From Paracyclopina nana (lineage: Eukaryota > Arthropoda > Copepoda > Cyclopoida > Cyclopettidae), in contig JAGUCH010000004.1 of NCBI GenBank assembly GCA_019096065.1, positions 2,232,001-2,296,000 on the forward strand: a stretch of 64,000 bases of DNA, in the 5' to 3' direction. The notes under the pieces were generated by a model. The model was given only the letters and a program-made list of their open reading frames with translations. It did no database searches and was not told the DNA's origin. The position numbers were made by a program, and so were the translations under genes. Each line of letters opens with the position of its first letter. Positions within the stretch are counted from its first letter, which is position 1. Shown here piece by piece: positions 1-64,000 of the stretch.

Positions 1-15
1 CATAATATAGTGTAC

Positions 16-730
16 TCAATTCTCTTCCATCTCTTGATCGGCTTCAACTTCAGTGACGATTTTCGCCACTTTCTTCCTGGTAGCTGGGACAGCCTTCAAG
101 GCCTTGATGTTCAGGGAAGTATCCAAATCTTGTTGCTCCTCATCTTCTTCCATCTCGTCATCAAGCTCCATTTCTTTGGCAGCTCGTTTCATGCCAACAG
201 CTGGAGATTTGATAAGCGCAAGATCTCTCTGGACTTCCTTCACGTCCTTCATTCTCTCAATTGCTCTGGCCTTTCGTTGCCTTTCACGAATGTAGTGAGC
301 TTGCCTCTTTTCCTTGATTTCTTCTACTCTTTTCATGGCTTCGACTGCAATTAAAAAGGCGAAAAGTTAGACTCTGTAACTATAGATTTCATGAGAGGCT
401 CTTACTTGTTTGAGTCCACAGTTCTCGACTATATTTCACTGGCTCATTTCTACGCTTTTCAAACTCGAATGAAGGGTCCACCGCCAGCTCTTTGCCGGCA
501 CTCTTTCTGAACGCCTTCGTCCATTTTGCTTTCCTTGGGTTCTTCTTCTTCTTGAAATTCTTGTGACATTTTGAACGGCAGAACTTGAAAATCTAAATGG
601 CGAACTGTGAGTTAACTTTAAAATGTTGTTGGTGCACGCTTCCTCATACCTTGCAATCGTTGCGAACAAAGTGAATGCCTTTGCCCGGATACACTGGGGA
701 TCCGCAGAAGAAGCACTTTTCGACCCTCAT
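16..730 (-). CDS. RSL24D1: Ribosome biogenesis protein RLP24 (RSL24D1), 3 exons
   Basis: Exons read 730-650, 592-406 and 344-16 on the minus strand, joining in frame to about 198 residues. The first exon gives [20 protein letters not shown], the classic L24e-type zinc-ribbon start, followed by a second Cys pair in [18 protein letters not shown] and the family's conserved WTKAFRK-like stretch. The tail is Lys/Arg- then Glu-rich. RLP24 holds the place of ribosomal protein L24 in pre-60S particles and is exchanged for it in the cytoplasm. Its start lies 511 bp from the divergent hnRNP gene, so the two may share a promoter region. Family assignment is secure; the N-terminal CFFCG zinc site separates it from ordinary L24 only together with the long C-terminal extension, which is present. 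Confidence 0.9.
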
Positions 731-2725
<1,995 letters not shown>

Positions 2726-3119
2726 ACAGTCAGTCAGTCAGTCACTGGAGAAATTGTAGAATAAGAAGGAATCTAAATGCATAAGGACTTAAGTTAGTGA
2801 AGAGGAGGAAGAAGAGTCTAAGTGTGAAGAAATTAGTGTTCTGCCATTGCCATTACTATGTGCTCTCATGTTTACGTATATACCCGATTGTATTTGGAGC
2901 TTTTCTTCTGCAACGACAAGTTTAGACCAGCCTCTACTACTACTACTACTTCTACTACTACAACAATATATATTGTAACTCTGTGTACTCTGTTATGATC
3001 ATCAATGGAAACGGCATCCTACAACTACAATTGCTTTCTCCTTCTTGTACAGCACTGATTCTAACTCGTATTTTTTCTCTTTTTTACCACGGTGTGCATT
3101 TAGGTCTGCACGGGTGGTC
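2726..3119 (+). other. hnRNP 3' region and JOSD upstream region
   Basis: No coding exon seen. It holds a short AGTC repeat just after the hnRNP stop and a CTA-type microsatellite near 2932-2962, then the presumed JOSD promoter and 5' UTR. Confidence 0.4.
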
Positions 3120-3837
3120 ATGGACAACATCTATCATGAGCGGCAATCCAGACAATTGTGTGCGTTGCACGTACTCAACAATTTGCTGCAAGTATGCTCG
3201 ACCTTTTTGTCCAAAGTTGCTCCTCTACCCGCATTGTTTTGTATCCTTTAGGAGAAGGCTTTCCACAAGGCTCACTTGGACGAGATTTGTGTCCAGTTGG
3301 CACCAGAGGCCAGGCAGTGGTGGAATCCTCACCGGTCTCCACTCGGCCTTGGCAACTATGATGTCAATGTCATGATGGCAGCCTTGCAAATCAGACAGCT
3401 CCAAGCTGTCTGGTTTGACAAACGAAAGTATGGCTCACATTTTCAGCATTTGAGATACATTACAATATTCTCGTTTTTCTCAGGAATGTTCATGATGTCA
3501 ATCCTTCAGCGGCGTTGGGGTTCATTTTGAACGTGCCAAGTGCTTCCAGATTGACCAGTTGGCTTCCATCAACTTCATTTCTGTCCCAGAAGCATTGGCT
3601 TGCCATCCGAAAAATTGGGGATGAGCTCTACTTCAACCTCGACTCGCACTTGCCCGAGCCTCAAGTCATTGGAAATGTAATTCCTCAACTTTGAATTTAT
3701 TAGCACGCAATCATTGCTTTTATGCCCAGGAACAAAACTTGCTTTCATATTTGAAACTGGAGCTGGCTTTGGAGGGTCGGGAACTACTGATCGTGGTGAG
3801 GAATGACACTCTTGAGGAGCAGTTATGGAAGAATTAA
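3120..3837 (+). CDS. Josephin-domain deubiquitinase (JOSD1/2-like), 4 exons
   Basis: Exons 3120-3191, 3252-3427, 3484-3676 and 3730-3837 join to 182 residues, the normal size of JOSD1/2. The start MDNIYHERQSRQLCALHVLN contains the catalytic cysteine (C14) in QLCALH. The block LGNYDVNVMMAALQ is the conserved helix after the Josephin hairpin. The catalytic histidine is H120 in QKHWLAIR, and the acidic third residue lies in FNLDS at about 134-136. Josephin enzymes cleave ubiquitin from substrates as cysteine proteases. There is no ataxin-3-type UIM or polyQ tail, so it belongs to the small JOSD branch. It converges on the PBZ gene with only 108 bp between stop codons. Introns are 56-60 bp. Confidence 0.9.
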
Positions 3838-3945
3838 TGTTGACAACTGTGATATATTCTTACAAAGCTTTTATTCTAGCATTAAATACGGAGCATCATG
3901 TACTTACAAATTATCATTTTTTGCAGGGATTCCTTTTTTCGAATT

Positions 3946-4426
3946 TTAATCCTTATCATCAGTGTCACTGTCATGCTTGTCAGCATCATCCTTATTAGCA
4001 TCTTCCTCTTTGGCTCCATTCCTCTTTTTGCTCAGAGCTTTCTTCTCCTCGATTTCAAGGGTTTTTTTCATCACGGAGAGCTGAGTGATTAGAATCTCAG
4101 GCGCGTTGAGAGGAGCTCTGTCTTGCAGAAACCCCGGAAATGCCTTGTCCACTGCGGCAGAAATGAATGAAGACATACGCAAATTTTATGATGCAAAAGC
4201 TTACAGTGATCGTGAACCTTGTACCGCAAATGATCGTGATTTTTTCTGTAGCAAGCTGGTCCATATTGGCATTTGGCGGTCCGATTTGGAGCAAAAACCT
4301 TGTCAATTCGGTCCTAGAAAATAATGGGATTGATCGAGAGATACTTGAACAAAATGGCAAAGAATGACTTGAATTCAGAGCCTCTTATTGTCACAGTACC
4401 TGAAGAGTTGGAGTTGCAGAGGCCAT
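3946..4426 (-). CDS. Small PBZ zinc-finger protein (poly-ADP-ribose reader candidate), 3 exons
   Basis: Exons 4426-4400, 4313-4205 and 4151-3946 join in frame to 113 residues. Residues about 23-43 read AKCQYGPACYRKNHDHLRYK followed by VH, matching the PAR-binding zinc finger pattern C-x5-C-x6-H-x5-H seen in APLF and CHFR. The remainder has a short helix-like region and a very acidic, Lys/Asp-rich tail ending TDDKD. PBZ fingers bind poly(ADP-ribose) at DNA breaks; the acidic tail recalls the histone-binding tail of APLF, but the FHA domain of APLF is absent. Function here is inferred only from the finger. The start is the first ATG in a nine-codon first exon, which is the least certain part of the model. 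Confidence 0.7.
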
Positions 4427-5048
4427 TTTGAGCAATAAAGAGGCTTGAAAAGGCTTTCAAAGGCTCAAAATGTCACTATGATGGTGATTCGCAGATTTTT
4501 TTAAGTCGATGAATTCCCGAAATCAAAATAGTGTAATAAAGCAGTTTTGCCAGGTTTTTTACATAAAAAGACGCCGCACTTTTGTCAAAAAGAGCCGCGA
4601 TCGCCAGTTTCGAATAATGGCACAAAATGGCCAATTTTTATGAAAATTTCGCGTAAAAACTCCACTGAGTTTCACCAAAAAAATTCCATCAACCCGAAAA
4701 TCTCCGCAAATTCGTAAAAGAGACAACCTAATTTTGGCTATTTCGGAGAATTCTGAAAAAATAGCCAATACGTCAAAATTGTTGCCTTGGCGTAAAACAA
4801 CCACGTCTGGCAGCACTGTCAAATTTATAGCTCGGTCTTGAGCTCGGTTTAAGGTCGGTTTCTGAGCTGTTTCGGTCAAATATCTTTTATGACATAGATG
4901 AACAAATTAACGAATGGTTCAAACACAGGAAATGGAGGCTTTTCAAATTGTCAAAGTAACAACGTAAGACAGATAACGCCTTTTTGTTTTTTATGCGTAT
5001 CAAGCAGCGTATGCACCATGCACGAAATCTTTCCGTCCGTGGTCCAAT

Positions 5049-5455
5049 CAGGGTGACCAGATGTGGCTATTTTTAGCCAAAGGGGCTAATTTTTATTTTT
5101 GACCCATGTGTGGCTACGGAAATTTAGGCTGAATAGCCATGGCCATTCGTGGCTATTTTTGAAAAGTCCGAAAATTTGATATTTACTTACATCAAAAAAG
5201 CAGGGAAAAATTGAAATCTGCAAAAATGGCTGGCTTTTTAAAAATATTTTGCCACCAATATAAGAAGACAATCATTATTAAATCCATGATTTCATCTACC
5301 GCAATCCGAAAAATTGGAAAAAAATTCATAACAACTAATATGATCTTGAAAATTCTTCAAAATGGGCTATTTTTCACCAATTTGTGGCTATTATGAGCAA
5401 ATTTATTGTAGGGGGAAATCTGGCTACAACCCGCTCAAATTTTCTGGTCACCCTG
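5049..5455. mobile_element. hAT-type MITE, 407 bp
   Basis: The ends form a 13 bp perfect inverted repeat: CAGGGTGACCAGA at the left and TCTGGTCACCCTG at the right. CAGGG...CCCTG termini are typical of hAT transposons. The flanks are GGTCCAAT (5041-5048) and GGACCAAT (5456-5463), an 8 bp target duplication with one mismatch, as expected for hAT. No coding capacity is present, so it is a non-autonomous element. Confidence 0.8.
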
Positions 5456-5592
5456 GGACCAATTTGACATTTGTGTAGAACTAGAAACGAGTCAGGATTT
5501 TCAGCTTGATCAAGCTTCAAGCTTTAAGGAAAGCATTCACAGAATATTCAATAGTTATTCTAATTGCACCGAGGTCTTTTTGAAAATGTTAT

Positions 5593-6168
5593 GGACCATC
5601 TATAGGGACTACCCCTAGATAGAAAGCTTGCCAATAGGCTTTGCCCATGGGCCCCTGGGAGGGGAGCCCTGAGATTTTTGGGAATTTCTTATGTAGTACT
5701 TTTGACCCCTCTCACAGCCATTTGAAGCAACTTTTATCTACCTATTTTTAGGCCATTGTTAGGCTCCCCGAGGGTGTCTTTGGAAATGGGATAAAAGTTG
5801 TCGGCATGCATGTCCACAGTGCACCAAGGGGCAAAATGCAATTAGGGGTTCACTTTGGAGGAAAATTGAGGGAATTCCCCCGGATGAATTTTGTTCATTT
5901 TTAGCACAGAGTCAGTCAAAGATGAGAACTTTGAAATAAAATTAAATAAAAAATGGTTCATTTTTCTTTGAAGCCACACACTGTCTGTCAAAGTTTGCTA
6001 ATTACTGCCTTCATAACTATGATAAGCAGATTTGAGATTGATGACGTAAAAATGTAATTTTATTCTGATTATAACATGTTTTAAACCAGAGGCTTAGATT
6101 ACTAAAATCTAAGTCTCTGTTTATTCTCTGTTTTGAAAGTATCTAGGAGTAGTCCATCTAGATGGTCC
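5593..6168. mobile_element. Terminal-inverted-repeat element, about 576 bp
   Basis: The left end starts GGACCATCTATAGGGACTAC and continues to CCTAGATA; the right end, read on the minus strand, gives GGACCATCTAGATGGACTAC and the same continuation. That is roughly a 29 bp inverted repeat with three mismatches. The interior has no reading frame of interest. The target duplication is not clear, so the superfamily is left open. Confidence 0.6.
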
Positions 6169-7869
6169 AAAAGAATTTCAAAAAGCTCTCGCTGCCACAA
6201 GAGTGATAATTAAAAATTCTGTTAATGTTTTCCTTGACAATGATGTTTGTGAAAATAAGCCATAAATGGCAATTAGATCGCATATGATCAAGCAAAAAAG
6301 CAAATATTATCAACATAATGTTTTCACCGTTTTTCCAAAAATGGCGAAAAAACGAAAAATGTCTGTTGTAAATGGCAGTTTTGATAAGTGCCCGTTAGAG
6401 AGGACTTTTTTCACCGTTTTTCCAAAAATGAAAACAAAACCAGATTTTTGACGAAAAAAAGTCTTCCAGTGTTTCTGTAGTTTGCCCCGATATGTTGCCA
6501 AAATATGCATGTGAGCACAGCCTTAAAAAGATGAAATGAAAAGCTGCAACTTTGAAGAAGAAGTAACCAGATATGCTACTTAATGCAATGCAAATGTCTC
6601 CCTCTCTGATGATATCTCCAGTCTAGCTTAGCGTAGCCTTGCTGCTGAGAAACTTGGCGAGTGTTTCTGAGAAAAGAACTTCCATGAAAATGGGCCATAG
6701 AGAAGAGCATCAAATGAACTTCAAATCCCTTGACAGAGATCGTTTTCCAAGAATTCTACATTTCGTTCAAGGTATTTTCATGCTGAAAGCCACAAAGAAA
6801 TAAATATGCGAGCAATGCAGGACAGGCAAAAAATGCCTTAATGGCCCCTTCACCCATGGGGAAGGCAGAAAGAGAGATAACCCAAAATTGCTCAAGTGTC
6901 TTAAATGGCCTCTGTGCTTCAAGAAAGCTTGAAAAATCGGCAATGAACCACAAAACTGCACTGTTGGAGTACACACTTAGCTGCTAAATTGCAGCTTATC
7001 AAAAAAATGACATCTAGAGGAGCAAAAAAAGATCACTTGTCACAATCTCGTTCATTAATTTTCCAAGCTCAGTGGATTCCCTCCCATTAGAAAAATGACC
7101 CAAAAGACATGACAGTTTCTGCTTTACACCAGCAAAAACACACAAGTTGTGAAACAGATATGATTGATGCTTCAGCCCCAAAAGTTTGGGTGCAAAAATG
7201 CATAGCATCTCAGATAAGACTAGGAATTATAGTATATGCAGAGAGAGACTTTCTCCACTTTTACCTGGAATTTGAAGTCATTAAAAAGCAAGAAGTGTGC
7301 ACCTTGCATGCTACATGTTGACAGAAATCCAGCCAAAAGTCATCACCAAATTTTTCACAGAAATGTACAAAGTATCCAAAAGAGCTACTATTGTTGTTGT
7401 GGGTCTTTGACAAGAAAAAATTCTCATTGCCTGTGTCAATCCAGAGAGCTTACAGATGTGTACTGCAAGTCTGTGAGAGAGGAAAAATCCACGGATAACT
7501 AAGTACACATGGTGTTTTTCTGTAGAAAAAAGCAAAGTGGGAGGCAACAACAGACATTAGGACAAATTAGCATCATTGTCTTTTCAGTCCCACACCAAAA
7601 AGTCATAAATAAAGAGAGTAAACTTTATTGCTGTCTTGGGTTAAAGAATGCTTGTTTCAAGCTTCAGGTGAGCAGCTAGGGATGTAAAATAAAACCTTAT
7701 ACATGCATGCTAACCTGAGCTGAGGTGAGAACAAGAGTGTCTTTGAAGCACTCAATTTCAGGAAGGTTTGACATGAGATCTCAAGTGTAGTAACTGATGT
7801 CTTGAGACTTCATTAGCCAAGCTTTTTAACACTGTAGATACGTCTATTGGGTAAAGTGTCCTAAATATT

Positions 7870-8024
7870 AGCCCGGTTCCAACAACAAAATAAGTATAGT
7901 ATAAGTACGATTAACCAGTATAGTATGGTGCAGCTGAGCGCGCGAGCTAGCACGGACCATACTATACTTATAAGTATAAGTAAGGTGTCCATACTATACT
8001 GATTTTCATTGTTGGAACCGGGCT
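7870..8024. mobile_element. 155 bp hairpin MITE, copy 1
   Basis: Begins AGCCCGGTTCCAACAA and ends TTGTTGGAACCGGGCT, a perfect 16 bp inverted repeat. The interior is itself largely self-complementary, with repeated AGTATAGTAT and its complement around a GC-rich centre. It is flanked by ATT on both sides, a 3 bp duplication. A second copy of the same length lies at 19419-19573 and a right-end fragment at 29342-29365. Confidence 0.8.
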
Positions 8025-8702
8025 ATTATACAGCCTTATCTTGACAACAATGGAGTGTGAGTTACCACTTAGACAGACTTAAAGCAGGCAAAACGTGAAA
8101 GCGTGCTGAGAATTTAACAATAAAAGAGGTGGACAGAAATGCCAAAAATGTTGGCTTTTTTGCACTTACCAATCGTTTGCTGTACAAACAGATGCTAATG
8201 AATCTTAAAAGCTTGAAACTCATTGCCTCAAAAATGAGGGAGTGAAGAACAATTATGTTGACAATTTAAATATCATTGCATTGCTTAGGCCAGGCTATAT
8301 CATTTCAAATACTGAAGAGACTGAAAAGTCCCTTGGGACATAATGAATGCAAGAAAGTATAACCCAAGATCTTTAAAAGAATGTTACTAAGCTAAGTAAT
8401 GAATCAACAGTTGCTTTTCAAGAAAGTTGAAATACACAGGGGAAAGTCATGTTATGAGCTCGATTTCTTTACCCACTTTAAGCAAAGAAACAGAAATCAG
8501 TGACTTGTTTTTTCTTTGAATAAAATCTAACCTTTGAAATTGAAATTTGGCAAAAGAAGTAGTGCAGAAACTGCTCATTTTTTAGAATGCTTGGCTTGAA
8601 GCAAAGCTTGAAAATGAGCTAACTGTTCTCTGTAGTCGCTTGAGTCGAGGAAAGGTCCGCGTGTGTCAGTCTAGTTCAGTTTCTCGAAAAGAAGAAGAAG
8701 CC

Positions 8703-10286
8703 ATGGACAGCATATGGACAATGCTGTCTTGCAATAAGCAAGAAAACAGCAAAGTTCAGCTTGTCCAAACAGACAATGCTGGAAGAGGATTAATAGCAGC
8801 TCAAGACATCTCAAATGGAGATGTGATATTCGAGGAAGAGCCATACATTGTAGGTCCACCTCAAAGTCTTGGCCGCTACTTTTGTGCACATTGCTCTCAG
8901 CCTCTCAATGCTGGACTCCTGCAAGGTAAAACCAATGAAAAAATACTTTCCTGGAAGCTAGAATAAGAATCTTTCCATGTTAGATTGTCCACAAAATTGT
9001 GGTTTGAAATTTTGCTCTAATGCATGCCTAACCAAGTCTCCTACCCGTCATTCTGCTGAGGAATGTGAGTTGGCCAAGACTATTGAAGATACCAATCCCA
9101 ACCAATGGCTCACTGTCTTGAGAGTCCTTTTGAAAAGGCAAGTTGACCCTGATAAAACCTGGCCTGCTTTCCTGCTGTTACAAGATCATTTGGAGGAACG
9201 CAAAGATTGTCCAGTAATGGCAGCAAACAAGGTTAATGTCTGGAAAGTTCTCAAGCACTATTTGCCCTCAAATTTGACAGAAGGAATCACTCAAGATGTA
9301 ATCCTAAGAATATGTGGCATTCTTGATGCCAACTCTTTCAGAATTGATAAGTATGGAAGCAGAGGCTCTTTCCTGGCCCTGTCCATGGTCAATCACAATT
9401 GCTTGCCCAATGCCAGGGTTGTTTTCAACAATGAAGGCAAGGTCACATTGGTTGCCAAAAGGGTTATAAAGAAAGGCCAACCCATCAGCATAACTTATTG
9501 CTCACATTTGCTCAACACCCCAAACAGGCTTTCCAAACTGAAGAGCTCCAAGTTTTTTACCTGCCTATGTGATTTATGTCATGACCCCAGTGAAAAAATG
9601 ACTTACCTCTCTGCCATAGTATGTCCCAAAGGCTGTAAAGGGCTGATGCTACCTCATTCTTTCCATGATAGTAATCCTGATTGGCATTGCAATACTTGCA
9701 AGTTTGTGACCAGCAATGAAAAAGTACAGAAGCTCTTGGAGGTTATCAGCAACAACTACATTGCAATAGCCAGGTGAATACATTTAATTGTATGTAAGGT
9801 TTGCTATTTCAAGTAAATGTCATGTTTTTTCATCATAGCAATCCAAGAGTGCTGCCCCATGAGAAAATTCAGCAGCTGGAATCTCAGCTGAAGAAAAGAC
9901 AAGGATCAGTATTGCCCTCAAGCCACCAAATCATGCTAGACCTGAAAGTTGACTTGGCAAACTTGTATGACTCCTACAGCCCTAATTTGAACACTTGCCA
10001 TAGAAGGCTAGAGTTCTTGAGAGAAAGACTGGCAATTTTGGGCAAATTAGAGGGAGAGCAGGCTGATTCAAGGCTCAAAGGATTCCTGCTTTTCAGAGTG
10101 CATAACTTGCTAGTGGAAAAAGTGACTCACTTACAAAGGAAAAATTCCCTGACAGAAACTCTGCTGCAAGAAATTGGGCCTGAAATTGGAACCAGTCTGA
10201 AAGAATCAGCCAGAATACTGATGCATGATCAAGGCTGTCCCATACAACTCATTGAAACAATGACTAAATTGTCAAAAGGCTTGTAA
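8703..10286 (+). CDS. MYND-SET domain protein (SMYD/msta-like), 3 exons
   Basis: Exons 8703-8925, 8984-9773 and 9839-10286 join to 486 residues. The order is an N-terminal SET portion (AGRGLIAAQDISNGDVIFEE), then a MYND-type zinc finger starting CAHCSQPL and running through DCPQNCGLKFCS to a His-x5-Cys end, then the SET core with SMVNHNCLPNARV, and a post-SET cysteine cluster TCLCDLCHD. The C-terminal 150 residues are helical. This split-SET/MYND order is that of SMYD methyltransferases; the arthropod msta/SmydA group is the closest match by layout. The usual catalytic tyrosine motif is represented by SITYCSH, so activity is possible but not certain. An AATAAA signal follows the stop at about 10306. 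The intron before exon 2 starts inside the zinc finger. Confidence 0.85.
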
Positions 10287-10437
10287 CTGATAACTCACAC
10301 TTTTTAAAATAAACAGCCTAAGAAAGCTGCCTTTTTTCATGTTTGATCTTTGAAATTTGATAAGGTCCCATCAGCTTAAAAATGCTGGACTGAAATAATT
10401 GAGAAAAGATTTTCCCTGAAGAAAAGATGAAAGAGAC

Positions 10438-11588
10438 ATGAAAGTGTTAATGCTCTTTCTCTCTATTTATCTTAGTAGACTCATTTGGTCTCATAGTCTT
10501 TCAATGCATAGAATTTTTGGGGGTTATGATGTTAATTTGGAGGAGCCAAAGGTAAACATTTAAAGCAACTCAGACTAATTGATTAATGAAAATGCTGCTT
10601 CGAAGCCTTACATTGGTTACTTGTGTGTTGGCATCAACACTGAGACTCCAGCTTGCACTGGTGTAATCATCTCAAGAAAGCATTTCCTGACTGCAGCCCA
10701 TTGCTTTCACAATAGAACCTCACAAACAATGTACTCATTCTACCAACAAAGATTGGTACATTTCTTTGCTCAATAAGCTTCTTCAAAAAGCTAAACAAAA
10801 TCATTTTCCAGATAATAGTAGGAAGGTTTGATTTGAGCAAGGAATTCAACGTTCAACAGACTTATGCTGTATTAAAAATCATTTACCCGCCTAATTTTCA
10901 AATTGGAGGCATTGATGAGTTTGGATCAGACATCATTCTGGCCATGCCTGACAGAAATTTCCATGTTCCATTTTACAAAATGAACGCCCATGCAGTGGGC
11001 TTGCACAGCAGCATAAGTTTGCCTGTCACTCTTTAATCAGTGTGTCAAATTTGGAAGGTTATTTTCAGTTGATGAGCCATGTGTAGCCTTTGGTTGGGGA
11101 GAAGTTGGGTACAACCAAAAAGTGACAAAAATCAAAGCCATAGTCTTGCAAAGGAAATCATATGACAATATGAATAACTTTCCAGCAATAGCAGAGGTAG
11201 TAAAAAAGAATCCTAATGTTCTCAGCAATAATTGGTTCTTTGCTCAGTCTTCAAATGGAACCATCTGTAATGTAAGACAATCTAACAGCTAATGAAGTGA
11301 TTTCTTTCATTATAACTTAGCTTAAAGGGAGATTCTGGTGGCCCATTGATGTGCACAAGAAATGGAAATGAGATTTTAGTGGGTATCCTCACCTTTGGCT
11401 CAGGAAACTGCTCCAGTTTAGCTGAAGCTACTGTGGTGACAGCCATAGCTCCTCATCTCAATTGGATTGCAAGAACTATTCAAACTGATGCAAGGCAAAG
11501 CTCAGATTCAAACACCAGCAAAAAGGCTAAATTTAGGAGCTTCATCTATGTTTCTGTGCTTAATGTGATAGTTCTAAGTCAAAAATAA
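10438..11588 (+). CDS. Secreted trypsin-like serine protease, 5 exons (one junction uncertain)
   Basis: Exons 10438-10551, 10606-10755, 10812-11016, 11069-11271 and 11328-11588 give about 310 residues. A signal peptide (MKVLMLFLSIYLSRLIW) precedes an activation site before IFGGYDV, the mature N-terminus of S1 proteases. The triad is visible: His in LTAAHC, Asp in SDIILA, Ser in GDSGGPL. A short hydrophobic C-terminus (FIYVSVLNVIVL) follows the catalytic domain, perhaps a membrane or GPI signal. The join between exons 3 and 4 is doubtful: the splice used here shortens a surface loop, whereas reading straight through would need a one-base shift near 11035. The gene may therefore be intact with a 52 bp intron, or damaged. 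It sits in a same-strand run with its neighbours. Confidence 0.75.
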
Positions 11589-11775
11589 ATTGATACAGCA
11601 AAGATTGCCTAAATCTATCATAGATAACATGCCAAATGTGCACTTGAGAATTGGGTACAATAGAAAAGGCTTCCAACAGCTTTTAGGATCATAATTACCC
11701 TGTGATTACCCTAAAGAAAGCATCATGTCAGCACAAGTGTACATTTAATAGCCCTACACAAAGGCATAGCTGTAA

Positions 11776-11781
11776 TATAAA
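11776..11781 (+). promoter_or_regulatory. Possible TATA box of the class II-like peroxidase
   Basis: TATAAA lies 42-47 bp upstream of the ATG at 11823, a fitting place for a short 5' UTR. Position is the only evidence. Confidence 0.4.
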
Positions 11782-11822
11782 TTGATGACAAAAAATTGAG
11801 GCCCCTTTAGTGTATTCACACA

Positions 11823-13529
11823 ATGAAGGCGCTAACAACATTATTACTGCTTCTTCTTGATGCAAGCTGGGCAGCTTACCAACCAGGAACTCCTGGAGTT
11901 GCTTGGACTGAAGAACAAGCAAGCATTATCAAAGCAAAAATTGAAAGGCTATGGCAGAAATCTATGAGAATTGTAGAGGACTTTGACCTTGGCTCTGACA
12001 CAGCCCAAAGCTCTAGCTATGTCTTTGACCCTGATCTGACCACAGTTGTTCCTTTCTATGATGAATGTGTCTCTGATGAAGCCTGTGATCAACTTTTCGC
12101 CAGGAGATTGCCCGACTTTGCTTTCAATGAAAGAAAAGCTCTACGGCTAGCATTTCATGACTGTGTCCCCTATGCTGATCCTAATGGCCCTAAGGGTGGG
12201 TGTGATGGGTGCTTGAACTTGGTTGAAAATAGAGCTGAAAATCATGGTCTTCAACACTCAGTTGCAATTCTGGAAAGGCTATACATGGATGTTGACTTTC
12301 CCAAGCTGAAGAAAGGCCAACCCAATCTACCAGCCTCTCCTTATGAGCTTGGCATGTCAAGAGCAGATTTATGGGCCTTTGCTGGACTCTTAGCTCTAGA
12401 TGAGTTTCAAAAATTCACTGAAGGAGCTTGCATGGTCAAGGAAGAGGAAGCAATGTGTGATGACAACAGCACATCTTGCTACACACCATTTCCAAATTAT
12501 GGCAGGACAATGTTCAAGACTGGGAGAGTTGATTGCACTCCCAACCCAATTGCAGGAGCCAATCAACAGTACTTAGCTAGCAGAGTAGAAGCCCAACCTG
12601 ATCAAAGCTTCAATGGACAAATGACAGTTGACTTTTTTGATCAACACTTTGACATGACAGGAAGAGAGGCCCTTGTTTTGATGGGAGCCCATACTGTGGG
12701 TTTTTTCAATTTGATCATATCTAAGAATGCTTACAGCTGGATGAGAGGCTTAGAGCCATCCATTCAGCAACGTTTGTTCAACAACAAATACTACAAGATC
12801 ATGGCATCAAGACCACAAAAGGTCTATGCTCAATGCGTGGGTTCAATGTCTGATGAGGCTGTAGAAGGTCATTGGCACCTCATGACTAATTTGGCAGGCA
12901 GTACACTGAAACGCCCAGACATTTGGGCAAATGAAACTAAGCTAGGCAGAATCGTTTGGACACCAAAGTACAACAGAGGCCCAAATTGTGCTTTGGGTAG
13001 TGCAGGCCATGATGAACTTGATGGGGAGGAATGGAACAGATTGGTTCCAGGAGGTATTTTTCCATGAAGGACTTTGAGCCATTTGAAATTGAATTTTTGA
13101 TTTCCAGGCATAGATTTTTGCTGTGAGGAGAAGGCCAAAGGTTGCGGGGATTCCAACTCTTGCCCTGAGGAATGTACATTGCTGAGGCCCAATAAAGAAA
13201 GGTTCATTGGGGTTGATATGGGCTTCAGGTTCAAGTGGGAGATTGATGACAAAGGCCTTCCCTATGGCTGCTCAGCTTTCGAAAATAAATGGACTGGAGA
13301 AAGATTGACTGAGCCTGAGTTCAGAGCTGTCAGGGGCTTGGGGCCTCATGGATGTCCAATGCAAACTTTAGATGATGGAACTGGCCAAGAGCTTTGGCAA
13401 ACTGTAGAGCACTTTGCAGACAGCAATGAAGCTTTCATCAATGAGTTTGTAGGAGCATTCCAGAAAATGCAGCAAAATGGATATGACTCCCTGGAGCAAG
13501 GACCTGTCAATTTTTGGTCACACTTCTAG
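11823..13529 (+). CDS. Secreted plant/fungal-type (class II-like) haem peroxidase, 2 exons
   Basis: Exons 11823-13053 and 13108-13529 give 550 residues. A signal peptide (MKALTTLLLLLLDASWAAYQ) is followed by the distal haem motif LRLAFHDC (Arg108, His112), the calcium-site region GGCDGCLNL, and the proximal motif LVLMGAHTVG (His290). These are the signatures of the plant/fungal/bacterial peroxidase superfamily, not of the animal peroxidase family found at 38104-40238. Many cysteines suggest a disulphide-rich extracellular enzyme. It is longer than fungal lignin peroxidases (about 350-380), with extra sequence before the distal motif and at the C-terminus. The substrate is unknown. Such genes are rare in animals, so old acquisition from another kingdom is possible, although this copy is spliced and matches its surroundings. 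Confidence 0.85.
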
Positions 13530-13996
13530 TAATTTTACTAAAGCTATGAGTATTCCTTAATTACCAAGAAAAAATCCTTAGTTTGGCTTCAACAAGTTTG
13601 GCTTCATTGTTGAAGCCACATCTTTCATGAATCTAATAAAAAGCAGCTAAAAACCATTCGACTTTCAATGCTAAGATTTTAAGAAAAAACCACCATTACC
13701 TTGTTCTTCAGCCTTTGTCAAAGAAAATTTCGGAGTTGAATTTGTAGACGATTTTAATTGAGAATTGACAGCTGACGAGTCCTGAGTTTTATAAATGATC
13801 AGTGATTAAACCAGCAAAGTAGTAATTAGGGTGAAGAAGACATAAACAGCCAAATTAACGTGATAAAAGCCAATAGGGAAATCTTTTTTGTTATTGTAAG
13901 TCTGGTTACCGGCTATTTTCAAGCGCGCACTCTGGATACTCTGTCCCAGTGCCGTAAATAATTCAAAACAAAAACAAATCTGTTCAAAAAGTGCAC
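13530..13996. other. Intergenic region, nothing recognised
   Basis: About 470 bp between the peroxidase stop and the TRMT5 start. It is AT-rich, with no exon or repeat that could be supported. Confidence 0.4.
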
Positions 13997-15304
13997 ATGC
14001 TTTTCCGCAAACTGATTCAGTTCTTCTACAAAATGTCGGTTGACAAGAACGAAATATTGATGCCACCAAAGGCAGTGAAAAACATGACGAAATGGCAGCC
14101 AGACTTGTTCAAGAAAACTGTCTCTCTGCCCCACGTGGAGCTACCTGCAAAGAACCTATCAAAAAGTAAGGCCGGAAAAATCCTGCCCAAGTGCAGAATT
14201 CCCAATTTTCCGAGCATCAGAGAGGCAACTGAGGGGAGCGACAAGAAAATTGTCATCCTTGACCCGACTGCTGAGATTGGTGCCGAGCTGAAAAACAAGG
14301 TGGAATCTGTTTTCGGAGGCAAGTTTGGAGAGGCCCAGTATGATTTGAATGTTAGCAACTACAACGGAATCACTGCTATTAAATCGGTGCTGCCTGACAA
14401 CTTGTCATTGTCATCTTGCCAATACGTTGGTCATATCATTTATGTTAATCTCCGTGATGAGCTGCAACCCTACAAAGAAATCATTGGTCAACTCCTACTC
14501 CATTCAACAGCTGACAGAATCAAGCTAGTTGTCACTAAAACCAACACAATTGACAACAAGTTCAGAAACCTCAACTTGGAAATCTTGGCTGGTGATCCAG
14601 AGGCCGGCTTTGAGGTCGAGGTCAAGGAGAATGGGTGTAGGTTCATGCTGGACTTTTCCAAGGTCTACTGGAATCCCAGATTGGTCACTGAGCACCAAAG
14701 AATTGTGGATTTGGTGCAAAAAGGAGACTTTGTGTTTGATGTGTTTGCTGGCGTTGGACCCTTTGCCATTCCCATTGGCAGGAAAAAGGGCATCACCATA
14801 TTTGCCAACGATCTCAACCCATCAAGCTATGAATATTTGAAGCAGAACTCGATTTTGAACAAGTTGGACTTGACTCATTTTCATACTTTCAACTTGGACG
14901 GAGGCGAGTTCATTAGAACTGTTTTCAAGGAGAAAATCCATCAATTTCTGTGCCAAGATCAGTCACAAAGCGCAGGCAATGCTCACGTACTGATGAACTT
15001 GCCAGCTTTGGCAATGACATTTGTGCACAACTTCAAAGACATCCTCGATGAAAATGAGGCTGACAAGCTCCATCAAAGGAACATTTACGTCCACGTGTAC
15101 TCATTCAGCAATGAGGGCGAAGCAGATTTGATCAAACAGTGTTGTGAACAAATGAGTGTGGAGGACATTCCTGGCATCCAAATCAATTACGTCCGAGATG
15201 TGGCTCCCAACAAAGAAATGTTCAGAGTGACATTCCCCTTGACAATTGAATTAATGACGAAAAGCAAGGAGCCACTTGCTAAAAAAGCCAAGATTGACGA
15301 ATAA
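13997..15304 (+). CDS. TRMT5: tRNA (guanine37-N1)-methyltransferase TRMT5, single exon
   Basis: An uninterrupted frame of 435 residues from the ATG at 13997. Diagnostic parts are the AdoMet-binding motif FDVFAGVGPFAIP, the acidic ANDLNPSSYEYLKQN, and MNLPALAMTF, the Trm5 NLPA motif that contacts the target base. The D1-like domain and SVLPDNL are also recognisable. The enzyme methylates N1 of G37 beside the anticodon and prevents frameshifting. The first residues MLFRKLIQFFYK are basic and hydrophobic, like a mitochondrial presequence; a second ATG at 14033 (MSVDKNE) would give a form without it, matching the dual localisation known for the family. The stop codon lies inside an AATAAA motif. 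Confidence 0.92.
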   Translation: MLFRKLIQFFYKMSVDKNEILMPPKAVKNMTKWQPDLFKKTVSLPHVELPAKNLSKSKAGKILPKCRIPNFPSIREATEGSDKKIVILDPTAEIGAELKNKVESVFGGKFGEAQYDLNVSNYNGITAIKSVLPDNLSLSSCQYVGHIIYVNLRDELQPYKEIIGQLLLHSTADRIKLVVTKTNTIDNKFRNLNLEILAGDPEAGFEVEVKENGCRFMLDFSKVYWNPRLVTEHQRIVDLVQKGDFVFDVFAGVGPFAIPIGRKKGITIFANDLNPSSYEYLKQNSILNKLDLTHFHTFNLDGGEFIRTVFKEKIHQFLCQDQSQSAGNAHVLMNLPALAMTFVHNFKDILDENEADKLHQRNIYVHVYSFSNEGEADLIKQCCEQMSVEDIPGIQINYVRDVAPNKEMFRVTFPLTIELMTKSKEPLAKKAKIDE

Positions 15305-15305
15305 A
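15300..15305 (+). terminator. AATAAA poly(A) signal overlapping the TRMT5 stop codon
   Basis: AATAAA spans 15300-15305 and includes the TAA stop at 15302-15304. If used, the 3' UTR would be only a few tens of bases, in line with the 113 bp gap to PGAP3. Confidence 0.5.
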
Positions 15306-15417
15306 GTCAATTTGAAAACACGCGCCTTTTTCCGCCAAATGACAAAAGTAAACAATCGCGTGAAAGAAGCCGCAAAAATGACAGCTCCACCACTGATAAA
15401 GTGATAATTCCGCGAAA

Positions 15418-16432
15418 ATGTTCGTGTTTGTGGTTGCTTTCTTGGCCTTGGTTCCCATGTCTGAATCTTCTCAAGGAGACGCTCATCCAGATCATCGGTA
15501 AAGTTTTAAGATTTCCTGGTGATATTTTGCTCATAGGAATTGATTCACGCAGGTTGTGCGTTGTCACTTGTTACAATACAGTTTGCAATGGCCAAGATTA
15601 CGTTGAAACCTCGTCAATGCTGGATAAGCTGACTGGTTGGCATTGCATTGACCAATGCAAGTATGATTGCATGTGGCGCACCGTGGCCATGTTTGAGAAA
15701 AACAACCGAAAAACGCCACAGTTTCACGGCAAGTGGCCTTTCATTCGAATTTTTGGCTTGCAAGAGCCAGCTGCAGCAGTTTTCTCCCTGCTCAACTTGG
15801 TGGCACACTTGCAACTTCTTCGAAGATTTTTGCTACAAGTACACCCGCAATGTCCCATGAGGAATGTCTGGATTTTCTATGGCCTGGTGTCCATCAATGC
15901 TTGGATTTGCTCAACCATATTCCACGGCAGGGATGTTGAAATGACTGAAAAGCTCGACTACTTTTCGGCATTCTCTATTGTGGTCTATTCTCTGTTGGCC
16001 TTCTTCTTTCGTGTCCTGGGATCATGGCGAAAAACAAGCAAACTTGCCAACTATTTGACTGCTCTGGCATGCTTGGCCCTCTTTGTCCGTCACATCCTCA
16101 TTTTGAATGGCTCTGAACGCTTTGACTATGGCTACAATATGGCCATGAATGTTGGAGTCGGCCTTGTCAACTCGTTTTGCTGGCTCTTTTGGGCCTATCG
16201 ACATTGGAACGATAGAAGCTACGTCAAGAAGGCTGTGATTTCTGTGATACTTTTGGACGTGTCTGTCCTACTCGAGCTTTTGGACTTTGTGCCCATTTTC
16301 TGGACCTTGGACGCCCACGCCTTGTGGCACTTGAGCACTGTGCCAATACATTACTTTTGGTATGATTTTGTCACCAAAGACTGTGAGTTCCTCCTTAAAA
16401 ACGAGCATTTGGACTACCACAAAACTGTGTAG
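15418..16432 (+). CDS. PGAP3: GPI-anchor phospholipase PGAP3 (Per1 family), 2 exons
   Basis: Exons 15418-15497 and 15553-16432 give 319 residues, essentially the human length. A signal peptide (MFVFVVAFLALVPMSES) is followed by a Cys-rich luminal part and the family block CKYDCMWRT, then QFHGKWPFIRIFGLQEPAAA, the hallmark of Per1/PGAP3. Several hydrophobic membrane spans follow, with conserved DALWH-like histidines (AHALWHLSTVP) near the end. PGAP3 acts in the Golgi to remove the sn-2 fatty acid of GPI-anchored proteins before remodelling. It belongs to the CREST hydrolase group, whose active site uses Ser, Asp and His in the membrane. It converges on PTGR2 with 18 bp between the stops. Confidence 0.93.
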
Positions 16433-16450
16433 TTTCGAAAAAAAGTGCAT

Positions 16451-17687
<1,237 letters not shown>

Positions 17688-17945
17688 TCGCCCCTCTGAG
17701 TTCAAGGTGAACTTTACATCTGTCACAGCAGATAGCCCGCGAATTTCAAATACTTAAATATAGGAAAGAATCTGAGAAATTGGTTGAAGTGAGCAATTGT
17801 GGAATAATGTATAAAAATTATTGAGCTCCTTTATTATTTATATTTTTGGATTTTAGTTGAGCAAAAAATGCTAAAAAATTGCGGTCAGAAAGAATGTCAT
17901 TAGATAAATTATCTATGGGAGTTCCCATGAGTTCGCTGATTGAAA

Positions 17946-19177
17946 ATGGCCGCATTGTCAGTGTTTGGCCACTTGAAGGGCCTTTTTTACGACGGAGTGG
18001 TGATCGATGATCCCGTATTCAAACTTCATTACGGATTCACCACATATTTGCTCCTTTTTATGACTTTTCTCACCGTGGGAAAAGTGTTTTTGAGCGACCC
18101 AATCTACTGCTCATTGCAAATGTATGAGTGGGACAAAATTATTCCGAAGGACATGCTCAACAATTACTGCTACATTAATTCCACATTCATCGTTCCCAAC
18201 GGCCAAAGCAACGAATTTGCCGACTCCAAGTACTCGAAAGATTATGGCATTGGGGCAATCTCTCCTTCCGGAGAAGCTGTCTACCATTCCTACTATCAAT
18301 GGATCAGCTTGATGCTGTTTGTGCAAGGCATGTTCTACTATGTGTCCCATTTGTGGTGGGCTCAAATGGAGAATGGGACGTTGAAGCACCTGAAAATGAA
18401 CCTGGACAACCCTTCGTTGGACCCTGTGAAAGAGAAGGAGCAACTGGCAATTCTGGCCAATTACTTTTACAAAAACGAGGGCAGGCACCATTTGTATGGC
18501 CTACATTACTTCTATGTAGTAATTTTCAACGCCTTGCATGTCTGCGTGGACATAGTTGTCACGCATTATATGCTTAGTAGGTAAAAAATCCTCCGCAATT
18601 GCTCAATTTAGCTTTATGCCAGTGCTATTAATATTTCAGGCATTTTTTGCACTATGGCTTCCACTACGCGTTCAGCTCTCCTGAGTATAGACTGCTAATT
18701 CAAAGCCACCTTTTTCCCAAAATGTCCAAATGTTCATTGTACATTTATGGCCCTTCCGGAACCAAGCAGGTGTATGATGCTCTCTGTGTCCTCCCCTTGA
18801 ACATCCTCAATGAAAAAATCTTCCTTTTGCTCTGGTTTTGGTACCTGATCCTCCTATTGTTGTCTTTGGCCTCTGTGCTCTATTGGACGGCTCACATTGT
18901 GTCGCCAAAGTTGAGGCTGAACCACATTGAAAAGCACTTGAAAGGTACGGTCAAAGGCAATCACCTCAAGTTTTTGAACAAGCATTTTGGGGATTGGTTT
19001 CTGCTGCATCAATTGTACAAGAACATTCATTTGACTAATTTCACCCAGTTGGTGTCCCAACTGTGCAATGACCAACAGAGGAAAGAGCCCAAATCGAATC
19101 CTCTACTGAAGAAGTCAGAAACGTTCATATCCTTCAACCTGTCAAAAGAGGCAGGGGATGGAGAGCACAGTGATTAA
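17946..19177 (+). CDS. Innexin gap-junction protein, 2 exons
   Basis: Exons 17946-18580 and 18640-19177 give 390 residues. The first membrane segment follows VFKLHYGFTTYLLLFMTFL, and the first loop begins SDPIYC, as in innexins. The family's YYQW appears as YYQWISLMLFVQGMFYYVSH at membrane segment 2. The fourth membrane segment (LLLWFWYLILLLLSLASVLY) and the pre-M4 block FPKMSKCSLYIYGPSGT are also typical. Innexins form hexameric hemichannels and intercellular channels in protostomes and cnidarians. Which paralog it is cannot be told here. The intron lies just before the third membrane region's end, phase 2. Confidence 0.92.
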
Positions 19178-19418
19178 CATTGCATTAAAAACCACTAGAT
19201 ACATCTATGAAGCGTCACTGATTTTGTAAAGTAACTAATTTTTCAATATATTTTATTCTAAGTTTGACCAGAAGAGCTAAATATGTTTGAGCTCTTTTTA
19301 CGGGAAAAATTGCATGGAAAGTTAATTAAATGATAAGATGACTCAACTTGCGGCTTCCAATTAGCATCGAAAAACAGTTTCTCTGGAGGAGGGGCAAATA
19401 AAGTTTGGCTGAGGTTAT

Positions 19419-19573
19419 AGCCCAGTTCCAACAACAAAATAAGTATAGTATAAGTACGATTAACCAGTATAGTATGGTGCAGCTGAGCGCGCGAGTTAGC
19501 TCGGGTCATACTATACTTATAAGTATAAGTAAGGTGGCTATACTATACTGATTTTCATTGTTGGAACCGGGCT
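19419..19573. mobile_element. 155 bp hairpin MITE, copy 2
   Basis: Same length and ends as the copy at 7870-8024, with one change in the left repeat (CCCAGTTCC for CCCGGTTCC) and a handful of central differences, roughly 95 percent identity by eye. Flanked by TAT on both sides. It lies between the innexin gene and the PAN/F5-8C gene. Confidence 0.8.
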
Positions 19574-19888
19574 TATTTTATAATCCAATTAGCTGTAAAT
19601 TGTCCCCGCTTCATGTTCCTGAGCTAAATGTAATTGGGTTTTCTCCATCAAGCGCGCCAGCGAAATTAATAGTTTACAGTAGCCACAAGGGTTATTGTAT
19701 TTTTAAATTCGTTTTACATTCTGAAGTAAATGTACTATTAAGAGCGTTTTAGGCAGTTGAACATTATCGCGCGTGGAGCTGCACATGAATTCAATATGGT
19801 CTTAATAGAATACAGAGCATGAATGATTCACAAAGATTGTTGCTATATTTATATGCTCAGTTTATCCGAGTTTTGCTTTTTTGAGGAA

Positions 19889-22800
19889 TTATATGTTGTT
19901 CAAGTCCAAAGGAAAGCCAATGACTCCAATTTCACCAAGGCCAACTTTGTCATTTAGGTCATCAAAAATGACATACCTGCCTAAAAGCAAGCACTTTTCA
20001 CACACAATTGAGTACACATAGTCACCGCTGTTTTCAAAGGAGAATTGAAAAGTTCCACAAAGATGGCCATCAGATGGGTTGAATACACCCGAGGTCGCAT
20101 CTACTTCCTTATTTGAAACAAAAACTGTGGGATATACCATAAGGTTTCCATCTTGATCAGTAACAGGCAAAATCTTGACTTGCCTAACTGCTATCTCTTG
20201 TGGCAATGTAATCACTACAATGCTTGCTACTCCATGCTGGGATTCATACCCATAAGCTAAACAGGATGTAAAAGTATCAGTAATTCAAAAGCACCATCTA
20301 TCCTTACAGCTAAATTCAGTGTTAATATTTGTTATATCATCAATTGCTTTGATTGGTTCCTTTCCTGCAGCTGCAAAAGTTGTTGCAGCTATTTTAGAAG
20401 AAGTGGCATAGTTAGTGCCTTGGAATTCACAAATCAAATTAGATACTCCTTCAACTCCCAAAGTAGGCCTATACAAATAATTGTTATTTTGGTACAAAAA
20501 GTATACTTTAGCTTTACGTGAATTCTTGCCAAATTGGATTGCCTTTTAAGTACACAAGAGCATCAGATCCAGTAATGGCCGAATATGCTTCACAAGGGCC
20601 TGGGGTCGCTGGAGTATTTCCATAACCAATTTTTCCTGAGACAAACACAAAGGAGCTATTGTCAGCTTTTCCCCCACTTGGCTTAGAATAACTCTTGAGC
20701 ATGTGTCCAACTGCCAAAGCTGACTCTGTCATGTTGAGGGCGTCATAAATGATTTTAGCCATTTCAGTGGTATAAGGTGTGGCAATAAGTCCTGAATTCC
20801 TGGCACAATTGCGTTGTGTGTAATGCTTTGTAAATCGCTTTGCAGAACCACTGATATCAATTTTTTTGTAGTATTTAGCTATGTTTAGGTAAGGAAATTC
20901 CACACTGTGAATGTATCCATCTTTGGCTGCAGCCTCAGCAATGTTTATTTTGGGTGTTTTGATAAACCTTGATGTGTATTTTGAATCACTCCCACCTTTG
21001 ATACATACCTTGAAAAACATTTTACCAATGAAACATAAGTCATGAAAAGTCTCCTTCTGTAACAACCTTGCTGATGTAGTCAGACTCACTAAGAAGCTCC
21101 TCAGCATAAATATTCCGGTCATACACTGTTTGTAAGATACAGTTGCGTAAGGGCTGTGTGTTGAAGTCACTCAAAGACTTAAACAGATAAGCAAAGCAAT
21201 CAGGAGCAGCTGTACACTGAAAGTGATTTGAGGAATCAGCTGTGAATCTTTGGAATATTAAGTTGCTAATGCTAACCCTAGGCCGCGACTGCATAGGCAG
21301 GGATCAAATGCAAGCAAAACTTAGATTTATTTTCACAAAAAATATAGATTACGCCGTGTGAACTTGTGTTTGGTGTGTTCACCGTGTTCGGTGTGTTCAT
21401 TGTGTTCGCCGTGTTCGCTGTGTTCGCTGTGTTCAGCGTGTTCGCCGTGTTCGCTGTGTTCGGTGTGTTCGCCCGTGTTCGGTGTGTTCGCCCGTGTTCG
21501 GTGTGTTCGCCCGTGTTCGGTGTGTTCGCCCGTGTTCGGTGTGTTCGCCCGTGTTCGGTGTGTTCGCCCGTGTTTGGTGTGTTCACCGTGTTCGGTGTGT
21601 TCACCGTGTTCGGTGTGTTCATTGTGTTCGCCGTGTTCGCTGTGTTCGCTGTGTTCAGCGTGTTCGCCGTGTTCGCCCGTGTTCGGTGTGTTCGCCCGTG
21701 TTCGGTGTGTTCGCCCGTGTTCGGTGTGTTCGCTGTGTTCGCTGTGTTCAGCGTGTTCGCCGTGTTCGCTGTGTTCGGTGTGTTCGGCCGTGTTCGATGT
21801 GTTCGCCCGTGTTCGGTGTGTTCGCCCGTGTTCGGTGTGTTCGCCCGTGTTCGGTGTGTTCGCTGTGTTCGCTGTGTTCAGCGTGTTCGCCGTGTTCGCT
21901 GTGTTCGGTGTGTTCGCCCGTGTTCGGTGTGTTCGCCCGTGTTCGGTGTGTTCGCCCGTGTTCGGTGTGTTCGGTGTGTTCCCCGGTGTTCGGTGTGTTC
22001 GCCCTTGTTCTGTGTGTTCGCTTGTGTTCGGTGTGTTCGGTGTGTTCGCTGTGTTCAGCGTGTTCGCTGTGTTCGCTGTGTTCGGTGTGTTCGCCCGTGT
22101 TCGGTGTGTTCGCCCGTGTTCGGTGTGTTCGCCCGTGTTCGGTGTGTTCGCTGTGTTCAGCGTGTTCGCCGTGTTCGCTGTGTTCGGTGTGTTCGCCCGT
22201 GTTCGGTGTGTTCGCCCGTGTTCGGTGTGTTCGCCCGTGTTCGCCCGTGTTCGACCATTTTCGCTGCTAGTTGCAGTTCTTATTTTGCACTAGGAGACCA
22301 GTCTTGTCAAAACTAGATGAAAAAAAGGCCAAAGTTTGGTCTTTGTCAAAAAATGCAATTTTGCTCTTGCAATTATTCACGTTACGCGAGTTTCGCTTCT
22401 AGTTTAAAAAAATGTCAAAAATATGCTAGTTGCAGTTCTTATTTTGCACTAGGAGACCAGTCCTGTCAAAACTAGATGAAAAAAGGCCAAGGTTTGGCCT
22501 TTGTCAAAAATGCAATTTTGCTCTTGCAATTATTCACGTTACGCGAGTTTCGCTTCTAGTTTAAAAAAATGTTAAAAATATGCTAGTTGCAGTTCTTATT
22601 TTGCACTAGGAGACCAGTCTTGTCAAAACTAGATGAAAAAAGGCCAAAGTTTGGTCTTTGTCAAAAAATGCAATTTCGCTCTTGCAATTATTCACGTTAC
22701 GCGAGTTTCGCTTCTAGTTTAAAAATGTCAAAAATATGCTAGTTGCAGTTCTTATTTTGCACTAGGAGACCAGTCTTGTCAAAACTAGATGAAAAAAAGG

Positions 22801-25800
22801 CCAAAGTTTGGTCTTTGTCAAAAAATGCAATTTCGCTCTTGCAATTATTCACGTTACGCGAGTTTCGCTTCTAGTTTAAAAAAATGTCAAAAAATATGCT
22901 AGTTGCAGTTCTTATTTTGCACTAGGAGACCAGTCCTGTCAAAACTAGATGAAAAAAGGCCAAGGTTTGGCCTTTGTCAAAATGCAATTTTGCTCTTGCA
23001 ATTATTCACGTTACGCGAGTTTCGCTTCTAGTTTAAAAAATGTTAAAAAATATGCTAGTTGCAGTTCTTATTTTGCACTAGGAGACCAGTCTTGTCAAAA
23101 CTAGATGAAAAAAAGACCAAGGTTTGGCCTTTGTCAAAAATGCAATTTTGCTCTTGCAATTATTCACGTTACGCGAGTTTCGCTTCTAGTTTAAAAAAAT
23201 GTCAAAAATATGCTAGTTGCAGTTCTTATTTTGCACTAGGAGACCAGTCCTGTCAAAACTAGATGAAAAAAAGACCAAGGTTTGGCCTTTGTCAAAAATG
23301 CAATTTTGCTCTTGCAATTATTCACGTTACGCGAGTTTCGCTTCTAGTTTAAAAAATGTCAAAAATATGCTAGTTGCAGTTCTTATTTTGCACTAGGAGA
23401 CCAGTCTTGTCAAAACTAGATGAAAAAAAGGCCAAGGTTTGGCCTTTGTCAAAAAATGCAATTTTGCTCTTGCAATTATTCACGTTACGCGAGTTTCGCT
23501 TCTAGTTTAAAAAAATGTTAAAAAATATGCTAGTTGCAGTTCTTATTTTGCACTTGGAGACCAGTCTTGTCCAAACTAGATGAAAAAAAGGCCAAAGTTT
23601 GGTCTTTGTCAAAAATGCAATTTCGCTCTTGCAATTATTCACGTTACGCGAGTTTCGCTTCTAGTTTAAAAATGTCAAAAATATGCTAGTTGCAGTTCTT
23701 ATTTTGCACTAGGAGACCAGTCTTGTCAAAACTAGATGAAAAAAAGGCCAAAGTTTGGTCTTTGTCAAAAATGCAATTTCGCTCTTGCAATTATTCACGT
23801 TACGCGAGTTTCGCTTCTAGTTTAAAAAAATGTCAAAAAATATGCTAGTTGCAGTTCTTATTTTGCACTAGGAGACCAGTCCTGTCAAAACTAGATGAAA
23901 AAAAGGACAAGGTTTGGCCTTTGTCAAAAAATGCAATTTTGCTCTTGCAATTATTCACGTTACGCGAGTTTCGCTTCTAGTTTAAAAAAATGTTAAAAAA
24001 TATGCTAGTTGCAGTTCTTATTTTACACTTGGAGACCAGTCTTGTCCAAACTAGATGAAAAAAGACCAAGGTTTGGCCTTTGTCAAAAAATGCAATTTTG
24101 CTCTTGCAATTATTCACGTTACGCGAGTTTCGCTTCTAGTTTAAAAATGTCAAAAAATATGCTAGTTGCAGTTCTTATTTTGCACTAGGAGACCAGTCCT
24201 GTCAAAACTAGATGAAAAAAAGACCAAGGTTTGGCCTTTGTCAAAAATGCAATTTTGCTCTTGCAATTATTCACGTTACGCGAGTTTCGCTTCTAGTTTA
24301 AAAAAATGTCAAAAATATGCTAGTTGCAGTTCTTATTTTGCACTAGGAGACCAGTCCTGTCAAAACTAGATGAAAAAAGACCAAGGTTTGGCCTTTGTCA
24401 AAAAATGCAATTTTGCTCTTGCAATTATTCACGTTACGCGAGTTTCGCTTCTAGTTTAAAAAATGTCAAAAATATGCTAGTTGCAGTTCTTATTTTGCAC
24501 TAGGAGACCAGTCTTGTCAAAACTAGATGAAAAAAGACCAAGGTTTGGCCTTTGTCAAAAATGCAATTTTGCTCTTGCAATTATTCACGTTACGCGAGTT
24601 TCGCTTCTAGTTTAAAAAAATGTCAAAAAATATGCTAGTTGCAGTTCTTATTTTGCACTAGGAGACCAGTCTTGTCAAAACTAGATGAAAAAAGGCCAAA
24701 GTTTGGTCTTTGTCAAAAAATGCAATTTCGCTCTTGCAATTATTCACGTTACGCGAGTTTCGCTTCTAGTTTAAAAAAATGTCAAAAAATATGCTAGTTG
24801 CAGTTCTTATTTTGCACTAGGAGACCAGTCCTGTCAAAACTAGATGAAAAAAAGGCCAAGGTTTGGCCTTTGTCAAAAATGCAATTTTGCTCTTGCAATT
24901 ATTCACGTTACGCGAGTTTCGCTTCTAGTTTAAAAAATGTTAAAAATATGCTAGTTGCAGTTCTTAATTTGCACTAGGAGACCAGTCTTGTCAAAACTAG
25001 ATGAAAAAAAGACCAAGGTTTGGCCTTTTTCAAAAAATGCAATTTCGCTCTTGCAATTATTCACGTTACGCGAGTTTCGCTTCTAGTTTAAAAAATGTCA
25101 AAAATATGCTAGTTGCAGTTCTTATTTTGCACTAGGAGACCAGTCTTGTCAAAACTAGATGAAAAAAGACCAAGGTTTGGCCTTTGTCAAAAATGCAATT
25201 TTGCTCTTGCAATTATTCACGTTACGCGAGTTTCGCTTCTAGTTTAAAAAAATGTTAAAAATATGCTAGTTGCAGTTCTTATTTTGCACTAGGAGACCAG
25301 TCTTGTCAAAACTAGATGAAAAAAGACCAAGGTTTGGCCTTTGTCAAAAATGCAATTTTGCTCTTGCAATTATTCACGTTACGCGAGTTTCGCTTCTAGT
25401 TTAAAAAAATGTTAAAAATATGCTAGTTGCAGTTCTTATTTTGCACTAGGAGACCAGTCTTGTCAAAACTAGATGAAAAAAAGGCCAAAGTTTGGTCTTT
25501 GTCAAAAATGCAATTTCGCTCTTGCAATTATTCACGTTACGCGAGTTTCGCTTCTAGTTTAAAAAATGTCAAAAATATGCTAGTTGCAGTTCTTATTTTG
25601 CACTAGGAGACCAGTCTTGTCAAAACTAGATGAAAAAAGGCCAAAGTTTGGTCTTTGTCAAAAATGCAATTTCGCTCTTGCAATTATTCACGTTACGCGA
25701 GTTTCGCTTCTAGTTTAAAAAATGTCAAAAAATATGCTAGTTGCAGTTCTTATTTTGCACTAGGAGACCAGTCCTGTCAAAACTAGATGAAAAAAAGGCC

Positions 25801-28800
25801 AAGGTTTGGCCTTTGTCAAAAATGCAATTTTGCTCTTGCAATTATTCACGTTACGCGAGTTTCGCTTCTAGTTTAAAAAATGTTAAAAAATATGCTAGTT
25901 GCAGTTCTTATTTTGCACTAGGAGACCAGTCTTGTCAAAACTAGATGAAAAAAGACCAAGGTTTGGCCTTTGTCAAAAATGCAATTTTGCTCTTGCAATT
26001 ATTCACGTTACGCGAGTTTCGCTTCTAGTTTAAAAAAATGTCAAAAAATATGCTAGTTGCAGTTCTTATTTTGCACTAGGAGACCAGTCCTGTCAAAACT
26101 AGATGAAAAAAGACCAAGGTTTGGCCTTTGTCAAAAATGCAATTTTGCTCTTGCAATTATTCACGTTACGCGAGTTTCGCTTCTAGTTTAAAAAAATGTC
26201 AAAAAATATGCTAGTTGCAGTTCTTATTTTGCACTAGGAGACCAGTCCTGTCAAAACTAGATGAAAAAAAAGGCCAAGGTTTGGCCTTTGTCAAAAAATG
26301 CAATTTTGCTCTTGCAATTATTCACGTTACGCGAGTTTCGCTTCTAGTTTAAAAAAATGTTAAAAAATATGCTAGTTGCAGTTCTTATTTTGCACAAGGA
26401 TCACAGACTTGTCAAAAATAGTTGAAAAAAAGGCCAAAGTTTGGTCTTTGTCAAAAATGCAATTTCGCTCTTGCAATTATTCACGTTACGCGAGTTTCGC
26501 TTCTAGTTTAAAAATGTCAAAAATATGCTAGTTGCAGTTCTTATTTTGCACTAGGAGACCAGTCTTGTCAAAACTAGATGAAAAAAGGCCAAAGTTTGGT
26601 CTTTGTCAAAAATGCAATTTCGCTCTTGCAATTATTCACGTTACGCTAGTTTCTCTTCTAGTATAAAAAAATGTCAAATAATATGCTAGTTGCAATTCTT
26701 ATTTTGCACTAGGAGACCAGTCCTGTCAAAACTAGATGAAAAAAAGGCCAAGGTTTGGCCTTTGTCAAAATGCAATTTTGCTCTTGCAATTATTCACGTT
26801 ACGCGAGTTTCGCTTCTAGTTTAAAAAATGTTAAAAATATGCTAGTTGCAGTTCTTATTTTGCACTAGGAGACCAGTCTTGTCAAAACTAGATGAAAAAA
26901 AGGCCAAGGTTTGGCCTTTGTCAAAAAATGCAATTTTGCTCTTGCAATTATTCACGTTACGCGAGTTTCGCTTCTAGTTTAAAAAAATGTCAAAAAATAT
27001 GCTAGTTGCAGTTCTTATTTTGCACTAGGAGACCAGTCCTGTCAAAACTAGATGAAAAAAAGACCAAGGTTTGGCCTTTGTCAAAAAATGCAATTTTGCT
27101 CTTGCAATTATTCACGTTACGCGAGTTTCGCTTCTAGTTTAAAAAAATGTCAAAAAATATGCTAGTTGCAGTTCTTATTTTGTACTAGGAGACCAGTGCT
27201 GTCAAAACTATATGAAAAATAGACCAAGGTTTGGCTTTTGTCAAAAAATGCAATTTTGCTCTTGCAATTATTCACGTTACGCGAGTTTCGCTTCTAGTTT
27301 AAAAAAATGTCAAAAAATATGCTAGTTGCAGTTCTTATTTGACACTAGGGAACTACTCCTGTCAAAACTAGATGCAAAACAGACCAAGGTTTGGCCTTTG
27401 TCAAAAAATGCAATTTTGCTCTTGCAATTATTCACGTTACGCGAGTTTCGCTTCTAGTTTAAAAAATGTCAAAAATATGCTAGTTGCAGTTCTTATTTTG
27501 CACTAGGAGACCAGTCTTGTCAAAACTAGATGAAAAAAAGGCCAAAGTTTGGTCTTTGTCAAAAAATGCAATTTCGCTCTTGCAATTATTCACGTTACGC
27601 GAGTTTCGCTTCTAGTTTAAAAAATGTCAAAAATATGCTAGTTGCAGTTCTTATTTTGCACTAGGAGACCAGTCCTGTCAAAACTAGATGAAAAAAAGGC
27701 CAAGGTTTGGCCTTTGTCAAAAATGCAATTTTGCTCTTGCAATTATTCACGTTACGCGAGTTTCGCTTCTAGTTTAAAAATGTTAAAAAATATGCTAGTT
27801 GCAGTTCTTATTTTGCACTAGGAGACCAGTCTTGTCAAAACTAGATGAAAAAAAGACCAAGGTTTGGCCTTTGTCAAAAATGCAATTTCGCTCTTGCAAT
27901 TATTCACGTTACGCGAGTTTCGCTTCTAGTTTAAAAAATGTCAAAAAATATGCTAGTTGCAGTTCTTATTTTGCACTAGGAGACCAGTCTTGTCAAAACT
28001 AGATGAAAAAAGACCAAGGTTTGGCCTTTGTCAAAAAATGCAATTTTGCTCTTGCAATTTTTCACGTTACGCGAGTTTCGCTTCTAGTTTAAAAAAATGT
28101 TAAAAAATATGCTAGTTGCAGTTCTTATTTTACACTTGGAGACCAGTCTTGTCCAAACTAGATGAAAAAAAGGCCAAAGTTTGGCCTTTGTCAAAAAATG
28201 CAATTTTGCTCTTGCAATTATTCACGTTACGCGAATTTCGCTTCTAGTTTAAAAAAATGTCAAACAATATGCTAGTTGCAGTTCTTATTTTACACTAGGA
28301 GACCAGTCCTGTCAAAACTAGATGAAAAAAGACCAAGGTTTGGCCTTTGTCAAAAAATGCAATTTTGCTCTTGCAATTATTCACGTTACGCGAGTTTCGC
28401 TTCTAGTTTAAAAAATGTCAAAAAATATGCTAGTTGCAGTTCTTATTTTGCACTAGGAGACCAGTCCTGTCAAAACTAGATGAAAAAAAGACCAAGGTTT
28501 GGCCTTTGTCAAAAACTTCAATTTTGATCTTGCAATTATTCACGATACGCGAGTTTCGCTTCTAGTTTGAAAAAATGTCAAAAATATGCTAGTTGCAGTT
28601 CTTATTTTGCACTAGGAGACCAGTCCTGTCAAAACTAGATGAAAAAAGACCAAGGTTTGGCCTTTGTCAAAAATGCAATTTTGCTCTTGCAATTATTCAC
28701 GTTACGCGTGTTTCGCTTCTTGTTTGAAAAAATGTCAAAAAATATTCGCGTTGGAGTTGTTATATTGCACTACGAGGACAATCTTTTCAAAACTAGATGA

Positions 28801-31800
28801 AAAAAGGCCAAAGTTTGGCCTTTGACAAAAAATGCAATTTTGCTCTTGCAATTATTCACGTTACGCGAGTTTCGCTCCTAGCTCAAAAAGTTGCAAAAAA
28901 AAAAATGTGCTAGTTTCAGTTCTTATTTTGCACTAGGAGACCAGTCTTGTCAAAACTAGATGAAAAAAGGCGAGTTTCGCTCCCAGGCACAGTGGCTCAA
29001 AAAGCCATTTTCACGCGCACGCGAAAATCCGCCAAATCGCCTGAATTCTCATTTAACCCCCAATTTACAACTTTTAATTGGGTTGACTTCTAGGCAATGA
29101 AAAGAGCCAAAAATGGGCGCATGTACTAAATACCGCACACAAACGCAACGCACACTACTAAATACCGCACACTACTAAATACCGCACACTACTAAATACC
29201 GCACACAGCAAAAAATGGAAATGCATTTGAAAAAAATTTACAGCAATTGTGAATTATTCAAATATACTAATAATTAAAATAAATTGTTATCACTTAGTGC
29301 TTTACACTGCTAGTTAAATCATTAGTTTTGGAGTATAAGCTAATTTTAATTGATGGAACCGGGCTTTTGTCGGTTTTTTTTTTTTTTTTTTGGTGGCAAA
29401 ATGAGAATTCAGCAACTAGGCAGAGTTTCTTGTGTTCTTGAAAATTGTCTTTTTAACCACCCTCAAAATTGGCTTGTAAGAGCTAAACAATGATTTACTC
29501 TAATCTAATTTGTGAAAAATGACTCTCTTTCTGCCGATTTCACCCTTTTAGAGTCAATTCACACTATTTGTGCATAAATGCTATTCAAATTATGCTTCCT
29601 TCACTGATACACGTTAACTTTCCTTTGATTACTTTATGACAAGAAAAATATAGTGTGCGGTATTTAGTAGGCAAACATACTAAATACCGCACACACTTAA
29701 AAAACATAAACAAAAACAAAAAACCATTATTATACTATGTGTTCATGCTTACTCATGTTTCTTGTCACTAAAGAATAATTTGTGTTTTCCTCCAATCAGT
29801 TTCATTAGTTCATTGACATAATATAATATAAAAAGTAGTGTGCGGCATTTAGTAGTGTGCGATATTTAGTAGTGTGCGTTGCGTTGCGTTTGTGTGCGGT
29901 ATTTTGTATGTACCAAAAATGGGGTTTAAATTGACAGATACATATTCAAAAAAACTTCAAAATCAAACTTTGCTTAAAAAAGAGTTCAGCTTGAAAATTG
30001 GTAGAACAGCCCTTTTTGGCCCTTTGAGTCAGAATCGAATGTCAGCTCAAATTTGACTTATGCCCCGTTCATGTATTAAGAATGCCTTAAGGTATGGAAA
30101 AAATTGTCATAAGGAAAAGTGAATCTGCTGCTGACTGCCAGTCTACGAGTTCAGCTTGGGGCCGAGCAGCATTTTTAATGGCAATTTTTGCTATTTTGTC
30201 ACATGCTTTTCATCATATTTCAGAACAAACAATCTTTCATCACGCTTCTCTGATTAAAGATGAACTTTAGTTTTTGATTTTGCTCAAAAGGATTAAAATG
30301 TAGAGCACTTAAAAGCCAAAATTAGATTTGTTTACTTTCAAGTTGTCTTAAAGTCGATCTGATTTTTTTAGTATCTGCTGGCGTTGTCATAAGACAATTT
30401 TTCTCCTTTCCTTGAGGTGTTTTTCGTGCATTTTCCTAAGGAGTTTGGGGCGTACATGAACGGGACATTAGTCCAGTATTTCGTATTTTCTTACTAGTTT
30501 ATTTGCAGCAATACGCGATGCGCAAGTTTTGGCTCTCGAATAGTCAAAAATGAGTCAAAGTTTGACTTTGCCTCACATTTAGGGTCCAAATGCCACAAAC
30601 TATCAGCCAGTATTGACATTTGGGCTCAAATTTGACTTAGTACAGAATTTCGTATTTTCTTACTAGTTTATTAGCAGCAATACGCGATGCGCAAGTTTTG
30701 GCTCTCGAATAGTCAAAAATGAGTCAAAGTTTGACTTTGCCTCACATTAAGAGTCCAAATGCCACAAACTATCAGCCACTATTGACATTTGGGCTCAAAT
30801 TTGACTTAGTACAGAATTTCGTATTTTCTTACTAGTTTATTAGCAGCAATACGCGATGCGCAAGTTTCGGCTCTCGCATAATCAAAAATGAGTCAAAGTT
30901 TGACTTTGCCTCACATTCATAGTCTAATTGCCTCAAATTATCAGCCACTATTGACATTTTGGCTCAAAAACGCTCAGCAGGGGAGTTATTCAGCCTCCCA
31001 TTTGACCCCTTTTTCAGAACTTGAATTTGTCTTGACATTCTCTGTCACTTTTATTAGAACTTAAAGTCCCTCAGCGCATTTTTGTTTATGAAGTTCTGTA
31101 CTGCTGAGCGCTCAGCGCTATCTCCGCTTGTATTTCTCCGATTTTAAAACTGTTTACAGCTATGGAATCCTGAGATTCAGCAGAAACTACTTTCATTTCA
31201 AAGCAAACTTGATATCTCAACTTTTACTTGCGCAATGGGAGATCAAATGGAACACTTTTTATTAGTAAATCATTCAAGCAACTCAGCTAGAAGTCTCCGC
31301 AAAACTCAGCAGTTGGACTGCTATTAAGCAATAAACTTTGGCGCGCGATATCTCTGGTTCTAGACCAGATATCTGGCTCCAATTTGATTCTATGAAGTCA
31401 GGGCAACCTCCTCTACAAGGTTTCAAGGTGTCATAGACCGTAGACCGACTTTAATTTGATCGCCCGAAATTTGACGCGGACCGTTTTTCGCGGAAAATTC
31501 CACTCTAGAATGCAATAAAGTCTTCAAATTCATGAAAAAGTCCAAGAAAACAGTAAAAGGAAGCTTGGCTGCAAGAATTACCACTTTCCCGGCACTTTTA
31601 GCCCCCAAAATAAGCCAAATTCGGGCCCAAAATGAAAAGTAAACAAAGCTTCTTATATAGTAAACTTCGGGGAGCGATATCTCAGCAATGTCTTAGAACA
31701 GCCTGCTTTATAGCTATGAATTCGTCTTGACATTCTCTATCACTTTTGTATTAAAGTGAACTCAGCATCTCCGCTTCATGTCTCCGTAAAACTTACCCAC

Positions 31801-33313
31801 TAGGCTGCTATTTAGCGGTACCGGCGGTGCGCGATATCTCAGCAACGGAGCGTCTTAGCTTACTTCTATTTGACCTCATGAACTTGTCTTGCACTCAAAG
31901 TAGCTCAGAGCATTTTCATTTACTAAGTTCTGTAGTGCTGAGCGCTCAGCGCTATCTCCGCTTGTAAATGTCCGATTTTAAAACTGCTTACATATTTGGA
32001 ATCCAGAGACTCAGCAGAACAAAGTTTTATATTATAGTAAAATTGATATCTCCACTTTTGGACCCGCTAATTCTTAAAGAAAAGCCCTATGTAGTACGTA
32101 GTACATAAGGCTGCGTTTCATCCGTCTAATCAATGCCAAAATTCGAAAAATGCTCCGATTTTTGAGCTCTTTACAGTTTTGGAAATGGGAGCTCAAACTG
32201 AACACTTTTTATTACATAGTAAACAAGATATCTCAGCTCCTTGTCTCCGTAAAACTCAGCAGTTAGGCTGCTAGTAAACAAGATATCTCAGCTCCTTGTC
32301 TCCGTAAAACTCAGCAGTTAGGCTGCTATTTAGCACGGGCGATCGCGGCGAACACGGGCGAACACAGCGAACACGGGCGAACACAGCGAACACACCGAAC
32401 ACAGGTGAACACACCGAACACGGGCGAACACAGCGAACACGGGCGAACACGGCGAACACGGGCGAACACGGTGAACACGGCGAACACGGCGAACACACCG
32501 AACACAGCGAACACACCGAACACGGGCGAACACACCGAACACGGGCGAACACAGCGAACACGGGCGAACACGGGGAACACGGGCGAACACGGCGAACACG
32601 GCGAACACACCGAACACAGCGAACACACCGAACACGGGCGAACACACCGAACACGGGCGAACACACCGAACACGGTGGAACCCAGCGAACACCGGCGAAC
32701 ACACCGAACACCGGCGAACACACCGAACACGGGCGAACACACGCAACACGGGCGAACACGGGCGAACACACCAAACACGGGCGAACACACCGAACACGGG
32801 CGAACACACCGAACACGGGCGAACACACCGAACACAGCGAACACAGCGAACACGGGCGAACACACCGAACACAGCGAACACATCGAACACAGCGAACACG
32901 GGCGAACACGGCGAACACACTGAACACGGGCGAACACGGGCGAACACAGCGAACACGGGCGAACACGGCGAACACGTGCGAACACGGCGAACACGGGCGA
33001 ACACAGCGAACCCGGCGAACACACCGAACACGGCGAACACACCGAACACGGCGAACACACCGAACACGGGCAAACACACTGAACACAGTGAACATGGACG
33101 AACTCAGGCGGACACAGCGGAAAAATTCTAAGTTTTGCTTGCATTTGATCCCTGCCTATGCAGTCGCGGCCTAACCCTAAGTGCACAATCACTCTCAGTT
33201 GGTGCCAATCCACCAGCTGAGGGATACCCAGAAGGTCTTGGATCCCTAGGGCACAACCCCATGGTGTGCTTTATCAAGATGCAAAGAAGAAATGATGACT
33301 TGACGCTACCCAT
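19889..33313 (-). CDS. Secreted PAN-like/F5-8C-like protein, copy A, 5 exons with transposon-expanded intron 1
   Basis: Exons 33313-33176, 21216-21067, 21008-20518, 20468-20308 and 20256-19889 join in frame to 435 residues. Exon 1 gives a signal peptide and CPRDPRPSGYPSAGGLAPTE. Exon 2 (CTAAPDCFAYLFKSLSDF...NCILQ) has the cysteine and aromatic spacing of a PAN/Apple domain. The middle 165 residues are not recognised. The last 170 resemble an F5/8C or fucolectin-type galactose-binding fold, with AIDD, ASIVVITLPQEIAVRQVKIL, a late Cys in SIVCEKC, GRYVIF and a GEIGVIGF end. Such proteins usually bind glycans outside the cell; the role is inferred. Intron 1 is 11.96 kb because a foldback transposon sits in it; the other introns are 51-60 bp. 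A paralog lies at 34881-36428. Confidence 0.7.
21273..21280. repeat. Target-site duplication, left copy (TAACCCTA)
   Basis: Identical to 33172-33179 on the far side of the foldback element. Confidence 0.9.
21281..21325 (+). repeat. Left 45 bp terminal inverted repeat of the foldback element
   Basis: Starts GGCCGCGACTGCATAGGCAG and ends CAAAACTTAGA; matches 33127-33171 in inverse orientation without a mismatch. Confidence 0.92.
21357..22256 (+). repeat. Left-arm minisatellite (9-10 bp GTGTTCG units)
   Basis: About 900 bp built of 9 bp units such as TGTTCGGTG, TGTTCGCCG and TGTTCGCTG and a 10 bp unit TGTTCGCCCG, in blocks that repeat at a larger scale. All three forward frames stay open because the units contain no stop, giving Cys/Val/Arg-rich pseudo-proteins; these are not genes. 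Confidence 0.95.
22264..28975 (+). repeat. 158 bp satellite array, about 42 monomers
   Basis: The monomer runs from CTAGTTGCAGTTCTTATTTT through CACTAGGAGACCAGTC and ATTCACGTTACGCGAGTTTC to TAAAAAATGTCAAAAATATG. Spacing of recognisable anchors (23059, 24166, 25741, 27799, 28276) fits 158 bp. Monomers fall into types by linked variants (GGCCAAAGTTTGGTC with TTTCGCTC; GGCCAAGGTTTGGCC; GACCAAGGTTTGGCC) arranged with a six-monomer period. The last two monomers (28740 on) are clearly more diverged, as expected at an array edge. Short frames of 67 residues inside it are by-products. Confidence 0.95.
29118..29912. mobile_element. Nested inverted-repeat element, 795 bp
   Basis: The ends are inverse copies: ACTAAATACCGCACAC units and AACGCAACGCAC on the left, the complement on the right, with more ACTAAATACCGCACAC-type units repeated inside each end. 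CCAAAAATGGG stands at both sides (29107-29117 and 29913-29923), an 11 bp duplication. Long duplications of 9-11 bp are usual for Mutator-like elements. There is no coding sequence. It contains the right end of the 155 bp MITE. Confidence 0.75.
29342..29365 (+). mobile_element. Right-end fragment of the 155 bp hairpin MITE
   Basis: Twenty-four bases match the right terminus of the copies at 7870 and 19419 with three differences, ending GGAACCGGGCT. The left end is not found. Confidence 0.6.
30045..30970 (+). repeat. 169 bp tandem repeat, three copies, split by a MITE
   Basis: The phrase CTCAAATTTGACTTAG and following bases recur at 30046, 30625 and 30794. The second interval is 169 bp; the first becomes exactly 169 bp when the 407 bp MITE and its 3 bp duplication are subtracted. 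Units contain ACGCGATGCGCAAGTTT and GAGTCAAAGTTTGACTTTGC. Confidence 0.85.
30061..30467. mobile_element. PIF/Harbinger-type MITE, 407 bp
   Basis: Ends TGCCCCGTTCATGTA and TACATGAACGGGACA are inverse with one mismatch, flanked on both sides by TTA, the standard Harbinger target. Removal restores the 169 bp repeat in which it sits. Non-coding. Confidence 0.85.
31074..32010. repeat. Diverged internal duplication within the foldback element
   Basis: A segment of about 110 bp containing GCTGAGCGCTCAGCGCTATC occurs near 31074-31185 and again near 31905-32010, about 830 bp apart. The surrounding sequence repeats phrases such as GATATCTCAGC. No gene is seen between 30970 and 32336. Confidence 0.6.
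32221..32330 (+). repeat. 55 bp tandem duplication
   Basis: AAACAAGATATCTCAGCTCC and the following bases through TTAGGCTGCTA appear twice in direct succession, directly before the right-arm minisatellite. Confidence 0.85.
32336..33115 (-). repeat. Right-arm minisatellite, inverse of the left arm
   Basis: About 780 bp of CGAACACGGG and CGAACACAG/CGAACACAC units, the complement of the units at 21357-22256. The unit order is not a mirror copy, showing independent expansion or rearrangement since the arms arose. Open frames on the minus strand are by-products. Confidence 0.95.
33127..33171 (-). repeat. Right 45 bp terminal inverted repeat of the foldback element
   Basis: Perfect inverse match of 21281-21325. 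Confidence 0.92.
33172..33179. repeat. Target-site duplication, right copy (TAACCCTA)
   Basis: Equals 21273-21280. It overlaps the exon 1 splice donor of the host gene. Confidence 0.9.
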
Positions 33314-34880
33314 TCTGGATGTTAAGTGACGCATGCAAAGTATTTTTGTTGAAAGTAAAGTCAGAGTTCAGTCAGTTGATTTAGGCTGCCCCACTAACTA
33401 GAGGTTTTTTTCGGATCAATTGTGTGCACTAATCAGATAATCAAACTAACGAAACAATTTAATAATATATTTTGATCTATTTTTCTCCATTCCAGATAAA
33501 TCATAAAGTAATATCAATGTTCTCTAACAATTTTTTCTTGTGGGGAATTGGGTGGTTTTGGGCTTGACTGAATTTTGTAGTGATATAGAATTAATTATTT
33601 AACAATGAATTCCAATCAGTAGTTATTGATTTAGGTACAAAAGAAAGGAAAACAATAAATATATTTCCAATTTATTTTCAAGTCATTGTGACGACTGAAG
33701 AAAGATACGATTTACGAGTTGGGAAGCTGTTTTAGAAGTATCATGCTGCAATTTTGAACATATGTAATTTCATTAAATTTCATTACTTGAACAATTAAGC
33801 CCTTGATAATATGTTGTGGTAGCCGAATCTGCCTACATTGATAGTCCATTGAAAAGTGGACCGTGAAGTTAGCTTAATTAATGTCAAATAATCATTTAAA
33901 CTTATTGAAATATATTAAGCTTACTCAAATTCAAATCATTTTATAGAAAACCATTTAAAATGAGATTGGCTTTTTAGACCTAGATATGCCAGGCCTTTCT
34001 TATACCAAAAAGTTAGGAGCAGGTTGAAATAACAGAAAGCTAATTCTTTAAATTATTATGCGGTTATAGTGTAAAAGTAATCAGTCTCATTACTTGCTGG
34101 GTTGCCATTGAACTGAGAAAAAAGTTACAAAAAACGGGTATGCACTTTTCATTCACTTAATTATAATTTGCGACACAGCAGCATATTTTGACGAGAGTAA
34201 AACGTTCACAAAACTCAGTTCCAAACAACCCTGACAACAGTTTTTTCCGCAGAATAACCCTGCTGCAAAGAAATGGATTGTGCCCAGATCAATAGGCTTT
34301 CTGACTCGGAAAAGTGCTGTTTTTTTTGGTACTTTGTACATTCTTACAATTTCTGGCTGCAAAAGCTTAAGAAGTCCTAAAGAAACAAGTTTCCAAAGTG
34401 AACTTTTTGGGACTGATGTTCTTTTTCATCTTCACGCTAATTTTGCCCATTAAGATCGCATGGAAGAAACAATGTCAATGTGATTGTTTTGCATGAAATC
34501 CTTAAAAGCAATGGCTGTAACCAGCTAGCCAAAAGCCTTGAAGCCTTCAACCAATCTAGCCCTAATATTAGACACAATAAAATAATCATAAAGGGTTTGA
34601 ATTGTCCTGACTGGCCGTCATGGTTAGCAATGTAATGCTCACACTTTTTGTTGTGTTATTTAGCTTAATATTGACACAAATAAGTTTCAAGATATCAAGC
34701 ATCAATTTTATTAGCCAACAGCAACTATTATTCTGATGGTGGGACATATGGTAGAATGTTATTATAAAGATCAAGGAAAGCCATCCTTTTGTCCACTAAT
34801 ATGGAACTAGATGAATAATAAACTCATTTGAACAAACTTCAAAAAGCATGATTTAATCATATTCAGTTGTATTTTTTGTG
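33314..34880. other. Gene-free region between the two PAN/F5-8C genes
   Basis: AT-rich, no supported exon. The part near 33440-33790 weakly resembles the repeated segments at 36775-37085 and 37790-38075, suggesting shared upstream sequence of duplicated genes. It should contain the promoter of copy A and the 3' end of copy B. Confidence 0.4.
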
Positions 34881-36428
34881 TTACTCAAGCTTTAAAGGAA
34901 AGCCCATAACTCCAATTTCACCCAGACCAACTCTATCATTTAGGTCATCAAAGATGACATATTTGCCTATAATCAAGCACTTTTCGCAGACAATTGAATA
35001 CACAAATTCGCCTTTGGATTGAAAGGAAAATTGAAAAGTTCCGCAAAAATGGCCATCTAAGGGATTGAACACACCCAAGGGCACATTTACTTCCTTATTT
35101 GATACATAGATTGTTGAAAAATCCATCAACTGGGCATATTGGTCCGTATCAGGCAGAATCTTTACTTGCCTCACTGCAATTTCTTGTGGCAATGTAATTA
35201 CAACAATGCTTGCTTTTGTGTGCAGGGATTCATAGCCTTTGGCTAAAAAGAAGATGGAATAGCAGCATTTCAAAATAAACTCATAAATCTTATTCTCACT
35301 GCTAAATTCACTGTCAATATTCCAAATACCATCAATAGCTTTACTTGGTTCTTTTCCTGTAACACTAAAAGTAGTTGCTTCTATTTTGGACCATTGGGCA
35401 TAGTTGGTGCCTTGAAATTCACAAACCAAATTAGTCACTCCATCTACTCCCAAAGTAGGCCTATGAAAAAGCAATTCCATCATAGGCTTTCAAAGATGAA
35501 AATTATATTTACATGAATTCTTGCCAGTTAGGATTGCCATTGGAGTACACAAGTGTTTCAGATCCTGTTTTATCTTTGATGTCAGCATATGCATTGCATG
35601 TACCTGGAGTGGCTGAAGTATATCCATAACCAATTTTACCAGAGACATACAAATATGAGCCATAATCCAATGGTGTCCCATCAGGAGCAAGGTGAATTTT
35701 GAGCATGTGACCAACTGCCAAGGCTGACTCTGTCATGTTGAGAGTGTCATAGATGATTTTGGCCATATCAGTGGTATAAGGTGTTGCAATAAGTCCTGAA
35801 TCATTAGCACAAAGGCGTTGAGTGTAATACTTTGTAAATCGTTTGCTAATGCTGCTGCCAAGAGTTATGATCTTAAAGAATTTGGCTACATTTTGGTCAG
35901 GAAATTCCACCCGATGAATGTATTTTTCTTTGGCTGCAGCCTCAGCAATACTTATTTTGGGTGCTTTGATAAACCTTGATATGTAATTTAAATCACTCCC
36001 ACCTCTGACGCATATCTTGAAAGAAACATAAATTGTAAATTATGCAGAATAAGATATGTCTGTTTATGTCAACACCTTGTTGGTGTATTCCGACTCTTTT
36101 AGAAGCTCCTCAGCAAAAATATTTCGGTCAAATGCAGTTTGTAATATACAATTGCTTGAAAAAGAGTTGGGCCCTAAGTTGAAGTCACTCAAAGGCTTGA
36201 ACAGATAGGCAAAGCAATCATGAGCTGCTGTGCACTAAAAGTGGTTTAAATATTCAGCAGATAATCTTTGGAAAATTATGATGTTAATACCCTAAGCGCA
36301 CAATCAGTCTCAGTTGGTGCCAATCCTCCTGCTGAAGGATATCCAGAGGGACTTGGAACTCTCGGGCATTGGCCCAAAGAGTACTTGATCAAAATGCCAA
36401 CTATTAGTAAAGACTTGTAATAACCCAT
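34881..36428 (-). CDS. Secreted PAN-like/F5-8C-like protein, copy B, 5 exons
   Basis: Exons 36428-36291, 36234-36076, 36015-35513, 35460-35300 and 35242-34881 give 440 residues. It has the same exon count, phases and nearly the same exon lengths as copy A; exon 1 is 138 nt and exon 4 is 161 nt in both. The signal peptide is followed by GQCPRVPSPSGYPSAGGLAP; the PAN-like part is CTAAHDCFAYLFKPLSDF with the later NCILQ; the middle keeps SGLIATPYTTDMAKIIYD and NMTESALAVGHMLK; the C-terminal domain ends GLGEIGVMGFPLKLE. Intron 1 is 56 bp here against 11.96 kb in copy A. The conserved middle segment has no family I recognise. A tandem duplication of one ancestral gene explains the pair. Confidence 0.75.
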
Positions 36429-38103
36429 TCTGGCTATATCCCATGCAATCTATTAACTGAAACAAGTCAGTTTGTAATTTAAAGGCTATTGATTAATGTG
36501 ACCCTACAAGATTTTTTTCCCTCGTTAGCAACAATATTTTTCATGAAATTAAACCCCTAGAGATGTGTGGTGGTGATATTAAGCTTAACTCCTAGTATTG
36601 TTAAAATCTGAGCTAAATGGCCCCAATATATTTTTTGGTAAATCTCTGCTGCTTGATGCATCATACTAAATCATATATAGAATGGAAAGCCCCCAAAAAT
36701 GTTTACTAATTGATGAAATCGAATGCTAGTCTACCCCAAATAGATGATTTTTAATACTTGACCTTAAATCAAATTGTTTTGTGATTAATGCAGCGATATT
36801 TTTTCTCGTTGGGAATTGAGAGGTTTCCACTCATGTGTTTTGGGGCTTGCAGCTTTCTAAAGAAACCGCATACAAAAAAGCCCAAAATGAGGGATAATTA
36901 ATTATTTTAATAAAAACAACGAATTCCAATCAGTTAGTTGTATTTTTAAAAATTTGATTTGCATGGTTACAAGAAAACAGTAGAGCTGCAAGCTAATTTT
37001 CAATTTATTTACCGATTATTTACTTTCATCATTGGTGAAGCAAAATATTGGAACAAGATATAATTTATACCTTTTTGAAGTAGTATTTTGCAGTGTGTTA
37101 GGTCGAGGTACAAACTGTGACATAACAAGCCACTACTACGATCTAGGCTTCATCAAGCGAGGCTTGGCCCAACGGAGGTCAATATGGGGCCGCAGAAAAG
37201 TGAATTTATTTCCCTTATTGACTATTCTATGAATACATAGAATACTTTGCGATGCAGATAGACCTGGCCGCGATCCTCAATGGAAGGAGCGCTGGGTTTC
37301 GGGTCGAGGGCGCCATAGGGCCACACATTTATGAGCGCTTGCTGAAGATCAGTGTATTGTTGGTGTATGGTCTTGATCTGGGCCTAGAGGTCACGATAAG
37401 CCTGGGTCTGCTTGTTGGGCCGGGCCCATGTTATAGGGCTCACAAAGGAGATCGGGCTTGCACGGGGGCTCATTGAAATTTTTCACTTTTCTTTTCCTGG
37501 TAAACACCGGTATTGGAAACCCGCGTTAGTTGTTAATTTTTCATTTGGCAAGTAATGGCAACATCTAAGCTAAATAACGGCTGTGCACGTGGTTGGTATG
37601 GACAAATGCAAAATACAAAATCTAGCTTACATAGTGGATGAGTGAAGTAGTGATATATCTAATCGTCCCAAAAAAATAGCTCGTGAGTGAATGAGTTTCA
37701 GAGTTAGTAGGAGCTGCAAACTTGATCAGAGGCTAAAATCAGCAAAAATGGTAATAATGTGACAATTATTGCTTTTTACGTGCCATGAAATTGTTAATCA
37801 GATTTTAGGATATTTTTTCTCGTTTGGATTTGAGAGGTTTCTGCAGTGTTTTGGGTTTTGGGTACTGCAGCTTTCTATAATTAAAAAAAAATCATGCCTT
37901 TCATGCAGTGTAGTTTATTCAGCCATAAATGATAATTAACCAATAACTGGGGGAGACAGAAGGACTGCGAGCTTAAAACAATTTATTTTCCAATTATTTC
38001 TCATGATAGGTGAGGCAAAAAATTGGTGCAAGATATCATTAATGTTTTTTTAATAGTAGCTTGCTTCAATTTTATAGACCTAGTACATTTTCCTTTATAA
38101 TTT
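36429..38103. other. Gene-free region with duplicated segments
   Basis: No supported gene. It carries a two-copy repeat (next entry) and a GC-richer patch near 37100-37480 that stands out from its AT-rich surroundings but matches nothing I recognise. Confidence 0.4.
36775..38075 (+). repeat. Diverged direct repeat, two copies about 1 kb apart
   Basis: Segments 36775-37085 and 37790-38075 share GATATTTTTTCTCGTT, GAGAGGTTTC, GCAGCTTTCTA and TGCAAG/ATATAATT-like phrases in the same order. A third, weaker relative lies near 33440-33790. Confidence 0.55.
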
Positions 38104-40238
38104 CTATGGGCTAATTATCAGGAGTTCATTTATGTTGGTTAATTTTGGGGTTTGGGCGCAATCAACAAACTGGTTTGCCGAACTCAGCTTAAAGGCATTA
38201 ACTGGCACTTTTTTAATATTGATGTTGTCACACAGAATGCTGGATAAGGTCCTTGTTTTGATTTGGGCTCTGGCATTCTGGGTAAAGCTTCCTTTTTGCC
38301 CAGTATGTGTGAAGAAAAACCTGTCTCCAGCTTTCAACAATTTGAATTGCTTAGCTAAAAACCTCCACATGAGATACAGTTGGCTTCTAACTTAAATAAT
38401 TTTTTAATACCTTTCATTTTGCTAAAAACCTCCCCTGTCAAGCCTCCATTGTAGGGAGATTGAGCCAACCCGCCAGTGAAAAGATCAATATCATTGGGCT
38501 CTTTATAGATGGATTTTAGCTTAAACCAATTCCAGTATGAAATTCCAGAGTATGGCTTATCCCAGCCTGATCTGCAATCAAAGCTTGGATCCACATAAAT
38601 TCTGTAATAACAGCAAAATCCAGGTATTCCATGATCCCGTCCTCGTTGAATGTTTCTTGCTGCCAAATCCTGCCCAAAATTATGGCCAGGTTCTTGAAGC
38701 AAATGATTAGTCAATGCATCTGTCATCTCTTTGTCAAATGACTGAGCCGGCTGATTAACCAGTCCGAACAAAATTTGCTCCATGGCAAGGCCGTTGTCTT
38801 TTCTGTACTCAGTGGGATTGAGAAATGAGTTCTCCAAAAGGAACTCCTCAACTAAGCCTGAGTTGTCTAGAGCAAACTTTTGCACTTTCCTGTTCACCAA
38901 TGAGTGTCCAAATCTATAAGCTGCTGTGGCAAATTCAGTGGTGATTGATGCATCAGCATATGGACTATAATATGATCCATAAACTGGCAAATCCAGACCA
39001 TCCATATTTGCAGATCCAAGGACAATTGGCAAGTACTCAGCATAGATGATGTTTTGGTACTCAGCTGTGGCAATCCTCTTGGTATGTTGGTAAATCAGTT
39101 CATCACTCCAATAAGGTCTCAAGTAGTAAATCATTTTAGCTACTCGGTTATGCTCACGAACCCAAAGAGTATGCATAGATGTCAATCCTGGTATTTCTAT
39201 GGCTCTGGTGTCACCAGCAGTCTCAATGCCATCAATTCGCGGCAGCAGCCCATTTGCCTCCAGAAGCATTTTTCCATGCTCAAATGCTCTTAGTTGATGG
39301 TTGGTCTCTTCGTCACTTCCATAGACATTGGAGGCATCAATGTAGGTTGTGATGGCATTCGGAAGTTTTGCACGATTCTCACAAAGCTCCATGGATCTTG
39401 TAAAGTCTAAGCATGTGATGCCTTTTGGCCCATAAAAAGGGTCATTTGGTGATACTTTAATTGGAAAGCAATCTTCATGATTTGGGGTTTGACAGCAACC
39501 CTCAACATCATATTCAGCTGTGAGAGTGATGTCATGGTCAAGAAATTGGCCAAATTGCATCAGCATGCTCGTGATTTGGTAAGATGGGGCATTTAGGTCA
39601 GTATGGAATTTTATGCTGACTAATCTAGGCCCTGGTAGGTCAATGCTTCTTGGGGGACAGCTAGGGACTGGGTTGTAAGAAGAGAGTAATAACCTACTAT
39701 CATTTGAGCTTCGAATAACTGGACATAAGATATCTTGGACACGCCTGTGATACCAAGGTTGTTCATCTTCATAAGGATATGCACAAGGATCATAAGGTCT
39801 AAATCGCGAAGTGGTCTTAGTGGTTGGCTGAGGAGTTGGTGTTGGTGTTGCTGCTGTGGTAGCATCTTCAAAGTAAACAAAGTTTTCTTTAGCATCAAAA
39901 TTAGGATTGACATCAATCTCCCTGCGGAAAGGAGTAGAAATGGATCCTTGGTATGGATTGTTCAAGTTGTTGCAGACCCCTGTGATCATTCTGAATGGTT
40001 TGTATGGATCACAGTAGATGTATTTGCTTTCATAACAAGAGCTCTCATGAATTGCCACTGGTCTGGTAAGACCTGTAAGGCCACCAGAAGAGCCAAAAAT
40101 TTGTTTTACACTCGACGAATCAAGGCTCATTATCCTAGAAGTCAAGTTTGACACCATGTCACCATCATTGGCATTGATAAAGCCAATCAATGCCAAAATT
40201 ACAACTATCACTGGAGGAGGTAGCATCTTGCAATGCAT
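38104..40238 (-). CDS. Secreted animal haem peroxidase (peroxinectin-like), 2 exons
   Basis: Exons 40238-38411 and 38354-38104 give up to 692 residues. A hydrophobic leader (VIVVILALIGFINA) is followed by the family order: GVCNNLNNPYQG, TPFRR, then the distal site QFGQFLDHDIT (His235), CPNH-like cysteine pairs, ITTYIDASNVYGS, LWVREHNRVAK with the catalytic Arg, the proximal site YRFGHSLV, RGRDHGIPGF, and a C-terminal FKLLKAGDRFFF and RTLSSILCDN in exon 2. A Thr/Pro-rich and aromatic insertion lies at about 127-165. These enzymes use hydrogen peroxide in extracellular matrix hardening, immunity or adhesion. A TATA box sits so close that translation may begin at the second Met (40226) rather than the first. 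Confidence 0.92.
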
Positions 40239-40260
40239 TCATGAACAAAAAAGTCTCACT

Positions 40261-40268
40261 TATATATA
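40261..40268 (-). promoter_or_regulatory. TATA box of the haem peroxidase
   Basis: TATATATA lies 23-30 bp upstream of the first ATG on the minus strand. With a usual 30 bp spacing, transcription would start at about 40237, at or just past the first ATG. Confidence 0.55.
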
Positions 40269-40510
40269 GGTGGTACAACTTGGTACAAAAGAGTATTTCA
40301 ACACTTGTTCGCCAATTAAAGTTTCATTGTTAGGTTAAATACATACATTTGTGAAAAATACTGAATGGTGTTCAATCATGATTTGAGTGGATACATTTTA
40401 ACAAGTGTTGGAGTCACGAACTTTTAAAATTTGTTCATATCTATGTAATGTTGATGCACTCTTGACTTCTTTCAAGCTGTAGATTAATGCAATCCGCTCA
40501 AGCCATTCAC

Positions 40511-40958
40511 TTATAAGTTCAACTCTTTGTACTTGGCTATCAGATCATTCTTCATTGTGAGCTGCCGCTTGAGATTCTCTATTCTAGCAAGTTGCTCTTC
40601 TTTGCACACTTCGATTCCAGGTAGTCTATAGATATTTTCTCTCACTCTTTCAACCTTTTTTGAAAGCTCCATAATTTTTTGAGATGCTTCTAGAGAGTCT
40701 CTTTGTCTTTGTCCAGCATCTGTTCCGTCTTTTTCTAGAGCTCTGAAAAAATATGCCACCATTCTCTAACTTGGAGTTACACTTCATAAAGATTTACCTG
40801 AAGATGTCATGAACAAGGGGCAAAAGTTCAACATCAACTTCAGAAGCATCTAGCGGCGAATTAGTAGAGTCAAGGCCAGTTTCTGATTCCATTTCTGTTT
40901 CTTGGCCAACATGAGAGGCCTTTGAGTTATGGCCTTCCATTTTTACCGTGTGCATCAT
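40511..40958 (-). CDS. MED9: Mediator complex subunit 9, 2 exons
   Basis: Exons 40958-40798 and 40742-40511 give 130 residues. After an acidic Ser/Thr-rich N-terminus comes the MED9 core: ELLPLVHDIFRALEKD, a coiled helix RDSLEASQKIMELSKKVERV, the short loop YRLPGIEVCKEEQ, and a closing helix ENLKRQLTMKNDLIAKYKEL. MED9 is a middle-module Mediator protein that connects with MED4/MED7 and bridges regulators to RNA polymerase II. Length and motif order fit. Upstream frame stays open to 40979 without an ATG; the ATG pair at 40958/40955 is the natural start. The gene is divergent from glutathione reductase. Confidence 0.85.
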
Positions 40959-41547
40959 TTCAACAGGATTGACTGTCACTTTTGAGGCTCGTTAGTTGCG
41001 ACTAGAGTTGCGACTTGCGAGCCCAGAGACTTGAGAATGTGTTATTGTTTTGAAAATGAGTGTAGAGAATAGAGATGTAGCTTCATATTGGCTTTTTCTC
41101 TTCCACAAAATGGCCAACCATTTTTCGAGTACAGTCAGAATCTTGAATATGCTCATTCAACATACGTAAGAAAATTTTAAATTGCTATTAACAGAGTATT
41201 ATCGGTTTCGAGGTTCACTCTGATGATTTGACGAGAAATACGCTAAATGAATTATTGTTATGTTCCAAAAAACAACAACAATCAAACAACTCGGCAACTA
41301 CTCAGTTTTAGATTGACGTTGACGCAATATGTCATTGATCAGTTTTATGAAAAAAGCAAGACTGCTATCAAACTTCCGTGGCAATACTTCAAACTATTCT
41401 ATGTTGTGCCTCCCTCTTTTAAAAATGATTGCATAATTTTGCGAGGAATGCAGCGTTGATGACTGTTGTACCTGCCTGACTGCATCAGTGTACTTTCTGA
41501 CTTCTTTTTCGACGACACCCACTCTCAGCTGTGAAGACTAGCTCAAA
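40959..41547. promoter_or_regulatory. Divergent promoter region between MED9 and GSR
   Basis: 589 bp between outward-pointing start codons, no exon supported. Shared regulation is possible; no box was identified. Confidence 0.45.
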
Positions 41548-44460
<2,913 letters not shown>

Positions 44461-44617
44461 AATGTGCAATTTTTTTGAACCCATGATTTTTTATTTGGAG
44501 AAAATAATAGTAGCTTTACTTTACAAATGACGTATGAAGCCAGGTATCAGGCTATGAAGTGAAATATAAAAACTAACTGTTCATTATGCGACGGTAAATA
44601 TACGGTTTTTTAAAGGC

Positions 44618-45309
44618 ATGAGACTTTGGCTAGTTTTGCTGGCTTTTTTGACTTTTAGCAGCTTTGTGAGTTGTTTGAGGAAAAACATTAAGTATATGCC
44701 GATGGGATACGAAAAAGAGCCAGAATGTCCTGAAATTCCTGCAAAGAAACCCAGCTCAGGATTCAGCGTGTGGATGTTTCTCACGAGCATGGCACTTGTC
44801 ACGAACATAGCAGCAAATATTGCCAACAATGTCAACAACAATAACAACAACGTAAGTAATATTAATGATACATAATACTATTTTTATTCGGGAAAAGGAA
44901 TACTTTCTAGAATAATAACAATGACAATCAAGATAACCAGAACACAAACAACTTTAACAATGCCATGAATATGAACTCTAACATGAACATGAACATGCTG
45001 ACAATGGCAATGGGAAAAGCCTTTGAATATTCCAAGGGAGGAGGAGTGCAAAGTTGCATTTTAAACTATGTTTGCTCACAAATGATGGCCAAAGAAGAAG
45101 AAAAGGTACAGAGTTTCCATGATGCAGCCCAAAGACTGTTCAGGTAAAAAGCCAAACAAAGTTTCTCATTTTAAATTAGAAATCCCAAGTTTGATTTCAG
45201 CTTGACTGGCGGGTACATTCTAATCGAAGCTATAACGAACAGTAATAATTTTACTCTCCAAAACTTGTGTCAATCTGCTCAATGTCCAATAAATGATCAC
45301 AGCCTTTGA
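44618..45309 (+). CDS. Secreted Asn/Met-rich protein of unknown function, 3 exons
   Basis: Exons 44618-44851, 44911-45143 and 45201-45309 give 191 residues. A signal peptide (MRLWLVLLAFLTFSSFVSCL) is followed by a short Pro/Lys part, a hydrophobic helix around FSVWMFLTSMALVTNIAANI, an Asn-run that crosses the first intron, an Asn/Met segment with alternating NMNMN, and a C-terminal helical part with four cysteines in the last 90 residues. I recognise no family. A TATAAA-like element lies about 50 bp upstream. Its last 13 coding bases overlap the last 13 of TERT on the opposite strand. Three consistent splice joins and a signal peptide argue for a real gene. Confidence 0.65.
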
Positions 45310-48300
45310 AAGGCAAAACTTTTGGCACTAAAGGTTTTTCTCTCCTTCAGCGTTTTCTTAAGCATTTTGGTAGGGATCTCTGACAACTTCACAAATGGCA
45401 ATTTATGCTCACTGTAAAAGCACGAGAATTTTTCCTTGAGCACCACATAAAACGCATATTTGGTCAAGTTTCCAATTTGCAGGCAAGTCAGTGAATTTTG
45501 GGCCAAATCATAACTTTTCACGGCTCGCAAGTAAACCTTTTGAATTTTACTCGAAACTTTTAAAATGATTTTTGACAAAAAGTCTGGGGGAGGTTTTCGT
45601 TTGCAAGCGAAATACTTGGACGCTATCATGGAATGCAACTTTAGAGCATTCATAATGTTCAGCTCAAAGATGTTTTTCATCACATTTTCGGTTCCATTTA
45701 GAGCCTCGTCCAGGAAAAGTGGCTTCATGCTCAAACCAGCTATGAAGAGCATTTTATGCTCTATAAAAGCTCCCGTGGACTTGCTAAACTTCATGCAAAA
45801 GTTTGTTGCGTATGCAACATTTTGCCCAAAATAGCCCTCATAGTCAGGTCTGCATTGGAGGTTATCGCCATCGATGGTTGACCCGCAAAAACGTAGCATT
45901 TCTACAATTAAAAAATAATGAATAACATTTCATGGTCGAATATGATTATTTTTACCTTGACTATTCGAGGCTGCACCAAAATTAGAAGCAGTTTTATCAC
46001 TTTGAATGATGCAATTATAATCAGGGAATCCACGGTGCATTTTAGCCAAAAATTGGCTGGATTTCTCTTGGTCAGTGCTAATAAAGATAAAGTCATCCAT
46101 GCCACGTGCAAACAGCTCATTTTGCGTTGAAGCAAACTGCATTAAGTGCTTCTGTACCAAATGGCCATAGTAGATATTGCACAAAGGAGTCGACAGCGAG
46201 TCGCCTAAAACGTGAGATATATCATATATTGGTTTGTTTTTCTATTAATGCAATTTGCCTTACCTTGGACAATCCCTTGGGTTAAGAGATAATTTCTCCT
46301 CTTGGATCCTACTTTTAACTGCAGAGTGTGCAATTTGAGCCGTTTTGCAACCAACTTCAGCTCACTCGAGGTATCCAATTTGCGATAGCCACAATAGCCC
46401 AAGTAAGTAAAATGAGAAAAATAATCTGGGATTTTATCCAGCTCCTCTTGAGAGCTGATAAACTTCTTTGTGAAAGGCTTGTTTTCGTTGGCTTTTTTGA
46501 ACTGCAAGGAATGCACGTAAAAAGCCTGGGGATTTTGCCTTGACAGCTCCTTCAAAATCTCCACCATTTTCCCATGGTCCACTGACCCGAAAGCGTCTTT
46601 TATGTCGCATATGACAGCATAGAACTTTTCACCCTTATGCGACTTGAGGTACCTTGACAAAAGGCTGTGAAAAAGAATGCCTGCAAAAATAAGAGAAAAA
46701 AGGACTCTAAATCATACATAGTGTTTTTGCAGCAAGGATACTAAAGGAGGACAGGTAGATTTGAAAATAGCTGTAAACTGACCCATTGTTGGCCAGGTCA
46801 CCTTTTAAATGTCCAGACAAAGGGAGAAAAATAGGTTAAAAATAGAACATGGCCAAACACATGGAATTGAAAATAACAAATTATGTTCAGTCTGCAAAGG
46901 GGGGCCATCATGAAAGGACACTTTATCATCTTTTTCTGCATTTCCGCAGTTCTCGCGAACCCATTTGATGCTTTCTACAAAGGACAGGTGAAACTACTTT
47001 ATGGAAAATCAAAAATCTTTTAAACACAAATATCCAAATTTCAGCCATCTCCAATCGGTTATGGCACTCTATTCCGAACAATTCGGGTACAATCTGCCCA
47101 TTTGGCCGAGACAAACTTATTTGCTGAAGAGGAAGGTGAATGCCTGAGACGAGCAATGTGCGCATTGGGAACGACCAAAGATGTCACCGAATTTCCCAAG
47201 CTGTCTCTTGGCAGAGGACTTGAGCATTTGCATGGCATCCTGGAGCAAATGGTGGAAGAAGTGAATGCCGTGGACACCAATGCAAGACATAATTTCCCCA
47301 GACTTCATCAAGCTGTAGCCAGGTGAACACATTCTTACTTTATCAGGACTTGAGCAATTTTCAATCAAAACCATTTTTAGCTATGAAGTGGGAGAAACAA
47401 CCAAGGATCAGGTGCTGTGCGACACTCTGTTTGCTTGCCCTACCACTTCCAGAGAGCTCATCAGCCAAGTGAAAGATGAGGCTGAGACTGACTATGAAAT
47501 GGACAGCATGAAAGTATTTGAGATCCGCGAGAGCCGAGCCACCTGCAAAGCTGTGGGAAAACTCTGCCCTGGCATCAGCATTGGATGTGCCCTGTGTGGA
47601 TTGTTCAGCCCTGGCACTTGTGGAGACCAATGCATTGTGGCTGGAGTCTACTGCGGAGTCAGCTCCTATGCTTGCTCTGCTGAAAAGCCTTCAACTAAAC
47701 GCAAAAATCCTGTCTTACCAAAAACCCTCTTTTAAACTGCAGCAGTTGTCATTCATCAACATTTCACCTGATTTTTGGGAGACCAATAAAAGTAGCTAAC
47801 TAACTTCTAAACAGCAGCAGTTGTCATTCATCAACATTTGAGCTTATTTTTGGGAGGCCAATAAAAGTAGCTCTTGAACTTCTCACCTTTGACATCAATT
47901 GTGTGGGGAAAGCAGGTTCTAGCCAAGTATTCCAGCAATAGCCTAGTGTCCTCGACTTTGTCCTTGATGTCACTACAATTTTTCACCTTTCTTGCAATCA
48001 ATCTCACCGACTTGAGGCCCTTTTTGGGTAGAAGCCTACATCTGGCGATGGGTGGAGCCAAGTCTCCGAATTTCTGCTTGATTTTCACGCTCAAGTCTGG
48101 CTTGATGAACTTGATGGAGCGCTGAGCTTTGAAATGATCAAAGGTCTGATCAAGAACAGATTGGAATTCTCTTTTCCGGTAGAAAAACAGCCGATTTCGA
48201 CCACGGGCAGTTTCTGTCACATGGAAACATGAGGTGAGCAGATTCCAAAAGAGGTTCTCACAAATCCAAACGGTGAGTTTGGACATGACATGCAAAGGCC

Positions 48301-48721
48301 AGTTCAAGTCCTTCAAGTTGTACAAAATGTCTGATGGATAAATTGATGTCATTTTGCCGGCCGAGAACAAAATGCAGCAGTTTTGCGAAAACCTCATGAC
48401 ATTCTCGGCACAATCACCCAAGAGACTCTTGGGCAAGACTTTAAGGCCAAACGCTCGGAAAAGGTTGTGCAGAGATTTGTAGTCTACGTCTTGACCATAT
48501 TGCCGATGAGGAATGTGTTTCTGCAACAGATATTTCACTTTGGTGCTTTTCAAATTTCGCCTTAGATCTTCTAAGGATTGAGCTATGTCTGCGTTATTGG
48601 ACGCGTTGACGTGAGCCAAAAATTTGGCGTGCATTTCCACATTTTCCAAAGGGTTGCGAAACACTTCCCAGGAGTTGAAAGAGTAGGGCGAATATTTACG
48701 TTTTATCCGAACTTTGTCCAT
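45297..48721 (-). CDS. TERT: Telomerase reverse transcriptase lacking the TEN domain, 4 exons
   Basis: Exons 48721-47887, 46680-46264, 46204-45956 and 45901-45297 join in frame to 701 residues. The RNA-binding part has SLLGDCAENVMRF and the telomerase-specific T motif FWNLLTSCFHVTET followed by RNRLFFYRKREF (about 159-186). Reverse-transcriptase motifs follow: 1/2 (ARCRLLPKKGLKSVRLIAR), A (AVICDIKDAFGS, Asp304), B' (GIVQGDSLSTPLCNIYYG), C (RGMDDFIFIS, Asp454-455), E (RFCGSTID). The C-terminal extension matches TERT thumb sequences (FIAGLSMKPLFLDEALNGT). T motif plus order exclude a retroelement polymerase. No N-terminal TEN domain is seen upstream, as in insect TERTs. Intron 1 is 1,206 bp and contains another gene on the plus strand; the remaining introns are 54-59 bp. 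Confidence 0.93.
46910..47735 (+). CDS. Secreted cysteine-rich protein nested in TERT intron 1, 3 exons
   Basis: Exons 46910-46987, 47045-47322 and 47381-47735 give about 236 residues. A signal peptide (MKGHFIIFFCISAVLANPF) opens the protein. The central part is helical; the C-terminal 110 residues hold about fifteen cysteines in patterns such as CPGISIGCALCGLF and GTCGDQCIVAGVYCG, ending in a basic tail. I recognise no family. All three exons fall between TERT exons 1 and 2 on the opposite strand, and 57 bp introns match the local norm. Downstream lies a duplicated 75 bp segment with two AATAAA signals. Confidence 0.7.
47739..47888 (+). repeat. 75 bp tandem duplication carrying two poly(A) signals
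   Basis: GCAGCAGTTGTCATTCATCA and the following bases recur exactly 75 bp later. Each copy contains CCAATAAAAGTAGCT, giving AATAAA at 47785-47790 and 47860-47865. The second copy runs into the splice donor of TERT exon 1 (47887/47886). Confidence 0.85.
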
Positions 48722-49267
48722 TATCTTTAAGCAAACGAATATAATTTCTGTGATTATTCCGCGAACTCAGTTGAATCGAAACAAGGCCTATTTTTAAGTC
48801 AAGCTTATTGCTAACTTGGATCATCTTTAATAAATGTAATTATTGTGACAATATTCTTTCAATTTTAACCAACTAAAAATATGATATAGCTTGGGAGATG
48901 TTTTTAATCAGAATTTCGTTGTTATTAAATTGCGAATAGCGTCAGAGATCAAAGTTTGTTTTGCCTTAAAAATAGTGAAAACTTATTGTTTTTAGCAAAA
49001 AATGATTGATCGAAAATGATCATTCAGCAAAACTTAAGCAACCAAAATCCTCTAACTATGGTTGTGTTTAATGCTTGAAATATTTAGAAAAATGTAAAAA
49101 TGGCATAAAAGAATAATTTAGACATCTCATGATCACTTTCGCATCTTTAAAATGTAAAACATAAAAATTATTTGGCCTCAAATAAGCTAGCTCTGTAATC
49201 AAATTCATAACAAGAGGCACACACGTGAAAATAATAAGAACGGCAAGCTTCACATTTTTTGACGAAA
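48722..49267. promoter_or_regulatory. Divergent region between TERT and FTSJ3
   Basis: 546 bp, very AT-rich, no exon seen on either strand. It should contain promoters of both genes; an additional TERT upstream exon encoding a TEN domain was looked for and not found here. Confidence 0.45.
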
Positions 49268-51872
49268 ATGGGCAAAAAGGTGAAGGTTGGAAAACAGAGG
49301 CGTGACAAAGCCTACTGGTCAGCCAAAGAGCTCGGCTTTCGCTCGAGAGCTTCGTTCAAGCTTGTGCAGCTCAACAGAAACTATGAATTCTTGCAAAAGT
49401 CCAGAGTTTGCATCGATCTCTGTGCCGCACCGGGATCTTGGATGCAAGTGGCAAAAGAGCACATGCCCATTTCAAGCTTGATCATAGGTATACAAAATAC
49501 ATAGTGCTTTGAGTGCTGGCTTACTAAACTTGCTCATTATTTCAGGCATTGACTTGGTGCCCATCAAGCCCATTCCTGGTTGCATTGCGTTGCAAGGTGA
49601 TATCACTACTGACAAGTGCAGGAGCGATTTGCGCAAAGAGTTGCAAAATTGGAAGGCTGATTTGGTGTTGCACGACGGAGCTCCAAACGTGGGCAAAAAT
49701 TGGCTGCACGATGCTTACCAACAAGCATTGTTGACATTGCATGCCTTTAAATTGGCCACCGAGTTCTTGGTCAAGGGTGGAACTTTTGTCACTAAAATCT
49801 TTAGGTGAGTATTTTTAAGCGATTCTTGGAAAGATGATGCATAACATTATTTGAATTTGCTCAGATCCAAGGATTATCAATCGTTGATGTGGGTGTTTAA
49901 CCAGTTCTTCAAGAATGTCCACGCTACCAAGCCTGCAGCCTCAAGAAACGAGTCTGCCGAGATCTTTGTCGTTTGCCTCAACTACAAAGCTCCAGAGAAA
50001 ATCGATCCCAAGTTCTTGGATGCGAAGCACGTGTTTTCCGAAGTCGAACCTGAAAACCTCAGAGCAAACGAGCTGGTGAATCCGGAAAGGAAGAAAAAAG
50101 CACCAGCTGAGGGCTACGACACTGTGTCTTTGCTGTACAAAAAGGCAAACGCTTCAGAGTTCATAATGGAAGACAAGCCAATTCATGTCTTGAACAATTG
50201 CCATGAAATCATCCTAGACGAAGAAAGGATCAAGAGACATCCCAAGACCACCAATGAGATCATCGAGTGCTGCAAAGATATTCGAGTTTTGGGCATGAAA
50301 GAGTTGAGATCGCTCAAGAAGTGGAGGGAAATCTTGCGTGCTGATTTCGAAAAGGAAGCTGCAGCTGCCAAAAAGGAGGCTTCCGAAAAAATGGAGGAGG
50401 ATGCTGAGGAGGTTGAGGAAGAAGAGGAGGAATCAGATGAAGATCTGAATGAGTTGAACAAGGAAATCTCGGAGTTGAAAGAGGACGAAAAGAAGACTGA
50501 CAAGAGGAAGAAAAAGCGAGCTCTGAAGGAGAAGAGAAAGATTGCGCAAAGGATTGACATGAAGATGATCATTCCGGGTGATGAAGGACCGACCAAGCAA
50601 GAAGAGGGCCTGTTCCAAATTGCTAAAGTGAAAACTAAAAAAGACCTGGCTGCCATTGTTGACCAAGCTCCCGATACCCTCGCGTCAGACTCCGATGATG
50701 ACGAGGAGGAAAATGGCATCAAGAAAGTTAAAGCTGTCAAGTATTCCAAGGAGGACAGGAGTCACGTTGAAGATCTCCACAAACGCCAAGAGTCCGAGGA
50801 GGAGGAAGACTCTGGCAAAGAGGACTTAGATTTGGAAGCCTCTGAGTCTGAGGACGAAGAAATCCTCGAGGAAGTTGATGATGACGAGGAGGAAGAAGAG
50901 CAAAATCCTCTACTTGTCTCCATGGAAGATGGCAAGGAGAGCAACAAGGAGAGGAAGGCCAATTTGTGGTTTGACAAAGACATCTTTAAGGGCATCGAAG
51001 AGGATGAAGACCTCGAGGAGGCCGATGTTCAAGGTGCCATTAATGCCATCAAGAAAAAGGGCGGTAAATTGATGCAAAAAGAGAAGCCTGTCCTTCCTCA
51101 AAAGAAGGAGTACAACAGTGACAACTCTGACTCTGAAGAAGACAGTGAGGAAAGTGACTCGGATTCAGACTCTGATGATGACAGTGCACCAATGACCAAT
51201 GTCAAGGTCAATGACTCGAAGAAAGACGGATTTGAGATCGTGTCTTCCAAAAAGAGGAAGAAAATGATCTTGACTCCAGAGGAGCTTGCCTTGGGCCAAG
51301 AAATGATCAAGTCCAAGAAATCCAGGAGAGACATCATGGATTCCGGTTGGAATCGGTACATGTTCGATGACAAGGACCAAGATCTACCCGACTGGTTTGT
51401 CAAGGAGGAAGAGCATCACATGCGACTGCATCCAGATACCGATCCAGAGGTTGTCAACTTCTACAAGGATCGCATGAAGGATGTCAACGTGAAAACCATC
51501 AAAAAAGTGGTCGAAGCCAAGGCCAGAAAGAAGCGAAGGCTCGTCAAGAGAATGGACAAGGCCAAGAAACGAGCTTCAGCCATTCTGGAAAATGCTGACC
51601 TTGGCACCAGAGAGAAGGCCAATGAGATCAAGAAACTGTACAAGAAGGCTGCTTCGGGGTTGAAGAAGAAAGAGGTGGAGTATGTAGTGGCCAAGAAGCA
51701 TTCAGCATCTAAACGAGCAAAGAGGCCCGCAGGCTGCAAAGGACCGTACAAACAGGTTGATCCCAGGATGAAGAAGGACACTCAGGGCAAGCGGAAGGTT
51801 GCCAATTCCAAGCGAATTCAAAAGCGAAGGCTCAAAGGCAAGAAAACCAGGCCTCAAAAGGCAGAAGGTTGA
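49268..51872 (+). CDS. FTSJ3: pre-rRNA 2'-O-methyltransferase FTSJ3/SPB1, 3 exons
   Basis: Exons 49268-49487, 49546-49804 and 49865-51872 give 828 residues, near the human 847. The N-terminal FtsJ domain shows [20 protein letters not shown], the AdoMet motif [24 protein letters not shown], and [12 protein letters not shown], with a Glu in [11 protein letters not shown] completing the K-D-K-E set. The long middle is acidic (many Glu/Asp-Ser runs) and the C-terminal Spb1 domain is basic ([45 protein letters not shown]). It methylates 27S pre-rRNA in the nucleolus during large-subunit maturation. AATAAA follows the stop at 51897. Confidence 0.94.
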
Positions 51873-52318
51873 ATAATTGGTTTCTGAAAATTAATTAATA
51901 AATGTTAGTGCATATCATTTTCAAAAAGTCGTCTAATTGCTTGGGTGTATAGGTGCTTCAGTGAAGTCTGTTGGCATTTCGTGGAATTATCTCTAATACC
52001 CTTAATCTGTGCTACAAATACTGATAAACTTGGAAATGGAGCGATTTTGCACTGTTTTGGCAGTTATGCCGAATCAATAATGTCATGCCAAGTCTTAAGC
52101 CACCAGCAGGAACAGAGGCGCAAATGGCTGCAATGTGACCGCTTCTTGCTTCCTTTTGGTAGCATTTGCCTTGAAAACAGCGAATAACATTGCGCCGGCG
52201 TTACTATACGAAATATCAAACGTCAATTCCAAAGTGGCGCTTTTCTGCCTAATTTGGCTGTTTAATACTATAGAGAGTGCAATAGCACTTTTGTGCAGTG
52301 TATGTGAAAAGTAGAAAA
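51873..52318. other. FTSJ3 3' end and EPS15 promoter region
   Basis: 446 bp without an exon. The AATAAA at 51897-51902 marks the FTSJ3 end; the rest precedes the nine-codon first EPS15 exon. Confidence 0.4.
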
Positions 52319-55300
52319 ATGTCTTCGTTGCCCCCGCCCGAAGAGGTAAGAAAATTGGCCTTTTCGAGGCCTTCGATACCTTCCATTGCGTTTAACGCTG
52401 CACCTCGAGCATTTTTAAGCGTGATAGAAAGTCGGCTTCAACGTAAAAAGATCCATTTTCGGCTCTTTCTCAACTTGTTTCAACATTTATCTCAACATGA
52501 CAATCAACTATCGGCCTTTTCGGGCCTTACTCCGAAATGACCCAATTTCAATCGTGCCCATTTAAATCATTTTGCATCAATGCTTTCAAAATGAGAATCA
52601 TCTTTCCTATTTCTAGAATTTTCTCACTCCATTACATTGCTCATTTTGACCTCTTTTAAGTAATGATTATTAATTAATGAAATGGGCCAAAATTATAACA
52701 AAAATACTTCGTCTTCATTCATGTTTCTGGGTCAAGTGTTTTTATTAAATGGTGAAGTGTGTTTTTTTCCCTTAAAGAGAGAAAGGGAAGGAAAAGGACT
52801 TTCCTGCAGCTCACTCTCCCCCCTCCCTTTCTGTAGGGCTTTGGTTGGCCTTTGGCACGTGAAAGCTCCAGCAGCAGCAATGGCCTTTAGCTGGGGAGGG
52901 AGAGAGAGTCACATGATAAAGCCAAAGAGCCTTGCAGTTGCTCAAAGCCTCATTCTCAAAATAAAATTGTGCCATGAATGCATTTTTCTACATTGCCCTA
53001 TTTTAAAAAATGAATGCAAACATTCATTCATCATTTGACGTACTATTTATTTTTGCTGGAAAACAATTTTATTTGAACCATAACAGCAATAAAAGCTCGT
53101 GTGTGATAAGCGTTGACATTGCAGCAGCATGAGATAAACAAATGTGTCATGCGTTACATTTTCAACTTTTTTAGGTGGCTGGGCCTTATTTGCCACAGTA
53201 TGAAGTTTACTACAAAAAACTCGATGCTGATGGTAAGGGCGAAATTGGAGCCATGGATGCAGCCTCGTTCCTTAAAAAATCAGGACTACCTGATGACACA
53301 CTGGGCAAAGTAAGCGTAGCATCACGTTATACCACTGTGCTGATGCATATCGTTTGATTCACAGATATGGGACCTAGCAGACCCAACTGGCAAAGGCTAC
53401 TTAGACAAAGCAGGTTTGTTCGTCGCCTGCAAAATGGTGGCTCTCGTCCAGTCTGACACACCTCTGACCATTGACAATGCTCGTGTGCAGTGTCCTGCTC
53501 CCAACTTCGGTGCAGACACCGCTCCAGGTGCACCTGTGGCCAAGGTGGCGCCGAAAAAGTCGGGCAATGTCAATTTTCTGGTGAAGCCAGAGGAAAAACG
53601 CAAATACGACGCACTCTTCGACCAACTGCAGCCAGTCGACGAAAAGCTTCCTGGAGACAAGGTACACCTAGTCTCAATCACTATGAACTTTCCAATATTT
53701 GACGATGTATGCTTTTATAGGTGCGTCAAGTTATGATTGGGTCTAAGCTGGCTATGCCCATTCTTGGGCAAATTTGGGACTTGTCCGATGTGGACCGAGA
53801 TGGGTTTCTGGATCGCTACGAGTTCACGGTCGCCATGCACCTGGTCTTTCGAGCTCTCCAGGGTGACAAAGTTCCAGCCGATTTGCCTGATGAGCTGAAG
53901 CCTGATCTGGTCCCCAAGCCCATATCGGCCATTCCTAACTTGAACGGAACGCCAAAGCCACCTGGCCAGCCAGCTCAGGCTCCCTCGATTGAGGCCATTC
54001 CTTGGGTTGTCAATGCTGGAGATCGACTCAGGTACACGGCCCTGTTCAAACAAACGGACTCTGATCGCGACGGTTTCGTGTCTGGCATCGAGATCAAGAA
54101 TGTCTTCCTCCAGACTGGACTGCCACAAAACATCCTTGCACATATTTGGTAAGCTCCCCTCTGATCCGATTATGTAATAAGCTCGGCTCTATGAGTGGTT
54201 CTTCTGTGCTTAGGAATTTGTGTGATATTCACCAAGAGGGGAAACTGAATCCTGAACAATTTGCTTTGGCCATGTGGTTGATCTCGAGGAAGCAAGCTGG
54301 CCGTGACCCACCTGCTGCTTTGACACCTGACATGGTCCCACCCACCCTAAGGCCCAAGGGTCAAGATGCAGTATGATTTATATGATGCTCTTTAGACTGA
54401 TTGTCATAATTGCTATTATTTTCAGGGTAAAGGAGGTGTGTACAATAATCCAGAGTTGGAGTTGATGGCCAAGGAAATCCAGAGTTTGTTGAGCGAAAAG
54501 ATCCAGCTGGAAAAAGAGATCCAGGAAACCGAATACAACATTACAGTCAAGAAGACCGAAATGAATTCCCTGCAGGGTGAATTTGATACTCTTTCATCGA
54601 CTCTGAAGCAGCTGACGAATCAACGCGATGTGGCCCAAAAGCGTCTGGATGAGCTGGATGTTCAGGTAAAATAACGTTTTATTATGGAATTACTACATTA
54701 GGGACTAATCGGAGTTCATATTTAAGAAAGGTTCTGTATATAATATACTACATATCTTGATACATTGCATCCCCGAAAATCACCCAAATGCATCTTGCAC
54801 CCAAACCTTAGAGAGATTGTTGCCGATTTTAGTTTTTATTTTATTTTGACATGTAGAAAAATACGGAATGTTTCTTGAGCACCGTTAAAACTTGTAACCT
54901 TATTGTACTCCTGTTGGTACTTTAAATTAATAGTATCCTGTATCGTTTTGTTCACCTGACATATCCCACGAGAGTTTTTATTATTTTTCATCTCCTGCCA
55001 GAAAATCAACTTTTATGTTTGTGTTTCTCTGTTTCCATTTTAGAAAGCCAGTATAGATGTCGATTTGGTCAGACTGTTGACCAAAGTTGAGGAGGAGAAC
55101 TTGAAGGTTTGTACTGCCATCAATGGATCTGGAAGAGCTGCTAACGCTACCACTAACCACATATGTATCATTGTTTATGCATGCTCTCTCAACTTTTTAC
55201 ACGCCATTTTCTGTTGTAACACTTTTTCAGGACTGCTAACTTTCTGTACATAACCGCGTTGGTTTTTCAGACTTTCACATCTCTTGCCTAACATTGATCC

Positions 55301-58300
55301 GAGGTGAAGGAGCTTCTAATTACTGCTTCTTTATTATGTGCGTCATTGTTTAAATTTGGCGCATCCATGATGGGAACTTTTTCGAATGTTGCTATATTTT
55401 AAAACATGTTCTTGCTATTTAACACGACCTCCTCGCGTTCTCGCCCATTTTCACACGTCTTCATTGGATTGACGTTTCAGATTGAAAAGTTGCGAAAACA
55501 AGCTGAGGATCAGGAAACCACTTTGCTTGCTCAAGAGGAAGAAGTTCACGGAAAGCAGAAGGAATTGGACAATCTCAAGGATGAGGAGAAGAAACTGCTG
55601 GAGGAGATCAAGTTGAGTGAAAAGGAGATCGCCAAATATTCGCAGGATCTTGACACTGCCACAGATATCAATGCAGAGGTAGTTAACCCACACATTGTAA
55701 TTTCTCGTTATATCATTAAAAATATTTTTCCGCGCAGATCAAGGAACAAAAACAGAATCTGGAAGAAGCAGTGACTCACATGGAGGAAGCTCTGAAGCAA
55801 TTCAAAACGTATGACGAGACCCCCGACGCTGACCCCGCCACAGTGGCTGACTTGTATCTCGAAACTCTCAACTTGACCCTGGAAATGCCAGACATGTCAA
55901 GGCTGGAGAAACCTAAGAAGCCCCCAGTGCCTCAGGTTTGTGTTTGTTCGTAGGAAGCCTTTTTTCAATTATTTATAGCCTTCAACTCTGCAGCCCCCAC
56001 AAATGAACGGAAACGGAGGAGGGAAGGGCATGTTTGATTCATACAATTATGATGCTAGCCACACCCCTTTTGGAGGCGTGACACCCACTGCTGTCACTCC
56101 TGGCGGCGAAGAGCCCGCCCCCGCAGATGCTTTTGCTAACTTTGATGACTTTGGATTCGATTCCAAGCCCGCAGTCAAGGCAAGTTCTTACACGCATATT
56201 CTTTATCAACTAGTTGGTTTAACTTCATTCGCGCATGATTTTCTCACGGTCTGTCTTCTACTACATACGAATACTATTTGCAGTCGAGTCCATTATTTAA
56301 AAGATGCACTAGTTTGGGTGGACCCAAAAATATTGACGGCTCTGATTCTAGCGTAAGTCTTCTTCCTCTTCTGCTGGCAGCAGATTAAAATCTTCCTTTT
56401 TTACCTCATTTTCTGATGCACTTTTTGTAACAATTTAAAGAAAATTGTGAAATCAAGCCTTTTCGAAAACTCTACATGTGTATTTATACCGATTCGTTGC
56501 TTGCATCTTCTCTGCTTGATTTCACCGATAGAAAGTATCTTCTGATGACATACATAGTTGCCTAAATCAAACGAAAAAAGGTCAATGCGACGATATGCAG
56601 TTATTGGCTAGACAGGCCAAAAAGCATGCTCTTTTTTCAACCTAATCAGTACATGTAGCATACCAAATTGTAGGTACCTTTCTTCATATAGATTAACAGC
56701 TTTAAAGAATATCTACTTAAATACACCAAAGTCTGCTGCCTGATCTACACATACATTTTAGAAATTTCACTCCACATCTTTCTCACACACACATCCAAGA
56801 AGCCAAAAAATGTGCTACTGTATAGCGTATATACGTAGAACATGGAAGGAAACTCCATTACATTCTGCACGTCTCAATCGGGCCTGACTTGCACTCTCGC
56901 AGAATCTTTTAAAAGCCATATCTGGATGTCTAAATCCTTGATCCTGGATCTCACACAAAATCCATTTTCCGAGTGAGAATCTTGATTGTGCTGTACGCAA
57001 TTCAAGGATCAGCCTCCCGTTCGTCCATAACTTTAATCCTTTTTCACTCTTTATAAAATTGTGTGATTTCTCGTTTACCATAGGATGAAGATCACCCACC
57101 GCCAATCGCACCCAGACCAGATTCCGGAGAGAGTCCCACGCCTGCTCTACCTCCCAAAAGTTCAGCAGCTCCTCCCAGGCGGCCTCCACCCCCGAAGAGG
57201 CCGCCACCTCCAGGTGGAGCACCAGGTGCACCAGGAAGGCCCCCACCTCCACCTGGAGCTTCCAAGAACAATGACGACGACGACGATGATGATGATCCCT
57301 TTGGCAGCAACTTTGAAGAGGAGCCCAAGAAGAATAATGGCGGCTCTGGGTTCGCAGATTTCGCCAACTTTGACAGCTTCGAGGTATGTCCCGATTAATT
57401 TTCCTCCACAAAAGATTTGCATTGCATAATTTCTGCCTTTCTTCTCTTTACAAGCAGTAACAGTGTCTGAAACTGGGTTATGGCACCGCTCTTTTTTCTG
57501 CTATTTTCATTTCATTTTAGTTTTGCTTTTTTTTTTTGTTTGACTCGTTTTAGTTTCCCAAGTTTCCCACTTCAACAATGAGTAACGCTTTGAGTGCTTG
57601 GCCCGACTCGGAGGACTCGGCCTTTGGATCCTCCGATCCGACTCCTACTCACCAGCACAAGTCGAAATCAACCTTGGAGTTCGCTGATGATCCTTTCAAG
57701 GACGCCAACCACAGATATGGGGATCCCTTCGAGATTGAAGGCGCCGATCCATTCACCAACGAGGACAATGACCCCTTTACTGCACCTGTCGATGCAGCCT
57801 TTGGGTCGACAGCCAAACAACCAGACTTTTTCGCAGCAGCAGCTCCACCAGAAGCCACCTTTGGCTTCGTCTCGTCATCCTCAACGAAGAAGCCAGGAGT
57901 GGCATTTTCAGACCCATTTGCATCAAATTGGGACGATTTCGATCGAAAAGCATCAGTGGGTGTAGTGGCCTCATCCTCAGCCTGGGGAGGCTCGAAAAAC
58001 AACTTGGATGACTCTTTTGATCCTTTTTCCGCCAAAAACAATGCCAAAAAAGACGAAGAAGATCCCTTCGGTGCTGCCAACTCGAGCTGGGACCCATTCA
58101 ACGTACCTGTCATGACGGGGGGCGTGGCCAGGTCGAAAACGAGTTCTGATGCGTTTGCGGACTTCAGGCCGGCGTTGCCACCGCCCAACAAGAGCTTGAG
58201 TCCTCTGCAAAAGAGCGAAACGAGTCACAGTCTGTCCAGGCCGCGGTACAGTCAACAAGAGGCTTCTTCCAACATCTCGAGAACGAGGCCGAGCAGCTCC

Positions 58301-58606
58301 AAAGGCAGTCCAGCTCTGACTCCTGAGCATGACAAAAAGATGAAGAACAACTTCAAGCTTTCGAGCTTGAAGGGACCTTTTAGCAGGAAGAAAGACAAAA
58401 GTGTGATCCAGAACGATTTGGGGCCGTCTGCACCGTCATCGTCCCCCCTCGGTGCAGTTGAAGACAACCATATCAAAATCGCATCTGAGGCCTCCAGACG
58501 AGCTGAACGTGAGAGGCTGGAGAGGCTGCGAATTCAGGAAGAAAAGGATTTGGCTTATGCTATTGCCTTGAGCAAAGCTGAGGCGTCCTCGTTGAACAAC
58601 CAATAA
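52319..58606 (+). CDS. EPS15: Endocytic adaptor EPS15, 12 exons
   Basis: Exons 52319-52345, 53175-53309, 53365-53661, 53721-54148, 54214-54370, 54426-54665, 55044-55106, 55481-55678, 55738-55935, 55994-56179, 57084-57383 and 57554-58606 total 1,093 residues. Three EH domains are clear (about 15-90, 125-215, 255-325), with DADGKGEIG, DVDRDGFLDRYEF and DSDRDGFVSG calcium loops and WDLAD/WDLSD/WNLCD. A coiled coil spans about 355-560. The tail has Pro-rich stretches and nine DPF motifs that bind AP-2, then a C-terminal ubiquitin-interacting motif EKDLAYAIALSKAEA. EPS15 recruits cargo and AP-2 to clathrin pits. Intron 10 appears to use a GC donor (AAG/GCAAGT). Intron 1 (829 bp) and intron 10 (904 bp) hold no visible exon. 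Confidence 0.93.
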
Positions 58607-58607
58607 A
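58602..58607 (+). terminator. AATAAA poly(A) signal overlapping the EPS15 stop codon
   Basis: AATAAA spans the TAA stop at 58604-58606, the same arrangement as in TRMT5. Another AATAAA lies downstream near 58704. Confidence 0.45.
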
Positions 58608-60056
58608 AACGCTATAGTGATATAAAAAAGCATCAGCAAGAGTTATATAATCATCATCCTATTGAAGCATTTAAGTTCTCTTCTTATTCTTCTTATTTTT
58701 AGCTAATAAATGGCTCTTCATTTTCGTTTCCTTTTCTTGAGTTTTCCTCTTTGAAATGCGAAGTAAATTACTTCAGTGAACAATATCCATGTGCAACTGT
58801 GGATCACCCCTAGTCTGTGTACAGTGAACGAAGAACGAAGAAAATTGCCTGTAGAGATGTTGAATTTCATGTTAAACCAACAAACAATAGCCATAATATT
58901 AATTATGTTGTTATGATTGCCAAAAGCATATATACCAAGGAGTTGAATAAGTTGCAGTACACATTTGCCATATGAATTATGGACCATTGCATATATTATC
59001 ATAGCTGTTCCAACCGTTCATTATTATTGCTGTTACAAACAATAATAGGTTTTCATTGAAATAAAAATTGTTAAAAAAGCTGATGGAATATATTGACCTT
59101 TCGCATGATAATGAGGAAATGTGACCCTGTAGCAATCTGATATACAAGTAATGATTCTTTCTGGCCTCGCCTGAAATAACTGTCAAGATGTGTGCTCACA
59201 TTTTTCCCAATTGAGGCCAAGCCAGCTTTAGGATCTAGAAATATGTGAGCCTCGTGTATGAGTCAAGCTATGCTATGAATGTGATCCTTTTTTTAATGCA
59301 TCTAGAGCACATAATTAGGGAAGCAAAAAAGGCCTCTTGACCTTCTCTATCCCTTGGCAAGATGTATGCAAATGTAATCCCATGACTCTACACGCAGCAG
59401 GCGAGAATAGAACAACGGTTAAAGGTATATTGTAGTAATAGAAAGCCTTACTGCTTCGTAGTAACACTACTGCTAAAAAAGGGTTTAAGAAAGCTTTACG
59501 CGGAGAGCTGACACTCCCTCCTTGTTTGCGAGCCCTCCAAAAGAAAACAGGAGAGCACACTGGGGCAAAAATACCGGCCACACCAAAGCCCCACTTCCAT
59601 CAAGCAAAAAAAATAGAGCCTAAAAAATTAATTTAATTTTCAATATAAATGCTTCCATTTTTTATTTATTTAGCTTTGAAAGTTTCTTACCTATATGTAA
59701 AATTGACAGAATTAGAAAGCATCTGTTTTAGCTATGAGAAATTTGTATAGAAATTGAATTGATTATGGTGATGTTTTTGAAGCCTATCAATCTTAAGTAG
59801 GCAGGACTTTTTTGCAGCTATTAAGGAGCATACGTTGTACTTGCCCTGATTTTTTGCTCATTTTCCCTCAGTGGCGAAGAGAAAGGCCTCTCCCTCCCCC
59901 CGAAGCAGCCAGAGAAAGCTAGTAAACTTGTGTGTAGTTGCCTCACAACTGCGGCTGATTCCACACCTCCCCACGCACACACACACACACACACTCACAC
60001 GCAAGCAAGCAAAGTTTGTGGACAAAAAATGTGGAATTAATACGAGAGTAGTGAAC
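58607..60056. other. Intergenic region with a CA microsatellite
   Basis: No supported exon. A (CA)n tract lies at about 59975-59994, just before the signal-peptide exon, and AT-rich sequence fills most of the rest. Confidence 0.4.
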
Positions 60057-60138
60057 ATGAAAATCCTCATTTTTCTCGTGGTCGCCATACTGAGGGTGGC
60101 TGAGCTAAATGTGATCCCATTGGAAGCTGCCTTTCAAG
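60057..60138 (+). CDS. First coding exon (signal peptide) of an unidentified gene, partial
   Basis: An ATG opens MKILIFLVVAILRVAELNVI and the frame continues PLEAAFQ to a good donor (AAG/GTAAGC) in phase 1. A signal-peptide exon ending in phase 1 is the usual start of genes for cell-surface proteins built of Ig, FN3 or similar domains. No following exon is seen in the remaining 3.9 kb, so the next intron must be long. The gene cannot be named. Confidence 0.45.
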
Positions 60139-63100
60139 GTAAGCTCTATATAAGATATTGAAGCACGCTTTCATATTATGATATCAGCTGACTCAATCAT
60201 TGTCACAGCTTTATTAAATTGGGTGGAAAGCTAGGGCTAATTTCGAATTGAGTTACTTCATTACGCGCTGCGTAAAATTTTTTTTATGAGTCATATTCTG
60301 CTCGATTCGACAAAAAAGTTTTGCCAGCTTTCGAGTGTAACAGTTGCGGCATTAACTGGACTTTTTCTGTGCATGAAAGAAAGTCATTAAGGGCAAGGAT
60401 AATGGAAGAAATGAGAACCATTTGATTCCTTTGAGGATCTTTTGTGAGCCTTTCCGTGAGTGAGCTGCAAGTAAAAAGTAACTAAGGATCATTGACCATT
60501 AGCACACGCAGTGAAAAAAGGGCATGCTTTGTATAGAAATACCAAGCTATTATATTGTGTACTTGCTGGCTGACAGCGATACATGATGAAGTATTGCGGT
60601 TTTCTCCATTTCCACAACGACATTTCTCCAGAACTTGAAAAGCACATAAAATATCCCTCACTGCTGGTTATCCATCAACTTGACCTTCTTGCAATTTGAA
60701 AATAACTAAACCTCTTATTTTTATTGAGTTATCACCCTCAAATGTACTGAAAAAGTATCTGGCCAAAATTCGGAATTTGACATTGTATGGAGGTATGCTC
60801 TGAAGAAAAGCCAGGAATTCCTGCCTGAGTAAAGTAGTATTTCAAGAATTTCAATAAATGGCTTGAGGAGTGAAGGGTGGTTTTGTAATTATGCTATGGC
60901 AGATATAATGAGAGCGTGGAAGCCTTTGTAAAATTGCTTGCGCCTCACTGATGCTGGGTAAAGTTTAGCTTCTAGCTTCATTGTGGTTGAAACTTTGCAT
61001 CCATTCTAAATGGGCAATGTTTGGCACGAAATGATGTTGCGAGTTACGAGTCAAAGTTGACAAATGAGCCTAAGTTGAACAATATGTATTCAAGAACAGA
61101 GGTTTCATTAATTATTACACCAACTTCAGGTCTATAAGGATATATGGTACAACTCTTCTTTAATTAAGTGGCATAACCCTCTTGGGCTACTACTTTCGAG
61201 GTTATTATAGCTAAAATACCACCACTACATCAAATGCAAACATATACAGGTATAAATGTGAATTTATGAGTGGCAGAAGCAGTATCCAAAAATGATGGCA
61301 TCATCAATCAATGGTTGCGCAGTACTGCAGTCATTGATACAAATGTGCTATTTGAGCCCTTTTTTGGGGGGGAGGCTTCACTTGGTAGAAAGAAAACTTG
61401 AAAGTTTCCAGCTTAACTTTTCAAAGAATTGCCAACAAGCTCACTTTGACACACTACACTCGACAGTGTGTGTGTGCATGTGAAAGGCAAGTTGAACAGG
61501 GCATAAAACCTTTATGCGTGCAGATTTGCAGAAGCTTGAAAAATACTTGAAACGTAGCTGACAACTTGAGGCAACTTTTCTGACCCAATTTCATCTCAAA
61601 GTTGTGAGAGCTGGCTGATAAATAGTTTGCCCACTACGTTCCTCTATTTTCATTACAACCAGTTTCTTCCCCCTCCGGCGCAAACAATAGTACTCTACGT
61701 CTCAGTTTTTGCTGAGCCTCAACGCCGCGCTACTCAGCTGCTTGCAGCTCTCAGCCAATAAGGCTCTGGTCAAGCAAAATTGCACACTTGAAAAAGAAGC
61801 CACTCTTCCTCTTTTTTAGGCCTTTGCACTATGAATTCTTAAACTACCCATGAATCAATTGTGTTTTAAGAGCCTTTTCCGCTTCCATGAACATTGGCAA
61901 GGCCACCATCAACTTTCCATGCTACAAGCTAAACCGCTGAAAGCCTGAGAAGCAAGTGCTGAGAAATATTTCCTCCTTCCTCAATCTGGAAGCTCTCAAC
62001 CCATTTTTTGTGGAAATGTACTACAAAATATGCAGCAGCCAGATAGGGGTGTGTGAAAGAAAGGAACCTGAAAGGGGGGAGTTTGTACTACAACTATTTG
62101 TCAGTACATTTCCCTTTTTATCAGATTAACCCACAAAGAGGTACCTTTTTCAGCAATTCTCCACCTTCACTTTTGCATGTAAGGCCAGGCCGAAAAAATT
62201 CAGTTGAAGGCCATTTCCAGTTGAGGATTATCCAGTTGCTCCTTTGGCCACTGAGGTCATGATGTCACCAAAATAGATTGCAGCCTTGAGCAGCACATCG
62301 AAGGTCATGTCAGGTATTTGTGTAGCTGTCAACCGAAGTGTTGTTCATGCTGCTCCTTCTTGGATGGGCCTTGGTGGCCTCTAAAAGTATTGTAGAGGCC
62401 ACCGACCAAGAGAAAAGGGAAGTAGCAGATTCGTGACTAGAATAAATGCCTCTAATATTCGTGGGTATACTAGTGCACACTGATGGTGCTTCTTCCAGTA
62501 TAACAAAAGAAGAATTAGAAAGCCAAAGCTGGCCTCAAGCCCGCCCATTACTAGCATTACAGTGAAAAAATGGATAATCATCTTTTGTATAGTATATTCA
62601 AGCATAACTGGATCCTCCTGTGTAATAGTAGAGCCTGATCGTATTTCTAAGCCCTGCTTTGATGCATTTTTTGGCTTAAAAGCCTCATTTTTCAACTTGA
62701 TTTTGCGGCATCTAATGGGAATTTATGACAACGCCCATTTTTCACACTTAGCACATGAGCAGGGCCAGCTGTTGCCAAGAAGATGCATTTTCTAAGCTGA
62801 GATGATCATAATAAGTGCAGCAATATCCAAAGAGTGGCACAACACACCTATTTACTGACAGATCTTATCTGTTTATTGCACTTTTTATGCTATAATAAAG
62901 ATTACCAAGGAATGAATCTTTGGGGCACTTTTTTCGCGCGCCAAAAAACATTAGCAGAAAGTTTGGGTTGAGTTTTAGCTGAGTGTCACACCCAGAGACT
63001 GCTGCCTCATAATACTATATATAGTGAAAGAGCTGAAAAAGCAGTGAAAAAGCAACCAGTCTGCCTCCAAATGAACCGCTCGCGCGTATGGTGTCTTTCT

Positions 63101-64000
63101 CCAAAGTTTGAGAGAGACAATATCAATATCCCGCATTTTTTGGCTGGAAAAGCCAGAAAAAAGAGTCACACCTTCCGACCAAGCTGGCTTGGCTAGGCAG
63201 CAAAAAAAGTTCAGCTTGGAAAGTTGGAACTTTCCTCCTCCGCAGCTAGAAGCGATATATAGAGCACATTGGATTAAGTCGTGAAAAAGCTCATTGACTC
63301 TAGAAAAAGATGGCTTAATAGGACCCGAAAAAGTGCCCCAAATTAACCCACTTTGATACTAAGGCAAGTATGAAAGGTAGGCATTTTTCTGCTCCTCCCA
63401 TCAAAAGAGTTGTCAAGTTCTGCTTCAATCTTCAGATTTCTTCCTCTTAAAGTTCCTGTGCTGAATTAATACCCTACAGACGAGAGAAGAAAAGTTTCGC
63501 TGTTTCTTCTTCTTTGGTGGAAAAATCTCTGTCATCATCGATCAATCTGATTAGATTTGAACCTGCAGATTTGGAGCAAAAAAGAGAAAGCAAAAAAAGC
63601 AGCCACATAATTTGACCTAGAAAGCAATGGAGTAAATGTTGTTGCTTGCAAGATGTTTGCGTGTGTGACAAGATGCCATTATGGCCGAAGTTGGCATTAT
63701 TTTCTGACTTTTCTCCATTTCCCTTGTCAGAGCAAATGAAGTTTTATGAAGGCAGCCGAGTCATGAATAAAACATCAGCTAAGCAAGAAAATCCCTTATT
63801 AGTAGCTTCCTTAGTGAGATTTCCACTTCTATAGTTGCATTGCAAGCCAAAAGTTGGGGGAAATTTACACTTTTGCACTAAGAAAGTGAAAACCGCAATT
63901 GCGAAGGCGAAATTATGACGTTAATGGGACGTGTACCATGCGGGGTAATGTCAACCTTGGGACCACTTTTAGCCATTTCATCTGCCTAAAACGAGTCCCA
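60139..64000. other. Gene-free right end, probably a long intron
   Basis: About 3.9 kb with no convincing exon, transposon end or tandem array on either strand. If the exon at 60057-60138 is real, this is its first intron. The contrast with 50-65 bp introns elsewhere suggests a developmentally regulated gene, but that is conjecture. Confidence 0.35.

Follow-up and report, generated by a model that had tools for sequence, protein, structure and literature searches.

A 158 bp satellite as an internal module of foldback transposons in the copepod Paracyclopina nana

The window, a stretch of 64,000 nucleotides from the Paracyclopina nana genome, contains a foldback element of 11,891 bp (positions 21281-33171) inserted in a gene region. 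We interpret this element, with a probability of roughly 0.85, as an apparently non-autonomous foldback transposon from a multi-copy family (family A), with a resident 158 bp satellite module and with arrays and arms that change, and segments that are exchanged, after insertion. The 158 bp satellite is an internal module that travels with the element, since the same junctions recur between different target duplications; its arrays move inside a transposon. It has long been asked how satellite DNA spreads, and a single genome here offers insertions with empty sites, a 158 bp satellite so far found only with transposons, and a 169 bp satellite that also occurs away from them. It also includes an insertion that was duplicated and whose two copies have arrays of unequal length, so that movement, expansion and exchange could be separated and measured.

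Architecture of the element and its insertion sites

The features of the element and of its paralogous empty site are as follows (window coordinates; strand in brackets where one applies).

21273-21280: target-site duplication, left, TAACCCTA
21281-21325 (+): 45 bp terminal inverted repeat, left, GGCCGCGACTGCATAGGCAGGG...
21326-21364 (+): subterminal stretch TTTATTTTCACAAAAAATATAGATTACGCCG..., specific to the left end and without a match at the right end
21365-22253 (+): left arm, 889 bp of a 9/19 bp minisatellite of GTGTTCGCC type
22265-28968 (+): 158 bp satellite array, period 158, 42.4 copies, 94% matches, about 6.7 kb
29008-30463: segment without a counterpart in the sister element C3:4598386, a possible nested insertion
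30468-30968 (+): 169 bp satellite, three copies
30774-32277 (+): core without a transposase match; against C3:4598386 it forms two blocks, 98-100% identical, that meet at 31233/31234
32217-32328 (+): 55 bp repeat, two copies, adjoining the right arm, with matches also in other elements and at locus L064
32338-33119 (-): right arm, 782 bp, minisatellite inverted
33127-33171 (-): 45 bp terminal inverted repeat, right
33172-33179: target-site duplication, right, TAACCCTA
35786-36433 (+): stretch of the paralog in which the insertion site is empty

The two terminal inverted repeats match without a mismatch over exactly 45 bp, and the arm minisatellite, a 9/19 bp unit of GTGTTCG type, runs in opposite orientation in the two arms. 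The element thus has the long inverted arms built of tandem repeats that characterize foldback transposons, and its middle domain varies between copies. Text resembling the left-specific subterminal stretch is found at the left end of most copies fetched. The possible nested insertion contains an inverted pair of 17 bp-unit repeats (29124-29206 and 29834-29908). Stop-to-stop frames of at least 70 aa in the window element fall mostly within the arms, with two such frames (89 and 70 aa) outside tandem repeats, and a search of the window against Rfam gave no match. Elsewhere in the window, we observed pieces of a telomerase reverse transcriptase gene (TERT_C and RNA-binding domain; 45297-48766, minus strand) and a frame matching the peroxidase family PF00141 of Pfam (11811-13067), whose closest named matches come from copepods, the first at 48% identity and after 18 unnamed matches. 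TTAGG-type repeats are present at three of the five contig ends fetched.

The insertion can be read directly against its paralog: the window flanks, joined through a single TAACCCTA, align across the junction to the paralogous stretch, apart from a 4 bp gap next to the site. A further empty site is preserved at C2:511188, an element that sits in a 169 bp satellite array, where the 40-mer made by joining the flanks is found 40/40 in one repeat on each side of the element. The ends and the 8 bp duplication are thereby fixed independently of the window.

To find further copies, we searched the host assembly (92 Mb, 10 contigs) with the 32 bp end, which gave 46 matches at up to 3 mismatches and none with the reversed-pattern control, a result beyond chance. 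These ends form 16 pairs, 15 of which were examined, including the window element and leaving out C7:1853856; C2:7030001 and C3:5674001, with right ends only, were excluded from the family-A count. Exact duplications of 8 bp (n=11) or 9 bp (n=2), all different, flank 13 of the 15 paired elements. The remaining two share both flanks and are counted as one segmentally duplicated insertion, so that 13 of 14 insertions are exact, and the family consists of dispersed copies with target duplications in the range of about 8-10 bp known from foldback elements. A sequence-only reading of this DNA had proposed the foldback architecture, the clean insertion opposite an unoccupied paralogous site, and other genomic copies with 8 bp duplications; each of these holds, and the objection that the ends might have no other copy falls away. 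A shorter family-A pattern (64 matches with 3 mismatches or fewer, against 3 for the control) also revealed a variant, A' (GGCCGCGACTGCATAGCCAGG), in five pairs.

The 158 bp satellite as a resident of foldback elements

Among the 15 family-A members examined, 14 have the 158 bp unit, in 1 to 42 copies. The one member without it, C5:7280779, bears a nested LTR-like element, and C2:15927118 has just two separate single units. In 8 of the 14 members the junction between arm and satellite is in the same phase (..TTCGC followed by TGCTAG or TGCTTG, with minor variation), and the target duplications around these members differ; in the other 6 the junction departs from this phase. In four of the eight common-phase members (C5:2037474, C2:6835738, C3:10560601 and C3:3165541), the array comprises 7.6 to 10.1 units; the first monomers of these arrays correspond (97-99% in four comparisons), their inner monomers are out of order, and three of the four have the right array edge in common. 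The corresponding first monomers, together with the shared edges and junctions, indicate that the 158 bp array moved as an array.

We mapped the satellite across the genome with two 158 bp monomer searches (374 and 463 matches; 40 of 105 and 40 of 106 candidates scored), from which 35 distinct loci among the matches listed were grouped by hand. Of these loci, 28 lie within hand-matched foldback end pairs, which make up 0.61% of the genome; the binomial value of 6e-56 assumes independent loci and hand-matched pairs from listed ends, and is to be read as far beyond chance only. Family-A pairs account for 15 of the 28 and pairs with a second type of end for the other 13, of which one is nested in an A' pair. 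Four further loci have a single family-A end no more than 2.1 kb away, C9:446655 and C7:3248067 abut arm-type minisatellite on one side, and C1:5980942, whose surroundings are unread, is 10.3 kb from a lone family-A end. Apart from this last locus, none of the 35 listed is a free-standing 158 bp array; free arrays may have been missed, since the candidates were scored only in part.

The 169 bp satellite provides a contrast. Searched in the same way (398 matches; 40 of 192 candidates scored), it yields 28 listed loci, grouped by hand, of which 10 lie inside foldback end pairs and 18 outside, "outside" being relative to the known end types. Three of the 18 are within 3 kb of a family-A element, and one outside array spans 10.7 kb. 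With only 10 of 28 loci inside, the association of the 158 bp unit with end pairs is not produced by the method alone. A kinship between the 158 and 169 bp units was also considered and dropped as unconvincing (local score 77; the highest of 300 shuffles, which preserved only single-base content, was 73).

The 158 bp unit is also found inside foldback elements with different ends and unrelated arms. These arms are built of a 98-105 bp unit at L059, L061, L063, L064 and L071, of a 27 bp unit at L062 and the start of L064, and of a 63/9 bp GTGATCAG unit at L060; L064 is rearranged. L059 and L061 terminate in GGYAGTGGCCAGGTGTCCAGCG..., with an 8 bp duplication that, read by eye, is exact in L059 and 7/8 in L061, and the right end of L062 is related to the same type. 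This second end pattern gave 128 matches at up to 2 mismatches (control 0), and pairs were matched by hand from the 100 end matches listed. Of the 35 second-type pairs matched by hand, only 13 contain a listed 158 bp locus, and of the five A' pairs one does, via a nested element; the satellite is thus not a constant part of the other families. Separately, the nested foldback pairs at C7:5062251-5070208 and C5:7277785-7291665 appear to be of different end types. The arm repeat of the window element may also exist as a long free array, to judge by sequence similarity at the start of the 268 kb contig C10 (C10:1-2500, L065), where the arm minisatellite matches 2496 of 2500 bases, the longest match at about 70-73% identity.

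The satellite had first been taken for cargo: on this view, the window element alone captured a free array that already existed and brought it to a new position. That course of events is conceivable for this genome in that some listed loci of the 169 bp satellite fall within end pairs and others do not, and in that one element has inserted into an array of this satellite. We nevertheless consider it improbable for the 158 bp unit: with the unit in 14 of 15 members and a junction shared by 8 of 14, the satellite is not cargo of the window copy, it is also present in elements with other ends and arms, and 34 of the 35 loci listed fall within pairs or lie close to a lone end or an arm. What survives of the earlier proposal is that the array moves with the element, as the junctions shared between sites with different duplications indicate; the suggestion that such movement seeds arrays outside transposons finds no example among the 35 loci listed, C1:5980942 being unread.

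Alternatively, the satellite could be a target, around or into which different foldback elements repeatedly insert. Nesting of this general kind exists, with C7:5063678-5068408 inside the C7 pair and C5:7280779-7287013 inside the C5 pair named above. The window's paralogous site, however, has no satellite, which contradicts this reading for family A; moreover, the duplications flank the whole unit of arms and interior in 13 of the 14 family-A insertions examined, and elements with different flanks share one junction, so we regard this alternative as very unlikely. Least credible of all is a mimic created by collapsed or mis-joined repeats, which the highly repetitive arms and array and a sister element with a potentially artefactual 10 kb inverted repeat of 99.5% identity might suggest, but which the 17 stretches compared, all free of N, the 13 different duplications and the two empty sites speak against.

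We return to the resident-module reading. The presence of the 158 bp satellite in elements with other ends and arms would be explained most simply by exchange of segments or by common ancestry. As a tentative extension, the 158 bp satellite might live only in transposons, as a transferable module moved between foldback families with different ends and several unrelated arm minisatellites; it would persist by hitchhiking on any family that is mobile at the time and by expanding anew once it has moved.

Change after insertion and the source of transposase

The segmentally duplicated insertion (C2:194816 and C2:255757) gives a direct view of change after insertion: 8 monomers were extracted from the first copy and 9 from the second, for the most part collinear, and the right arm counts 24 units in the first and 54 in the second. 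Across 200 monomers from 21 loci, the nearest neighbour lies in the same locus for 117, against a mean of 17 and a maximum of 31 in shuffles. The window's 42 monomers are 96.4% alike, and their nearest relatives are the 4 monomers of C3:936993 at 95.1%.

A comparison with its nearest relatives shows the window element to be a mosaic. C3:936993 is the closest copy for the outer portions of the arms, the first satellite copies and the innermost right edge (93-99%), while the core is closest to C3:4598386 (98.9% identity; the next best match reaches 96.6% and covers a third of that length). For the inner portions of the arms, C3:10560601 and C2:6835738 are closer than C3:936993, and the exchange was thus not a simple two-parent event. 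The sister element C3:936993 itself contains an inverted repeat (C3:938680-959249, L045-L047) with 10 kb arms that are 99.5% identical, 450 bp apart and have ends AGCGCTAG; it is either a young giant palindrome or an assembly fold-back.

In the mechanism we propose, a transposase supplied in trans presumably acts on the ends (45 bp repeat and minisatellite arms). The element inserts with 8 bp duplications, as seen at the sites, and the satellite travels along as an internal module, as the shared junctions show. Subsequent changes in array and arm length and exchange of segments, to which the duplicate with 8 versus 9 monomers and the mosaic relatives point, would probably proceed by unequal crossing-over, slippage or gene conversion.

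We looked for a transposase both inside the elements and elsewhere in the genome. Frames of at least 70 aa with less than half of their length in tandem repeats numbered 110 in loci L039-L058 and the window element, and 54 of them were scanned against Pfam; the frame scan left out L059-L069, L071 and the window's 70 aa frame. None of the 54 frames, the window's 89 aa frame included, matched a transposase family, and the only matches were to 5'-nucleotidase (3 members) and, weakly, to DUF7734 (E 0.0039). For the frames scanned, a transposase gene inside the elements was rejected. The longest frame, in C5:7280779, had no homolog at E 0.001; it lies between identical 418 bp direct repeats and is taken to belong to a nested LTR element. 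This LTR-like element (L056, 619-6059) includes a putative gag-like frame.

Genome-wide, the MULE domain gave 5 matches and the P-type domain 11 matches at 9 places, by eye all outside the listed end pairs, and no family-type ends surround the MULE frame in the single 4.8 kb stretch fetched. No transposase gene flanked by the same ends was found among the frames and domains searched. A MULE-type frame of 537 aa is present on C6 (L070, 1315-4053), with what we take to be a RING-like tail; upstream of it lies a 63 bp minisatellite, and downstream a segment of about 137 bp that resembles the 169 bp satellite. The Merlin (IS1595-type) domain had no match in the genome and matched one of 14 control genomes, which gives no sign of Merlin; the hAT and KDZ (Zisupton) domains had no match in the genome and likewise none in the 14 controls. 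The 8 bp duplications fall within the range of about 8-11 bp typical of Mutator (MULE) elements, and they also fit P, hAT and Merlin. Helentrons and HINE elements are not known to have target duplications or symmetric inverted ends, and the 45 bp inverted ends and 8 bp duplications set the element apart from them.

Relation to known systems

In the literature covered (titles and abstract openings of part of the matches, with subscription papers mostly outside), we found neither a copepod example nor any foldback elements in which different end families share a satellite module. Galileo, a foldback-like element of the P superfamily, resembles the present family in its long, internally repetitive inverted repeats, which hold extra transposase binding sites, but its superfamily was assigned through its transposase, whereas here no transposase is at hand for assignment (PMC3688188). 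The arm repeats described here might serve as extra binding sites in the same way. Tm1, a Mutator/Foldback element of root-knot nematodes, shares the composite inverted repeats of variable length and the copies without transposase, but its duplications are 9 bp long and a Phantom-like transposase copy is known for it (PMC3169594). Rehavkus and the aphid Phantom MULE are likewise arthropod transposons (Rehavkus also occurs in annelids) with an internal minisatellite, and their duplications measure 9 bp and 8-10 bp, respectively; they are defined by their transposase, in contrast to the present family, where none is linked to the ends (PMC6446971).

The closest precedents among these sources are the Cg_HINE elements of the oyster and Tetris. 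Cg_HINE elements, non-autonomous Helentrons of Crassostrea gigas, are similarly modular, with flanking modules and satellite-like central repeats, two arrays in some; they belong to the Helentron class, in contrast to the inverted ends and 8 bp target duplications described here (PMC7492417). Tetris of Drosophila virilis is a foldback element with long inverted repeats, internal TIR-220 tandem repeats of variable number, duplications of 8-10 bp and no transposase found, all of which it has in common with the present family (PMC4079207). Its repeats are tied to satellite arrays, and arrays without Tetris ends have been reported, whereas no free 158 bp array appears among the loci listed here (PMC4079207). 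The Tetris satellite unit lies within the inverted repeats, whereas in the window element a one-sided 158 bp array lies between arms of short-unit minisatellite, and, comparing by description, the 158 bp satellite differs further in being common to elements with other ends (PMC4079207).
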